64,000 bases of DNA from Chrysophaeum taylorii (taxonomy: Eukaryota; Sar; Pelagophyceae; Pelagomonadales; Pelagomonadaceae), in NCBI GenBank assembly GCA_029834535.1, contig JAQMWT010000347.1, positions 1-64,000 of the forward strand, given 5' to 3'. The position numbers and the translations under genes were made by a program. The notes beneath the pieces were generated by a model, which saw only the letters and a list, made by a program, of their open reading frames with translations, was not told where the DNA came from and did no database searches. Below are positions 1 through 64,000 of the stretch, one piece after another (positions within the stretch are counted from its first letter, which is position 1; every line of letters begins with the position of its first letter).

Positions 1-485
1 AGAAAATGGATCAAAAAGGATGATCAGATATGTCTCGGGACCAGCACTGGGCAAAGGTCCGAACAAATCCATACAAAGGACGGCGCAATCACCATCATAC
101 ACCGGTTGCTGAAGCAGACCTGCTCTCTTTGGTTCAGGCGTACGAGCTTTCTTGCACACTATGCAACCAGCAATGTAAGCACCCACCTCATTAGACATGT
201 GGGGCCACCAAAAACGTTCAAGTATCGACTGCACTGTACTTTGACGACCCATGTGACCACCATTGAGAGGTGTGTCATGGTACAATCGGATGATGCGCGT
301 CCGTAAAGTTCGGGGTGCGACTATCATCGGGTGCAAGTCAGGTGCGGCACGGTAGAGAACTCCTTTCACCACTTGATAGCGATAATTGGCTCCGTACCGA
401 CGAAGAGAATGGCCCTGAGCCATGCGATAACGAATGTCCTCGCATGTAGCATCAGTGATCTGCTCTTTGGCTATCTCTTCCAAAG
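1..485 (-). pseudogene. gypsy-1 integrase, 5' part only
   Basis: No long frame, but the DNA aligns closely with 54460-54945 of gypsy-2, where the same stretch encodes the integrase HHCC zinc domain and the start of the catalytic core. The element leaves the window before the second catalytic Asp. Identification is by nucleotide match to gypsy-2 and gypsy-3. Confidence 0.85.
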
Positions 486-1496
486 TCAAATTATCCGGAA
501 TCTTGTCGATGTACTCTTGGTAATCATCGGCATCACGGAAAATACTAGGCTGGGTCTGCAGACGTTGCTTCTGACGTTGTTTCGTAGCATGAGACGTGAC
601 CAATTGCATCGGATCATCGAAGTCCTCTCCCTCTTCCTCCACAGGCAACTCAGTCGTAACAAACGACAGAATGACATGGCACCCAGGAAAAGGTATTCCT
701 TCATCATCAACAGGGCGAGGAGGTCTTGGCACACTAGATACGCGTGGTTCGAGGGTTCACCAAACTCGTCCGTCTCGATGACATGATCTATGGGATTGCG
801 AGAGAGACGGCCAGGGATACTCATTCCCGGCGACTTCCCTGCTTTGTAACCCAATTCAGGATCAAAGTTGGCAAGCCGCATCGCCCATCGAGCCAACTGC
901 CCAGACGAGTGCTTCGCCTTTCGTAAAAACGTCAAGTTGCGATGATCCGTTTCAAGGATCGTTTTGTGCCCTTCGATATATGAGCGGAAATGCTCAAGAG
1001 AAAGAATAACTGCCAGTAGCTCTAGCCGGCGAGGCTCATAGTTCCGCATCTCTTTCGGCACAGCTCGGCTCCAATACTCAATTACTCGTTCCTCTCGTGT
1101 CACCTTGCCGGTTTCGTCCTTGACTTCCACGAGCTGAAAAAGATACGCGCCCAGACCATCCTTGGAAGCATCCGAGCGGATCTGAAAAGGAAGATCGTAG
1201 TCAGGATGATAAACTCCGCGAGAGTCCACCAAAGCTTCGATGATCGTGTCCCATGCCTTTTGGCACTCAGGCGTCCACTCAAACTTAACGCCTTCAAGAC
1301 ACAATCGCCTAAGCGGCTCCACAATCTTCGAATAATTCTTCACATATCGGCGGCAATAGTTGCTCATGCCAATGAAAGATCGAATCTGGGTCTTCGGGGA
1401 CGTATTAGGCAACGTACCGGGAATCGGCATCTGCTGCAACGCTTCTAACGTCTTGGGATTCGGCTTCAAGCCTTCCGGAGTCGAAATGTGTCCCAA
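486..1496 (-). CDS. gypsy-1 RT connection and RNase H
   Basis: 336 residues continuing pol. FIGMSNYCRRYVKNYSKIVEPL is the RT-RH connection typical of gypsy. RNase H follows with its acidic residues: SDASKDGLGAYL, the Glu in RRLELLAVILSLEHFRSY, and ETDHRNLTFL. Compared with gypsy-2 the frame is correct up to NHAYLVCQ and then shifts at about 720 (a one-base difference near GAGGAGGTCTTGG), so the last 80 or so residues are noise. RNase H removes the RNA template during reverse transcription. Confidence 0.9.
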   Translation of the reverse strand: MGHISTPEGLKPNPKTLEALQQMPIPGTLPNTSPKTQIRSFIGMSNYCRRYVKNYSKIVEPLRRLCLEGVKFEWTPECQKAWDTIIEALVDSRGVYHPDYDLPFQIRSDASKDGLGAYLFQLVEVKDETGKVTREERVIEYWSRAVPKEMRNYEPRRLELLAVILSLEHFRSYIEGHKTILETDHRNLTFLRKAKHSSGQLARWAMRLANFDPELGYKAGKSPGMSIPGRLSRNPIDHVIETDEFGEPSNHAYLVCQDLLALLMMKEYLFLGAMSFCRLLRLSCLWRKRERTSMIRCNWSRLMLRNNVRSNVCRPSLVFSVMPMITKSTSTRFRII

Positions 1497-2187
1497 AACT
1501 CGATTTCATCCTTGAGGAGGTGGAACTTCGAAGTTCGTCCACTATATCCTCGCTGCGCTAAATGGCACAACACTTCAATCAAAACTTGTAAATGTCGGTG
1601 GAGTTCATCCGATCCCATCATAATATCGTCGACAAACGCGACCAAGTCCTTATACATCCATGTGGACAAATCGCTAGCCATCTGCTTACAAAGAGAGCTC
1701 CTGCTGTTTTTACTCCCAGAGGCAAGCGCAAGAAACTATGGGCTCCAAGTGGACTAACCATCGTAACGGCGTCCTGAGCGGCGGCGTCCAAACGTAGGTT
1801 ATGATAACCCCATCGAATATCAATGCACGTCCGCCAACGGCGCATGGCAAGAAAAGCCAAAGCATCATCTTGACGAATATTCGGCCAACTGTCATTGACC
1901 AGCTGATCATTGAGCTGACGCAAGTCAACTGCAGCACGAAAAGCATTCGACGTCCCGGCCTCTGCTCCCTTCTTAGGCAGCATCAGTACAGGGAATCCCC
2001 ACGGAGAGTTCGCCGGTCGGATGACTCCATCGCGACACCACTCAGTGATCTGCTTTCTGAGACACTCGAGCTTTGCTGGCGTCAACCTATAAGGCGTCAT
2101 CTTGATCGGTCGTGGGTTTGCGTCTTTAAATCGTAGAGAAACCGGTGGCGAGTCCACGGGTCTCATAATCGGATCAGAAAAGCCCAC
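1466..2187 (-). pseudogene. gypsy-1 reverse transcriptase, frameshifted
   Basis: RT in two overlapping frames (2187-1618 and 1681-1466). The first shows the classic gypsy entry (VIRPANSPWGFPVLMLPKK), the DLRQLND block, and the first catalytic Asp in RTCIDIRWGYHNLRL, then PLGVKTAGALF. The second shows AFVDDIMM, the YVDD box with both metal-binding Asp, and CHLAQRGY. All main RT blocks survive; one frameshift near 1650 separates thumb from palm. Role: copying element RNA to DNA in the particle. Confidence 0.9.
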
Positions 2188-2663
2188 GCGTATTGCACGC
2201 AGTGGCTCAACATCATCTTCGCATCATCATCCAGATGCGGGTTGTCGGGAATTCCCAGTTCTCGAACAACCTTTTCGACTTCTTCCTTCGTCGGAATTAC
2301 GACTTTCATCGCATCATTGTCCTTGACGTGCTCGGGAGTCTGCGGTAACGGTACACCGTCCGCATCGCGCGGCGCATCCTTCCATGGCACATCGAACTTT
2401 TCTTCGTATTTGAACCTCACCTCAGGGTGGCTCTTATTGATCTTTTCACCTTTGACGCGCACATTCGGCTCGCTCCTTACTTTCGGCTCCTGTTCAGGTT
2501 CAGGATCCGGCGGAACGTCCACGTTTGATTGTCCTTTTGATTGTCGGGGGGACCCAGCAGAAAAAGCATGAGCCGTCCCCGGCGCATCTGTTGGAAGCGG
2601 AAGCATAGGGACTTCTGGCGGTTCCCATTTAGTGGGATCCTGGAGATCATCTTTGACACCCAC
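2163..2663 (-). CDS. gypsy-1 pol linker between DNMT and RT
   Basis: 166 residues, Pro/Glu/Lys-rich, then a segment ending CVQYAWAF. That pattern typically precedes the RT fingers in gypsy pol (a region ending in YAWAF/HAFAF before the substrate strand). The RT continues in another frame from about 2180. No catalytic motif. It probably only joins the DNMT and RT products. Confidence 0.65.
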   Translation of the reverse strand: MGVKDDLQDPTKWEPPEVPMLPLPTDAPGTAHAFSAGSPRQSKGQSNVDVPPDPEPEQEPKVRSEPNVRVKGEKINKSHPEVRFKYEEKFDVPWKDAPRDADGVPLPQTPEHVKDNDAMKVVIPTKEEVEKVVRELGIPDNPHLDDDAKMMLSHCVQYAWAFLIRL

Positions 2664-3122
2664 TTAACGACACGAGTACGCGTATTTAACAGTGGAATCT
2701 GTACGTGACGAAGGGGTGTCGGAGATTCGCAAATACTGCTCAAAGGATCGATCTGTCGGGCTCAACGCGGTCGGCAGGACTTCGCCACTTTGGCGGAAAC
2801 CTCTGGTCACGGAGTTGTGCAGATCGACTGCTAAAATCGCAAGAGTGTCTGGAGGGACGACAGACGCTAAATGTTTGAACGAATCTGTCTTAGACAAGCT
2901 AGCCCAATCATGGTCCACCGGCATCGTGAGCAACTCGGCCGTCATCTCGAGAGTCAAAGGCTGAGTGTCCGAGCGATGCGGTCCCAAACGAAGAGGAACT
3001 CGCGTAACGGTGTAAGCCGTATCTGTTGCTTCTCGGGACGAGCCGAGATTATTCAGCTGGAGCAGGTGGCGTTCATGAGCGTAACCTAAAGCTGCAGCAA
3101 ATTTTGTTGCATGTTCGCACAT
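2664..3122 (-). CDS. gypsy-1 DNMT C-terminal part (motifs IX-X)
   Basis: 152-residue frame that continues the methyltransferase after a frameshift near 3110. HRSDTQPLTLEMTAELLTMP fits motif IX (an R..LT..E..xL.. pattern before the short FP/MP turn) and FKHLASVVPPDTLAILAVDL fits motif X (the NAVPP-like turn that closes the SAM pocket). Little sequence lies between motif VIII and motif IX, so any target-recognition domain would be small. Neighbours are protease upstream and the RT entry region downstream. Family recognition is from motif order; alignment was not possible here. Confidence 0.75.
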   Translation of the reverse strand: MCEHATKFAAALGYAHERHLLQLNNLGSSREATDTAYTVTRVPLRLGPHRSDTQPLTLEMTAELLTMPVDHDWASLSKTDSFKHLASVVPPDTLAILAVDLHNSVTRGFRQSGEVLPTALSPTDRSFEQYLRISDTPSSRTDSTVKYAYSCR

Positions 3123-5257
3123 GTCTTCGGAGCCTCTTGCAAGTGCAGTGGGTGACTGGAAACCAACAATCGCACGCGAGAGCTCATCAAAGTGGGCGTG
3201 ATATCATGAAAATTGACGACGTACACGTAAGGGTGTAAGCGCGCTATATAAGAAATAATGGACGCCTCCTGTTCAATCAGCCACATCATGAAGCCAGCCA
3301 TTTTGCACAGCTTCATCGTCCAATTAGTGGCCGTAACTCCCTTGCCAACATCTCTGGATGTCAAGTTGCAGAGTGCTGAATGAACGCAGGGTGGAGACGC
3401 TATACACATCGACGATGACCATTCCGCTTCAGGCAAATAAGCCTTGATCAATCGGAGGGTCGAGTCATATCGTCCGCAGAGCGTGTGCTGAACCACAGGT
3501 ATCTTCGGAAAATTCTTCTGATGAACCTTGTTGGCAGCTGTTGAAGAGTCAAGAGCAAGGACGACTCGAAACGACGTCCCGCACAACTCATTCGCTCGTT
3601 GCAGTCCTAAAGTACTTCCTCCGGCGCCGCTAAAGAGCATCACAACCTTGCGATACGTGATCGGCACCCAGTGGACCTTTTCAAACCTTCGGCGAATCTC
3701 GCCTTCTGTAACTTCTCGGCATTTCTTTTCCTCCTCGTCAGTTCGTCGGTCGAAATCGTCGTTACCGAGCGATTCTTGACGAGAATTCTTCTTATAGGCA
3801 GAGGGAGACGCCTTCTGCACCGAACTCAAAAGCATCGGTTCGGAAGCCGCATCGCCTTGAGTCAGATGGCTTGCGACCGAAACAGTGAATGATAGGTTAG
3901 CCTCGTCAGATTCGGCTGCACCATCCTTCGTTAAATCGTCGACCGTTTCAACATTCAGCTCGTCATCAAAACGAACAATATCGCCCAAAGCGAGGACTTC
4001 ACCTTGAGTATTCACGGTGGGCACATCCTGGGTAGAGGAGAGCGCCAATCGAGCTGCAAACTTATCATGATCCTCAGGAGAAGAACACATTCCATCGACT
4101 ACCCCAAGTTGCTCGTATCCAGAAGACGTAGCAACGAAAACTTGCCCGGTTTCCATGGGCTCTGAAAGAGCGACTGGCACGCAGTAGGTGCGCCCAGGCT
4201 CGACCTTCATCGTGCGCGCAGCATAGGCTATCACTTCATAGGCATCGCTGTTTGAACTTTGAGAAGGCGTAACTGTAGGGACTCCCCAAGTCGTCGAAGC
4301 TCCCGCTCGTTTCGGCGGTGGACGCTGGAGGTCTTCAATCTTGCACAAGCGAGCGTAGACTCGGTTCTCAACTGTGCTCAAGCTCTTTTGCATCGCATGG
4401 TGCTGTTGCCCATACACCTGAACCACCACGGGATTGCGCTCGTCAGAAGTTGTTCTGAACGTCAAAATCGGAGAATCGACTCGTCGATTCTGCACCTTTA
4501 ACTTCTTGCGCCCATACGCGACTTGTGTGCGGAGAAACGCAATGCGATTTCGCGGGTATTCCACTATGGCTCCCAACACCCGAATATCGCGCGCTCCCAG
4601 CAGAAATAGATGATTAGTATCGGCCACAATGGCAACCACTGGAACGGCCACGTCGTCCGCGAGCGCAATCCGCAATGCGACCCATTTGTGGATAGTCGTC
4701 TTATTCAATCCTGACCCGTACAGGGTGCGCTCGACTGGAAGATCACCTCGGTCCAGGATGATATTATCCTTTGCCAGTTTTTCGACCATCCCACGACAAA
4801 TATAGGAGACATCAGCCATTCCATCCACGCCTAAAGTCGTTGCGAACTTCGGCCCGTCTCGTCGTCTGTAAATATGACCAACTATGAACGTAAGTGTACC
4901 AGGGTCCAAACAACCGATGGTGATGAGGTCTTGCTCGATCTTTTCCCCATCGCTCGGCGAAAGTGCAGTGTGATGACATCGTATCTCCGGTTTCGCATCG
5001 CCCGGCATCTGCATCGTCACCGCTGCCATATCTGGCGTCCCACATCTCGCCTCTGAATCTATATTGGCGCTCGCCGCTTCGGCTGCTTCCTCATTCCCCA
5101 GTTTCGCTGACAACAAATTCTGACACTTCTCAATCGGAGGCACATATACTTCCTCCTTTATCTCTTCTGACAATTTTCGTTTCTCGTCCATCAAATCGGA
5201 CATTCCCGTCAACTTCTCCTCCATCGGCGCCGCTGTGGTCTGCTCTGCTGCGACCAA
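3086..5257 (-). CDS. gypsy-1 pol: protease-like domain plus N-terminal half of DNMT
   Basis: 723 residues; the frame is open upstream to the G run near 5306, so the internal Met at 5257 is not a true start. Residues about 135-260 look like a retropepsin: LGVDGMADVSYI near the N side and LFLLGARDIRVLG further on match the layout of the catalytic strand and the LLG-like flap/helix region, though the usual DTG/DSG is altered to DGM. Residues about 535-700 are a C5-cytosine methyltransferase: motif I VVMLFSGAGGSTLGL at 538, motif II region LALDSS, motif IV ASPPCVHSAL at about 620 with the catalytic Cys, and a motif VIII-like stretch MSSRVRLLVSS near 690. The classical ENV of motif VI is not seen; WLIEQE is at its place. 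The last residues are out of frame. Confidence 0.88.
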   Translation of the reverse strand: MVAAEQTTAAPMEEKLTGMSDLMDEKRKLSEEIKEEVYVPPIEKCQNLLSAKLGNEEAAEAASANIDSEARCGTPDMAAVTMQMPGDAKPEIRCHHTALSPSDGEKIEQDLITIGCLDPGTLTFIVGHIYRRRDGPKFATTLGVDGMADVSYICRGMVEKLAKDNIILDRGDLPVERTLYGSGLNKTTIHKWVALRIALADDVAVPVVAIVADTNHLFLLGARDIRVLGAIVEYPRNRIAFLRTQVAYGRKKLKVQNRRVDSPILTFRTTSDERNPVVVQVYGQQHHAMQKSLSTVENRVYARLCKIEDLQRPPPKRAGASTTWGVPTVTPSQSSNSDAYEVIAYAARTMKVEPGRTYCVPVALSEPMETGQVFVATSSGYEQLGVVDGMCSSPEDHDKFAARLALSSTQDVPTVNTQGEVLALGDIVRFDDELNVETVDDLTKDGAAESDEANLSFTVSVASHLTQGDAASEPMLLSSVQKASPSAYKKNSRQESLGNDDFDRRTDEEEKKCREVTEGEIRRRFEKVHWVPITYRKVVMLFSGAGGSTLGLQRANELCGTSFRVVLALDSSTAANKVHQKNFPKIPVVQHTLCGRYDSTLRLIKAYLPEAEWSSSMCIASPPCVHSALCNLTSRDVGKGVTATNWTMKLCKMAGFMMWLIEQEASIISYIARLHPYVYVVNFHDITPTLMSSRVRLLVSSHPLHLQEAPKTCANMQQNLLQL

Positions 5258-6590
5258 AACTGTATCGGCTAAAACATCGGCTAAAACATCGGCTAAAACG
5301 GTCTCGGGGGGGGGGCGTAGGAAAAGAAGACGTCGTCCCCGACGTCAACTCAAAAGGTCTAACGTCATCATCGTGAACTGCCCTGCAAGACATGCACATT
5401 GAAGAATGGGGGGACACTGGAACCTGCGGCGTGGGTTCGTCGGTCTCCGAATCTGAGTCTTCCCAGTAGCGCGGAGAATCCAAAGTTGCATCTGATATTG
5501 CTTCCACATACGATGTAGAAGGCCACCGAACGATCCGAGCGTTGGTGGTATTTTGCTCCTGTTGCAAGCGATGGCTGCTCGTCACAGCGGCATCGGCAAC
5601 ATCATCGGAGACTCGGGCGGGGCGCGCCGTCGGGTAAAAGACAACTCCCGACGATGGCGGCGCTTCGCATAGAGATTGGAACGCGAAAGTTGCGCTCGAA
5701 TGTCCCGAACTATCCTGATATCGGCCTCCGTCATATTCGTCATCGCGCTGTCGATGACGTCTGCGCCGGCGCGAATTGCGACTAGAGCTCCGGCTATGGC
5801 GGCGACGGCGGGGGCTCGGGCTTGTTTGAGGAGTATTGGCCTTTCGATCAGGGCTCTTACTTCGATGTCGGCGCGACGATCGTCTAGAAGGTGATCGTCC
5901 GTCTCGCTGTCGTGTAGAAGACGACTTGCTATCCTTGATGCCTCTGACCTCGCTCACCATGGTCGCCATTGTGGTTCCAAGCTCGGTGAGGGCCGTTTGG
6001 ATTTCATTAGTAGGCTCCGATCCGCGCGTGGCGTTCGCATGAGATGCATCATCACGCTTCTCCCAATCGGAACGCGATATGGGTTGCTTCTTCTGTTTGC
6101 GAATGCGCTTCCACATCGCACAGTAATAACGGTCCGGATCGCGGTTGCAAACCACGCGATTTCCGTGTTCATCTTCATCATGGGTGGTCCAGAAGAATCC
6201 GCAGTCCTTGCACGTCTTCTTGCACCACCAAGAAGGATCTCGTAAGATCAGCGGATCCGTATTCCCAGACGGTTTATCCGCATCTTGCTTAGCTTGTTGA
6301 TCGGAAGTCATAGCTCGACCTCCCCGCCCTCGCGGCGGTTTATTCGATGTCGGATTAGGAGGCCCTTGGTCCTTCTCCTCCTCCATCAACTTTCGAAAGT
6401 CGATAATAAGCGCCACCATCGACTTAAAAGTCAAGTAACTATCAGGATGTCCGCTCCCCATAGTCCGCACATGGGTCCTGCGCTCCTTGGATGCCAACCT
6501 ACTGATAAGCTGGTCGAGGATATCGACGTCATCCATCGTGCGGCTGGACACGGTACAAAAAGCTAAAGCTTCACTTTGAATTTGGTACAA
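5130..6590 (-). CDS. gypsy-1 gag, C-terminal part with Cys/His cluster and RS-rich tail
   Basis: 486-residue frame continuing gag. Residues about 15-75 finish the capsid-like region. Residues about 120-165 hold a Cys/His cluster beginning WWCKKTCKDCGFFW with later His and Cys residues, a plausible zinc-binding nucleocapsid but not a classic CX2CX4HX4C knuckle. A long Arg/Ser-rich segment (about 225-290) resembles an RNA-binding tail. Near 5306-5315 a run of ten G (C on the coding strand) ends the sensible frame. Beyond it this frame reads an out-of-phase copy of a 13-bp triplet repeat, whereas the +1-shifted frame reads LADVLADVLAD and leads into the protease. The pol frame probably joins at this homopolymer. 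Confidence 0.75.
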   Translation of the reverse strand: MYQIQSEALAFCTVSSRTMDDVDILDQLISRLASKERRTHVRTMGSGHPDSYLTFKSMVALIIDFRKLMEEEKDQGPPNPTSNKPPRGRGGRAMTSDQQAKQDADKPSGNTDPLILRDPSWWCKKTCKDCGFFWTTHDEDEHGNRVVCNRDPDRYYCAMWKRIRKQKKQPISRSDWEKRDDASHANATRGSEPTNEIQTALTELGTTMATMVSEVRGIKDSKSSSTRQRDGRSPSRRSSRRHRSKSPDRKANTPQTSPSPRRRRHSRSSSRNSRRRRRHRQRDDEYDGGRYQDSSGHSSATFAFQSLCEAPPSSGVVFYPTARPARVSDDVADAAVTSSHRLQQEQNTTNARIVRWPSTSYVEAISDATLDSPRYWEDSDSETDEPTPQVPVSPHSSMCMSCRAVHDDDVRPFELTSGTTSSFPTPPPRDRFSRCFSRCFSRYSFGRSRADHSGADGGEVDGNVRFDGRETKIVRRDKGGSICASD

Positions 6591-7720
6591 TACGTTTGTA
6601 CGTGCCGCTCCCCAGACTTCTTCGGAACAGAAGACTGAGTGACCTTCCGCAGCTTATCGAGCAGCTCCTGCTGCGTGCTCGGAGGTCGGCAAGTCGATCT
6701 AAAATAATCCAGAATTTTGTCACAGTACGTCTTATTAAGACGACGGATGCGACGAACCGAGGCTCCATGCTCTTCGTCGTCAGCATCCAATTTCAAGTAA
6801 AACGACGGACCGTGCGGTAGCTCATCGCAGAGCTCCTCGTATTTCCGCAAATGTTCCTCAAAAATTGGTGCAACGGTATCCCGCAAATGCACCGGTAATA
6901 GGTAACGTGATTTCTCGACCGAGTAATGGTCATCCGCTAAAGTATGCATCACCGCTGCCGAATCCAGATTGAGTTGCCGTTGATCTCGGCCGTCGATGAC
7001 GAGTTTGAAGTTGTCAGGCTTCAAACTGGAAGTGGGGCGACGGGATCGGCTCAAGTTGGCCTTTTCGAAGGCGTCCGCAACCGTCTGCGATAATCCCCGC
7101 GATAATCCCCGTAAAAATTTCGTACCTTCATCCTCAGTTTCCGCCCTACCCTCAGTCTCCGTATCGACTCGGGGCGGAGGTTCATCCCCCGTTTCAGTGT
7201 TCCTTTCCGGTTCAGGCTGCCTCACGGGCGTTTCCGGTTCGGGTCGACTCACGGGTCGTTCGCGGCTACTCTCACGACGCGTACGTTCGGCTAACAATTC
7301 ATCTCGTTCACGACGAAATCGTTCAACCTCTTCACGTAGGGTCTTCGTTGTCTCAATCTCTTGCTGCAATGCGTCATTGAGCATGTCAACTTCTCGTCGA
7401 GCCGCCTCCTCTTTCGCTTCAGCCCTTTCACGGGCAAAACGCTCAGCTAATCGTTCATTTTCGCGACGTCTCCGCTCGAGGTCTTCACGAAGTCGACTTC
7501 GGGCTGCAGATCCGCGCTCAATCGTAACACGCTCGCCACGGTCCGGGGTCGTTGGACTCAACGGCGAAAAAATGGCAGTATCCGGAGGCACGTCAGGGGG
7601 CAAGTCAGCAACGTCGACTGCCTCGGCCTCTCTTAATTCACCTTCCTCGCGGCCTATCTCAGGGGCGGCGGAAAGAACCGGAGGAGATTCGTCCTCACGC
7701 ACGTCTGCGTCTGTATCCAT
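6563..7720 (-). CDS. gypsy-1 gag, N-terminal part
   Basis: 385-residue frame that begins the element's gag, the structural protein that packages the RNA in a cytoplasmic particle. The start is the first ATG after the leader. Residues about 1-65 are acidic. Residues about 75-150 are a strongly charged E/R/K-rich stretch with heptad-like spacing, a likely coiled coil. A Pro/Glu/Arg-rich hinge follows, then a globular region (about 230-385) of the kind seen in retrotransposon capsid proteins. The frame ends inside the capsid and overlaps the next gag frame (5130-6590) by 28 nt, so a frameshift separates them. Assignment rests on position and composition rather than a signature motif. Confidence 0.75.
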   Translation of the reverse strand: MDTDADVREDESPPVLSAAPEIGREEGELREAEAVDVADLPPDVPPDTAIFSPLSPTTPDRGERVTIERGSAARSRLREDLERRRRENERLAERFARERAEAKEEAARREVDMLNDALQQEIETTKTLREEVERFRRERDELLAERTRRESSRERPVSRPEPETPVRQPEPERNTETGDEPPPRVDTETEGRAETEDEGTKFLRGLSRGLSQTVADAFEKANLSRSRRPTSSLKPDNFKLVIDGRDQRQLNLDSAAVMHTLADDHYSVEKSRYLLPVHLRDTVAPIFEEHLRKYEELCDELPHGPSFYLKLDADDEEHGASVRRIRRLNKTYCDKILDYFRSTCRPPSTQQELLDKLRKVTQSSVPKKSGERHVQTYCTKFKVKL

Positions 7721-8150
7721 ACCGTATCAATCAATATCGACGAGGAATCTCGAAACACGTCCGGATCCGATCACTCGAAGTAATTCACGCTGATCCCAAC
7801 AACGCTATCTGTCGCTGTAAAAACAGCACTCACGGAATTCCAATCCGCTTGCAATCCAAAATGCCCGTGCGTAGCGATCCCACTCGCTAACAGCTTCATC
7901 CGTTCAGCTATACCAAAATCAATTCCCGGGAGAATGCGCTGCGATGTCCAACTCGCACGCGTGTTCGTCGTCTCTCGGAACGCACGAACACAACAAAGTC
8001 CGTGTATATTCTCAACGCAAACCGGTCCACTGGAACTCCGCGTGCTTGATCAGGGCGCACGTGCGAATCCGGACCACGTAATACAATACGTACGGCGGCA
8101 CTCGTTCGTCGGCGACCGATGTAGTCGCACGATCTCGCGTACTCCACCAC
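7721..8150 (-). other. gypsy-1 5' leader
   Basis: About 430 bp between LTR and gag ATG with no convincing coding content. It contains the candidate primer-binding site next to the LTR and would be the untranslated leader and packaging region. Nothing else recognised. Confidence 0.5.
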
Positions 8151-8461
8151 GTATGGCGGCACAGAAAAACCACTCCCGACCCCCGGGTGACAAAGGGGGC
8201 ACTCGCCGACTCGTCCTAGACCTCACTGAACGAGGAAAACACGGACTCGGGGTCGGATATGCTCGCCACACACCTTGCTCACGCTCACCAAGCCTCTCAA
8301 CAAGATGGAGAGATGGTATATGATAGCAATAATGCTACAAGAATACTGCAAGAATGCTTCTCGCAAGGGAGAGGTATGATGTAGGGAAAGCCGTCCCGCT
8401 GAACGGGTATCAAGCCTCGAGCAGGGAGGGTAAGCCTTAGCGGTCAGGAGTTGCCGCCACA
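8151..8461 (-). repeat. 5' LTR of gypsy-1
   Basis: On the minus strand it starts TGTGGCGGCAAC at 8461 and ends TGCCGCCATAC at 8151, giving short imperfect inverted ends. Nearly the same sequence recurs at 52864-53197 and 59754-60058 as the 3' LTRs of gypsy-2 and gypsy-3. Immediately downstream the minus strand reads TGGTGGAGTACGCGAG (about 8149-8134), a candidate primer-binding site of the usual kind that pairs with a tRNA 3' CCA end. The tRNA was not identified. Confidence 0.85.
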
Positions 8462-8467
8462 ATAACT

Positions 8468-9593
8468 TCAGCATATGGATATTGGATTAGCATCTTGGAG
8501 TTTGCGAAAGAGATGCCTGAGCCGTTCAGTCTGGTACGCAGCTCTTTCCATTAAAGACATATTAGAGCGAGAACTGCGATTAGTCGTCTGAGGGTAAAGA
8601 GGGCGGTTGTGGCTGTTGCCTTTAATGTTATAATTACTAGGCGGACGGTAATAGGAAGTATCTCTGGGCGATATCGAGGAGGATCGGTCCTTAGCGTCAC
8701 GCAACTTACGCGCATTGAAGCCAGATTTACCAGCCAAAAGAGAGAAGGTGCTTTTTAAGCTGTCGTGGGATTCCTGAATGGTGTCCATTAGCAACACCAT
8801 CGTGGGCTTAGTAGAAGATGTTCCCGGAATGTAGGGTACCCAAGAAGAAGGTTTATCCAATCGACGATCAGTCGTGTACATTGTCTCGTTGTAGATTTGA
8901 AGAAGATATTCAAGCAACTGACGTACGTCATTCGGATCTACCAGTTTTAGAATGGAGGGATCCCGATTATTATTGTTGCTGGAACGAGTCTCAAACAGTT
9001 GCACCGCGCGAGTAGTGACTGTGAGTACCTTTCGTGATCGGAGGGATTTGAGTAATTTTTATAAATCTCCTCATGCGCTTTAAGCGCGATGATGGAGCTA
9101 CTGAATTGAATTTTAGCTTCTTCTGTGTTGAGACATTTGCCTGAGTCTGAAAAGCAAGAAGTTGTTCAACAAGCACGTGCACATACCAATTAACATGAGT
9201 CATGCGATTGAATTGCAGTTTAAGTTCAGGCACGTCAGTAGAAGACACCGACTCATAATAATAACAGGCCAAGAGTACAATAGCTCGAGTCTTATTAGGA
9301 TGCGCACTCATCGCACATAGCTCCCTCGGCTCTGCCCAAATGGCAAGAGCCGGCTTGTTGACTGATTCATGGTCGAAGAACACGAAGATGAAGGACGCGC
9401 AAGTCTCTGAGTACTTGAGCCAGTCGACTTTAGAAAGACCTGTGAAAGTTATGTTGGTTAAAGATTGGTCATACACAATTGATTTAGGAAACTGTGCGTT
9501 CAGTTGAGCAATGACTCGCTTGACTTCAGCGTCAATTTCAGATCTCACGTGATTATACTCATTTCGATGAAAAAGAGTGATGAGATGGCACAT
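8468..9593 (-). pseudogene. copia-D gag, central and C-terminal fragments
   Basis: Two overlapping frames (9593-8991 and 9004-8468) that together parallel the copia-B gag frame at 31730-30536. Shared blocks include VNKPALAIWAE / VGKPALAAWPA, YESVSSTDVPELKLQFN / YESVTTTDVSYLKQQFN and NWYVHVLVEQLLAFQ / NWYVHVIIEAVLAFR. One frameshift lies near 9000. No zinc knuckle is visible. The fragment ends at the gypsy-1 LTR. Confidence 0.8.
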
Positions 9594-9637
9594 AATACAA
9601 TTTTTTTTTTCGTTGGTGTTATGGAAGAGAATTTATG

Positions 9638-9928
9638 TCAGGCAAATGATGCCTGCACTTGTTGAAGTTGCCAACTCGCAAAAATCTCGTTGACAGAAGC
9701 GTCTAGAAGGGTATTATATTCGGGAGAATTAAGTATGAAAGCTTCATAGCTATCAAACGAAAACTGAGCATCGGCATGGGCAAACGTCAGGTGCCTCCGA
9801 AGCATTTCAAATTGAAGACTGACCTTCGTGGAATTATCTTCGAAACGCACGCCGTCACTTAATTTGTCGACTAATTGACTCTCCAACTTTAATATGTCCG
9901 TGGTAGAGACGGGCTTAGACTCTGCCAT
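9638..9928 (-). pseudogene. copia-D gag, N-terminal fragment
   Basis: 96 residues starting MAESKPVSTTDIL. The Met at 9928 is chosen because it aligns with the copia-B gag start MAEHAARAAPKAI at 32048. The frame is open further upstream, but that part is leader. A frameshift follows. Role: particle protein of a copia element. Confidence 0.75.
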
Positions 9929-10435
9929 ACTTGAGGCTGGTGGTGGACTTGATTTGGAATGGTGTAGATGGGAAACCTGTGAAAATAGGTTGGAGGATTG
10001 GTAAACAAAAGCAACACATATGAAAAAAGGGTTCGAATGTGCGCGTGTAATACTACGAACAATACACAATCGTTAAAGCGTGGACTTATGTACAAGACCA
10101 AACAGTTCACCATGCCAGTTAAACATGGTGACCTGAGACTGATAAGAAATACCTAATTCCTTGTCAGACAGTCCTTGGTTGGGAAAGCAAGAAACCCGCT
10201 CATGTTTCCGCAGCATGCGATGGGAATATATAGTTTTATTGTATCATACGAGAGCACGTGTCCCGTGACCGACCCAACTCGGTCGCTTGCCAAATTAAAT
10301 GGTGGGCACGCACCGTCGCATGAAAAATATGTACAGTAGACCAACGCCAACATTTTTCGTCTTGTACTCGTAATCAGGCGTGAGCTGATCACTTCATTAA
10401 GCGCACAAAACAAATGGACTAGCACAGATACGCGC
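9929..10435 (-). other. copia-D leader
   Basis: About 500 bp between primer-binding site and gag start. A short frame at 10153-10446 is not conserved in the related copia-B leader, so I do not call a gene. Confidence 0.45.
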
Positions 10436-10450
10436 CCTGGGCCCATAACC
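10436..10450 (-). promoter_or_regulatory. copia-D primer-binding site, initiator tRNA-Met anticodon type
   Basis: Minus strand reads GGTTATGGGCCCAGG directly after the LTR end CTCCCCA. This is complementary to the anticodon stem-loop of eukaryotic initiator tRNA-Met (GGGCCCAUAACC) rather than to a tRNA 3' end, the arrangement known for Drosophila copia. Confidence 0.8.
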
Positions 10451-10709
10451 TGGGGAGATTTGGCCCTCTCCGGGTGTACGGTAGAGACCGCGTGCGGTCT
10501 TAGGTACGACTAGACCATTCCGCATGTCACGTGTTACTACACAAGGCAGGAATTAACTCCTCACTTCCCCTGGGACATTAAGTCCCGTAGAAGCTTTCAC
10601 ACTGTCAACGAGGCACAGAGCTACTGCTATTTAAGCAACAGACTCAGGACCTCACGGCACGCAAGGGCGGATTTCTCCTAAGGTCGGATGGATGAACCAG
10701 ACGATCTCA
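10451..10709 (-). repeat. copia-D 5' LTR
   Basis: Minus strand from about TGAGATCGTCTGG (10709) to CAAATCTCCCCA (10451). An inverted copy lies at 35149-35407, on the other side of copia-A. The two LTRs stood head to head about 160 bp apart before copia-A landed between them. The outer boundary is uncertain by a few bases because CTAGACAA just outside is also shared. Confidence 0.7.
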
Positions 10710-10873
10710 TTGTCTAGGTGAGTAGAAAGCGGAAGGGAAGGGGCAAGGATGAGGGACAGCCGCATTAAGTCGGAGAGAAAACCCTAATGAGAGATAGAGG
10801 TATGGTGTATGGTGCGAAGAGCTCCAGAGCGTCGTACATGTTATGAATCGACCCTCTGGACAACTAACCTAAG

Positions 10874-11071
10874 TAGAGATAGAAAATTTGAATTAGGGTT
10901 AGTACCCACCTATTCAAGGGTTAGTTCCCTTAACTTTAGCACCTTTTGATTTAAGAAAACGCTGTGTTATTCACACCGGTTGTCCTCGTTTTAGGATATA
11001 GATTCGAGGGCAGACTACCACCGCTCTCTCGCTCTGCTGAAGGGTAACACAGTTGGAATAACTGTTCTCTA
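10874..11071 (+). repeat. copia-A 5' LTR
   Basis: Starts TAGAGATAGAAAATTTG and ends AACTGTTCTCTA. About 95 percent similar by eye to the 3' LTR at 34944-35139. The 6-bp inverted ends replace the usual TG...CA. Confidence 0.88.
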
Positions 11072-11086
11072 GGTTATGGCCCCAGT
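11072..11086 (+). promoter_or_regulatory. copia-A primer-binding site, initiator tRNA-Met anticodon type
   Basis: GGTTATGGCCCCAGT directly after the LTR. It differs by one base from the GGTTATGGGCCCAG of copia-B and copia-D and from the sequence complementary to the initiator tRNA-Met anticodon arm. Confidence 0.8.
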
Positions 11087-11155
11087 CCCGGTATCAGCAG
11101 AGCCCCAGGATTTCCAAAAGAGTCCCGCTCCCTGACGTTCCTGAATCCAAGCAAG

Positions 11156-13807
11156 ATGCCAACCAATCAAGAACTCCAAAAGGAGATAAGAGAACAAGAA
11201 GCTCGCTTAGAAGCCAAGTACCAAAGAGACATGCAACAACAAGCTCAAGCGTACGAAGCTCGGCATCAAAAAGAGATTCAAGACCTTCGCGATATGCTGA
11301 TACAAATGCAAGCTACGCAAGGAGCACCACCACCTGCCGTCGCTGCTGCGGCTCCACCCCCCACTCCAGCTCAACAAGACCCCAAGACCAAGGCTAACAC
11401 CTTTAGTGACCCACCTAGCGCCGTCCTCAAGTCAATGGACTCCGCGCAAGTCACACCCCAAATGCTTTCGTTTCGCGTTATGCAGTTGTTCGTCGAACAT
11501 CAGATGCCTGAAACCGGCATAACGCAATACTTTTTGCAGGGCTTCTACACGTGGGAATCCGTCTTGCGTGGATCTAATGATCTCGCTGACGCTCTTCTCA
11601 GCCACTGCATCAAGGAATACGACAAGGACCCCGACCACCACGCTACTGCGGGGAACACGCAAGATTCCCAAGGCCGTTCCGTCTACTAACTAACTAACTT
11701 CAGACCTCTCCCGAGCATGGGAGCCAGGCCGGACCGACAGGAGCCAGTCCGGAATCACGGGCCTGTAGACGAGGGGCGCCGAAAGGTGGGTCGGCGGAGA
11801 GTGATTATCAAGCTTGTCGCCATGCGACGAGGAGACCGCGATGTGACTGACAACCAACTCGTCGATAACCTTACGTCTGCGCCCCGCGGCCATACCCCGT
11901 CCCACTGCGAACGTTCCGGCTGCCAATCGGCCCGCCCGGGTGGCGAATAGGTGCCAACCTACGCCGGGAGGGCGGATGCCCTCGCAAGGCTCAGGATTCA
12001 TGAGGCACCGTCCTCCATCGCAACCATGCGGTTGGCGATCAGGGTAAGGGTACTACAAAGACATATACCGCGAGTTCGGTAAACACTTCTTGGAGAACGT
12101 CTACGAGCCTAAACACCAATAACTTAAAGACCAAGACAAGGACACGACCGATACGACGAAAGGTAAGTTGTATCCGAACACTCAACATCACCTCCAAGTC
12201 TTCTTGGAGAACGTCTACGAGCCTAAACTCCAATAACTTAAAGACCAAGACAAGGACACGACCGATACGACGAAAGGTAAGTTGTATCCGAACACTCAAC
12301 ATCACCTCCAAGGAAAAGAAGCCGACTTCATCGCGTACCTCCGCGAGACCGTGCACCCCTCTTTCGCCGTTTCCTACATGCCGGTAGCGACTCCGTCAAG
12401 CACCCAGCATACGACGAAATTGACGCACTCGGATCTTCCCATCCGACAGGACTCGAATTTGTACTCCAAGTTCGCGTCGCACTTGACAAGCACACGGGCC
12501 AGAACCACGTCCACCATGCGCATTATGTAAATAATGCCTTCCTGGACACGCCGTTCAACCCGGAGATCCACGAGCCTGCGCATTATATAGACCACATGCG
12601 CCATGTTCAGCAGCAACTCCGCCAAATCACCAACGATGCCTCTCTCCAACTTCCCGACGACAAGATCCTCGAGGAAATCCACCAAATTCTTCGCTTCAAG
12701 TACCCCCCAAGCTTGCTTGACTCCCGCGCCCCAACGCATATCAAGGGCTTCGCGCGTCTTGCCATTTGTCTACGTACTCCAAACGACTCGCTATTACTCG
12801 ACGAAGACAAGGAAGCTATTAACCATCTTCCCAGGCTGATCGCCCGCATCACGGTTATCTCCACCTTCGAGCGCAGCTTTTGGGCTCACCTTGAGCCTCA
12901 TCCCACCCCCAACTTCAAGCCGTTGCGATTCGTCACTGACTTTGGTCGTCTACCGGCCAAGGACAAGGATAATCCACGTTTTCGCTCCCGCCGTCATGGT
13001 CTCCACTTCACAGAAGAAGAAGACACCCCCTCTGAAGATGACATCCCTCCGGATCCCAATGAAGCCTCCAATGACGACGCCGAACCTGTTGCCGTCTTTC
13101 TCACTGAAGCCAACCTCGATGAAGATGACGACAATGATCTCATCCAACACCTTCACGCCTATAGAAAGAAACAGCTCACGCGACATCCCAAGAAGCCCCC
13201 CCAAAAAAAAGCCTCCCAATCCTCGCTCTCCGTCGTACTATGACATCAATGACAGCCCCAAGCCCAAGGCTCCCCCTGTCACCCCAACGAAGAACAAGCA
13301 AAACCCCCGGGCAGCTCCTGTCACCCCCGACAAACGCGAGCACCCGCACCTTCGCAAGGTCACCTTCCCCACCCAGCCGATCCACCAAAGCCATCTACTC
13401 CTGACCAAGGATTCAAGGTCCCTCTTCGTGAAGTCCGTCGCAAGCTCCAAATCACACGGAATCTGAGCCAAGCCGGCCGCCAACATACGTCCAACTCCGA
13501 GCGCATGAGCAAGTTAATCAACCTCATCACCACTATCACCGATGAGATACTTCTCTCCGAAGCAGATTGCGATGCCGCGGAGTTTCTTCCGGTGCTATCG
13601 TCCGATCCTCAGGATGATCCACCTGATGAGGGCGAAACTGACGAAAAAGATGACCTAGGCCACCTCGGTTTCTATGATGACAACGGACAGCTAGGCCTCT
13701 ACGACGACACCATCCCCGAAATCAATGATGATGACTCCGCCGAAGACTACGCACAACGCCACAGCGACTACATGCGTGCTCTACACCAGAGTCAGCTTTT
13801 TCGCTGA
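11156..13807 (+). pseudogene. copia-A gag, interrupted
   Basis: Begins MPTNQELQKEIREQEARL at 11156 with a Gln/Glu-rich coiled-coil start (residues 1-60) and a Pro/Ala linker. The frame runs to 11685 where a TTAG-tailed retroposon is inserted; the reading resumes at about 12051 with YKDIYREFGKHF. A 114-bp tandem duplication follows. Then come 12596-13243 (215 residues, helical, acidic towards the end), an overlapping frame to 13466 and a last acidic frame 13505-13807. No zinc knuckle is visible. Each frame change is one or two bases, so this is a single decayed gag. Assignment is by position between primer-binding site and protease. Confidence 0.7.
11690..12050 (-). mobile_element. TTAG-tailed short retroposon, copy S1
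   Basis: Minus-oriented copy of the roughly 350-bp family: tail (CTAA)3 at 11690, 3' hairpin block CCGGACTGGCTCC.., and 5' end CCCTTACCCTGATCGCC at 12050. It interrupts copia-A gag. Flanks share only CTAC/TAC, so the target duplication is short or decayed. Confidence 0.8.
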
Positions 13808-14463
13808 TGGTTGCCGACGACGCCTGTGCCGCCAACCACATCCTGCTCAATCAGGCACCAAGCCTCACGATGACGAGTTTCCCGACCTCATCAACAATCT
13901 CCCCCAGAGTCGCAGATTTTCTTTGTGCCACTTACACTCCAGGAAAGACATCAAAGAAGACTAACTCGCTGCACGGATGCAATGGACCCGGCACTGAAAC
14001 TTCTTTAATTGACGGTGGCGCATCATTTTGCTTCACTCGCACAATTCAACACTTTGTTCCCGAGTCCATACGCCGGATTCCCGAACACACCATACGTATG
14101 GGAAGAGGCACCTTAACCAGCCATTTCATCGGTGTCAAACCGTTGTATTTGCAGGCCGCAGGTCTCTCCTCAAAGGATATAAAAGAATCCACAGGTCACG
14201 TTTTGTATTTGCAGGCCGCAGGTCTCTCCTCAAAGGATATAAAAGAATCCACAGGTTACGTTTTATATCTCGTCTTTCTGGTCGTCCCGCAATTCCGAAA
14301 ATGTCTACAGGTTATAGCGACATCTCCGCTCAAACCTCTGAACGTACAAGCAACCGACCCGCCATTGCCACACGAACCACACCTCTACGAGCTTATGAAC
14401 ACGTCGACCGCAGATCCCCACGATTATAAGACGCTTCTAGGGAAAACAGCAGTAGTTATCGCC
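13807..14463 (+). CDS. copia-A aspartic protease
   Basis: ETSLIDGGASFCFT at about residue 60 is the retropepsin active-site strand (hydrophobic-DxGA-S), here IDGGA. The domain cuts the polyprotein. A 20-residue in-frame tandem duplication (60 bp, at 14143 and 14203) lies downstream and reads LYLQAAGLSSKDIKESTG twice, likely a slippage scar. The frame then enters the short retroposon S2 at 14464, so the sequence after residue 219 is not protease. Placed between gag and DNMT. Confidence 0.78.
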
Positions 14464-14801
14464 GGCGGCCCCGGCCGTCCCGGAGTGAGACGGTGCCTGC
14501 TCGCCTCCCGGGCTGGCCGGTTAGCACCCGGAAAGTCCGCGCTGGGATGGGGTTCGCTCGGTTGGGCAGAACGCGACGGACAGGTCGATTGTTCGTGGAC
14601 CAACACGTCCGCGGCCTGCGACGCTTTTGCACGACCTCGCATAAGACCGCGCGCAGTGGCGGTACACCATCAACAAGTCCGTCCTCGTCCCTCGCCTCTG
14701 CCCCAACTGTGTGATTTTCCTCTGTGATTCCGTACCGGCTCCTGCCGGTCCGGCCTGGCTTCCATGCTCGGGAGAGGTCTGAAGTTAGTTAGTTAGTTAG
14801 T
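14464..14801 (+). mobile_element. TTAG-tailed short retroposon, copy S2 (subfamily 2)
   Basis: Begins GGCGGCCCCGGCCG and ends in (TTAG)n. It is flanked by an 11-bp duplication TAGTTATCGCC at 14453-14463 and 14802-14812, partly merging with the tail. It matches copy S7 at 49385-49776 and is truncated at its 5' end relative to it. Confidence 0.88.
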
Positions 14802-14812
14802 TAGTTATCGCC

Positions 14813-16700
14813 AATCGCCAAACCAATGGCCTGTTGTCCCTGCCGTCTCATCCAAAGCAAACATTCCGCGCTGTGCTTAGTTTCCACACCGGAACGCGAA
14901 TGTCACTCAAAGATGAGCTCGCACACATCACGCAGCATGTCGCAAAGACACGCTCGCAATCCCATATGTTAGATTTCGCAAAGTTACAGCATCATTCAAT
15001 ATTTCTCTCGGAACTCATTAGCCTCCCGCGTGCTGTCGTCCAATATGCATTCACTGGCCCAGCGAACCTCTATGTGCTAGCACACCCCCCCCCCGCTAAA
15101 AACAGCCATTATTGCAGGTGGACTCCACCAAGAAGGCTTCACCTCTTTTCGCAAACGCTTCGACAACCATATTACTGTCGTGGTCACCTGTGAAATTCAC
15201 CCTATCATGCGCGCCCGCGCGCAACAATTCTCCCCGCACGCTCAGCATTATGCGGATCTAAGAAAGCTCAATGCCGCTCTGTAAACCGGCAAAATACGAC
15301 TACCTCATTTCGACTTGGCAGTTTTCACACTGCCATGTCAACATTTGAGTGTAATGAAAGAATACGATGGCTACGCCACTCTGGTGACCGCCGACCTTTT
15401 CGTCACAGAACAAATCCGCTTTGTTCGTTGCACGCTCCCAACCTACGCCATTGTCGAGAACGTCCCTCCCAACCCCCGAACTCATCACGAGTACACCCAA
15501 CTCGCCAAATGCTATCAGCGCTTAGGTTACTTCAGACACTCCGGTGTCTACAATGCCTCCGCTTTTGGCGACGTCATAAGCAAGACCCGCTATCTCGCTG
15601 TCTATGCCCGCCACCCGCTCACCGATTACAACCTCGAGAAAACCGCTTCTCCTTGGTTACTATCTCCTCCGAGCATGGTCCCCCTCCTGGACCCCCGTCA
15701 CACTATCCCCAACGATCTCTGGATCGCCAACCCCGCCCTTCGTGGCACCGTGGCCCGCTCCACCTTGGCTTATTACCAGCACAAGGCCACCTTTTCCTAC
15801 AAACCCGCCAACGCCTCTAAACTCTCGATTTCCGAAAATGCCCGCATCTGTCAAATGCTTGCACGCTTCACCAAGCCCTTCACGGATCTAGGTCTAGACG
15901 CCGACGGCACTCCCTATTCTACCATGACCAACATCTCCCATCTCCTGGTTTTCGCATTGCTGCACAATCACTTGTCGCAACATCCAACTCTCGCCGCTTG
16001 GAACACTCTCCGCTGTTTTCATGCCTCAGAGTCTCAATGTGCTTACCATTTGGATGGAGCCATCACCGGCACTGTCGCTACTGCCATCGCCTGTGGCTAC
16101 TTCCCGCGCGCCTCCGTCACTCTACACTCCAGGCCCCCTATGATATTGGACTGTTCCCACCAACCCGCAGTCTTCTCCCCAACGCACGCCTTTTCCCTGG
16201 ATGTTCCCAAGGGCACCGCCTTTCTGGTCGTCGCCTACACCACCTCCTTGGCCGCCGCTCACAGCTGCTCGCGCCCCTCCACTTGGGTCCACTACATGAA
16301 TCGCTCGCATCCTGGCTTTGCCGCGATCGACTCACGAGGGCGAGCTGTTCTCGATGACCCCAAGGGACTCATAATGTCCAGAGCACGTTCCACTTACGCG
16401 GACTATGTCGGCCACATCGGAGACACGCTTCAGAAAAGCACTAAGCGCTACTCGGTCACTGGCTCGTACCCAACCAACACGAGCTACTCCAATGCCTTGC
16501 TGCTGATCTCTCCAGACCACATCCGCTATGCGACTCTCAACGAAATCGCAAAGTTCGGACACCACTCGGACCCGGAACTGCACCGCCTGTTCCAACAGCA
16601 CCCGCCGTACTTCGCGTTTAAGGCACTGGCCAGCGCCGTCCCGCACAACATGCTGCTGGCCAAGTACAGCGCTGTCCTCGCACTCCACGAATCGCACCAC
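14813..16700 (+). pseudogene. copia-A C5-cytosine DNA methyltransferase (DNMT)
   Basis: All core DNMT motifs read in order. After a C10 run (15085-15094) that shifts the frame, 15096 onward gives TAIIAGGLHQEGF (motif I), TCEIHP (motif II acidic residue), then LAVFTLPCQHLS (motif IV, catalytic Cys codon 15336-15338). IVENVP follows at about 15450 (motif VI, ENV), NASAFGDVISKTRYLAVYAR at about 15550 (motif VIII), RYATLNEIAKF near 16530 (motif IX) and ALASAVPHNMLL near 16640 (motif X). The 300-residue gap between VIII and IX would be the target-recognition region. One in-frame stop (TAA 15282-15284) and the C-run shift break this copy. The domain would methylate cytosine C5 with SAM. It lies directly after protease and before integrase in the same polyprotein. 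Confidence 0.88.
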
Positions 16701-16959
16701 CACGTGAACTTTCACATCGAATGGGCAACAATACGCAATGGCATCCCCAGCCCAGGAGACATCACCCAGGTTGCAGAATTCTTCCTGAACATCTCCAGCC
16801 GTCTCTTAGCAGAGGAGGACCTCAACCTCACCTCCCTCTTCAATGCCGTAGCAGATGCTCACCATGATGCGATCCGCAAGCCAAGCAAATCGAAAAACCT
16901 CGAGACGTTACTTGCAGAGGCAACCGTTGCTAAAGTCCGAGTTGACAAGCGACCCAGCC

Positions 16960-18097
16960 CCCCCAGCGCTTCGACTGCCGCTCTGCCCCCCTTGCACAAG
17001 CCCGGCACCATTCAGCACGCCAAAAGAGTGCTTTTGGTCACTCGCTGGTACCGCATACACCACCAGCAACCAGAGATTCTTCGCCGCACGACTGCCGCTA
17101 ATGTAACGAATCTCCGCCCAGGTGATGATCGATATCTGCAAGACTGCAGCGAATGCAAGCGCTGTAAATCGCATGTCAGCTTCATTCACAAGAACACTTC
17201 CTGGTCACAGGATGAACTAGCCTATGCTCCTGGCCAGCATCTCCATATGGATGTATCATACCCGAGCATTACCAAATGCCATGGTGGCTTTCGTTACATC
17301 ATGCATTTTGTGTGTATTATCTCAGCACACAAATGGGTATACTTCCCGAGGAAACTAGACGCGCAGGACGTTCTGGCTGGCATCCTCTACATGGTCAATG
17401 TGATTAAGGTCGAATTCGATGTAAATGTGAAAATCATCTCGTCCGATGCATTTTCCACATTCCGCTCCGAAGCATTCCACCCGCTCAAGGTGCAACTCGG
17501 TATCCAGTTTCAAATCCTTGATCGCCACCTACACCAGCGGAACTTCGCGGAAAACACCATTAAGGAAAACACCCGAGGCACTGTAGTTCGCCTCCTCAAC
17601 CTGCGCAGTGTCCGCATCGAAGGAAAGCCCATTGGCGCCGAGTATTATCACCCATTTGCTCTGCTGCATAAGATCCAAGCCGACAATCAGCGCTCTCATG
17701 GACTGCCCTCGCGCACAAACATGACCTGCACCGTCCCCCGGCGCATCATGTCACCCATGGCACCGCTCTTGAAGCTCCTTCCCTTTGGCGAACCTGTCAC
17801 CTTTGTCTACCCTCGAAGTCACAAGCTGGAACCCTCCAGCGTCTCCGCCTCCTATCTTGACAGCAACAATTACGTCCCAAACCTCCCCGGCACGGATCGA
17901 TTTATCCGTGATGTTCATAGCTCTATCCTGCTTGTACATCAGGGGCGATATGGAAAAATCGTCACATCTAACCACTTCCACGTTGATGCAGATATGCCAG
18001 TCAACCGCAACAAGGAGATCGAACGGATTAAAGCACTCACGCAGATCCCAACAGAGGCACGGCAAGAGGACCCACTCCCAACTATAAGCGAACAGCA
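16960..18097 (+). CDS. copia-A integrase
   Basis: Part of the continuous 15315-18320 frame. An HHCC zinc region is read from TRWYRIHHQQPEIL to CSECKRCKSHVS (about 17040-17175). The catalytic triad is HMDVSYP (Asp codon 17250), ISSDAF (Asp 17445) and FAENTIKEN (Glu 17550), with 35 codons from second Asp to Glu, as in DD35E integrases. A C-terminal region rich in basic and acidic patches follows. It inserts the cDNA into the genome. The first Asp to second Asp spacing (65 codons) is normal. Confidence 0.88.
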
Positions 18098-18659
18098 ATG
18101 CCGGAAGCTAGGCAGGAATCGAAAAATGAGGGCGAGACTCATGATGACGACCAGGATGACAAATCCGACGATGACGACGAGCACAAAGAACCGGATCCAA
18201 CCTCCGCTGCTGATCCAAGTCCCGTCAGCGACGAGACGCCTGAACAGGATTTTTCGTTCCTCAACCGGCCACCTCCGCCGGATGGTAGCATTCCGATGCC
18301 CAAACGAAAGGATCGCCTAGAGGTTGTTCTCGACGATTCAGGTTTTACCCCGGTTCTCGTGCATCGCAACCAGAGTGACGAACACAAGGCAGATCTCAAG
18401 GACGAGCGCGGATTCCGCATTCCCAAGGACCAACTCTATATCGTGAAACGTGTCGACGATGGAAAACTTTTCACCAGACGCATTATCGCTTCAGAGTATG
18501 GTCGCGACTGGAAATACCAACAGGAGCAATCCACGGCTCGCGCCACAGCCAACATGTCCAGCACATTGATGTTCCTCATCAGTGTCAGCGCTCTGCACCA
18601 GGGCCATGCCGTCAGCATCGCATCTGATCTCAACATTAGTGGGGATGCTAAGACCCATT
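18098..18659 (+). CDS. copia-A pol downstream of integrase, acidic linker with RT-like stretch
   Basis: 196-residue frame overlapping the integrase frame with a shift. Residues 1-50 are highly acidic (repeated DDD/DDE). Then KDQLYIVKRVDDGKLFTRRI and a later hydrophobic run ending SIASDLNIS resemble in spacing the RT entry (KxKxDxDGxxxRYKAR) and the first Asp block. However, a full RT that must belong to the same element lies at 32976-34906. It could be a linker or a remnant of a second RT; I cannot decide. The frame ends where the GC-rich block begins. Confidence 0.45.
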
Positions 18660-19810
18660 CTTTACCGGGGGCTTATCCTTATTTTTGAATCGATTTTTTG
18701 GACGCAAAAATAAGGAGTCATTCTTTACCCACAGACCCTTATTTAGAGATATTCGGTCCCCACGCGACGTGCGCCTGCGTGGTCGCCAGTTCCGTGGTAC
18801 TGAACGACTCCAATCTCGGGCCGCACGGGCAGAAGCGTCCCGGACTGACGAGCGCGACGACTGGGGCGCGTGGATGTCCGGGACGTCGGACTGATTTGGG
18901 TGTAATGAGGGCCGAAGACTTCGAGCTTCAGCTTGAGGGTCGACACGAGCTCGAATACCTGGCCTTGCGAGCACGCCGACAACGCGGGATAACGGCCCCC
19001 CACGCAGAGGTAGTCCGCGGTCGAGGCGTTGCGCGTCGCGCTCAGCCACAGCCACTCCCACTTGTCGAGCGCGAGCCGCAGATCGTGCGCACAGAAGCCG
19101 CATCTACTGGCCGGCGTGACCGAAGCGCGCGAGTTATCCTCGGTGAAGCCCGACGCGATCATCGTGTCGAAGAGGACGATTTGCACCGTTACGCCGCGGG
19201 CGTCGAACGTCTCGTCGTGCCAGTAGGAGCGGATCGCGGTGTCAACAAGAACCGCGCGCGAAGCACGCGAGCGACAACCACCTTTGAGCACGCGAACGAC
19301 GCCCGGCGCGAGCGCCGCCTCCGGCGCGGGGGCGCGAGCTGCGCCTGCGGCGCGAGGGGCAGCGAGCAACGCCCGCGCAGGTATCGCAGGAGCGGCGCAG
19401 CGAAGGGCACGACGGGACATCCGCTACGGATCGAGGACTGGAGCGGCGCGAACAGCGACGCGGAACGGCGGCTCGAGCGTGCAGCTGCGGTACGGGGCGC
19501 GACAAGCGGCGCTCAACGCCCTCGGCACACGAACAGCGGAAGTGAACTTCAATTGCAGCTCAGAAAGCGCTCTAGAGCGGCGATGCGGCGCCTTTCAGCT
19601 TACCGAGCGCCTTCTGAGTGCTTCTGTGCCGACCTCATCGAAGCCATCTTCTTCGGCGCCGTCGTCGTTGTCGTCGACCGGCTCGCACCGTCGTACACCT
19701 TCCCGCATCGATCAAAATAAGGACCAGACTGAAAATAATAGAGGCTAAAAATAAGCAGCCTATTTGATCGGCCTTGTTTCGATTCAAGTTTTTGGATCGC
19801 AGCCAATTAA
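18660..19810. other. GC-rich block inserted in copia-A
   Basis: Abrupt rise in GC from about 18770 to 19710, bordered by A/T-rich edges with repeated AATAAGGA words (18705, 19717) and a shared TTTTTGGA near both edges. I see no clean terminal repeat or target duplication. It separates copia-A linker sequence (to 18660) from the 19811-20157 remainder, so it was acquired after copia-A formed or was captured by it. Confidence 0.5.
18743..19420 (-). CDS. Unrecognised protein in GC-rich block
   Basis: 225-residue minus-strand frame. Residues 1-45 are Ala/Arg/Pro-rich. Residues about 55-165 have ordinary globular composition with several Cys and Trp, for example DTAIRSYWHDETFDARGVTV and CGFCAHDLRLALDKWEWLW. 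The plus strand has a longer frame (18698-19720) of Arg/Ala-rich low complexity, more likely its shadow. No family recognised. It may be a fragment of a captured host gene. Confidence 0.35.
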   Translation of the reverse strand: MSRRALRCAAPAIPARALLAAPRAAGAARAPAPEAALAPGVVRVLKGGCRSRASRAVLVDTAIRSYWHDETFDARGVTVQIVLFDTMIASGFTEDNSRASVTPASRCGFCAHDLRLALDKWEWLWLSATRNASTADYLCVGGRYPALSACSQGQVFELVSTLKLKLEVFGPHYTQISPTSRTSTRPSRRARQSGTLLPVRPEIGVVQYHGTGDHAGARRVGTEYL

Positions 19811-20157
19811 GCCAAAAACAAGGCTGCAGCCCGCGGTAAGAACAGGTCTAAGCCGCTGTGATGTCTGAGGATGTGTCCAACAAATCGCCACACAAGACGT
19901 ATTGTGCGGGCGGCACTGCACTGGATCGAGAAAGAGGCGACGCAGAACTCTTACGTCGACTTCCCAAGAAGCCGTACAACTCATCATATGGGTCGACCAC
20001 CGGACATCGACATTTGTTCTCAGGCACATGGTGTTACCCGACAGACTTCACCGGCAAGAGTAAATGCGTCAATGGAACCAAGGCTTCTGTTGCGACCATC
20101 TAACATAGGACATCTCCAGCGCATCAGCATACCAAGCGCTCGTCACGGACATGCCAT
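19811..20157 (+). other. copia-A remnant between GC-rich block and copia-B
   Basis: 347 bp without a clear domain. It borders the copia-B 3' LTR, and its partner sequence resumes at 32970. The bases GCCAT (20153-20157) and GCCTT (32970-32974) are the probable target duplication of copia-B, one mismatch. Confidence 0.5.
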
Positions 20158-20455
20158 TGCAGAGCATTTAGCAAGCAGTGGTAAGTCACCTGGGGCTCCG
20201 TGCTCATCATGAACGTCTGGATGTATTTAATTCGGGGAATGAAAGATGTTCCCTATATCATCAGAACGACAGGCGGCATCTAGAACTACTCGATGAGTAA
20301 AGTGTATAGGTGCTACATTTTATAAGGACGCGCTAGACCATGATGATGAGCGTGCACATCAGAGGACTATTTGATTGTGTAGAAAGGAAGAAGAAGGGTA
20401 AGGAAGAGATCCGTTCTCAACGGACGGATAAGGTAAGAGGCAGCAGATTTCTGCA
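20158..20455 (-). repeat. copia-B 3' LTR
   Basis: Minus strand TGCAGAAATCTGCTGCC... to ...GCTCTGCA. Similar to 32568-32969 apart from small indels and the retroposon insertion there. It keeps the empty site AAGCAGTGGTAAG (20173-20185) for retroposon S5. The purine run CGAGTGGG just before it is a candidate polypurine tract. Confidence 0.88.
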
Positions 20456-22919
20456 CCCACTCGAGATGTCTTAAGCGCAGGGTGCGACTATAGAGCATCT
20501 CTGAAGATGGATGATGAAAGAAGGAAAGAAGGAGCATACAGTCTTGATGGTCGCAGAGGTCACATAGAAGCATCAAGAGTATAGCAAGGGTATGTAGGGC
20601 AGGACTTGGACTTGGTGGAGCTGAAGTCGACTTGACGCTTTGAACAGAGCATTAGGAACACAGGTACGACAGACAGTGTGTTAAGGCTATCTGAGGTGGC
20701 GGACATCGTTACTGGTTCGGAAAGTTGTCGGTATCGTCTTCGCCAGCTTCTTGCTGTCAGGTGGTGACACCAATAGCAAATGGTGGTACCATACGAAACG
20801 TGAGTGCAAGTAAGCATTGGATGGATGGCACTGGTGAGTCAAGTTGTAGGGTGTCATTGGTTTCCAAGTGGACTCAGCGAACGGATCCGAGAAGATAGAA
20901 GGGTCTTCCGATTCACATGTGAAGGAGATGCTTTGAATACACGAGACAACTTATCAGCGCAGATTATGGAGGTGATCGTCCGGGAGGACGGTTGGCGGCA
21001 TATTGGTCATGAGCATAGAGTTAAGCGAGACAACGGTTTGTGAGATCTTGTACAGAGTATGCGCAACGTGCATTGGCTGTAGGAAGGAAGAGCCGGTTTC
21101 TCCAGGGAGTAATTGAAGCAATGGCAGCCTCAGATCGTGCGCAGAGATAGATTCTAGCATGAGGTGGTGACCTTGCGGCTATGTAGGCATTTGTTTCCTG
21201 GAGTTGTCGACTTGACGCAAGGCATCGACATCATCGACGAAGCAGAAAGACAGGCTGTGTCGATGGCGAAGATGACTTTGCGTAGGTTCTGATGTGGAAG
21301 TGATGGATTTAACGACGTTTCGTCAACACATGGCGTGCAAGCAGGGGCATTCGCGTTTAGAAGTAGAAGAGTCTTGTTGTTCGCCGGAGTATAAGTGATG
21401 ACCGAACGATCAGGAGGTGATGGCGGCTTTGGATCATCTGAGGATGATACGTAGTCGTCCAGATGTTGTGCCCACGATTGGGCAACAGTATTAATCACAT
21501 GGTGTTACCCTTACCCTGATCGCCGACCACATGGTTGCGATGGAGGACGGTGCCTCATGAATCCTGAGCCTTGCGAGGGCATCCGCCCTCCCGGCGTAGG
21601 TTGGCACCTATTCGCCTCTCGGGCGGGCCGGTTGGCAGCCGGAACGTTCGCAGTGGGACGGGGGTATGGCCGGGGGGCGAAGACGGAAGGTTATCGACGA
21701 GTTGGTTGTCAGTCACATCGCGGTCTCCTCGTCGCATGGCGACAAGCTTGATGATCACTCTCCGCCGACCCACCTTTCGGCTTGCCTGTCTACAGGCCCG
21801 TGATTCCGGACTGGCTCCTGTCGGTCCGGCCTGGCTCCCATGCTCGGGAGAGGTCTCAAGTTAGTTAGTTTAGTTAGTTATTTGGAGGGCTTGAACATAG
21901 CGCGAGCTTGAGCACGCGTTTTCGAACAAGAGTTTACAAAAGTTAAGATGCTCAAGGTGCATCTGAGTAATAAGCCGAAGATCCAGTGCGAATAGCAGGA
22001 ATCTGAGCGCATCGGTTACCGATAAGACTTCGTGAGCAAGTGACGGATGTTGCGCTAGATTGCTAGTCAAAAAAATTGTAGCTCCTTTGGCAAATGACGA
22101 TGCGTATGATGGTGCGCATATGACCAGCTGACACCATCACAGAAGGATTGGAAAAATGCATGCGAGCACATACGATGGGTTATAGGCACCTGATCGTGTT
22201 GTGCGCACAACAAGTATTTCATCGTGATATTGAGATGGAGATGTGACCATTCTTCTTATGGTCGTCCGTGTTGAGGTGACTCAGCACTTCAGTGGGGAGT
22301 TCACGAGGTGCGTGACTTCGATTATATGTGGTAGAGGCAAGGAAGGACGGTTGTCCCAAATCATTGAGCATTGCGTACAGTAGGATGACAGAATGAAACG
22401 TTCGTTTGGGGCCTCTGTAGCAGCCAATAGAAGCAATAGCAGGAGCAGCTTCCCAAAATGCGTAATGGGTAGGCGCATGGATATGAATGTTGTTAGTTCC
22501 ACAAACAGTGAGTCAGTAGACGATAGATCGAGGTGAGTGCCGTAGGGACACTCGCTAAAGAAGAGAAGAAGAGAAGGGTGACAGGGACACGGAAGTTCTC
22601 AAGAGATAGAGTTCCCGTTCAAACAGGGAAAATCCATGTTGAGGCCTTCCTGGAGTGTTAGGATTGATGTAAGATAAGTTCAGCTGGTGTCGGTGAGACA
22701 ACAGCAGCCTGGGAGGTAGCAGGGTGACAGTGGTCATGGTTTGTCGCTTTTGCGACAACTTGGGAGAAGGCTCGGCCGTGGAAAGCGAGCGTGGAATTGT
22801 CCTTCGAACGACTGGAGGAGATACGGCCACGGCCACAGGAGTGCCAAGAAAAGACATGAGCGACACTCACACGCGTACAAAAAAAATTTGTGGCAAAGAG
22901 GTAAGGCCAGGGCTATTTG
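20456..22919 (-). other. copia-B 3' region without recognised domains
   Basis: About 2.5 kb (about 2.1 kb without retroposon S3) between RNase H and the 3' LTR. Minus-strand frames at 21154-21498 and 20560-20817 are Thr/Ser/Pro-rich and unrecognised. Because a TxxSLN(stop) motif lies at its border (22943-22920), it may once have encoded a further polyprotein segment. Confidence 0.45.
21495..21882 (+). mobile_element. TTAG-tailed short retroposon, copy S3
   Basis: Plus-oriented full-length copy: 5' end CCCTTACCCTGATCGCC near 21505, 3' end GTCTCAAGTTAGTTAG.. near 21875. It shares the CTCAAG variant of the tail joint with copy S4. No clear target duplication. Confidence 0.8.
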
Positions 22920-22955
22920 CTAGTTTAACGACGTTGCGGTCACTAGGGTTAGGCA

Positions 22956-23349
22956 TCTTCAATCCTGTAAGGTTGTCGTCAGAGGCATGATGCATACCGA
23001 GTAGAAAGCAAGGTGGAGAACCAGGCAGCAGTGGCTTGTAAAACCATCCGCCACGTTTAGCTTGCCTGGAACATGATGGACTCGTATTTTCTGAAGCGAT
23101 ATGTACTCTCGGATTTTGAACCATCTGGTCGACAGTGCCTTGGATCGAGGGACCCATCTGGTTATTAGAGGTGTGAACAGCGGCAGCATTGTCAGACAAG
23201 AGGGTGGCTTCTGATGAAGCGCATATCTTCAGCAATTGGGTTGTCATTGTCATCGAAGTCAACAGGGTCAGCGGTGTTCTCACCATTAGCATTGTTGACG
23301 TAGAAGGTGGGGTTGACGACAAAGGAGAGTTTGCAGCTTGCGTAGCCAA
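22956..23349 (-). pseudogene. copia-B RNase H, frameshifted
   Basis: LLSDNAAAVHTSNN carries the DN acidic pair of copia RNase H. After a frameshift the other frame (23189-22959) reads WFKIREYISLQKIRVHHVPG and LNVADGFT, matching the family ending (hIREhV..g.I.v.yVpt..nvAD..TK). An upstream fragment (23380-23192) belongs to the first half. Frameshifted in at least two places. Confidence 0.8.
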
Positions 23350-23380
23350 ACAGCTTCATCAGCACAAATACTGAGGGCAA

Positions 23381-24775
23381 TCAACTCAGCTTCGTGAGTT
23401 GAGCAGGAGACAATCGGTTGAAGTTTGCTTTTCCAACCAATAAGGCAGTTGAAAAGATAGAAGACAAACCCGGTGGTAGATTTCCATCTTCCTGTGCTAA
23501 GGAAGGGGCGTTGTCAGCGTCAACCATGGCAACTAAGGGGTCAAACTGTCCAGTAGATACATCCTGCGGTTGGTAGTCGACCACAGTGGATAGATCAATT
23601 CGATTAGCGGAGACAGTGCGAAGGTGAGCTTCAATGGCATTACAGGATGGAACCAGAGGCGAAGTGAGCGGTTTCCGGCTTCTTGAGGTAGCGAAGCAAA
23701 TGCTCTAGCATTTGGACGTGAACATACGTGGGTGCATGCATACCACGCGAACATCTAAGGCTTGCGAGAAGTCAGGTCTGCAGGCAACTTGCATGAACAC
23801 CAGCGCCAAGGAGGGTGGCAAAGTGCAATTGATGTACAACTCTGTTTCAGAGCTGGGAGTGCCATCTTTATACTTGAAGGACGATGACATAGGATATTTA
23901 AGCGGGGTCAGTTGCTGCAAGACTGGGTGATCAGCAAGGTTCATCCAGCTTGGCTTGCACATCAGAGAAATGGAACCGTCAGATGTGCGACACACACGCA
24001 TGCAGGAGGGTATGGACAGGTTCAAACTGCTCTACAGCATACCGTTTGTGGAGGGCATCCTGTATTCAGTACGAAGAGGGTCGTCATTGGACACAACAAC
24101 AATGTCGTCTACAGACAGACTGCATACGACGAACTTAGCATGTGCGGATACTCGAGCATATAGGCAAGAGTCCGAATGCAGGCGTTTGTAGCCAAGGCTA
24201 CGGAAGAAGCCGTCTATCTCTTTGTTCAAAGAGATGGTGATTGCCGAAGTCCATAAAGTGACTTCAGCAGTTTCGGTAGACGTCGGCCCTTGTACTTAGC
24301 GTCATCGGGGTCGATAAGCTTGATGCCGTCTGGTAACTGAACATAGACGTTGGCATCAATGTCAGACTGAACGAAGGCGTTCGGGACGTCTGCATGGTAG
24401 ACAGGCAATTGCTTGTATGCTGCAATAGCTAGTAGTACCCGGATTGCGGTCATGGTGGCCATGGGGCTGAAGGTGCCTAAAAAATCGGCGCCAAGGATGC
24501 TAGGAAGCCACGTAGCACGAGGCGAGCCTTGTGCTAACGTATTTGCCTGCAGAGTCTGTTTTAATCTTCAGCACCATCCTGCTGTCAATAGGACGAGAGA
24601 CACCGTCGGGTAAGGAAAGTTTGAAGCAGCCAAAGCGGATAATGTCGTGGAGTTCCGGCGATGGCCTTGAGGTAGGCGTGCCTGTTTTCAGGCGACAAAC
24701 CGTGGAGGCACTTGAATTTATATTCGTCAATGGAAACGTCAGCTTCTTGGACCTTATATTCGTCAGGACCAACAA
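23381..24775 (-). pseudogene. copia-B reverse transcriptase, frameshifted
   Basis: Successive frames (24775-24500, 24462-24226, 24229-24032, 24025-23705, 23584-23381). Seen in order: SRPIDSRMVLKIKTDSAGKY (fingers), MTAIRVLLAIAAYKQLPVYH with Asp in ADVPNAFVQSDID (first catalytic Asp), LPKLLKSLYGLRQSP, and CSLSVDDIVVVSND (YVDD box, Asp-Asp intact), then CRPDFSQAL. At least four frameshifts. It copies element RNA to DNA. Confidence 0.85.
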
Positions 24776-24786
24776 TGGCTGGTGAA

Positions 24787-24812
24787 TTATAGTTTAGCGA
24801 CGTTGCGGTCGA
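24787..24812 (-). other. TxxSLNY motif before copia-B RT
   Basis: Minus strand encodes STATSLNYNSP in the RT frame, at the integrase/RT boundary. One of four similar motifs in copia-B (others at 30313, 26917 and 22920). Candidate protease cleavage site by analogy with the retroviral SQNY/P type of site. Confidence 0.6.
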
Positions 24813-25122
24813 GGCAGTGTGCGCAACTTCGGGATAAGCGGAAACAGCGTCAGTAGGAGTAGTAGAGGCAGATTCCAGTTGAATATGGATAGTAGGGTCG
24901 GTGTGTAAGACCTGGTGATAAACTCTGTAGAGACCAGAAGGTATTCCTCCAAGTCAGCCAGAGATGCAGAAAGCGCCAAACTCGGAGGAGTGTGATCAAT
25001 AAAGCTGGTCGGCGCCAGGTACGTAAGTGCATATGTAAGGAAAAGTGCCAAAGGCAGCAGCGTGTTCAGTGAACGCAGATAAAAGGGCTGAGGAATGGGG
25101 CACGCAGGTGAACCATCAGCAG

Positions 25123-26399
25123 TTAAAAAGTTGCAGCTGGGATGCTGGATGCGCACTTGGCGTGGGCGAAGTAACCATCGACGTGCGGGTAGCGGGCAAG
25201 TAAGTCACGCAACGGGAGAAGAAGACGAGCTAACAACGCATGTTCCCCCTCTGAGCAGATAGCAGACCGGAGGATACCACCACTGAGATGAAGGGCGGAG
25301 GGGCGGGAGACTTGAACGTAAGAAAGTGGTGGCGAAGATCCCAGCGGAAATCGGCGAGTTTGCCACCAGCGGCTTTGTAAGCACCAATAGTAGACGCTTG
25401 TAGCCGGGCTTGGATAGTTTTCATAGAAGTGGCCTTGCGGGTGTTGGGCTGTTTGGAACCTGGGACAAGAATGAGTCATCTTGTGCAAAGGTCTTTGTAA
25501 GAAGGAAGCAAGGGCGGCGGTGACATAGAGCCAGAATCGTCGGCGAGAGTGTAGAAGAGGGAGAAGAGGCAGGAGCAGGGGACGAAGAATGAGCTGAAGG
25601 AGGTGGGAGTGCCCCCTCGGAGGATGAGTAGTCCGTATCCCCCTCTGAATGACATGGTATGGTGTGAGCGAGAAAGGCGCGGGAGGAGCGTGAGGCGGAG
25701 GAGCAAGTTCAGGATCAGGAGTAGGATGCTGAAGCATGTAGAGGAATTGCAGCTTGGACGAAACACGAATTTGTCCGTTTTCAGGGTTGAGGACGACGTC
25801 AGCGAGATGGTCGACGCGTGGGGAGACGAGCGGGTTTGCGCGTTGGCGCAACAGAGATAAATATTTGCGGCGGCACGGTTCCCGTGGTGTTCATGGGGCT
25901 CCAATAAAAGGTAACATTCAGCGCCAAAAATCTTGAGCATGTCATGTTGGGGAGTGTTGAGTTGGTTGTAGAGTAGCTGTTGCGGACTCAGGATAGCATG
26001 ATGAATGCGCTCGAGCGTGGCGTTCGGGAGAAGGTTGTAGCTTTGGACGGTGTGTATCACCGCCCACGGAAACATGATGGCTGGTTCCACGATCTTGGCG
26101 CCACGATAGTGAGCATTAAGGAGAGAACGAAGGCGAGTTGAGGAGGCGGAGGCGATGAAACCGATGGCGGACTCAACTTCAAAGTTAAAGTGGTGCATGT
26201 GCGGCGGGAAGGCGATGAGTTGAATGCCCTTATCGACGCGGTACGGGGAGGTAATGTGCTGGCTAAAGTAGGGCTTGAAGGCATCGGAGTAGAGGGTGCG
26301 CATGTGCACGTTGAGTTGTGTACTACAACAAAAGTCATACACAAAATCCAGAGCGTGGGTGAACTCCGTGGCGTTGGTGGTGCGTGTAAAGTACACCAA
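25123..26399 (-). pseudogene. copia-B integrase core and C-terminal region
   Basis: Frames 26399-25476 and 25851-25123. LYSDAFKPYF holds the second catalytic Asp and HHFNFEVESAIGFI the Glu. The region around FPWAVIHTVQSYNLLPNATL and the GAECYLLLEPHEHHGNRA block are typical integrase C-terminal landmarks (GxxhY.p...r.K...R). The last frame starts the region leading to RT. Frameshifts separate it from the zinc and first-Asp part. Confidence 0.82.
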
Positions 26400-27024
26400 G
26401 AGACATTTCGAAATGATTTCCTTGAAGACGATGATATGTGAAGCCTCCCCATTCGGATGGGATGGTCACATAGCCGCCGTCGCACGCCCAGACTTCGCCG
26501 GCTTTGTGAGTTTGCTCAAAAGAAGGCTTGGTCGCATTGAAATGCTTGTGCGGGTGGCGCTTGTTGTGTGCGATGCAGTCGGTGCATAAGTCGCGATATG
26601 GTATGTCAGAAGCAGAGAATCCAGGGCGAGCAAGTACGTTGGGGGCCTTGGCAGCGACGTTGTCGGGGCAGTGATGCACCCGGTGGAAGCGATTGGCACG
26701 TTCTTTGGTATTGAGATATTCGGTGGATCCGTGTGCGAGAGACTTACGAGGAGTGGGATGAGCGGGAATATGCCGTTTGCGCCGAACATCGAACTTGAGT
26801 TCGGTGTCTAAGGCAGGGGAAGGCGGTGCGTCGTCATCCCGGTGCGCAGCAGGGTCACTTGGAGGAGCGTCCTCATCATCACGAGTAACGAGAGTATCTT
26901 CGTAGGACGAAGATATATAGTTTAACGACATTTCGGTCAAGCAGTTGCTGGAAATAGACATCAAAAAAAAAATCTTGTGCCAAAGACAAGGTATCTGTGC
27001 TGCACGTGGTGGAAGCATGATCAA
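26335..27024 (-). CDS. copia-B integrase N-terminal zinc domain and first catalytic Asp
   Basis: 229 residues. LTEMSLNYISSS at the start is a TxxSLNY motif (26936-26912). The zinc pattern runs FHRVHHCPDNV to CTDCIAHNK (His, His, Cys, Cys). WACDGGYVTIPSEWGG carries the first integrase Asp. The Met at 27024 is arbitrary because the protein is cut from a polyprotein. The catalytic core continues in the 26399 frame. Confidence 0.82.
   Translation of the reverse strand: MIMLPPRAAQIPCLWHKIFFLMSISSNCLTEMSLNYISSSYEDTLVTRDDEDAPPSDPAAHRDDDAPPSPALDTELKFDVRRKRHIPAHPTPRKSLAHGSTEYLNTKERANRFHRVHHCPDNVAAKAPNVLARPGFSASDIPYRDLCTDCIAHNKRHPHKHFNATKPSFEQTHKAGEVWACDGGYVTIPSEWGGFTYHRLQGNHFEMSLGVLYTHHQRHGVHPRSGFCV
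26912..26936 (-). other. TxxSLNY motif between copia-B DNMT and integrase
   Basis: Encodes LTEMSLNYISS in the integrase frame. The DNA core GACCGAAATGTCGTTAAAC is nearly shared with the three other sites. Confidence 0.6.
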
Positions 27025-27089
27025 CGGTCATGAAATTGGATACATAGGATTTCTTCGTCACGGCAGCAGTATGTTGGAAGGTAGGGTCC

Positions 27090-29259
27090 AACATAAGGGA
27101 TTTAATATCGGCAACGAGGAGCGAGAGGTGCTTATACAGAGTACTGTACGTACCGGCAGGCAGAGCATTGCTGAGCATGTCACAGCAAAGGTCATGGCGT
27201 AGAGACAAGAGGAAGGATTCCTGTTGTTTGGTGTGGTTGTTAGCACGAATCAACTCCGGTCGAGTGGGGTAGCGTAATTTCCCGTTGCGGGGGTCGAGTA
27301 AAATGATATTGGCGTACCCTCGGACGGTGGGCAATGGAGCATGCATGGAGTGGATTTTAGAGCCGAGTTTGCGGTCACTTCCACGAAGGTACCCTATATA
27401 GCGACTATGAGATAAGTGGTGATCTTCCAGAGCAAAATGAGAGTCCTTGTAGTCGAAAGAGTTGTCGGTGGCCTTGTGGGTAAGGCAGCCAGGAATCACA
27501 AGAGAGCATCTGGATAAGAGCTTTTGTATGGCGGTGCCATAGGCAGCGGAGCCAACTTGAGGAAGGGCTTGGACTATCCACAAGTAACCCATAAACGGCC
27601 AAATATATGGACCTGTCGCGGTCGCAGGGAATGTCGGAAGCAGTGAACGTATACGTGCTTCCAAACGCGTCAATAGAAGCATGATATTTGGTGGTGGCGT
27701 TCTCTATGGTGAGGTTGCCGTCAGAGTGTTGGCCACCAGATAAGAAGTGGGAGTTGTATGATGTTGACTAACTTAACTAACTTGAGACCTCTCCCGAGCA
27801 TGGGAGCCAGGCCGGACCGACAGGAGCCAGTCCGGAATCACGGCCTGTAGACGAGGGGCGCCGAAAGGTGGGTCGGCGGAGAGTGATCATCAAGCTTGTC
27901 GCCATGCGACGAGGAGACCGCGATGTGACTGACAACCAACTCGTCGATAACCTTCCGTCTGCGCCCCAGTTAGTCCACTGCGAACGTTCCGGCTGCCAAC
28001 CGGCCCGCCCGAGAGGCGAATACGTGCCAACCTACGCCGGGAGGGCGGATGCCCTCGCAAGGCTCAAGATTCATGAGGCACCGTCCTCCATCGCAAACAT
28101 GCGGTCGGCGATCAGGGTAAGGGATGATGAGGTTGTACGTAGTAACCTGTGTGACGGTTGGTTAGTTTCGAAAACGGTTATGTAATAAGACACAGGAGTG
28201 GGTGAGTTAGTGTGTAAGCTGGCAAACAAGTTATAGAGGATTATAAAAGCCTTGACATGTATAGGGTAGGTTGCATTGGGTAGCGGCTCCATAGAGGAGC
28301 GTTTAAAGCACAGCTGATGATAAGTACACTCGGATTGAACAGAGTGAGTACGTTGCTCGTGAGCCTGTTGTGAGTGAAGGCGAAGCAGTAACATATTGAG
28401 GGATTCAAGGTCAGCCATAGTAAGCTGAGCAGAACCTGTGCGAGAGTAAGGTGCAAACGTTTTAGGAGCGGGAATATATGGAGGATCGGGGAACACCCGG
28501 ATCCAGTCTTTGGAGACGTGTTTAGGTAACCAAAGGCGCTTGGGAATAGCTTGTAGATCATCCACGATCTTTTGGAGACGTGTTTAGGTAACCAAAGGCG
28601 CTTGGGAATAGCTTGTAGATCATCCACGATCTTTAGGAAGGGGCGTGGATGGAGGATAGGCCACGACAATAATTTGGTCCGGTAGAATACCTGCGTGCGA
28701 TGCATATCCATCTTTCTCTAGATTGGTAGTCGCCACAGAGGTAGGTCGGGAACCTATCAACAACATCGACACAGTAATCGAGTGTAGTATGGATGAGATT
28801 GGCCTCAGTGATGTGGTCTTGATGACAGTACTTCTGCGGAGGCGTCATCTCAGCCAGTAGCACCAAGGGCTGGAGTAACTTGATGACAGACAGCATGCTG
28901 TCGAAAAGAGAATCGTCCAGCAGGCTGTGTAAGTCTTCTGTCTTATACTGTTTTAGTAAATTCCTGTTCGTGTAGGGAGGAGTGATCTCAATTATATCAC
29001 AATAGAATGTGCGCCTTTCCTCTGGTGAGATTAGGTGAAGATGATTTATAAAGGCGGGGGGAGATTCAAATAATAATACAGTAGGAAAACGGTTGCGTAA
29101 CATACGAACAAGCGTATCATCCGACTCAACAACAACTTTTACATTGATATTTAAGCCTAAGTCATTAGTGGCTTGAGACAGGAACGCCGGAGTTGACAAA
29201 CCATAACAAATTAACATGACAGAAGGTTTGCGGAGATTGGACTCTTGCGAGAGAAACAC
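27090..29259 (-). pseudogene. copia-B C5-cytosine DNA methyltransferase, catalytic Cys replaced
   Basis: Frame 29259-28633 shows SVMLICYGLSTPAFLSQA (motif I position), VVVESDD (motif II, acidic), CDIIEITPPYTNRNLL (motif IV, but Tyr codon at 28972-28974 where the PPC Cys should be), LVLLAEMTPPQ (motif VI, ENV eroded to EM) and GDYQSRERWICIARR (motif VIII, QxRxR). After a frameshift, a 62-bp tandem duplication (28511/28573) and retroposon S4, frame 27682-26879 gives KLRYPTRPELIRA (motif IX) and DMLSNALPAGTYSTLYKHL (motif X). The order matches copia-A, so the DNMT was present in their common ancestor or twice acquired. TAC for TGC is a single base change, so loss of the Cys may be recent. Confidence 0.82.
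27769..28125 (-). mobile_element. TTAG-tailed short retroposon, copy S4
   Basis: Minus-oriented copy: tail CTAACTTAACTAACTTGAGACC at 27774, 5' end at about 28125 (GGCGATCAGGGTAAGGG). Flanks ATGATGTTGA and ATGATGAGGT look like a diverged target duplication. It splits the copia-B DNMT. Confidence 0.82.
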
Positions 29260-29274
29260 TGGGCGTGAAAGTAG

Positions 29275-30310
29275 TCAAGTTAGTGGCTGTGTGTTTTGCT
29301 GAACAAACTTGTTCTGTTTCCGAAGATTGAGAACCAAAGGGCGAATCCACGGGCGTTCTGGTAAAACTCTTTGGAGTAGGTAGTTGTAGTATGCCAGTAG
29401 ATCCCTGTTTTCATGGTATCGCTTGAGGGGAAATGCGAGGGAGCGAAGTTCGAGTTGCTTGTCGCGAGCGATGTTGTAAGTGAGACAAGGGAGAGCAGGT
29501 AAATTAGCTGCTATGTAGTGTATGGGGATACGTACATCTTTGTCTATGCGGCTCGTGACAGCGCTGAGCTTTGGCTCAGCTCGATCATTGAACACAGTGG
29601 TCAGGTTCGTCTGGTTCCACTCGAGCATGCTCAGGATAGCGAGATGTCGGTCATGCACTGGCTGAAGACATAAAGCGAAGTCGATCTTAACATAGCCAAC
29701 TTGTGGATGATCTGGTAGGGGAACAACAATGTTACGTGTTAACATCATGTGTGAAGCACGTTGTTGTCCTGTGGCCGTTTGAATAACAATCGGCGCGTAT
29801 TTGGAGTCCAGTGGAATTATATGATTGGGTATTGCAAAATCGTAAGTGGACATCAATGAGATGGTAGCACAAGAGTCAAAATATAGAAAAGAACAATGTG
29901 GAGGGACACTGTTTACCTTCATGTAGTTGGTGAGGAAGGCGTTTTCTGAATGTGTGCAAGTGGTGGAGAGACTGGCTGTGAAGAAGTTCTCCAGCAATAG
30001 TAGATTCGTTGGAATAATAATCGGTTGAACAGGTGGTGATGGTTCGTCAGCCTCATCAGCCATGCCGTGCTTTTCATCAAATGACGATAGCGAAGTATGA
30101 TCGGCATCCCTTTTGGTTTCGGCTTGTGATGGTAGGTTGAGGGCAGATTGGACCTGTGAAGATAGCGAGGACAATAATGCTGGTGGTAAAGCCGAGATGG
30201 CGGAAGCGGTAAAGAGGTTAGACACAGTATTGGAAGGATTACCCTGTGTGTTTGTAGTAGGCGGAGTTGTTGGGGTGGGAGCAGTAACGACAGTATGGTG
30301 TTGTGGCTCC
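29275..30310 (-). CDS. copia-B aspartic protease region
   Basis: Part of a 493-residue frame (30756-29275). CSFLYFDSCATISLMSTYDF is the protease active-site strand (hydrophobic-DSCA/T in place of DSGA). QTATGQQRAS and a later NIVVPLPDHPQVG fit the rest of the fold. Upstream lies a Thr/Pro-rich spacer, downstream the DNMT in a neighbouring frame. The protease would release domains at the TxxSLNY sites. Frame intact. Confidence 0.75.
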
Positions 30311-30311
30311 A

Positions 30312-30337
30312 CGTAGTTTAACGACTTTTCGGTCGAG
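30312..30337 (-). other. TxxSLNY motif between copia-B gag and protease
   Basis: Encodes SSTEKSLNYVEPQ in the same frame as gag end and protease. Strongest of the four sites because gag/PR is the expected first cleavage. Confidence 0.62.
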
Positions 30338-30339
30338 GA

Positions 30340-32048
30340 TAGATGAACGTCTACATCATAAATGATGTCTTCTGCAAACATGAGCTGTTCGTTTAGACGA
30401 AGTAAACTACTGTTGTCCTCAGTAGATGTTGTTGACAGGATATCGGCTGATTGTAATAGAGTCTCAAATAACTTGCTGATATTCTGTTGTAACTGAGCCG
30501 TGGTATCATTATCTGTCACATGCTTCGTAAGTTCGCTACACTGCTCTCGCAGGGTGTTTAAGGTGTGATTTGCTCGATCTAATAATTTGCCTGTTAGATC
30601 GAGAGGACCTGTCAAAAGTGCGGGGGTAAATTGGGCGATCATGAGACTGTCCTGTAGTTTTCTTGGTGACATAAGAATCACCAGAACGGTAGTATGACAA
30701 ATCGCTGCGAGAGAAAGGCTGGCGAGCATCATTAGAGTTACGCAAGCGTCTAGCATTAAACGTGGAAGATGTACCAGGTTGAGACGAAGTGATGAAGGCG
30801 AGTGTGTTAGCAGTTTGAGTCAGACTTTTGTCTGCTAAATCCAGAGTGTTTGTAAGTAGTAACTTTGGCTTTGGTTGAGATGATAAACCTTCGACATAGG
30901 GTTGCCAAGAAACGGGGCGTTCTAAGCGTCTTTTGTTCGACCCATTTGATACTACATTGTATAGGTCTAATGCGCATTCTAAAATGTAGCTAGGGTTGGT
31001 AGGGTGACACAATCGTTCAGCTTCTGGCACAGGCCGAGATGAAGATCGGGTTTCATACATATAACACCAATCTACCCAACCACGATCGTAACGATTGTTG
31101 CTGGTATTATCGGCATAATGCCGATGTATCTCTTCATAAATTTTTATACAAAGAGTACCAAAGTCGAATTGAAGGTCAGTCTCTTCCTGCTTAAGTTGGT
31201 AAGAGATTTGCCTAAATGCCAGGACAGCTTCGATAATTACATGGACATACCAGTTAGGATTATAAACAGCAGAGTTAAATTGCTGTTTCAAATAGGACAC
31301 ATCAGTAGTCGTAACAGACTCGTAGTGACAGAAGGCGATGAGCATAATGGCTAGAGCCTTGTTGGGTAAATAACTTTTGTTATATACCTCATTGATGGCG
31401 GGCCAGGCCGCAAGTGCTGGTTTTCCAACACTTTCAAGATTGAAGTAAGTATGCAAGAATGTAGCATACGTGTTCTGATAAGTGTGCCAGTCAGCAGCAG
31501 TTAACGAAAACATAGTAACAGGGGCACGAACACGGGTGTCGAAAGCTAATGCCTTCGGGTGCGCGCGATTTAATATTCGTTCCTCTTCTAAGAAACGGGC
31601 ATTGCTTTCAGGACGTAATGCCTTGACTTCATAGTCGTAACAGACAGTAGCTAGCTGAGCTACTTCTGCATCAGGTAAGTGGGGGAAAGCTTCGTTGGTG
31701 AAATGCCATTCCTGATACTCAGGGGGGGAATTCATCAACAGCCAAACGGAGATCAGCAGCCCTATCGGTCTTCCATTCCAGGAAAACGCGATCGAGAATT
31801 TGATTCCGGAGGATCTCGTAGTCCTTGCATGACCGAGTATATGCTTCGTACGAGTCGTACTCGAGGAAGGCATCGGCATGACTGGACCGTAACAATTGCT
31901 TAATGTGCTTGATTTGCAAGGATACCTTGCGAGTCTGAAGCTGAAATCGATTTCCATCGTTAAGAAACTCAACTACAGGAGCTTCGAGCTTCAATATATC
32001 CGCACCTGTGATCGCCTTGGGTGCGGCTCGTGCTGCGTGTTCTGCCAT
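30340..32048 (-). pseudogene. copia-B gag
   Basis: Starts MAEHAARAAPKAI at 32048, directly comparable with copia-D gag. The first frame (32048-31719) ends at a G7 run (31721-31727); the next frame is meaningful from MNSPPEYQEWHF (about 31730) to 30536, and a third (from 30756) carries the C-terminus with helical Leu/Thr/Gln-rich heptads (HTLNTLREQCSELTKHV). Blocks shared with copia-D: KPALAAWPA, YESVTTTDV, NWYVHVIIEAVLAF. No zinc knuckle. It forms the particle. Confidence 0.8.
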
Positions 32049-32552
32049 AGCAGTTGACGGGAGCCTGTGGGTTCAGTCACGCAGTTGACACTGTCTAGAC
32101 ATTCTAAGGGGGTCTGTCTATCGGTGTCAATGTACACTCATCGTTTTCGATGGAAAGATGTATATTTGACGACTGTGCAAGCTGTGAGTCCAGAGTAGTG
32201 TCGCTAAGCGTAGTCACTCAGGAAGCTGGTTAGTTTTGGTGCTCTCAAGGAGCTTGTTAAGTGCATTGCCATGGAATGTACGAGTGGACGTACCCAAAAT
32301 ATTCCATAACATGTGTGCAAGAGTACAGGTTAGCCAACTACACACACATCAACATTGACATGACATTACGATACTATGACAGGTGCACACAAGGTTACAC
32401 GATCACGTGTGCAAAAAAGTATTATATACAGCCCAATGGTGATGGCGTTGTATTCACAAGTGTGTTTACATGTCGAGGCTGAGCCGGCGCGGTAACGGCC
32501 CAATACCCATAGGTTACGTGCACGTTTTAACACATGGTTTCTCAGGGACCCG
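32049..32552 (-). other. copia-B leader
   Basis: About 500 bp between primer-binding site and gag. Nothing coding recognised. Confidence 0.45.
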
Positions 32553-32567
32553 CCTGGGCCCATAACC
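32553..32567 (-). promoter_or_regulatory. copia-B primer-binding site, initiator tRNA-Met anticodon type
   Basis: Minus strand GGTTATGGGCCCAGG directly after the LTR end TCTGCA, complementary to the initiator tRNA-Met anticodon arm. Confidence 0.82.
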
Positions 32568-32969
32568 TGCAGAGCATTTAGCAAGCAGTGGTAACTAACT
32601 AACTAACTAACTTCAGACCTCTCCCGAGCATGGGAGCCAGGCCGGACCGACAGGAGCCAGTCCGGAATCAAGCAGTGGTAAGTCACCTGGGAAACCATCC
32701 CGTCTCATCATGAACGTCTGGAAGTATTTAATTCGGGGAATGAAAAGGTATGTTCCCTATATCCTCAGAACACGACAGGCGGCATCTAGAACTACACGAG
32801 GAAGGTAAAGTGTATAGCCCCACATACCTCGGGACGCGCTAGACCATGATGATGAGCGTAAGCACAAATCAGAGGACTATTTGATTTTGTAGAAAGGAAG
32901 AAGAAGGGTAAGGAAGAGATCACGCTCTCAACGGACGGATAAGGGTAAGAGGCAGCAGATTTCTCTGCA
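32568..32969 (-). repeat. copia-B 5' LTR with inserted retroposon scrap
   Basis: Minus strand TGCAGAGAAATCTGC... to ...TGCTCTGCA. Homologous to 20158-20455. It contains retroposon fragment S5 at 32595-32669. Confidence 0.88.
32595..32669 (-). mobile_element. TTAG-tailed short retroposon, copy S5 (75-bp 5'-truncated)
   Basis: Tail (CTAA)4 followed by the 3' hairpin block only. Perfect 12-bp duplication AAGCAGTGGTAA at 32583-32594 and 32670-32681. The other LTR of copia-B (20173) has the single-copy empty site. This shows target-primed retroposition with 5' truncation after copia-B had inserted. Confidence 0.93.
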
Positions 32970-32975
32970 GCCTTC

Positions 32976-34906
32976 ATGCATGATTATTGCGAACTCGGAC
33001 ACCTCTTTCTAAGTCAAAGTGATCCGAATCAAGATATTCTCCGAGAAGTCATGGACTATGACTTGCAGCACATCGATCATGTCGTAATACAGCTCGTGGC
33101 TGCTGAAGATATTGTCTATGAGCCTGCGAAGATTGTCGACCTCAAAGGACTCGGCGAAGAAGATAAGTTAAAGCATATCGCTTCGATTCGCAAAGAAATA
33201 GAAGGATTGTGCTCCAATGGTGTCTTTGAGCTTGAACCTTTACCGCCAGATCGTTCGTATATCTCGTGCTGAAGATCAAGTATTTTGCTGACGGCACCCC
33301 AGACCGCTATAAAGCTCGTATAGTTGCCCGAGGTTTCTTGGCACGTGTAGGCATTGACTCTTATGCCACATCCTCACCAACCGCAATGCTCGCCACCAAT
33401 CGCTTATTGCTCGCCATCGCTGTGAAGCACAAGCTCCGGGTCGCGCACGCGGACATTCCCCAGGCATTCATCCAATCGGCACTCGATCGCCCGGTATGGA
33501 TTGACTTACCTCGATGAATACGTGTCTCGCAAAACCTTATCCAGCAGATACAGAAGAACCACCCAGAGTCCAAGCTCGCCCCCCGACTCGTCAAGGCTCT
33601 CTATGGTCTCAAACAGTTAGCTTTGTTGTGGAACATTAAGCTCGACTCGTTTCTTCGACAACATGAGTTCGAACGCTCACAAGTCGACACTTGCCTCTAT
33701 ATCATTTGGGATCGATCTATCAACAGATGGGTTCTACTATCCGTCTCAGTCGACGACCTATTGATCACTGGTACCAACACTGCCAAAATTACATCTCTTC
33801 GCACCGCTCAGGAGAACGAATATGGCAAAGGTACGTGGCATGATAGCACCAGGCCCTTCCTCGGTATCGATGTACACTACAATGTCTCCGCTCGTCACCT
33901 CACTATGAATGTAGCAGCGAAGATCACCAAGATGCTCGCCGAGCATGAGCTCAACCTCCTTACTATGGACGTCCCCTACTCGGACATTCTCATTCAAAAA
34001 CCTTCTGCTAAGATTCTCTCTGACTTGGCTCCTACTTTAGAAATATTACGCAAAAATTTTCCTCACTACTGTGGCACTAGTATTTACTTGTCTGTCACAT
34101 GTCGCCCAGATATTACTACTTTGTGCAACAAATGCTGCAAGGGTATGCACAACCCTGAGCAGACCCACCTTCTGCACTTATATGTTTTACTTCGCTATTT
34201 GAAGGGTACTCCGAATGATTCTCTCGACTATTCATCCGACAGCCCCTCTATTACGCCCTTTATTCAGCATCTGATCAGCACCTATTCTGAACTGCATCAT
34301 CTTCGTTCGCCCATTATTTGTTTTACTGATGCCAGTTTCGCTGACCGTTCTGACCCTCGCTTAAGATCTCATTCTGGTGCATGTATTTTCGTTTTTGGCA
34401 TTCTCGTATCCTGGTCTAGCAAACGCCAAACTCTTACAGCCAAAAGCACCATGGAAGCTGAACTCATCGCCGCCAGCGCAGCCGCCGATGAATGTCAGTG
34501 GTTCCACAAACTCTTCTCCTCTCACCCTTATTTGTTTTCACGTGATCAAGCTTACGCTATTCCCCTGCTTATTGATAACGCTAGCGCATTACGTGTCGCT
34601 ATCCACCCTAAAGTCAGTGCTCCCTCTCGTCATATCAACTTACGAGAATTTCGCATTCGTGACTACCAAGCCAACTTGGTCATTCGTCCTCTCTGGTGTC
34701 CTACTCACTACCAGGTCGCTGATCACTTTTCCAAGCTTCTTCCACGCAATTTATTCCACAAGTTCAAAAACGCCCATGGTGTTCACTCTACATCTTCTTC
34801 ACCACCATCTCATCAAGTTACTCTTTCTGCTACTCTTCCACCGTACGACTCCGTCCAGAACACTCTCTATGTTCTTGTCGATGGCTACGCTCCCTGCTTA
34901 GTTTGA
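32976..34906 (+). pseudogene. copia-A reverse transcriptase and RNase H
   Basis: Three frames. 32976-33272 ends GVFELEPLPPDRSYIS; 33266-33517 gives YFADGTPDRYKARIVARGFL, SPTAMLATNRLLLAIA and HADIPQAFIQSALDRP (first Asp). After a short frame break, 33623-34906 (427 residues) gives the palm VLLSVSVDDLLITGTN (YVDD box intact), then YLSVTCRPDITTLCNK, LLRYLKGTP, and RNase H: CFTDASFADR, STMEAELIAASAAADECQW, LLIDNASALRVA and CPTHYQVADHFSKLLPR. It runs straight into the 3' LTR, as expected. Only two breaks. Confidence 0.9.
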
Positions 34907-34943
34907 TCCGGATTTCGCTCACCGAGTTCAATCTGTGAGGGCG

Positions 34944-35139
34944 TAGAGATAGAAAATTTGAATTAGGGTTAGTACCCCCTATTCTAGGGTTAGTTCCCTT
35001 AACTTTAGCACCTTTTGATTTAAGAAAACGCTGTGTTATTCACACCGGCTGTCCTCGTTTTAGGAGACAGATTCGAGGGCAGACTACCACTGCCCATCGC
35101 TCTGCTGAAGGGTAACACAGTTGAAATAACTGTTCTCTA
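34944..35139 (+). repeat. copia-A 3' LTR
   Basis: TAGAGATAGAAAATTTG to ACTGTTCTCTA, paired with 10874-11071. GTGAGGGCG just upstream is a candidate polypurine tract. Followed by target duplication CTAAG (35140-35144). Confidence 0.88.
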
Positions 35140-35148
35140 CTAAGACAA

Positions 35149-35407
35149 TGAGATCGTCTGGTGCTGCCATCCGACCTTGGGAGCAATCAATCTTGCGTGC
35201 CGTAAGGTCCAGAGTCTCGTGTTTGTTTGACAGAAGCTCTGTTCCTCGTCGTCAGTGTGAAAGCTTCACCGGGACTTATCGTCGCTGGGAAGTGAGGAAT
35301 GTATTCCCCACTCGTGTAGTACCACGTGACATGCGGAGTGGGCTAGTCACACCTAAGACCGCACGCGGACTCTACCTTACACCCGGAGAGTGTCAAATCT
35401 CTCCACA
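35149..35407 (+). repeat. LTR of copia-D type, inverted relative to 10451-10709
   Basis: Plus strand TGAGATCGTCTGG... to ...AAATCTCTCCACA; reverse complement of the copia-D LTR with roughly 80 percent identity by eye. No initiator tRNA-Met type site follows it, so it may be a solo or 3' LTR. Confidence 0.7.
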
Positions 35408-36009
35408 ATATTAGCATTCTGTTGGTCACCCTCTTTAAGGTTTGTGGGCTGCTGAACCGTCCGACCTTTGCCTTAAACGACCAACATGACTTCACCCACA
35501 GAATTACTGACAACCACCTTAAAAAACTTCGCCAAGAGTTGAATCAAGCTCTTCGGCGCCCTTCCCTTTAACTGGAATTCGACACTCTACATGACCCTTT
35601 CGTCTCGCCACATTTTGTCGAAGATCGCTTCGATGAATTACAACCTGGAGATCTTATTCCCCAAGTATTGGATCGTCTTCTTGCGCTCGCCTATCGCTTT
35701 GTACCTCAGCATTGTTGTGCTAAGGGCACAGGTTTGACAAATGACTCACCAATTGATGGTGAGGAGTTCAAGCCATCAACGAGACTGAAGAGATCAATAT
35801 AGGACAACTTGAAACCAAGCATTCTTTGCTTTCTCCATTCATGCATAGAACGTGAAGTTCTCTTGTCAAGAGTATCAGAGGGGGTGTAACCTCTTTGACT
35901 CAGCCCAAGTCCCCACCTAAGACCACTCTGCTGCTTTCTCTTGAGCAACCAAGATCACCTTCCTCCTTCTCGCGCATTGGTCCCCTTGATTTCTCGGGGG
36001 GGGGGGGGG
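35408..36009 (+). pseudogene. Retroelement coding remnant before a B-type LTR
   Basis: About 35487-35745 reads as coding (HLKKLRQELNQALRRPS, then after one stop DTLHDPFVSPHFVEDRFDEL) without a recognisable domain. The stretch ends in a G13-14 run immediately before a B-type LTR start, an extreme polypurine tract, so it is probably the 3' end of another plus-strand copia element. Confidence 0.4.
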
Positions 36010-36126
36010 TGCAGAGAAATTTGCAGACTCCTGCTCTTTCCCCGTCCGTTGAGAGCACGATCTCTTCCTCACCCTTATTATTCCCTTTCCACCAAATCTA
36101 TAATCCTCTGATTTGTGCTCACGCTC
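36010..36126 (+). repeat. Truncated copia-B-type LTR
   Basis: TGCAGAGAAATTTGCAG... matches the first ~115 bases of the copia-B LTR (reverse complement of 32969-32855), including CGTCCGTTGAGAGC and CCTCTGATTTGTGCT. It breaks off at 36126. Confidence 0.8.
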
Positions 36127-36343
36127 ACTTCAAGGAAGTGGGATCATCCACTTGTTGATGTGGCTGATCTGGTTGGGGTGGAGCGGTTGCTTCCATTTGG
36201 TTTCATATGATGGCGTTAGTAGAGAATAAGAGGGGAGTAGGGAGGGTAAAGGGTAAGGGCCAAGGTTGATATCACTGAACACCCCCTCGAACGATACTTC
36301 GGTGCTCGGGGTAAGCATGAAGGTCGTTCGTACGTGTCATGAC
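36127..36343. repeat. Dispersed repeat piece, no gene
   Basis: 36128-36193 resembles 59685-59742 (both GGAAG.GG.ATC.TCCAC, then TGTGG.TGATC and GTGGAGCG.T). Otherwise nothing recognised. Confidence 0.4.
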
Positions 36344-37330
36344 TCAGTCAAGACGGACGATGGGAGACGTAAAGGTGAGGGGCGGTGGAATCGTTCCACA
36401 AGACAGCGATGCATGTGAACTGAGCTGTGAGCGCGGTTCACGTTGATTTCCTTGACTACTAAGCAGGAGGCACGGTAACATCAGGTGATCTTGTTGTTGT
36501 TGACGTGCCATGAAGTGATGAAGAATGATTGAGGGCGCAGGTTTGTCCAGATCAACCAGTGCAGTGGCCTGGGGTGCCCACTGTGAAGTGGTGGGTTGGT
36601 AGTGTCCGTATGACCTTGCTTGGGACTTGCAGATGGTCTTGGAGTGATGCAAGTAGTCCAGAGTCTTTAGCGCGGGAATGCAAATTGCATGCTTCAGCGT
36701 CCGACTTAAAATGTTCACAAGCGTACGAACAGCAGTTGAAGTTGCGATGCACGTGCTTTGTGAGATCGTCGTATTGTTCAAGGCAGAGAGCATGCGTATC
36801 TCTCACCCCCTGGTGTGTGGTTTGCATTGCACCTGATTCTTAAGGTGAGCTGTATGCATGTCGTGTACAGGGACAAGGTAGTCGTGTTTCAATTCGACTG
36901 TGTAATCGCTTGTAGACTCGTTGTAGGTGAACTTGGTGGTGAGAATGTCACGCGATACCATATCTGTGTGCAGGGTGAGTAAGGCGTTCATCACGGCTTC
37001 AGCGTCTGTAGAGCCAGAGACTGTAGTTGTACGATGACAAGTGTCCTCATAGGTCAAGTGGTCATGCTGGTGAAAGTCGGTGGGTTCCAGTTGTCCGCGT
37101 ATGAAGTTTGTTTGCTGCGCCTGTGTGTATGCAGGGACGACAGGTGTCAAAGGTTGTGTTGACATCCTGATCTCGTTGGCGGTGAGGTCAGTCTTGAAGA
37201 GCTGTTTCTCACGGGTGTTGCACAGGTCAGCTGTTGTGCCTTCAAGTGGCAAGAACGGACATGCTTGGAGTAGGCGGATGCGCGTGGGGCTGCGGCGCGG
37301 CTTTGGCGTAGGCAACGTCTGCGCGATCAT
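36344..37330 (-). CDS. Unrecognised frames, possibly gag-like
   Basis: Two minus-strand frames (37330-36803, 36793-36344). The first has ordinary composition with KHDYLVPVHDMHTAHLKNQV; the overlapping frame 36827-36552 has a Cys/His patch (FNCCSYACEHFKSDAEACNLH). No family recognised. Their place behind the Arg/Thr-repeat protein and among retroelement scraps suggests element origin. Confidence 0.3.
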
Positions 37331-38195
37331 TGGAGGAATCGGCGGTACACGTAGCGAGAAGTGAGTCTTGTGAATTACTTGTGTGTGACGATGATGCAGG
37401 CTTCACCCCCTCGAGTCGAATCTCTTGGGAGAGGGGCGACTCGCGCGTGGTGGCGACAGCAGAGTTGATGCTGGTGTCGGGCCACACGGGTGTGGAGACC
37501 AGGTGAGTGAGGGCCGGATGGGCGCTGGAGATGGTGTCCGGCGTGTCGGTTTCACCCGGGGCTGGTTCGTCGAGATCAAGACCGCCGGCTTCGTCGGGAG
37601 GAAGGAGACCGGTCGAGTCATACGGGCGTTGCTCAGCAAGAAGAGGCGACTGGGGAGGTTGCGAGGCTTGCGGGATCAACGTATTGCGCGGCAGTGCAGT
37701 GATGCTGGGTTGACAATCACTGTGGGGTGCCGTTTGGGTGTACGAGTCGGACGGGTCGTGGCCGTGAACGTGGCCGTCGGACCGAATGCGTGGGTCGAGA
37801 CTTGGATAGTCCGCGGTGGACCGAGTGCGGGGTGACGGTTGATACGCGTGGAGACGATGGGCGTTCTTAACGGGCGGAGCACGAGCCGGTGCTGGGCATG
37901 TACGGGTGGTGGGTTCCGAGTCGGATCGGACACGCGTGTCGCGAGTATCGATGTCCTCGTCGGGTCGAGTACGCGGGTCTATGTGCGTGGGGAATTCGAG
38001 GCAGATAGGGCGTTGAACTTCCTTGGCGAGTCGGGTACGTGGGTCGATGTTGGCAAGTCTGGTACGCGAGTCGATGTTCGCGTGTAGGTTGAGGCTGTGA
38101 ACCTCCTCGTCTTCCTTGTCTGACCGATGACACGGGTAAAGGGTCTGAGGGACTTCGTTGTCGGACCGAGTACGTGAGTCGAAGGTCGAGGTCAT
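37242..38195 (-). CDS. Repeat protein with DxRTRxD motif
   Basis: 317 residues; the N-terminal 160 residues repeat a short motif of the type (I/F)D(S/P)RTR(S/L/P)(D/A) at irregular spacing (FDSRTRSD, IDSRTRLA, IDPRTRLA, IDPRTRPD, LDPRIRSD). The matching DNA word CGAGTACGTGGGTCG recurs on the plus strand beyond the frame up to about 38300. The C-terminal half is Pro/Ser/Thr-rich. Likely disordered; no function assigned. Confidence 0.35.
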   Translation of the reverse strand: MTSTFDSRTRSDNEVPQTLYPCHRSDKEDEEVHSLNLHANIDSRTRLANIDPRTRLAKEVQRPICLEFPTHIDPRTRPDEDIDTRDTRVRSDSEPTTRTCPAPARAPPVKNAHRLHAYQPSPRTRSTADYPSLDPRIRSDGHVHGHDPSDSYTQTAPHSDCQPSITALPRNTLIPQASQPPQSPLLAEQRPYDSTGLLPPDEAGGLDLDEPAPGETDTPDTISSAHPALTHLVSTPVWPDTSINSAVATTRESPLSQEIRLEGVKPASSSHTSNSQDSLLATCTADSSNDRADVAYAKAAPQPHAHPPTPSMSVLAT

Positions 38196-38502
38196 TGGGG
38201 CGAGATGTATGGCTTCCCCGTAGGACCGAGTACGTGTGGTGAGGGTCGGAGGATCGTTAGAAAGACGGTTTGCTTCCCCGTCGAACCGATCACGGGAGTC
38301 GGTCGGGTCGAGTCCGTGCGTTGTGGCAGGGCGCGAGTGACGGTGGTGCCGGGTGGCGCGGGGTTGCGTGCGCGAACGTACCGAGGGGGCGAGTATTCAC
38401 CTCCAGCTTGTAGAACACATCACCTTAAAACTAGACCCTACCTCTCTCTCTCCTCGGTGCCACGTCAGACGGAACACCCTGCCCATAAAGAAACTTGTAT
38501 AT
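38196..38502. other. No gene seen
   Basis: Continuation of the CGAGTACGTGxGTCG-type word repeats to about 38300, then unremarkable sequence. The plus-strand frame 38353-39180 overlapping the next gene reads as a shadow. Confidence 0.4.
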
Positions 38503-39633
38503 TCAAGCCGGGCTCTGGGACTCATCGTTTGCGCCCGGCGGCGAGGGGTGAAGATCGAAGGCCTTAATCATCGCGTGCCGGAGGGTGCCCTCGCGAACGT
38601 CGCCTCCTGCGAAGCGAAGCTTGGAGCGACCTTTGTAATTGATCGGCTTGAGGTAAGCATCCATCATCGTCATGCCATTCATTTCGAAGATCTTTGCGTA
38701 GGTGAGCTCGCTCTTCAGCCGCTCGAAGACTCGCTTCACCTCGGTGGCCTCCTGCGCCTTTTCCTCGTCCGTTTTTTCGGGTGCCGGCCACGTGAAGCTG
38801 TGAAAGCGCCCGTCATACATTTCGAGCATGCGCGGGATCGAGGCGAAGCCGATACCAAACTTGTCCACGAACTGCTGCGGGTCCGCCTTGCCGGCCTTGT
38901 AGTCTTTGATGATGTAACGAAAGATGGTTCGAATCCGCTCGGCGCCGGCCTTGAGCGTGCCCTCGAAGGCCGGACTTCGAATTCGATCAAGGTCCTGGAG
39001 GATCTCGGGCTTGTGGGGCTTGCGCTTGGAGCCGAGGACCTCGCGCAGTCGTTGCTTGGCCGACCAGCGCGGGATCACAAGGTTGCTCGCGCGCTTGATC
39101 ATCGATGGCGCGATTACGGCGTTTTCAGGCAAAAGCGCCTCGAAGATAGAGTTGAGATGCTCGATGAAGGCGCCATATAATTCCTTGCAAAGCCAGCCGT
39201 GGAATCGCAGAATCTCTTTGCGGTCTTCTTTCCAGTAGAGCATCGCCAAGACGTGGGAAAGCAACCACGGTACGAGCTTGGCTTGTCGCCACGTTTTCTC
39301 GTTTGTGTAGTAGGTAAAAAGCAAAATGAAGTGTGGGAGACGTTGATGAAGCGGCAGCGCGTCGCCTTCGACATACTCGCGGAATGGCACCACCAATAAT
39401 TCTAGCTCGACGTAAAAGAAGGAGAAGGCATTCTTGTACGACGGGCTTTCTTTGCAGAACCAGTCGAGGGCCGTCTGAACATCAACATCATCGCAGTCAA
39501 CGTGGAATTCGCGGTACAGCTCCATGACATCTTTGTCAACGCCCGGTCGCGCATCCACGGCACTCTCCCGCATGGCATCAAATACGTGGATCATGCGCGA
39601 GCTGTTGATCTTCAGCTGCTCGCTTTTCTTCAA
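38503..39633 (-). CDS. Large unrecognised gene, C-terminal segment
   Basis: 376 residues with normal globular composition: TALDWFCKESPSYKNAFSFF, LPHFILLFTYYTNEKTW, LLSHVLAMLYWKEDRKEIL, LYGAFIEHLNSIFEALLPEN, then basic and coiled parts. It continues a minus-strand gene that begins near 42753. The layout (long, acidic and coiled start; a conserved D-N-containing block in the middle; a helical block with H and E here) reminds me of large DDE-type transposase-like proteins such as DUF6589 members, but no residue pattern is decisive. Frame complete to its stop. Confidence 0.5.
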   Translation of the reverse strand: MKKSEQLKINSSRMIHVFDAMRESAVDARPGVDKDVMELYREFHVDCDDVDVQTALDWFCKESPSYKNAFSFFYVELELLVVPFREYVEGDALPLHQRLPHFILLFTYYTNEKTWRQAKLVPWLLSHVLAMLYWKEDRKEILRFHGWLCKELYGAFIEHLNSIFEALLPENAVIAPSMIKRASNLVIPRWSAKQRLREVLGSKRKPHKPEILQDLDRIRSPAFEGTLKAGAERIRTIFRYIIKDYKAGKADPQQFVDKFGIGFASIPRMLEMYDGRFHSFTWPAPEKTDEEKAQEATEVKRVFERLKSELTYAKIFEMNGMTMMDAYLKPINYKGRSKLRFAGGDVREGTLRHAMIKAFDLHPSPPGANDESQSPA

Positions 39634-39702
39634 CCCACCGAGCCTCGGAACGTCGGTCGATTTGAGCCACCGCTGCGCCCCCTCGGACTTGAGGCGCTCG
39701 TC

Positions 39703-40278
39703 CTAGATGTCAGCGGCCTCACGCTGGTTGGTGTCCGGCGTCTCTTTCGAGCTCTTTTCATTGCCGGCCTCGCCGTCCCCCTCACCGTCACTTTCATCGC
39801 CATCATCCGTAGCTTCGAACCACATGTCCTCGACGTCGCCGGTGGTCAACTCCGCACCCGCTCCGGCGCCGGCGCCGGCGCCGCCACCCCGGCCGTCGAC
39901 CTCGAACGGGTTGCCAACAAGATGCACTTCTCCCTCTTCGTCTTTGCCGTTCTCCCCGCCCTCTTCCTGGCCCTCCTCCTCGCCCTCTTCCGCGTTGAGG
40001 CGCTGGGTTGCTGCTTCTAGGTGCCCGGCTTGGTGGTGGTGATTAGCCGAAGCACGGAATTTTGCGGCGGTCTTCTTCATGGCGTTGGCGCGGTAGTTCA
40101 GGGTTTCAACGAGGAAGGGGCAGATGTAGTTGACGAAGTTGTGGGGGTCGGTCAATCTAAGCTTCTGCCCGTGGAGGCTAATGTGGAACACCGCGAGCCC
40201 GAGAATGATGTTGCGGACGCGCTCCGGATCGTCCTTGTTTAACTTTTGGAAGTTGAGATAGGGCACGGTGTCGACCAA
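39703..40278 (-). CDS. Large unrecognised gene, third segment
   Basis: 191 residues: DTVPYLNFQKLNKDDPERVR, LAVFHISLHGQKLRL, DPHNFVNYICPFLVETLNYR, then a Glu/Gly-rich acidic tail encoded by GC-rich repeats and a stop at 39703. The next segment starts 70 bp later. It could be separated by a frameshift or be a real C-terminus. Upstream in the gene lies retroposon S6. Confidence 0.5.
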   Translation of the reverse strand: MVDTVPYLNFQKLNKDDPERVRNIILGLAVFHISLHGQKLRLTDPHNFVNYICPFLVETLNYRANAMKKTAAKFRASANHHHQAGHLEAATQRLNAEEGEEEGQEEGGENGKDEEGEVHLVGNPFEVDGRGGGAGAGAGAGAELTTGDVEDMWFEATDDGDESDGEGDGEAGNEKSSKETPDTNQREAADI

Positions 40279-40440
40279 GACAAAGTAGTCGCGGTTCTCG
40301 GGGAATAATACGCTCGAAGAACGGGATATTTTTGTCGCGAAGGTGGTCAGGTCGGGGCGATTTGCACCCAGGAAGCGACGTCAGCACGACACCCTTGGTG
40401 ACCGAGCCGTAGCCAGGCGAGCCGCTGCGTGAATCTCTTC

Positions 40441-40789
40441 TAACTAACTAACTTCAGACCTCTCCCGAGCATGGGAGCCAGGCCGGACCGACAGGAGCCA
40501 GTCCGGAATCACGGGCCTGTAGACGAGGAGCGCCGAAAGGTCGGTCGGCGGAGAGTGACCATCAAGCTTGTCGCCATGCGACGAGGAGACCGCGATGTGA
40601 CTGACAACCAACTCGTCGATAACCTTCCGTCTTCGCCCCCCGGCCATACCCCGTCCCACTGCGAACGTTCCGGCTGCCAACCGGCCCGCCCGGGAGGCGA
40701 CTAGGTGCCAACCTACGCCGGGAGGGCGGATGCCCTCGCAAGGCTCAGGATTCATGAGGCACCGTCCTCCATCGCAACCGTAGTCGGCG
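40441..40789 (-). mobile_element. TTAG-tailed short retroposon, copy S6
   Basis: Tail (CTAA)n from about 40441, body to about 40789, flanked by an 8-bp duplication ATCTCTTC (40433-40440 and 40790-40797). Removing it rejoins a minus-strand coding frame (DYDKIEFVTREEI followed by HAAARLATAR), so it broke a gene. Confidence 0.88.
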
Positions 40790-40797
40790 ATCTCTTC

Positions 40798-41667
40798 GCG
40801 GGTCACAAACTCAATCTTGTCGTAGTCCGGCACACCGGTGGAATTCCTACGGACAAGTTCTTCGCGGTTCTTCCAGAAGAGGAGGAGGACCTTGTTCTTG
40901 TGAAACGTCGGCGGCTAAGCGGGTGGGCGCGCTGGGTCGGTCCTCAAAACTGGCGCGCCTGGCTTCATCTGGACGGCGAACGCGAGGTTGCTCGTGGTGA
41001 TGGACTGGTTTGTGAACTCCTCCATGTACTTTAGGAATGCCTGCCATTGCAATTTGACGTAGTTGTCCGCGAGAAGCACAATCGTCTGTAAGGCACATTG
41101 CCCGTCCGGGTTGTACGTCAACTTGGCATGTCGTGCTTCCTCGTAGCGGGCAGCAATTACGTCAAGCATGGCATCCTTCTTCGTATGCGACGCGGTGAGG
41201 CCCATGCGACTGGCACAGTCCAAGCCGTACTGCGTCAACCCGCCAATCCAACCGAGGCTCCGAGTTGTCAGCGACGTTAATGGCAGAATCCGTTTTGAGC
41301 TAGTAGAAGAATGAACCATGTTGCTCGCTAAGACGAGGATTCGCAACTCCATTCGACGCTCTCGGTCCTTAACCCATTCTTGGAGCTCGGATCTAGACAA
41401 GGGAGGATAAAAGTAGAAAGCCCCCTTTTTCGTTGGCCAGAGAGTCTCAGACTCAGCAATTCGGTGGTTGGTCCGGAACGGTACGCCTTTAATAAGTTTC
41501 TCTCGAGCATATCGCAGCACGTCGACGGGGCTTTTCGAGAAGAGACACGCCGCCATGACTTGATACAGTGCCGACTCACTGTCCTCGACGCCACCACCCG
41601 GAATTTTCAGATGCTCGCGTGTGGATGCAACACCGACATCGCCCTTGATCACGCCCTCTTCATCCAA
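40798..41667 (-). CDS. Large unrecognised gene, second segment
   Basis: Frame 41667-40915 plus 41098-40847 and the S6-flanking part. The 250-residue part includes LYQVMAACLFSKSPVDVLRY, SLGWIGGLTQYGLDCASRMG, TASHTKKDAMLDVIAARY and TIVLLADNYVKLQWQAFLKY. The order (conserved LG...tQ..L, then S/T-H-T-K, then a DN) resembles the region around the first catalytic Asp in DUF6589/KDZ-like transposase proteins; this is an impression, not proof. It probably ran on into 40278 before S6 inserted. Confidence 0.5.
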
Positions 41668-41718
41668 AATGGCCTCGAGAGCGTCACCATGGCGGAAAGA
41701 AGCTCTTGCGTTGAATTC

Positions 41719-42753
41719 TTAAAACTCGCGACTGCACCGCCCAACAGACCGCTCTTTGGCTGCTTCATCCGGCAACATCGTCATCAAAGCCGGACGCTCG
41801 TGCCCCGGGAGTCTCGATGCGAAGTCGGTGAGGAGGTCGCGTCGCCGATATCGTGCTCGCGGAAGCTTTTCGCGCGCAGCCATAAATGGTCTGAGAAGCT
41901 CTAATCGACACTGGGGAGTCAGCTCCGCCGCATCATCATCTTCTTCTCCGGCGCCGGTGCTTTGGTACGAAAGTCGAACAGCATCAAGTTCGGCCTGTAC
42001 GCGACGGATTTCTTCTTGCTGGGCGGTGATCTTTTCCTCTTTCTCGTCCAGCTCGCAATACAGGCGGTTGACTGTCCTGCGTCGCAGCTTCACCAAAGCT
42101 TCATAATCACGGAGCTGCTTTTGCAGCTCCTCCGAACTCAACTCCGCGTTCATCTCGTCGCTGTCGCGGTATTCGCCGTCATCTTCCTGACCACTCGTTC
42201 GACCCTTCTGGCGAGGTGGCGTAGCGTGGCTTCGGCCGTGTTGGACACGTCGCTTGCTCCCGGACGACGACGTCGGCGACGGGCTTCGAGCCCGGCCGGT
42301 GTCGGTGCTCTGCACGACCGGGACTGCCGGGGCGGGCGCTTGAGCCGGCAGAATCGCAAGCGCTGGCTCACGCGAAGGGCTGCGGGCTCGTTTTCGCCTA
42401 TCGGTGGCCCAAAACGTCTCGTCCGTTGCCTTCAGAAACGGAATTCGGTCGGTCGGCCAAGGCAGCGTCTCTCCCTCCAGCAAGATGACATAGGCACAGC
42501 GCCGCTCCTTGCTCAGAAAGTAGTGGCGCCGGTAGACGCAATTCGTGTTGTCGATGTATTCGCCAGATTTCAGGCGCGGTCCAAGCGCCGAAATCGGGGA
42601 GTCGATCCTCGTGCGTCGGAGGTTCTTCGACCGGTCGCGTGCGAGAAGGGCCTTCATTAGGCGCCAATCCGACCAGACTTGCCGGCGCGTGCCGGTGGCC
42701 AGTACTGCCTTCACCAGCGGGTCCTTTCTGTCGAGAGCGAACGAACGCGGCAT
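41719..42753 (-). CDS. Large unrecognised gene, N-terminal segment with coiled coil
   Basis: 344 residues from MPRSFALDRKDP. A basic N-terminal region (about 20-120) is followed by a Pro/Arg/Ser-rich hinge, a coiled coil (about 205-265, LYCELDEKEEKITAQQEEI) and an acidic patch. The start fits the first ATG of the open stretch. The frame ends 50 bp before segment two; a frameshift is likely. With the three downstream segments the gene spans about 4.2 kb, minus strand. Confidence 0.5.
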   Translation of the reverse strand: MPRSFALDRKDPLVKAVLATGTRRQVWSDWRLMKALLARDRSKNLRRTRIDSPISALGPRLKSGEYIDNTNCVYRRHYFLSKERRCAYVILLEGETLPWPTDRIPFLKATDETFWATDRRKRARSPSREPALAILPAQAPAPAVPVVQSTDTGRARSPSPTSSSGSKRRVQHGRSHATPPRQKGRTSGQEDDGEYRDSDEMNAELSSEELQKQLRDYEALVKLRRRTVNRLYCELDEKEEKITAQQEEIRRVQAELDAVRLSYQSTGAGEEDDDAAELTPQCRLELLRPFMAAREKLPRARYRRRDLLTDFASRLPGHERPALMTMLPDEAAKERSVGRCSREF

Positions 42754-43180
42754 GGCACGTGCTTGAGCAGGTGTAGCGGGTCACGATGGGCAGCCTATAC
42801 GGAACACCGCCGCCGACAGGCCCGGGAGAAGTTCCCGACGACGTGGCTTTGAGTATTCCTTAAAGGCCCTCGGCGTTCGGGCAGGGCGGCTTCAAACGTG
42901 CCGAGCTAGGGTTCGGACGGATTTTCGCGACGGCTTTCAAACGAGTGCCGCTGGTCTCGATGTGCCCCGGCGCGCGTCGTAGCCCAAGGCGAGAGAGGGT
43001 CGACGACGTGTTCCCACCTCGCACGACCGCGCTCGGCGCAGCAGTCAGAGAAGCACGGAATAGGACCAGAGGGTGCTGATCCTGATTTTGAAATATGCTC
43101 TGCAACGTCAGAATCTCTCTCTCTCCAGACCTTATGACGTCAAGCTGACTCAGATTTTCTACAAAGCTGGAGGAAGTATT
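42754..43180. other. No gene seen upstream of copia-F
   Basis: Spacer between the large gene's start and the copia-F LTR. A minus frame 42860-43240 partly reads LTR sequence and is not believed. Confidence 0.4.
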
Positions 43181-43302
43181 CACCAGCCTGTCCCAGTGAC
43201 ACGCCACTGACACACCACGCACGCGCCACGCACGCGCCACGTCGCCCGTCCTGACACTAGGTCACATGCCACGTTCACTTCATACACACATGACACTCAT
43301 GC
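43181..43302 (+). repeat. copia-F 5' LTR
   Basis: CACCAGCCTGTCCCAGTG... to ...ACACTCATGC, 122 bp, short for an LTR. It contains about two copies of an 11-bp unit ACGCACGCGCC; the 3' LTR has about two more. Confidence 0.85.
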
Positions 43303-43318
43303 GGTTATGAGGCCCATG
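43303..43318 (+). promoter_or_regulatory. copia-F primer-binding site, initiator tRNA-Met type variant
   Basis: GGTTATGAGGCCCATG; one extra base compared with the copia-A/B/D sites, otherwise matching the initiator tRNA-Met anticodon arm. Same in copia-G at 62748. Confidence 0.65.
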
Positions 43319-43347
43319 TTGTTCGTGTTCTAGCACGACGCTACCAC

Positions 43348-46300
43348 TTGCGCGCGAGTGTCATGTCGGCCACCGAGCTCAAGGACGCACGGAAGCGCCT
43401 GCCGGAAATCGTCAACCAGCTCCGCACTTTCACCCCCGACGGTGATGCGGTGGAGGACGCGACGCACCTGCGACACCTCGAACAGGACGTCGTGGACTAC
43501 GCCCAGTTCCTGGCTGACGCCACCGGCTCCATCAGGCTCCCGCTGTTGACGCCCGAAGCCGACCTGTTCCTGCTCTGCCTCCTGCGCCGCGGCACCGCGG
43601 CGGAGGCGCAGCGCATTGTCGACCGCTGCCAGACTGGTGCCGACGCTTTGGACCGCCTACGCCAGCGCCTCGCCTTCAACAGCAAGACCGAACTCCGCCA
43701 GTATCTGCACGATCTGTCCTTCGTCTCGTTCGGCACGCCCGACCTTTACCTCGCGGCCTTCGAACGTAACATCACGGCCCTTGAGGCACTGGGCGACACA
43801 TTCACCGACACGGACCGCATGCTCTACTTCCTCGAGGGCCTCAAGGGACCCAAAGGGGGGGATTACCTGGCGGTGGCCCACCGTCTTCTCGCGATTGAGT
43901 CCGCCCGGACAGGCACCTCGTACGACACCTTCATTAAGGTCTTCACCACGTACTGCCGCCACGCCGATATCAGCCGCGGCAGCTCTCGCGCACGCGCCCG
44001 CCAGACCGCCGCGCAGCCTGCTGCCCCGCCCGGCCGCACCACGCTCAACTACGACTTCCGTCCGGACTGGACCCCTCCGGCGCCCCCGCCGGCCCCGCAG
44101 GCACCTGAGCCTGCGCCGACCGCTGCCGCGGCCGCCCGCCGCACCACCGACGCCTGTCGGACCGGTGACACCATCGGCGCGCGCGCCTTTATGGCGCGCG
44201 GCATCGAGCGTGCCCGCGCGGCGCCACCAGACGACTATGAGGAGTGGCTCGTCGACTCCGCCTGCGACAACCACACGCGGCCCGAGTACAGCACGGTGGT
44301 CTCCTACACGAAGACGTGGCTGTCCTGGCTCCCGGGCGGCTTCTTCGACGGTGGACGCCACAGCCACGCTGTCAGTGGACACGTCATCGAGAACGTCACG
44401 CTCCAGACTACGGTCGGACACATCGACGTCACCATCGCTGCAGCCATTACGCCCTCGCTCCCGCGGCTCTTCTCGGTCGACCAGTTCGACAAGAGCGGGG
44501 GGCGCTTCATCAGCGGGTCGCGCCCTCGCCTCGAGACGAGCGACGGCAAGATCATCCCCCTCATCAAGCGAGGAAAGGACTACGTGCTCATCACCCGGCG
44601 CACGGGGACCGAACCGGCGACGGCCGGCCCTGCGGCCGTCACCGCCGCGGCCCCCGCCGCCCCCCGCACGGGGACCGAACCGGCGACGGCCGGCACTGCG
44701 GCCGTCACCGCCGCGGCCCCCGCCGCGGCCCCCGCCGCCGCCGCCGTAGCCGCCGCCGCCGCCGCCGCCGCTGCCGGTCGCCGGCTCGCGCCGCGCGCTG
44801 TCTATGGCTCGGCTTTCGTCTCCTCCTTCGTCGCGACCGCGGTCTTGGCCGGCGCTATGGCTGCTGTGGCGTCGAGCCATGCCGTTGGGGCGGCAATGCT
44901 GCAGCACCCGGGCGCACGGCCGGTCGACCCGGTCCTCATGCCGGGCCTCCGCCTCGACGACGTCAGCGCCCATCAGATGCTCGGCCACGCCAGCGATGAT
45001 CGCCGGGACGCCGCCCTGAAGCGGCTCGGCCTTCCCGCTGTCGGGGCAAGCCGGCACCCCATCTGCTGCACCCTCGGCCGCTTACGCAAGGCGCCCACGC
45101 ATTCTACGACGACGAGCGCGACCACGGCACCCGACGGGGCCTTCGTTGAGGTCGACTTGCAAGGCCCCTTCAACCCGCCGACACTCGGAGGGGCGCGATA
45201 TGGCCTCGACTTCGCCTTTCGGCGCCCGGCTCGCCTGGCGAGCTCGCTCATTGCCAAGAAAAGCGACGCGGCGGGGGAGCTCCCCGTGCTTCTCGCGTCC
45301 GCGCGCGCGGCTGGGCTGCACCCAACTACCCTCCGCGCGGACTTGGGGGGCGAGCTCGACAACCCGCACTTCCGTTCTACGGCCGCCGCCTCCGGCCTCG
45401 CCGTCGAGTACGTCGTCCCCGAACGCCACGTCAACGCCGCCGAGAACGCCCACATCCGGATTCTGGACGTGGCGCGCGCCAACGACGTTATGGTCCGGAA
45501 CGTGCTCCATCCCAAATTCTGGGGCTATTCCTACCTCTACGCCGTCCGTCAGGTGAACGTCGTTGGCGGCTACATCGGCGAGCATGAGGACATTAGCGGC
45601 ATGGCGCCCTACGGCTCGCTCGTTGCCTACCGCGTCGACGCCGCGAAGAACACCGCACGCGCATTGATCGGGATATACCTAGGATGTCGGCCCGAGGCCG
45701 GTCCCGGGGCCGTCTACGTTGTTCCAGCGCCGCGATCGGGCTGCGTCCAGGACGACCTTCGCCTCGTGCGCACGACCGCGACCGTCCGCTTCCTCGCCGC
45801 ACCGGGCACGCCTGTTACGACCGACTTGCTCCGCACCACTCTCGACAGCTTGCGTGCAGCGGCCACAGCCCCGCTCGCGGACGCCGGCGCCCCGACGCCG
45901 CCACCGCCCCCACCCCCTACCTTGACCCAAGCCTGCAAGATTGCGCAGGCGTACGCGACTGCGACGTCGGCGGGCGAACCCGCCCCCGACCACGCCCCGC
46001 TACCGGGCCCGGGCTTGTTCGACGACGATCAGGACCCTGCCCTTTGGCACGAGACGCCGCCCTCGACCTTCGTCTTCGACTACGGACCCCCTGACCCGAC
46101 GGCTCCCCGATCCCTTCGGGAGGCCCGTGGCCGCCCGGACGCGCCTGGCTGGACGGCGGCCGTCCTCAAGGAACACGGCGCCTTCTTCCAATTCGACGCC
46201 ATCCGCGTTGTAGCCGCCCGTGACGTCTCTGATGACGCCGTGGTCGTCGGCTGCATTACCGCCCTCGCCGTCAAGCGCGATGGCACGCAGAAAGTTCGCT

Positions 46301-47331
46301 TCTGCTACGACGGGGCTCAAGCCAAACTGACCGAGACTGCCCATGCGCTCGCCGTCCCGGAGGACCACGACGATGCGCCTTGTACCGTCACTGCGGTTTC
46401 ACCCTCGTACGCGTCGCCATGCGCCGACAACAATGCCGTGCTCGTCTTCGTGGCCGTCTGCAACCGCTACGGCTATGTCGCCTGCGCTGGGGACGCACGG
46501 TGCGCCTACCTCCAATCTCACCCACTCCTGCCTCATGAGCGCCGCTACATGCGCCCGCCTCGCCACATCGGCGACTACATGGCAGACCTTCCTCCGGACC
46601 AACGATACGACCCGGCTCGGTCGCTGTGGCTCACGCTCAAGCCTGTCTACGGCCAGCCCCATGCGGGCCGCAAGTGGTATGAGACGTTCGTCGAGTACCT
46701 CGGCCTTCTTGGCTTCCTCGAATCGCCGTACCACCCCTGCTTCTTCTACCGCTATGAAGATACTGGGCCGCCGACGGTACTCATCAGCGTTGTCGACAAC
46801 ATTCCGCTCGCGGGCCAACCGGACGCCGTGGCTGAAGTACGCGCTGCGCTCAGCGACCGTTTTGTCATGACGTGGGAAGACGTCGCTCACGACATCTGCG
46901 GCATCACCCTCGACTACCGTGCCGATGGCTCTGTCTTCGCCCACCAGCGCCCGTACATCGACAAGGTCCTCGGTCACCTCGGCTACGGCTCGATCACGGT
47001 CGGGCCTGCCACACCGATGCACCTGGACTTCAACGTCGACCCCCACGTACCCGACAAGACGGCCGACAGCGGCGACGTCCGTGCCGCGCTCGCCATCAAC
47101 CCACGCGAGGCCCTTGGTCTGCTCATGTTCACGCGGGCGACGTTGCCCACCTTCGCGCGCACGGTTCACGTCCTGGCCACCGCCGTAAACGTGTGGTCCG
47201 AGCGCCACGCTCGGGCCCTCGACGTGCCCTGCGCTGGCTCGCGGCTCACCGGACCTTGGCATCCTGTTTTCTGCTGCCTACCGAGGCGCCTTCCACCTCT
47301 CTGCTTATGCGGACGAGAGTCTTGGCTGTGA
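43348..47331 (+). CDS. copia-F gag-pol polyprotein
   Basis: 1327 residues. Residues 1-235: gag, mostly helical (DTFTDTDRMLYFLEGLKG). The two zinc knuckles present in copia-G (63528-63645) are deleted here, after LNYDFRPDWTP. About 299: protease WLVDSACDNHT (DSA). About 475-510: alanine-rich repeat encoded by GCC runs. About 545-580: zinc region HQMLGHASDD.. to CCTLG. Integrase acidic residues: VEVDLQGPF, LRADLGGEL, NAAENAHI. RT: CAGDARCAYLQS (Asp), and VLISVVDNIPLAG, where the YVDD box reads VVDN (second Asp to Asn, codon AAC at 46798). This would block polymerisation. A +1 shift near 47222 moves RNase H into the next frame. Confidence 0.92.
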   Translation: MRASVMSATELKDARKRLPEIVNQLRTFTPDGDAVEDATHLRHLEQDVVDYAQFLADATGSIRLPLLTPEADLFLLCLLRRGTAAEAQRIVDRCQTGADALDRLRQRLAFNSKTELRQYLHDLSFVSFGTPDLYLAAFERNITALEALGDTFTDTDRMLYFLEGLKGPKGGDYLAVAHRLLAIESARTGTSYDTFIKVFTTYCRHADISRGSSRARARQTAAQPAAPPGRTTLNYDFRPDWTPPAPPPAPQAPEPAPTAAAAARRTTDACRTGDTIGARAFMARGIERARAAPPDDYEEWLVDSACDNHTRPEYSTVVSYTKTWLSWLPGGFFDGGRHSHAVSGHVIENVTLQTTVGHIDVTIAAAITPSLPRLFSVDQFDKSGGRFISGSRPRLETSDGKIIPLIKRGKDYVLITRRTGTEPATAGPAAVTAAAPAAPRTGTEPATAGTAAVTAAAPAAAPAAAAVAAAAAAAAAGRRLAPRAVYGSAFVSSFVATAVLAGAMAAVASSHAVGAAMLQHPGARPVDPVLMPGLRLDDVSAHQMLGHASDDRRDAALKRLGLPAVGASRHPICCTLGRLRKAPTHSTTTSATTAPDGAFVEVDLQGPFNPPTLGGARYGLDFAFRRPARLASSLIAKKSDAAGELPVLLASARAAGLHPTTLRADLGGELDNPHFRSTAAASGLAVEYVVPERHVNAAENAHIRILDVARANDVMVRNVLHPKFWGYSYLYAVRQVNVVGGYIGEHEDISGMAPYGSLVAYRVDAAKNTARALIGIYLGCRPEAGPGAVYVVPAPRSGCVQDDLRLVRTTATVRFLAAPGTPVTTDLLRTTLDSLRAAATAPLADAGAPTPPPPPPPTLTQACKIAQAYATATSAGEPAPDHAPLPGPGLFDDDQDPALWHETPPSTFVFDYGPPDPTAPRSLREARGRPDAPGWTAAVLKEHGAFFQFDAIRVVAARDVSDDAVVVGCITALAVKRDGTQKVRFCYDGAQAKLTETAHALAVPEDHDDAPCTVTAVSPSYASPCADNNAVLVFVAVCNRYGYVACAGDARCAYLQSHPLLPHERRYMRPPRHIGDYMADLPPDQRYDPARSLWLTLKPVYGQPHAGRKWYETFVEYLGLLGFLESPYHPCFFYRYEDTGPPTVLISVVDNIPLAGQPDAVAEVRAALSDRFVMTWEDVAHDICGITLDYRADGSVFAHQRPYIDKVLGHLGYGSITVGPATPMHLDFNVDPHVPDKTADSGDVRAALAINPREALGLLMFTRATLPTFARTVHVLATAVNVWSERHARALDVPCAGSRLTGPWHPVFCCLPRRLPPLCLCGRESWL

Positions 47332-47830
47332 GCTCGCTCGCGGTGCGCACGGCTCTGCCCTCTCGCGCCTCGGTGGTGCCGTTCTCCTCCAGGGGGCCTG
47401 CGTCTCCGGGGCCAGTCGGCGCGTCTCTGCGACATGCCACAGCACGCCTGAGATTGCCATCTTAGCCCTGTCTCACACTGTCCGTCGCCTTCTTGGCGTG
47501 CGCGACCTCATCCAGACCCTCGAGGGGGTCCGGCCGCCTCGCACCACGGTATGGTGTGATAACCAACCGGCACTGAAGATCGTCCGTCGCCGTCTTCTGT
47601 CGCCTAACTTGCGCCATCTGCGTATCGCCCTCAATGCCCTCATTTGCGCAGTTGATACGTACGACTGTGCCTACAAGAACGTCAAGACCAAGCTCAATTA
47701 CGCCAACGTCTTCGTTTCCAACGAGGACGCTGACCTCTTCGACCGCGATACTGCTCTCCTCACCGGTCATGTCACCCCTGACCTCTCCTATACTCCTGGG
47801 GAGGTCCTACCTCGCTCTGCTCTTGTTCTT
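47222..47830 (+). pseudogene. copia-F RNase H, shifted frame
   Basis: In the frame starting near 47222: ALARGSPDLGILFSAAYRG, AYADESLGCELARG and, in the open stretch 47498 onward, TTVWCDNQPALKIVRRRLLS, matching the copia RNase H (Asp in YADE, DN in CDNQ). The coding part ends about 47830; the open frame continues through the LTR to 48340 without meaning. Confidence 0.82.
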
Positions 47831-47921
47831 TCTTTTTCGCGCCCTTCCGCTGCGCTTCGCTCCTTTCACGTGCCTCCTGCAGCCCTCTCTTCGCACCTGA
47901 TCGCTTCGCTGGATGGGGAGG

Positions 47922-48065
47922 CACCAGCCTGTCCCAGTGACACGCCACTGACACACCACGCACGCGCCACGCACGCGCCACGCACGCGCCACGCACGCGC
48001 CACGTCGCCTGTCCTGACACTAGGTCACATGCCACGTTCACTGCACACACACATGACACTCATGC
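47922..48065 (+). repeat. copia-F 3' LTR
   Basis: Same as the 5' LTR plus about 22 bp of extra ACGCACGCGCC units. Followed at once by the hAT relic. Confidence 0.85.
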
Positions 48066-48096
48066 GGTCCAGTGCTTTTGAGAAGCGGTTGCTTCG

Positions 48097-49254
48097 ATGG
48101 CGCCGAATGTTGGCCGGAAAAAGAGCATCGTCGCGGACTACGTCGTCAAGGGACCTACGAATTCCGAGAATCAAACGACGTATTCTTGTGCGGCGCATGG
48201 CTGCACCTATTCGAAGGAGACGCAGACATGGACGGCGTCGTGCTGGGCGGATCATATTGTTGGGTGCAAGTTTACTACTGGTGAGGTCAAAATCGCCGTC
48301 GCCAAGTCTACCAGTACGACGAAGACGCGGGCCTTTTTGAGCACTATGGAGAAGAGGGCCACGGAACTGGTGACGTGCGCCATGTCTGAATCGATCTGCG
48401 TCCCCTCTAAGCGAACAGCCGAGTCAGAGCCAGCCGCGAGCAGTAAGAGTATGCAGGCCCGGGTCACTGGCTGCTTTGACCGTTGTGACGACGCGCGTGC
48501 ACAGCGCGTCAACGCGACTATCATCAAGTTCGTTGTCGGATGCGCTCTCCCGTTCTCCATCGCGACAGGTTGGTCTCCTGGACTCGCTGCACATCTTTGC
48601 CTGGCTGGTAGACCCGTTCACAACGCCGACGTATGATGAGCTTCTTAATGTGACAGATTGGGAAGACCACGGTATCAAGATAATCAAGCGGTTATACCCT
48701 GACTCTACTGATCGCGAGGTGGCCTTCACCGAGCTCAAGCAGATCGCTCTCCGCCGGGGCCAGTGGGCGTGCTCATCGAACGCAAGCAATCCATGATCAA
48801 ACCGCCCGCCGACATGCGACTCACGACGTCCACCGAGCGCGAGATCTTCAAGCAGTCGCGGATGATGTCCGTCGCCGACGACTGGCGACTCACCGGCATC
48901 AAGCAATTCCCAAAGACCACCCCCATCGCCATCCGCATCGACGAGATGGCTGTCCAGTCTGCCGACGTCGAGCGAGCTGCAAGACCCACAAGCTCATCCA
49001 CACCAAGACGCGCAACCGGCTCTACACCCTCACCGTCCATCGCCTTCTCTCTACCTACGTCAACCTCCGCCTCCTCAACAAGTGCAATGAGGAGCTCGGC
49101 GACTTCCTCATGCAGACGCTGAGCAACTGCCACGACGAGGACGAGCCCCCTCTCGAGGCCGGGCGCTCCGACTACGAAGACCCAGCCGCAGTCGCCGATG
49201 ACGCCTCCTTCGTCGCCGCAGTGCTCGACGACGAGAGCATTTCCGAGATATAAG
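48097..49254 (+). pseudogene. hAT transposase relic hAT-1
   Basis: Cut-and-paste transposase in several frames. Start: MAPNVGRKKSIVADYVVKG with a BED-like zinc region (YSCAAHGCTY ... CWADHIVGC). Middle: VVGCALPFSIA, then LLDSLHIFAWLVDPFTTPTY DELLNVTDWEDH (hAT-type region after the RNase H fold), and KPPADMRLTTSTEREI. End: QSADVER ... THKLIHTKTRNRL and VNLRLLNKCNEELGDFL, the dimerisation tail (SaxxER...IhtkxRnrL...). Frameshifts near 48550, 48770 and 48980. Much of the middle is missing, so it is non-functional. The C-terminal half recurs at 58960-59628 and part at 51797-52200. Confidence 0.82.
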
Positions 49255-49384
49255 TTGGGCTGTTGGTTTGTCTAATTTTATATAGGCGTTTTTTAAAAGT
49301 GGCTTCTATATAATATCAATATAAAACGAAAAAAAAACGATATTATATTATTGGCAATATAATATAGCGCCGTTCAATACTAAC
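49255..49384. other. A/T-rich hAT 3' flank
   Basis: Strongly A/T-rich with TATATAATATCAATAT also present at 59657 after hAT-2, so it is part of the hAT element's 3' end. Confidence 0.55.
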
Positions 49385-49776
49385 CATATGGTTGCGATGG
49401 AGGACGGCGCCTAACACGCTTGCTCCCTGCGGCGGCCCCGGCCGTCCCGGAGTGAGACGGTGCCTGATCGCCTCCCAGGCTGACCGGTTAGCACCCGGAA
49501 AGTCCGCGCTGGGATGGGGTTCGCTCGGTTGGGCAGAACGCGACGGACAGGTCGATTGTACGTGGACCAACACGTTCGCGGCCTGCGACGCTTTTGCACG
49601 ACCTCGCACAAGACCGCGCGCAGTGGCGGTCCGCCATCAACAACTCCTCGCCCGTCCTCTCTACCCCAACTGCGTGATTTCGCTCTGTGATTCCGGATCG
49701 GCTCCTGCCGGTCCGGCCTGGCTCCCATGCTCTGGCTCCATGCCTCGGGGGATGTCTGAAGTTAGTTAGTTAGTTA
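49385..49776 (+). mobile_element. TTAG-tailed short retroposon, copy S7 (subfamily 2)
   Basis: Starts CATATGGTTGCGATGGAGGA, ends GTCTGAAGTTAGTTAG. It shares its 5' 25 bp and 3' 80 bp with subfamily 1 (S1, S3, S4, S6) but has a different middle (as S2). No clear target duplication. Confidence 0.82.
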
Positions 49777-50209
49777 GGTGCTGCGTTTTTTGTGAAGCGA
49801 CGAAAACAACCACGAAATCCCGTTCCACTTTACGTAACGTAAATTGCGTTAACAAGCCGGTAGAGAACCGGCTGCAAAAGCGGGCCAACCACCAGCTCTA
49901 CCATTTGGCCCAGTTTCACATTGTATTCCGGTAGAGAACGGGTCTTATCAGACACTCCTGGTGTCGCCCCAATCGAGGGCGCGAGATGGTAGCTAATGGC
50001 ATAATGGATACCTTGCTATCAACATAGCAGCTCAGCCAGGTCGCTTCACCCAGGGACAGTCAAGTTAGCATCGTCCTCTACCGGTGGTCGCCTAAACGCT
50101 ACCCATTTGCCGGACAGTAAAGCAAGTTCCTACACCTATTAGTGCGTATGTGTAATGATGTGGGTTTTGTTCCAATGCTAGCAACACCTGCCATGACCAT
50201 ATGGGTCAG
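49777..50209. other. Intergenic, no gene seen
   Basis: Contains two short similar words CCGGTAGAGAACGGG / CCGGTAGAGAACCGG (about 49857, 49928). Folding them as tRNA fails. Lies downstream of the glycosyltransferase gene. Confidence 0.4.
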
Positions 50210-51466
50210 CTAATTAAGAAAAAATCCACGAAAAACAGGTGATGCATCAGAATTCGGAACAGCTTTACAGTCCGACAGAGCATACGAGTGCAGACCAGCA
50301 ACGCCAGAGCAGTTCTGCAGAGTGGCGAAATGGCCACCTCCTGGGCACGTTCGGCAGCACGATGAGAGAAACTGGCCCAGGTCGAGTTTACTTACAAAAG
50401 CTGATTCAAGGAGATGGTCACAAGTGTGCCTCATCATCTTGGAATTGTTTCGAGCAGCAAAAAAAGCATGCCACCAAACGGAGTCGCAGTGCAACCTTGA
50501 GCTCGCTTTCCTAGCTGCATGTTGCACACTCGACCATGGTTTGGGCCCAGGAGAATTGTAATGGATTATCGGAAGTTGGGGGTAAGTGAGAGACACATAC
50601 CCTCGCAGCTTCAGCCCATAATAGTACCACATGAGCCCTTGGCCAGTGCCAGCACCAGCGAATTTCCACGTGCGTTCCCACTGGCCACGGATTGATGGAC
50701 AGTATTGAGAGCCTTGCCAGAGATAAACGAGCTCTTCATGAATCGGGCCGTGCCCATCATAGCCAACATCCGCAAATGGTTTAAGGTCATTTCGACACGG
50801 GCACTGATTCCTCCGGACTATTTCGTCAAGGTCACGTAAACGCTGGTGGCTAGTGTCGCCACCGTGGACAACGAAGAAGCCTGAGTTCACTGGTGCAGTG
50901 CACGTTCGATATCCCACGAGCTCTGTCGTCTGGTCGTCTGCAAGGTATCTGAAATAAGGTGCAAGGGGAGCGACAACCACAACGTCTAGATCTAAGAACA
51001 TAAGTCGCGAATATGGAAGTTTGTAAACCGCAAGTTTCATGAAGTTCAAGTTTCGTTTCATGAAAGGATAGCGGTTCGACATCAACAGTGGGACCAGATC
51101 CCAGACCCGTGCCTGGTTATACACCAACCGGGCTAGACGACGGACTAACTGTCGGTGCTCCCGTTCCCAGCCACTTGGAGATGATTTCCATGATGCCAGG
51201 TCGTGGGGCGAGTCCACACCCAGCGGACCCGCCATCAGGATCGCGTCGCCGGTGAACTGTCCAGCCGACCGTGCAGACGTCAGCATTGTTATTGCAACAC
51301 AAGCTGATTGCTCCACGAAGTTAAGCAAAGTCGCCTTGTGACCAGATACAACCAACGCAGCAATCGCCCAGTCTGATGACTCATCACGTGGCGAGAAGGC
51401 ACGACTTGTTGCAGGATGTATCGACAGCATGCATAAGAAAAAAAACAAGTAAAGATGCTCATGCAT
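50210..51466 (-). CDS. GT8-like glycosyltransferase, secreted or Golgi
   Basis: 418-residue intact, intronless gene. Residues 1-23 form a signal peptide or signal anchor (LYLFFFLCMLSIHP). Glycosyltransferase family 8 features: KLAVYKLPYSRLMFLDLDVV with DxD metal motif DLD at 159-161, NSGFFVVHGG at 194 (the N-S/A-G substrate loop) and IHYNSPGPKPW at 301-311 (the HxxGxxKPW motif of glycogenin-like enzymes). It transfers a sugar from a nucleotide donor, Mn-dependent; acceptor unknown. The Cys-rich region near 215-225 and a C-terminal Cys cluster (about 375-390, SSCCRTCPGG) suggest a lumenal location. The only gene in the window that looks like an ordinary host gene. Confidence 0.85.
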   Translation of the reverse strand: MHEHLYLFFFLCMLSIHPATSRAFSPRDESSDWAIAALVVSGHKATLLNFVEQSACVAITMLTSARSAGQFTGDAILMAGPLGVDSPHDLASWKSSPSGWEREHRQLVRRLARLVYNQARVWDLVPLLMSNRYPFMKRNLNFMKLAVYKLPYSRLMFLDLDVVVVAPLAPYFRYLADDQTTELVGYRTCTAPVNSGFFVVHGGDTSHQRLRDLDEIVRRNQCPCRNDLKPFADVGYDGHGPIHEELVYLWQGSQYCPSIRGQWERTWKFAGAGTGQGLMWYYYGLKLRGYVSLTYPQLPIIHYNSPGPKPWSSVQHAARKASSRLHCDSVWWHAFFAARNNSKMMRHTCDHLLESAFVSKLDLGQFLSSCCRTCPGGGHFATLQNCSGVAGLHSYALSDCKAVPNSDASPVFRGFFLN

Positions 51467-51796
51467 GCCTATAAGGGAGTCATACTGGACGCGAAGGCGC
51501 CAGATATCAAGGTATAGATGGACGACTGCTTCCAGGCACCAAACTTACCGAACCTCAATCACCGGTGACGAAAGTATTCGTCACCTTTTTCACCGGATAA
51601 TAACCGCGATCAACCATAGATCGTTCAAATTCGAGTTGTGCAGCCACATCGGGCTGTTGGGGGCCGCAGTGCTGCGTGACGACGCCGTGTCGATCGACGT
51701 GCTCGGATTTGGAGCACCCAGGGACGTCATGAACAAGGGCGAGAGCTATAGTGCAGAAGACGCCCAGGTGGGCAAACCCGGTGCATCACCATTGTC
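51467..51796. other. Upstream of the glycosyltransferase, no gene seen
   Basis: Likely promoter region of the minus-strand gene and spacer to hAT-3. No element recognised. Confidence 0.4.
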
Positions 51797-52200
51797 GACT
51801 TGGAGATCTGGAAGCAATATAAGATGACATCCTCCCTCGCCGAATGGCGCGTCACCGGCCGCAACCAGTTTCCCAAGATCGCCCCCATTGCCGAGCAGCC
51901 TCCACGTGCTCGCTGTGCAGTCTGCCGATGTCGAGCGCGCCTGCAAGGCCCACAAGGTCATCCACACCAAGGCCCGCTCCTGCCACCATACCTACACGGT
52001 GTACATGGTTCTCTTCACGTACATCAACCTCTGCCTCATCAACAATTGCACACCGCCGAGATCGGCGACTTCCTCCTGCAGTGCATTACCGGCGAGGACG
52101 ACCGCGCCACCGCCGACGAAGACAACGACGTTGAGATCGTCGACGACCCCGCCGCCACCCCTGCCGACGACGACGGCGCCGGCGGCTGGAAAAGACAAGA
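51797..52200 (+). pseudogene. hAT transposase relic hAT-3, C-terminal piece
   Basis: Reads IWKQYKMTSSLAEWRVTGRN then, in the next frame, LAVQSADVERACKAHKVIHT and YINLCLINNC, the hAT dimerisation tail, followed by an acidic end as in hAT-1. About 60 percent similar by eye to hAT-1. Confidence 0.72.
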
Positions 52201-52863
52201 AAAAGCATGTAAGATCGGCAAGCTCAACACCACCAAGCTCAACACCACAAGCCCCACTCTGTGTACCCCCTATGCCCCTCTCGCTCCTTTGTCCCCCCTT
52301 CCACGTTTCTTCCTTCTGGCTTTTTGAGCTTGGCAGTTGTGCTTTTTCTTCCTCTACGACTGTCCATTCTGACTCTTTTTGCCTCGGAGTTGCACAAGTA
52401 CATCAATAATAATGAACCACGCGATGTGGCGAGACGAAAGTCGCGCGGCAAGAGGTCGCGCAGCGGGGGGGGCGCTGGGTGAGCACCTGGAGCCAGGCGT
52501 GCGTAGTCAGGGCGGGGACGCGCGGCGCACGAGCGGCCCGCGCGAGCGAGCGAAAGGCGAAGAACGGCGAGCAGCAGCGCCGCAGACAGGGTCGTGAAAA
52601 TAGGGGGGGAAGCTGACGTGGCGGTGAAAAACATAACCCCCCCCCGAGTTCGTCACATATAATAACCGGATAATAACCGCATTTCCCCGGTTATTCACTT
52701 TTTCGCTTAATAACCGTGAGGTACGGTAACCAAACTACCTGGCAAGTTAGGGCCCGGGGGCGGATGACGTCCTTTACAGTATCCCCTAACACTCCCCCCA
52801 AGCCAGCTTCCTTACTTCGTTACTTCTAATTGGGGGAATTAAATTTAATGCTTGTCTGTTTGT
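52201..52863. other. Intergenic, no gene seen
   Basis: GC-rich stretch (about 52430-52600) then A/T-rich sequence before the gypsy-2 LTR. The short frames here look random. ATAACCGG words near 52670 and at 51598 are a minor repeat. Confidence 0.4.
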
Positions 52864-53197
52864 TTGTATGGCGGCACAGAAAGAAAAAAAAACCTTCCCG
52901 ACCCCCGGGTGACAAAGGGGGTACTCACAGACTCGTCCTAGACCTCACTGAACGAGGAAAACACGGACGAGGGGTCGGATATGCTCGCCACACACCTTGC
53001 TCACGCTCACCAAGCCTCTCAACAAGATGGAGAGATGGAATATGATAGCAAGGAAAACTACAAGAATACAGCAAGAATGCTTCTCACAAAAGAGAGGTAT
53101 GATGTCACTAAAAAGATCGGAAAAGGTGTCCCGTTGAACGGGTATCAAGCCTCGAGAGAGGGGGGGTAAGCCTTAGCGGTCAGGAGTTGCCGCCACA
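52864..53197 (-). repeat. gypsy-2 3' LTR
   Basis: TGTGGCGGCAAC (53197, minus strand) to GCCATAC (52864). CAGGGGAGTCC before it is the polypurine tract candidate. Confidence 0.88.
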
Positions 53198-55522
53198 GGA
53201 CTCCCCTGGTGAGAACACGAGCTGCCCTCCGCGAGTCCGGCGAGAAGCACGAGCCTTGGCTGAATGAGCATCTCGAGAACGAATCTTCTTGTAGGCACGT
53301 TCAACGACAGGTTCAGGAACGCGTCCACCACGTACAGTGAACTTAGGAATCAGCACGTCGATCTCATGCGGGGCGAAGTCGGTGACACAAGGAGTGGTAC
53401 TGTTGTTGACCTTGGTCTTGTCGGTGAAACTGCGACCGTCCACGTCCTTGTATTCCGGCTTAAGCTTGCGAGTAGAGAAATGTGAAGTAGGCTTGTAATA
53501 AGAAACCTTGTCATGGGGACCGAGATCAGCATGGAAATGCAGAGCGACTTGATCATTTACAAAATCATATGGTTCATAAACTTCAGCGACATAAATCTTT
53601 TTTCGCCAATCGGACCGTTTATTATCCGGAATCCGAAAGATAACGAACTTATTATGCTTGTGATCATCCCGAAAGGTCTCCTTGGGCTTGGGCACTGCTC
53701 GATCGACCACTGGAGAAACCATCACTGGGGTAATCTGACTAACATGAACACAACGGCGTTCGGGAGGATAATCAAGAGACTCAATCCTGTAAGTGACCGG
53801 GGACAAGCGCTCCAAAATAACGAATGGACCGCGCCATTCCGGTCGAAGCTTGTTCTGAAGAAAAGGGATGTAGAGCAGAACATGTGAACCTTCTTCATAC
53901 TCCACATCAACATGGCCCGCATTATAGGCGAGACGTTGTTTACGAAGAGCCTTCTCACGAGCTTCGTTCACCGTGGCGGTATAGAACTTCAGCCTCTCGC
54001 GAGTCTCTGCCACAACTTCGGAGCGAGTTTTCGGCAGGCGACGGACATCAAGATCCATGATCGCGCTTTCGGTTGGCAATAAAGGCTTCCGGTTAAGACG
54101 AAGCATGAAAGGTGAGATCTGAGTCCCCGGAATAAATTTGCGATTACAACAGAAAGCAATGTACTCCGCGAATTCGGGCCATTCCGTGATCTTGCGGTTT
54201 TGAAGGCACGCACGGAGGAAAGCCTTGATAAAGCGGTTGACCCTTTCCGCAGGATTAGCCTGAGCATGATACGGAATCGTGGTACTATACCGAACATTGA
54301 AAAGATGACAAAACTCTTCCATCAACTTGTTGACGAACTCTTTCCCATTGTCGGTACGAATCCTCTGAGGTAGATAACCTTTGAGTAATATATTCGCGAC
54401 AAAAGACTCGAGGATTGACTCAGCAGTCTTATGGTGTAGTACGTCAAGAATCAAGAAATGAGAAAATGGATAAAAAAAAACGATGAGATATGTCTCGGGA
54501 CCAGCACTGGGCAAAGGTCCAAACAAATCCATACAAAGGACGACACAATCACCATCATGCACCGGTTGCTGAAGCAGACCTGCTCTCTTTGGTTCAGGCG
54601 TACGAGCTTTCTTGCTCACTATGCAACCAGCAATATAAGCACCCACCTCATTAGACATATGAGGCCACCAAAAACGTTCAAGTATCGACTGCACTGTACT
54701 TTGACGACCCATGTGACCACCATTGAGAGGTGTGTCATGGTACAATCGGATGATGCGCGTCCGTAGAGTTCGGGGTGCGACTATCATCAGGTGCAAGTCG
54801 GGTGCGGCACGGTAGAGAACTCCTTTCACCACTTGATAGCGATAATTGGCTCCGTACCGACGAAGAGAATGGCCCTGAGCCATGCGATAACGAATGTCCT
54901 CGCATGTAGCATCAGTGATCTGCTCTTTGGCTATCTCTTCCAAAGTCAAATTATCCGGAATCTTGTCGATGTACTCTTGGTAATCATCGGCATCACGGAA
55001 AATACTAGGCTGGGTCTGAAGTCGTTGCTTCTGACGTTGTTTCGTAGCATGAGACGTGACCAATTGCATCGGATCATCGAGGTCTTCTTCCTCTTCCTCC
55101 ACAGGCATCTCAGTCGCAACAAACGACAGAATGACATGACACCCGGGTAAAGGTACTCCTTCATCATCAACAGAACGAGGGAGTTCTTGCCACACTAGAT
55201 ACGCGTGGTTCAAGGGTTCACCAAACTCGTCCGTCTCGATGACATGATCTATAGGATTGCGAGAGAGACAGTCGGGGATGCTCATTCCCGGCGACTTCCC
55301 TGGCTTGTAACCCAATTCAGGATCAAAACTGGCGAGCCGTATCGCCCATCGAGCCAACTGCCCAGACGAGTGCCTCGCCTTTCGTAAAAACGTCAAGTTG
55401 TGATGATCTGTTTCAAGGATCGTCTTGTGACCTTCAATATAAGAGCGGCAATGCTCAAGAGAAAGAATAACTGCCAGGAGCTCTAGCCGGCGAGGCTCAT
55501 AGTTCCGCATCTCTTTCGGCAC
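53180..55522 (-). CDS. gypsy-2 RNase H end and integrase with C-terminal extension
   Basis: 780-residue intact frame. Residues 1-100: RNase H end (ETDHHNLTFL). About 255-310: integrase zinc domain (LYHDTPLNGGHMGRQ ... CIVSKKARTPE, where the second Cys is Ser). Catalytic core: CMDLFGPLPS, RIRTDNGKEFV, ANPAERVNRFIKAFLRA. Then a GPF/Y-like segment (LRPEWRGPFVILERLSPVTY) and a 190-residue C-terminal extension not of chromodomain type: FRIPDNKRSDWRKKIYVAEV, VALHFHADLGPHDKVSYY, STRKLKPEYKD. The extension is equally conserved in gypsy-3 and may direct integration. The last residues run 17 bp into the LTR. Internal Met start is arbitrary. Confidence 0.92.
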   Translation of the reverse strand: MPKEMRNYEPRRLELLAVILSLEHCRSYIEGHKTILETDHHNLTFLRKARHSSGQLARWAIRLASFDPELGYKPGKSPGMSIPDCLSRNPIDHVIETDEFGEPLNHAYLVWQELPRSVDDEGVPLPGCHVILSFVATEMPVEEEEEDLDDPMQLVTSHATKQRQKQRLQTQPSIFRDADDYQEYIDKIPDNLTLEEIAKEQITDATCEDIRYRMAQGHSLRRYGANYRYQVVKGVLYRAAPDLHLMIVAPRTLRTRIIRLYHDTPLNGGHMGRQSTVQSILERFWWPHMSNEVGAYIAGCIVSKKARTPEPKRAGLLQQPVHDGDCVVLCMDLFGPLPSAGPETYLIVFFYPFSHFLILDVLHHKTAESILESFVANILLKGYLPQRIRTDNGKEFVNKLMEEFCHLFNVRYSTTIPYHAQANPAERVNRFIKAFLRACLQNRKITEWPEFAEYIAFCCNRKFIPGTQISPFMLRLNRKPLLPTESAIMDLDVRRLPKTRSEVVAETRERLKFYTATVNEAREKALRKQRLAYNAGHVDVEYEEGSHVLLYIPFLQNKLRPEWRGPFVILERLSPVTYRIESLDYPPERRCVHVSQITPVMVSPVVDRAVPKPKETFRDDHKHNKFVIFRIPDNKRSDWRKKIYVAEVYEPYDFVNDQVALHFHADLGPHDKVSYYKPTSHFSTRKLKPEYKDVDGRSFTDKTKVNNSTTPCVTDFAPHEIDVLIPKFTVRGGRVPEPVVERAYKKIRSRDAHSAKARASRRTRGGQLVFSPGESCGGNS

Positions 55523-55558
55523 AGCTCGGCTCCAATACTCAATTACTCGTTCCTCTCG

Positions 55559-55640
55559 TGTAAGAGGGGGGTGTGTGTGGGGAGCATGAAGGATGTGGGT
55601 GGGTTTGTGGGGTAGGAGGGATGTGCCTGACGTGGTTGTT
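55559..55640 (+). repeat. Extra copy of the GT-rich inverted end
   Basis: TAAGAGGGGGGTGTGTGTGG... near-identical to 55656-55730. It directly abuts gypsy-2, showing that the unit or its end inserted there or was duplicated. Confidence 0.65.
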
Positions 55641-56690
55641 TGTCTTTAAATGTCGACTGCTAAGAGGGGGGTGTGTGTGGGGAGCATGAAGGATGTGGGT
55701 GGGTTTGTGGGGTATGAGGGATGTGCCTGACGGGCGGAGATAAGTACGCGGGACCTAGTCGGGGTCATCGCCGAGGCGTGGGGCAGGCGAAGAGAGGACG
55801 GGCCCCGCCCGTAGGTCGTACGCATGCTGCCGCCGGACGTATGTGCGACGAAGGGTGACGTCATGCTGGGATCGGGCGGCCTAGGTGGGGTTCCCCGAGG
55901 CGGCGACATGGGTGAGGGCGGTGAGGGCACAGCCCGGCCTAATGCGCTGGCGATCCCCCACTCACGGTAGATGCGGCGAGTTTGGGCCGCCTTTGCCTCT
56001 GTGAAGTTGGCGCAGCCGCTTGCCACCCAGGTTCGCGCAGCGATGCGCTCTGCGCATGTTTGGGCGAGAGCGTGGCACGCCGCGCTGGCCTCACCGAAGG
56101 CACCAAAGACGAGGCCGGCGACGGTGCCGTAGCTACGTAGCCGCTGTTCGACAGGGCCCAAGAAGCCAGGCGGTGGTGCTGTGCCCGGCTGGGGGATGAC
56201 GGCGTCGATGCCGCGGGCGTGAGCGAGGTATTCGGAGTGGACTTGCGCTACGCGCCGATCGAAAGGCGACGGGTGGGAGGGATGGAGGGCGTGGGCGGTG
56301 TACAACGAACCCCAAGCGAGGGTTTTGATGTCGTAGCGTTGCTCCTTGTTGTCGAGCGTGGTGAGGATGTCTGGGACGACTTGGCGTCGGGCGAGATTGC
56401 CTCGGTACCGGCCGTAGAGGCGCGTGCGAATGGTAGGGGCGACGACGTCAGCAAAGATGCCGAAAACCTCGGACAAGGCTGGGATGCCGGCCTCTTTGAT
56501 GGTGGAGAGGGCGCAATCGAGCAAGCTGTCGTGCCAGGTGGTCCGCGCTCCTCGTTTGTCCCCCGATTCAGGGTAAGGCTCAGGTAGGCGCGCGAGCCAG
56601 ACATTGAACCCACCCACATCCTGCATGCTCCCCACACACACCCCCCCCCTCTTAGCAGTCGACATTTAAAGACAGACAAGTGCAGGCCAG
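55637..56690 (-). mobile_element. 1.05-kb unit with ~65-bp inverted ends
   Basis: Left end TTTGTCTTTAAATGTCGACTGCTAAG... (55640) and right end ...CTTAGCAGTCGACATTTAAAG (to 56685) are inverted copies, each continuing with the GTGTGTGTGGGGAGCATG block. Further copies of the end lie at 55559-55640 and twice at 57655-57810. The enclosed gene starts and ends inside the inverted ends. Not assigned to a known transposon class. Confidence 0.6.
55646..56665 (-). CDS. PD-(D/E)XK nuclease-like protein
   Basis: 339 residues. The core RRQVVPDILTTLDNKEQRYD followed by IKTL gives the pattern V-P-D-x(16-17)-D-I-K, the PD-(D/E)XK nuclease signature. It is followed by FDRRVAQVHSEYLAHARGID, PVEQRLRSYGTVAGLVFGAF and GEASAACHALAQTCAERIA. 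I recall similar modules in algal element-borne proteins but cannot name the family. Residues 1-20 and the last 25 are encoded by the unit's inverted ends (MSTAKRGGVCVGSM; PTHTPLLAVDI). The tail (about 250-335) is low-complexity Pro/Ser/Arg. Role in element mobility is inferred only. Confidence 0.6.
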   Translation of the reverse strand: MSTAKRGGVCVGSMQDVGGFNVWLARLPEPYPESGDKRGARTTWHDSLLDCALSTIKEAGIPALSEVFGIFADVVAPTIRTRLYGRYRGNLARRQVVPDILTTLDNKEQRYDIKTLAWGSLYTAHALHPSHPSPFDRRVAQVHSEYLAHARGIDAVIPQPGTAPPPGFLGPVEQRLRSYGTVAGLVFGAFGEASAACHALAQTCAERIAARTWVASGCANFTEAKAAQTRRIYREWGIASALGRAVPSPPSPMSPPRGTPPRPPDPSMTSPFVAHTSGGSMRTTYGRGPSSLRLPHASAMTPTRSRVLISARQAHPSYPTNPPTSFMLPTHTPLLAVDI

Positions 56691-57000
56691 TAAGTTCACC
56701 TAGTCCCAATCTCTAACCCCAGTAAGTTCACCTGGTCCCAGTAAGTTTCGTATAAGTTCACCTGGTCAGTAAGTTCACCTAGCTCACACCAACTCCTTTG
56801 AGCTCGTCGCTCTCGCCTCCGCCAATCTAGGCTGCTTTGATCCGCACGCGCCGCCCACCTTTGAGTTTACTCTAAAAACCCTTTACTCTAAAAACCCCAG
56901 TATGTTCACCTGGTCCCAGTTTCACCTGGTCACTCAGTTCACCTAGTCCCAATCTCAAACCCCAGTAAGTTCACCTGGTCCCAGTAAGTTCACCTATAGT
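56690..57000 (+). repeat. Short degenerate repeats CAGTAAGTTCACCTGGTCC, left arm
   Basis: About ten imperfect copies of a ~20-bp word, some spaced by CCAATCTC(T/A)AACCC. Mirror image at 58440-58830. Confidence 0.8.
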
Positions 57001-57002
57001 GC

Positions 57003-57585
57003 GCGTGTAGACGCCGGGAGGGGGCTTATCGGTATTGCGCAGCACGTGTGGGGTAGGGTGGAGTCGTCGACCCAGATGAGTATATCCTCGGGGATGCCGA
57101 TCGACAGAGAGCCACGTAGAGCTGGACGTGGCAGAAGACGGGCTTGGGAAGAGGACGCCGACCTCGCGGGGCGTCTGGCCCTGGCTCTTGTTGATCGTTT
57201 GGCGTAGGCGGGCCTTAAGGGATACAGGTTGGAGGAGCCTCGGTGACAACGACACGATCGATCATGTATCTGGTACCGTTGCAGTGGCCGTGCGACGGGT
57301 CGAGGTTGCGAAGACATTAAGCTCGCGATCAAAGTCAGCATGCCGTTGGTTGTCAGGGAGTTGAAAACTCTACTGTAAAGAGCGAGGCGTCGTCTTCCGA
57401 CCCAGCCTAGTCAGCCGAAAAGAACTCCGACGCCTCGTCTCCGGGAAAAAAGGCCGCGGTCATGCGCGCGTTGTCAGCATCGACAACATCGTTTCGACGG
57501 GGCGTGAGAATGGCGCGCTGAAAGAGCCGCCGCGGGTCGTGGAAATAGTCTGCGAGGTCGCTGTAGACGGCTTGGAGGATCACTG
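57003..57585 (-). pseudogene. Pif1/Helitron-type helicase C-terminal fragment, left arm
   Basis: Minus strand reads RQTINKSQGQTPREVGVLF, matching the helicase block (f.mTINKSQGQT...VGi.L..PVFshGQLYVALSR) of Pif1-like and Helitron helicases. Upstream it mirrors the right arm. Several frameshifts. Arms are the same sequence in opposite orientation. Confidence 0.78.
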
Positions 57586-57856
57586 TCTGGCTTTCGCGCC
57601 TACCTGATCCTTACTCTCGCGCCTACCTGATCCTTACCCTAAATTGAGGGACAGCACATCCCTCATACCCCACAAACCCACCCACATCCTTCATGCTCCC
57701 CACACACACCCCCCCCTCTTAGCAGTCGACATTTAAAGACAGACAAACAGACTCCCCACACACCCCCCCCCCCCCTCTTAGCAGTCGACATTTAAAGACA
57801 GACAAACAGACAAACAAACAAACAGACAAACATCTGTCGATTAGTAGTTAGGACAT
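57586..57856. repeat. Spacer between helicase arms with repeated end sequences
   Basis: A duplicated GCGCCTACCTGATCCTTAC word, then CCACACACACCCCCCCCTCTTAGCAGTCGAC twice, the same end sequence as at 55640 and 56640, then AAACAGACAAACA runs. Confidence 0.65.
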
Positions 57857-58425
57857 TGATCCTCCAAGCCGTCTACGGCGACCTTGCGCAGACTATTTCC
57901 ACGACCCGCGGCGGCTCTTTCAGCGCGCCATCCTCACGCCCCGTCGAAACGATGTCGTCGATGCTGACAACGCGCGCATGACCGCGGCCTTTTTTTCCCG
58001 AAGACGAGGCGTCGGAGTTCTTTTCGGCCGACAAGGTTGGGTCGGAAGACGAAGCCTCGCTCTTTACAGTCGAGTTTTCAGCTCCCTGACAACCAACGGC
58101 ATGCTGACTTGATCTCGAGCTTAAAGTCTTCGCAACCTCGACCCGTCGCACGGCCCCTGCAACGGCACCCGATACATCATCGATCGTGTCGTGTCAACGA
58201 GGCTCCTCCAACCAGTATCCCTTAAGCCCCACCGACGCCAAACGATCAACAAGAGCCAGAGGCAGACGCCCCGCAAGGTCGGCGTCCTCTTGCCCAAGCC
58301 CGTCTTCTGCCACGTCCAGCTCTACGTGGCTCTCTGTCGATCGGCAACCCCGAGGATATCCTCTCCTGGGTCGACGACTCCACCCTACCCCACACGTGCT
58401 GCGCAATACCGATAAGCCCCCTCCC
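57857..58425 (+). pseudogene. Pif1/Helitron-type helicase C-terminal fragment, right arm
   Basis: Plus strand: LFQRAILTPR (RAIL.P.N block), then an F..GDEASEFFSAD-like segment, STRRTAPATAPDTSS, then QTINKSQRQTPRKVGVLLPK and PVFCHVQLYVALCRS (motifs V-VI; Gly-Gln of GQLYVALSR is changed to Val-Gln). Frameshifted. It could derive from a Helitron or from a Pif1 gene; no Rep domain is present. Confidence 0.78.
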
Positions 58426-58439
58426 GGTATCTACACGCG

Positions 58440-58830
58440 CTCTGTAGGTGAACTTGCTGGGACCAGGTGAACTTACTGGAACCAAGTGAACTTACTGGGG
58501 TTGGAGATTGGGATTATGTGAACTTAGTGACCAGGTGAACTTACTGGGACCAAGTGAGCTTTCTGGGGTTTTTAGAGTAAACTCAAAGGTTAGCGGCGTG
58601 TGCGGATCAAAGCTGCTTAGATTGGCGGGGGTGAGAGCGACGAGCTCAAAGGAGAGTGGGGCGAGTGGATGTGAGCACGAGTGGGTTTACGCCGAACTTA
58701 CTGGGGTAGGGTTGGAGATTGGGACTAGGTGAACTTACTGACCAGGTGAACTTACTGGGGCCAGGTGAACTTACTGGGACCAGGTGAACTTACTGGGGTT
58801 AGAGATTGGGACTAGGTGAACTTACTGGCC
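58440..58830 (-). repeat. Short degenerate repeats, right arm
   Basis: GTGAACTTACTGGGACCAG copies, reverse complement of the 56690-57000 array, completing an inverted repeat of about 0.9 kb arms. Confidence 0.8.
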
Positions 58831-58959
58831 TGCACTTGTTCCCATTATCGAAGAGCTTTAAACTTTTTTTTCAACGTGCCTAAAGAAAAGTCGATTTATA
58901 TCGATATTATTTCAATATTATATCGTCTCGTTTGTATTTTCCAATTTTCGCTCTGAAAA

Positions 58960-59628
58960 CCGGCTGGTAGACCCGTTTATAACGCCTACGTATGATGAGC
59001 TTCTTACTGTGACAGACTGGGAACACCATGGCATCACGTTAATCGAACGGTTCTACCCAGACTCCACTCATCTCTAGGTGGCCTTCGCCGAGCTCAAGCA
59101 GATCGTTCTCCGCCGGGGCCGGTGGGGCGCGCTCACCGAACGCAAGCAATCCCTCATCAAACCGCCCGCCGACATGCGATTCAAGACGTCCACCGAGCGC
59201 GAGATCTTCAAGCAGGCGCGGATGATGTCCGTCGCTGACGACTGGCGAATTACCGGCATCAGGCAATTCCCAAAGATCACTCCCATTGCCATCCGCATCG
59301 ACGAGATGGCAGTTCAGTCTGCCGACGTCGGGCGAGTCTGCAAGACCCACAAGCTCATCCACACCAAGGCTCCCATCGCCTTCACACCCTCATCGTCCAT
59401 AGCCTTCTCTTTACCTATGTCAATCTCCGCCTCCTCAACATGTGCACTGACGAGCTCGGAGACTTCCTCCTGCAGACGCTGAGCAACAGCCACGACGAGG
59501 ACGAGCCCCCTCTCGAGGCAGGGCGCGCCGACTATGAAGACCCAGCCGCAATCGCCGATGGCGTCTCCTTCGTCGCCGCAGTGCTCGACGACGAGAGCAT
59601 TTCCGAGATTCAAGTTTGCCTATAGCAT
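58960..59628 (+). pseudogene. hAT transposase relic hAT-2, C-terminal half
   Basis: TPTYDELL-like start, an in-frame stop near 59077, then VAFAELKQIVLRRGRWGAL, KPPADMRFKTSTEREIFKQA and AVQSADVGRVCKTHKLIHTK. The shifted end ELGDFLLQTLSNSHDEDEPP matches hAT-1 (48640-49254) at nearly 90 percent by eye. Upstream 58860-58950 is A/T-rich. Confidence 0.8.
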
Positions 59629-59753
59629 AAGCTTTTTTTTCAAACAAGCGGCATCTATATAATATCAATATTTCGAGGAAGCGGAATCTTCCACGAGATG
59701 GTGTGGTTGATCCAGATGGTGTGGAGCGTTATGTTCCATGATTTATATGACAG

Positions 59754-60058
59754 GTATGGCGGCACAAAAAAACACCCCCGACCCCCAGGTGACAAAGGGG
59801 GTACTCTCCGACTCGCCCTAGACCTCACTGAACGAGGCCAACACGGACTCGGGGTCGGTTAGCCTCGCCACACACCTTGCTCACGCTCACCAAGCCTCTC
59901 AACTTGAGGATGGAGAGTCGATTTATGATAGCAAGATACGCCTCTCTCGAGGGAGAGGTATGACGTCACTAGGAAAGTAAGAAAAGGCGTTCCGTTGAAC
60001 GGGTATCAAGCCTTGAGAAAGGGGGGGTAAGCCTTAGCGGTCAGGAGTTGCCGCCACA
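59754..60058 (-). repeat. gypsy-3 3' LTR
   Basis: Same family as 8151-8461 and 52864-53197, with small internal deletions. Confidence 0.88.
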
Positions 60059-60088
60059 GGACTCCCCTGGTGAGAATACGAGCTGCCC

Positions 60089-61069
60089 TCAGCGAGCTCG
60101 ACGAGAATCACGAGCCTTGGCTGAATGAGCATCTCGGGAACGAATCTTCTTGTAGACGCGCTCGACGACAGGTTCGGGGACGCGTCCACTACGCAAAGTG
60201 AACTTAGGAATCAACACATCGATCTCATGCGGAGCGAAGTCGGTGACACAAGGAGTGGTACTGTTGTTGACCTTGGACTTGTCGGTGAAACTGCGACCGT
60301 CCACGTCCTTGTATTCCGGCTTGAGCTTGCGAGTAGAGAGATGTGAGGTAGGCTTGTAATAAGAAACCTTGTCATGGGGACCGAGATCGGCATAAAAATG
60401 CAGAGCGACTCGACCACTCACAAAATCATGGGGCTCATAAAATTCTGCTACGTAAATCTTCTTTCGCCAATCGGACCGTTTATTATCCGGAATCCGAAAG
60501 ATAACGAACTTATTATGCTTGTAATCATCCCGAAAGGTCTCCTTGGGCTTGGGCACAGCTCGATCGATCACTGGAGAAACCATCACAGGGGTAATCTGAC
60601 TAACATGAACACAACGGCGTTCGGGAGGAGAATCAAGAGACTCAACCCTGTACGTGACCGGAGACAAGCGTTCCACAATAACGAATGGACCGCGCCATTC
60701 CGGTCGAAGCTTATTCTGGAGAAAAGGGATGTAGAGCAGAACATGGGATCCTTCTTCATACTCCACATCGACATGGTCCGCATTGTAAGCGATACGTTGT
60801 TTACGAAGAGCCTTCTCGCGAGCTTCATTCACCGTCGCGTTGTAGAATTTCAACCTCTCGCGAGTCTCTGCCACAACATCGGAGCGAGTTTTCGGCAGGC
60901 GGCGGACATCAAGACCCATGATCGTATAATCTGTCGGCAATAGAGGCTGCCGGTTGAGACGAAGCATGAAGGGTGAGATCTGAGTCCCTGAATGAACTTG
61001 CGATTGTAGCAAAAAGCAATGTACTCCGCGAACTCGGGCCGGTCCGTGATCTTGCGTTCTTGAAAACAC
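60089..61069 (-). pseudogene. gypsy-3 integrase C-terminal part and extension
   Basis: Frame aligned with residues about 465-780 of gypsy-2: HSGTQISPFMLRLN, GPFVIVERLSPVTYRVES, then the extension (DNKRSDWRKKIYVAEFYEPH, HFYADLGPHDKVSYY). Separated from the core by a frameshift near 60985. Confidence 0.88.
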
Positions 61070-62424
61070 GCACGGGGGAATGCCTTGATAAAGCGGTTGA
61101 CCCTTTCCGCAGGATTAGCCTGAGCATGATACGGAACCGTGGTACTATACCGAACATTGAAGAGATGACAAAACTCTTCCATCAACTTGCTGACGAACTC
61201 TTTCCCATTGTCGGTACGAATCCTCGGAGGCAGATAACCTTTGAGTAATATATTCGCGACAACAGACTCGAGGATTGACTCAGCAGTCTTATGGTGTAGT
61301 ACGTCGAGAATCGAGAAATGAGAAAATGGATCAAAAAAAATGATCAGATCTGTCTCTGGACCCGCACTCGGCAAACGTCCAAAAAAATCCATACAAAGGA
61401 CGACGCAATCACCATCATACACCGGTTGCTGAAGAAGACCTGCTCTCTTTGGTTCAGGCGTACGTGCTTTCTTGCACACTATGCAACCAGCAATATAAGC
61501 ACCCACCTCATTAGGCATGTGGGGCCACCAACAACGTTCAGGTATCGACTGCACTGTACTTTGACGACCCATGTGACCACCATTGAGAGGTGTGCCATGG
61601 TACAATCGGATGATGCGCGTCCGTATAGTCCGGGGTGCGACTATCATCGGGTGCAAGTCGGGTGCGGCACGGTAGAGGACTCCTTTCACCACTTGATAGC
61701 GATAATTGGCTCCGTACCGACGAAGAGAATGGCCTTGAGCCATGCGATAACGAATGTCCTCGCAAGTAGCATCAATAATCTGCTCGTTGGCTATCTCTTC
61801 CAAAGTCAAATTATCCGGAATCTTGTCGATGTACTCTTGGTAATCATCGGCATCACGGAAATTACTAGGCTGGGTCTGAAGTCGTTGCTTCTGACGTTGT
61901 TTCGTAGCATGAGACGTGACCAATTGCATCGGATCGTCGCGACCATCTTCTTCTTCCTCCACAGGCAACTCAGTCGTAACAAACGACAGAATGACAAGGC
62001 ACCCAGGTAAAGGTACTCCTTCATCATCGACAGGCCGAGGAATTTCTTGGCACACTAGGTACGCGTGGTTCAAGGGTTCACCAAACTCATCCGTCTCGAT
62101 AACATGATCTATAGGATTGAGAGAGAGGCAATCAGGGATACTCATTCCCGGCGACTTCCCTGGTTTGTAACCGAATTCAGGATCAAAATTGGCGAGCCGC
62201 ATCGCCCATCGAGCCAACTGCCCAGACGAGTGCTTCGCCTTTCGCAAAAACGTCAAATTGCGATGATCCGTCTCAAGGATCGTCTTGTGACCTTCGATAT
62301 AAGAGCGAAAATGCTCAAGAGGGAGAATAACTGCCAGTAGCTCTAGCCGGCGGGGCTCATAGTTCCGCATCTCTTTCGGCACAGCTCGGCTCCTATACTC
62401 AACCACTCGTTCCTCTCGTGTCAC
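60850..62424 (-). CDS. gypsy-3 RNase H end and integrase core
   Basis: 524 residues: RNase H end (ETDHRNLTFL), then zinc domain with both Cys intact (CIVCKKARTPE), and catalytic core (CMDFFGRLPS, RIRTDNGKEFV, ANPAERVNRFIKAFPRA). The last 35 residues are out of frame. A one-base deletion in an A run near 62508 breaks the RNase H start (62399-62624). Confidence 0.9.
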   Translation of the reverse strand: MTREERVVEYRSRAVPKEMRNYEPRRLELLAVILPLEHFRSYIEGHKTILETDHRNLTFLRKAKHSSGQLARWAMRLANFDPEFGYKPGKSPGMSIPDCLSLNPIDHVIETDEFGEPLNHAYLVCQEIPRPVDDEGVPLPGCLVILSFVTTELPVEEEEDGRDDPMQLVTSHATKQRQKQRLQTQPSNFRDADDYQEYIDKIPDNLTLEEIANEQIIDATCEDIRYRMAQGHSLRRYGANYRYQVVKGVLYRAAPDLHPMIVAPRTIRTRIIRLYHGTPLNGGHMGRQSTVQSIPERCWWPHMPNEVGAYIAGCIVCKKARTPEPKRAGLLQQPVYDGDCVVLCMDFFGRLPSAGPETDLIIFFDPFSHFSILDVLHHKTAESILESVVANILLKGYLPPRIRTDNGKEFVSKLMEEFCHLFNVRYSTTVPYHAQANPAERVNRFIKAFPRACFQERKITDRPEFAEYIAFCYNRKFIQGLRSHPSCFVSTGSLYCRQIIRSWVLMSAACRKLAPMLWQRLARG

Positions 62425-62635
62425 CTTGCCGGTGTCGTCCTTGACTTCCGCGAGCTGAAAAAGATACGCGCCCAGACCATCCTCGGAAGCATCCGAGCGG
62501 ATCTGAAAGGAAGATCGTAGTCAGGATGATAAACTCCGCGAGAGTCCACCAAAGCTTCGGTGATCGTGTCCCATGCCTTTTGACACTCAGGCGTCCACTC
62601 GAACTTAACACCTTCAAGAGACAATCACCAGCCTG

Positions 62636-62747
62636 TCCCAGTGACACGCCACTGACACACCACGCACGCGCCACGCACGCGCCACGTCGCCTGTCCTGAC
62701 ACTAGGTCACATGCCACGCTCACTTTATTCACACATGACACTCATGC
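62636..62747 (+). repeat. copia-G 5' LTR
   Basis: CACCAGCCTGTCCCAGTG... to ...ACACTCATGC; matches both copia-F LTRs, with about two 11-bp units as in the copia-F 5' LTR. Confidence 0.86.
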
Positions 62748-62792
62748 GGTTATGAGGCCCATGTTGTTCGTGTTCTAGCACGACGCTACCAC

Positions 62793-63791
62793 TTGCGCGC
62801 GAGTGTCATGTCGGCCACCGAGCTCAAGGACGCACGGAAGCGCCTACCGGACATCGTCAACCAGCTCCGCACTTTCAACCCCGACGGTGATGCGGTGGAG
62901 GACGCGACGCACCTGCGACACCTCGAACAGGCCGTCGTGGACTACGCCCAGTTCCTGGCTGACGCCACCGGCTCCATCAGGCTCCCGCCGTTGACGCCCG
63001 AAGCCGACCTGTTCCTGCTCTGCCTCCTGCGCCGCGGCACCGCGGCGGAGGCGCAGCGCATTGTCGACCGCTGCCAGACTGGTGCCGACGCTTTGGACCG
63101 CCTACGCCAGCGCTTCGCCTTCAACAGCAAGACCGAACTCCGCCAGCATCTGCACGATCTGTCCTTCGTCTCGTTCGGCACGCCCGACCTTCACCTCGCG
63201 GCCTTCGAACGCAACATCGCGGCCCTTGGGGTACTGGGCGACACATTCACCGACACGGATCGCATGCTCTACTTCCTCGAGGGCCTCAAGGGACCCAAAG
63301 GGGGGGATGATCAGGCGGAGGCCCACCGTCTTCTCGCGATTGAGTCCGCCCGGACCCGCACCTCGTACGACACCTTCATTAAGGTCTTCACCACGTACTG
63401 CCGCAACGCCGATATCAGCCGCGGCGGCTCTCGCGCACGCGCCCGCCAGACCGCCGCGCAAACTGCTGCCCCGCCCGGCCGCATCACGCTCAACTACGAC
63501 TTCCGTCCGGACTGGACCCCAGTCCCGTTCTGCAGCAAGTGCTACGGGCTCTTTCACACCGCCCGCATATGCCCTGCCGACATCACGAGCCGCATGCCGT
63601 GCGGAATCTGCCGCTTCCCCACCCACACCACCGACAACTGCGCGCTCAAGACTCCCGGCTGGCAGCCCGGAGACGTCCTCTCGATCCGCGACCTCCGCAA
63701 GTTGAGGACTTTCCGCCCCCGGGACGTGCCACCCGCCCGCCCGGGCCGCGCCGCCCCATCAGGCGCCCCCGCCGGCCCCGCAGGCACCTGA
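62793..63791 (+). CDS. copia-G gag with two zinc knuckles
   Basis: 332 residues, about 95 percent identical to copia-F gag over the first 235. It then keeps a segment missing in copia-F: two CX2CX4HX4C zinc knuckles, CSKCYGLFHTARIC and CGICRFPTHTTDNC (nt about 63531-63645), the nucleocapsid that binds element RNA. The frame stops at TGA 63789-63791 in the Pro/Ala hinge that is open in copia-F. The annotated Met follows MRASVMSATELK; the second Met (MSATELK) is an equally good start. Confidence 0.9.
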   Translation: MRASVMSATELKDARKRLPDIVNQLRTFNPDGDAVEDATHLRHLEQAVVDYAQFLADATGSIRLPPLTPEADLFLLCLLRRGTAAEAQRIVDRCQTGADALDRLRQRFAFNSKTELRQHLHDLSFVSFGTPDLHLAAFERNIAALGVLGDTFTDTDRMLYFLEGLKGPKGGDDQAEAHRLLAIESARTRTSYDTFIKVFTTYCRNADISRGGSRARARQTAAQTAAPPGRITLNYDFRPDWTPVPFCSKCYGLFHTARICPADITSRMPCGICRFPTHTTDNCALKTPGWQPGDVLSIRDLRKLRTFRPRDVPPARPGRAAPSGAPAGPAGT

Positions 63792-64000
63792 GCCTGCGCC
63801 GACCGCTGCCGCGGCCGCCCGCCGCACCACCGACGCCTGTCGGACCGGTTACACCATCGGCAAGCGCCTTTATGGCGCGCGGCATCGAGCCACCGTTGGT
63901 CTCTCCCGGCGCCCTTCACCTGACGTAACGTTGCTCTTCGTGGCCGCCGGGGCTATGCTCGGTCTCTGCCTCGACGGCCGTGTTGTGCTGCCCGCTCTCC

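Follow-up and report, generated by a model that had tools for sequence, protein, structure and literature searches.

A copia element with a methyltransferase domain in its pol frame

The stretch of DNA analysed here (64,000 nucleotides, hereafter the window) carries an LTR retrotransposon, copia-A, in whose pol frame a first-pass annotation made from the letters had read a cytosine DNA methyltransferase (DNMT) domain. The features of the element, by position in the window, are as follows.

10869-10873, plus strand: target-site duplication CTAAG, left
10874-11071, plus strand: 5' LTR of copia-A, with TAGAGA...TCTCTA ends
11156-13807, plus strand: gag region, interrupted by an inserted repeat (~11690-12050) and by breaks in the frame
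13805-13809, plus strand: TGATG, overlap of the gag stop and the pol ATG
14008-14025, plus strand: protease motif IDGGAS, in pol
15105-16655, plus strand: predicted DNMT domain (motifs I to X), its frame interrupted once, by a stop at 15282-15284
15105-15140, plus strand: DNMT motif I, AIIAGGLHQEGF, degenerate relative to FxGxG and kept among copies
15324-15350, plus strand: DNMT motif IV, FTLPCQHLS, with the catalytic-type Cys
15450-15470, plus strand: DNMT motif VI, IVENVPP
15573-15611, plus strand: DNMT motif VIII, VISKTRYLAVYAR
16524-16556, plus strand: motif IX-like stretch, beyond the Pfam hit
16629-16655, plus strand: motif X-like stretch, beyond the Pfam hit
17178-17897, plus strand: integrase region (rve 18.6 bits, below the cut-off of 32.6)
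18653-32969, no strand assigned: nested insertions, including a minus-strand copia-B, that split pol and leave 110 pol residues unmatched
33084-34006, plus strand: copia-type reverse transcriptase (RT)
34944-35139, plus strand: 3' LTR of copia-A
35140-35144, plus strand: target-site duplication CTAAG, right

The LTRs and the CTAAG duplication with which the first-pass annotation had bounded the element were both confirmed, and the two LTRs are 94.9% identical over 198 columns, with 8 mismatches. Pol starts with the ATG at 13807; its alignment stops at 18652 and picks up at 32970. The RT profile PF07727 scores 133.2 bits in another copy of the element (L011) and 39.9 bits in the window at 33623-34903 (cut-off 31.6), and integrase lies upstream of RT as expected for Ty1/copia, with rve scores of 18.6 and 17.2 bits against a cut-off of 32.6. 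The LTRs, the target-site duplication and the RT profile together identify copia-A, judged from its sequence, as a Ty1/copia LTR retrotransposon. The window copy itself cannot work, given the stop in the DNMT domain, the repeats inserted into gag and into the stretch from protease to DNMT, and the break of pol by about 14 kb of insertions.

In 19 of the 20 copies that could be aligned, out of 21, the gag stop and the pol ATG share the sequence TGATG, which suggests that pol may be made by termination and reinitiation instead of frameshifting. A short repeat that ends in AGTTAGTTAGTT (or ACTAACTAACT) lies at ~11690-12050, 14464-14794, 21506-21870 and 27842-28123 and has inserted twice into copia-A; it is SINE-like or introner-like. 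Two tandem duplications look recent, one of 113 bp in gag (99%, 12086-12312) and one of 60 bp in the protease region (98%, 14143-14262).

Motifs and profile evidence for a cytosine methyltransferase

Canonical DNMTs have FxGxG as motif I, PCQ in motif IV, ENV in motif VI and an arginine in motif VIII. In the window copy of copia-A, motifs I, IV, VI, VIII, IX and X lie in a single frame with a single stop, between protease and integrase. The extent proposed for the domain held in part: the DNMT is present, but it starts at about 15105 and not at 14813, the stretch 14801-15070 aligning to the protease/spacer part of pol. Motif I of copia-A is without the canonical FxGxG. Motifs IX and X are similar stretches in the expected order that show no conservation contrast with their surroundings, and order, spacing and conservation among the copies would be the basis of their assignment.

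A search of the translation against the Pfam DNA methylase family, the check proposed in the first-pass annotation, gave a positive answer: PF00145 matches window 15285-18317 with 27.3 bits (E = 3e-6, cut-off 22), over profile positions 57-163, which correspond to motifs IV-VIII and about one third of the profile. The score rises to 32.1 bits (profile 39-159) in the 1952-aa pol frame of L011 and to 34.6 bits in the isolated domain of that copy, against the same cut-off. PF00145 is matched by 11 of 13 copia-A domain copies (best E 9.6e-9), the matches in L011 and the domain copies covering motifs II-VIII; it exceeds the Pfam cut-off at many genomic loci, and up to E = 1 the 13 copies match no other Pfam family. 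NCBIfam gave no methyltransferase-type match on the L011 pol.

A profile built from the 13 copies retrieves seven distinct PDB sequences up to E = 1, all of them cytosine methyltransferases: six are M.HhaI variants and one is labelled "cytosine-specific methyltransferase" (E 0.046-0.16), with alignments that rest on motifs IV, VI and VIII. The window domain as a single sequence found no relative in the PDB, and an AlphaFold2 model of the domain from a single sequence has a mean pLDDT of 30.2. We regard the motif and profile evidence as confirming that window 15105-16655 encodes a predicted cytosine-5 methyltransferase domain within a copia pol.

The domain is retained across the copia-A family

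We searched the genome (70.8 Mb, 697 contigs) with window 15285-16703. The search gave at least 100 domain matches, a lower bound since 90 of the 699 first-look candidates were scored. Among the 100 matches listed, 23 span the full query of 473 residues; 17 of them, the window copy included, are free of stops. Intact copies, for which the first-pass annotation had advised a search, thus exist, and L011 carries DNMT, rve-like and RVT_2 stretches in one open pol frame of 1952 residues. The opposite outcome, loss of the domain in every other copy, is contradicted by its retention in many of them. Two pairs of contigs (C25/C521 and C10/C297) show near-identical match coordinates and look like duplicated or haplotype contigs.

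Twenty loci of 9.9 kb (L009-L028) were taken for comparison. All 20 contain the copia-A LTR, which has the orientation of the DNMT in 19 and the opposite one in L021; it is fragmented in L010 and L013. A second piece of LTR turns up 8.9-9.3 kb further on in three loci (L012, L022 and L028), at the edge of the 9.9-kb stretch, and from these copies with both LTRs the distance between LTR starts is about 9 kb. The best aligned DNMT stretch is stop-free in 16 of the 20 loci, three of them incomplete (L022 from residue 60, L023 to residue 512 and L027 from residue 2, of 520).

The linkage of domain and element was also followed from the RT side. A search with the RT gave at least 135 matches (131 of 1476 candidates scored), and the first 56 listed were paired with DNMT matches, drawing on 94 of the 100 matches of the domain search and 21 of the 124 of the PF00145 search. 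A DNMT match lies 1.5-6 kb upstream on the same strand in 40 of these 56 RT copies. Seven of the 16 others were viewed over 1.1 kb each, and nine were left out: four of the seven hold parts of the domain, one has a reversed RT-like piece and two are without a pol match. DNMT sequence is therefore found upstream in at least 44 of the 56 RT copies.

Purifying selection on the domain

Selection was assessed on 21 copies, the window and L009-L028, with pairwise dN/dS taken as a ratio of means. The values in the DNMT domain are 0.19 (motifs I-VIII), 0.21 (middle) and 0.22 (IX-X part); elsewhere in pol they are 0.10 for integrase, 0.25 for RT, 0.27 before integrase, 0.23 for protease/spacer and 0.23 for the linker. 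In the same three DNMT parts, the N/S ratio of changes common to two or more copies is 0.17, 0.19 and 0.13, against 0.65, 0.44 and 0.53 for changes private to a single copy. Shared ratios so far below private ones mean that missense changes were purged while the family replicated, and this pattern of substitutions shows purifying selection acting on the copia-A DNMT domain. The corresponding shared and private values are 0.08 and 0.60 for integrase, 0.09 and 0.74 for RT, and 0.16 and 0.58 for the linker; by shared N/S, constraint on the DNMT is weaker than on integrase and RT and similar to that on the linker. Retention, RT linkage and selection support the view that the domain is a fixed and selected part of the copia-A family.

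Within the domain, variation at motif residues is half that at the others (0.035 vs 0.068), a contrast matched by 2 of 517 circular shifts. It stems from motifs I-VIII (0.034 vs 0.097); motifs IX-X show no contrast in the 21 copies (0.038 vs 0.037). The Cys of PCQ is present in 20 of the 21 copies, with a gap in the other, the Glu of ENV in 19, its Asn in 18 and the motif VIII Arg in all 21. Four divergent copies (L051-L054), about 65-70% identical to L011 in the main aligned stretch, all keep PCQ, the EN of ENV (V altered in one) and the motif VIII core; motif I is kept in the three copies that cover it. Motif IX, covered in three, is disrupted in one and gapped in another, and motif X is kept in both copies that cover it.

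These patterns bear on the possibility that the domain is catalytically dead and serves pol as a nucleic-acid-binding or structural module. The degenerate motif I, the linker-like constraint and the lack of a variation contrast in motifs IX-X would fit such a role, but in motifs IV, VI and VIII the catalytic-type residues hardly vary, even at 65-70% identity, and the residues of motifs I-VIII vary less than the rest; we consider a dead module quite unlikely.

They bear as well on chance resemblance and on a passenger insertion into one copy. The Pfam match is modest, at about one third of the profile, and as a single sequence the copia-A domain has no relative at E 0.001 among 5.8 billion proteins. 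The domain is very divergent, and neither it nor, by profile, the gypsy DNMT described below has a relative in viral contigs; both collections are seemingly poor in eukaryotes, so this absence says little. Against chance stand the copy number, the selection, the linkage to RT and the specificity of the Pfam matches, which pass the cut-off at many loci and point to no other family. A one-copy passenger is incompatible with a domain found in many copies and upstream of most of the RT copies considered. We rule out both and see hardly any probability left in either.

Private changes in the 21 copies comprise 783 transversions and 765 transitions. Synonymous divergence differs about threefold between pol regions of these copies (dS 0.16-0.55), and this unevenness hints at recombination between copia-A subfamilies.

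Other LTR elements of the same genome carry DNMT or DNMT-like domains

Two further elements of the window have a DNMT or DNMT-like part:

~486-7720, minus strand: gypsy element, in which a protease-like part and RT flank a DNMT (2664-3649, in two frames)
28636-29259, minus strand: copia-B DNMT-like stretch, nested in copia-A

The gypsy frame of the window by itself scores 19.3 bits against PF00145, under the cut-off. The family is matched in three of three other sequences, namely the gypsy copy L035 and the second gypsy lineage L033 and L036 (best E 3.4e-10). The two lineages, 40% identical, keep F(A/S)GAGG, ASPPC, SR(T/V)RLL, PLTL and VPP. Between the window gypsy and L035 dN is 0.009 and dS 0.173; between L033 and L036 dN is 0.027 and dS 0.111. 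A search with the second lineage gave at least 129 matches in the genome (119 of 911 candidates scored). At E<=10 it had only two matches in a set of 5.8 billion proteins (E 0.41 and 0.66), both with PF00145.

The copia-B domain has at least 150 matches (150 of 912 candidates scored), and over 90 residues the RT of copia-B shares 42% identity with the copia-A RT. PF00145 is seen in three of four copia-B sequences with a best E of 0.021, below the cut-off, and one member matches DUF402 (E 0.064), so that Pfam is suggestive of a DNMT here. The window copia-B has PPY where six of six other copies have PPC. Of six copia-B pairs, two have a dS that can be measured, and their dN/dS is 0.09 and 0.15. 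All seven copies compared (from the window and L044-L050) have an in-frame TGA directly before the domain, with CTA after it in six. UGA-CUA is a context of efficient stop readthrough, and we take this TGA for a probable readthrough-type stop between protease and the DNMT-pol part. By eye, the translated frame of a further copia at 43348-47331 shows no DNMT motif.

By motifs and profiles, several LTR families of this genome appear to carry DNMT or DNMT-like domains: copia-A, copia-B and two gypsy lineages.

Host methyltransferases and the origin of the domains

The genome also encodes methyltransferases of its own. A host protein of 2080 aa (L032:986-7225, contig C621) is Dnmt5-like, with 1012.8 bits to PDB 7r76, an entry labelled DNA repair protein Rad8 that we take to be fungal Dnmt5. 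A host frame of 360 aa (L031, C634:8000-10600) matches PF00145 over 319 of 324 profile positions and is presumably Dnmt2-like, by its motifs. A light-harvesting-type frame overlaps the latter on the opposite strand; the best matches of known structure are VCPI-6, FCP8 and peridinin-complex chains. Beta-tubulin is encoded in one open frame. Together these genes suggest an algal host with chlorophyll-c-type antennae, perhaps an ochrophyte. The first-pass annotation had thought the host different from the dinoflagellates and charophytes. The 21-base dinoflagellate spliced leader has no exact match in the genome, but peridinin-complex chains are among the light-harvesting relatives; a host outside the dinoflagellates is likely.

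Neither host protein could be identified as the source of the copia-A domain. Motifs I-VIII score 32 against the Dnmt2-like protein (shuffled mean 31.0; 113 of 300 shuffles as high) and 34 against the Dnmt5-like protein (shuffled mean 32.2), in an alignment test that has little power, since even a bacterial DNMT reaches only 40, a score equalled or exceeded in 20 of 300 shuffles. Aligned to the Dnmt5-like protein, the copia-B domain gives 44 (3 of 300 shuffles as high), a hint that the two may be related, which would cut against a neutral view of origins. Copia-A against copia-B gives 47 (4 of 300 shuffles as high), and hhalign places their motifs in register over 210 columns (E 0.16, probability 0.37%); a common origin of the two copia DNMTs is at most suggested by these comparisons. 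Profile comparison with the gypsy DNMT returned nothing for copia-A (E 0.52) and E 0.045, with a probability of 1.2%, for copia-B.

No methylation footprint in the DNA copies

CpG is not depleted over pol: observed/expected lies at 0.98-1.07 in 21 of 21 copies. Private C-to-T changes on both strands affect 107 of 10727 CpG, 91 of 12192 CpA, 80 of 9747 CpC and 94 of 9395 CpT sites, with no CpG excess in the 21 copies; broken down by NCN context, the rate is nowhere above 1.27 times the mean. In the host stretches considered, CpG observed/expected is 0.87-1.45. With neither CpG loss nor an excess of C-to-T changes at CpG, lasting CpG methylation accompanied by deamination is not visible; the missing footprint is still compatible with transient methylation, with good repair or with an RNA substrate. 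The first-pass idea that the enzyme methylates the element's own DNA to pass host surveillance had been put forward as an inference, and the CpG loss or CpG transitions that it would lead one to look for are absent from old copies.

The domain could instead be an RNA cytosine methyltransferase that acts in the particle on the genomic RNA or the tRNA primer, with a role in stability, priming or packaging, and that leaves no mark on DNA. DNA copies without a deamination footprint are what this would produce, and RNA was floated as a substrate of the LINE enzyme by the authors of the 2018 study (PMC5890265). Against it, the best profile matches are DNA methyltransferases, and the score of copia-A with the Dnmt2-like host protein is at shuffled background, in a test of low power. 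We see an RNA enzyme as unlikely, though worth keeping in mind.

Action in trans, on host DNA or on rival elements, or as a curb on the element's own spread that spares the host, could be favored by the presence of several DNMT-carrying families side by side and of a Dnmt5-like host protein that might maintain the marks. It sits poorly with CpG ratios near or above 1 in the host stretches too, and we hold it to be very unlikely.

Proposed function

The reading that we prefer, at about even confidence, is that the domain is a working methyltransferase that acts during replication on the nucleic acid of the element itself, chiefly on cDNA. The DNMT would be made as part of the copia-A pol, travel with the reverse transcriptase, and methylate cytosines of the element's nucleic acid, most likely of the new cDNA, ahead of integration. 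The element might benefit if its incoming methylated DNA resembles host DNA, or if it is placed in a silent but tolerated state, the host having a Dnmt5-like enzyme. The methyl mark would have to be transient, sparse or well repaired, given that old copies show no CpG decay. In favor of this reading are the Pfam and PDB profile matches, the kept motif residues, the purifying selection, the DNMT matches upstream of RT and, as a precedent, the CG methylation by SymbioDIRS-Dnmt3 in yeast (PMC5890265). Weighing against self-methylation during replication are the missing footprint, the degenerate motif I, the variable motifs IX-X, the linker-like constraint, the lack of single-sequence relatives and the inactivity of the SymbioLINE and KnitGypsy domains in the same yeast test.

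A broader and more speculative proposal, which we think improbable but not far-fetched, is that LTR elements in this genome capture DNMTs as a general strategy. Two copia and two gypsy lineages would each carry a DNMT downstream of protease, and the enzymes would act in the particle on nascent cDNA or RNA, transiently and without a genomic mark. The readthrough-type stop of copia-B would tie the dose of enzyme to the dose of RT. If this proposal were true, it would amount to a retroelement modification system set against a host sensor of unmodified cDNA.

Comparison with known retrotransposon methyltransferases

Why parasites that are silenced by methylation should carry a methyltransferase of their own is a question raised so far by two published lineages (PMC5890265). 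In the genome studied here, DNMT domains occur in copia and gypsy elements side by side, many copies being open-framed, and the copia at 43348-47331 is a possible internal control in the same window. The question becomes testable, since elements that carry a DNMT can be compared with DNMT-free ones inside the same cell.

The first-pass annotation had cited a dinoflagellate copia as precedent. This was mistaken: the Symbiodinium DNMTs described in PMC5890265 sit in LINE and DIRS elements, and the Symbiodinium Copia is without a DNMT domain. A 2025 paper (PMC12344493) writes "LTR Copia and DIRS" while citing the 2018 paper. Beyond that phrase, the accessible texts of the open-licence literature, with bioRxiv and most subscription papers outside its scope, hold no description of a DNMT in a copia element. 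Retrotransposon DNMTs being already known, the copia-borne DNMT appears to be a new variant with respect to this open-licence literature. In yeast, two distantly related SymbioDIRS-Dnmt3 copies methylated CG, and the SymbioLINE and KnitGypsy domains were inactive, a result that the authors call inconclusive (PMC5890265).

Copia-A shares the traits of retrotransposon DNMTs: a domain in the coding frame, many copies and purifying selection. PMC5890265 allows a comparison with two sets of such systems. KnitGypsy-Dnmt3 of Klebsormidium nitens has, like copia-A, a DNMT in the Pol frame of an LTR element, many copies and purifying selection; it differs in being a gypsy element of a charophyte with a domain of the Dnmt3 clade, whereas copia-A is a copia of another host. 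SymbioDIRS-Dnmt3 and SymbioLINE-Dnmt likewise combine a retrotransposon DNMT with kept key residues and purifying selection; they are DIRS and LINE elements, and SymbioLINE, unlike copia-A, is CG-poor. The bacterial M.HhaI, the best PDB profile match, has the same order of motifs IV, VI and VIII with PCQ and ENV, but the match reaches an E of 0.046 only, and copia-A has a degenerate motif I, a much longer middle and a fusion to pol. The two gypsy lineages of the same genome also place a DNMT in an LTR element, and differ from copia-A in their gypsy type, a near-canonical motif I (GAGGSTLG) and ASPPC.
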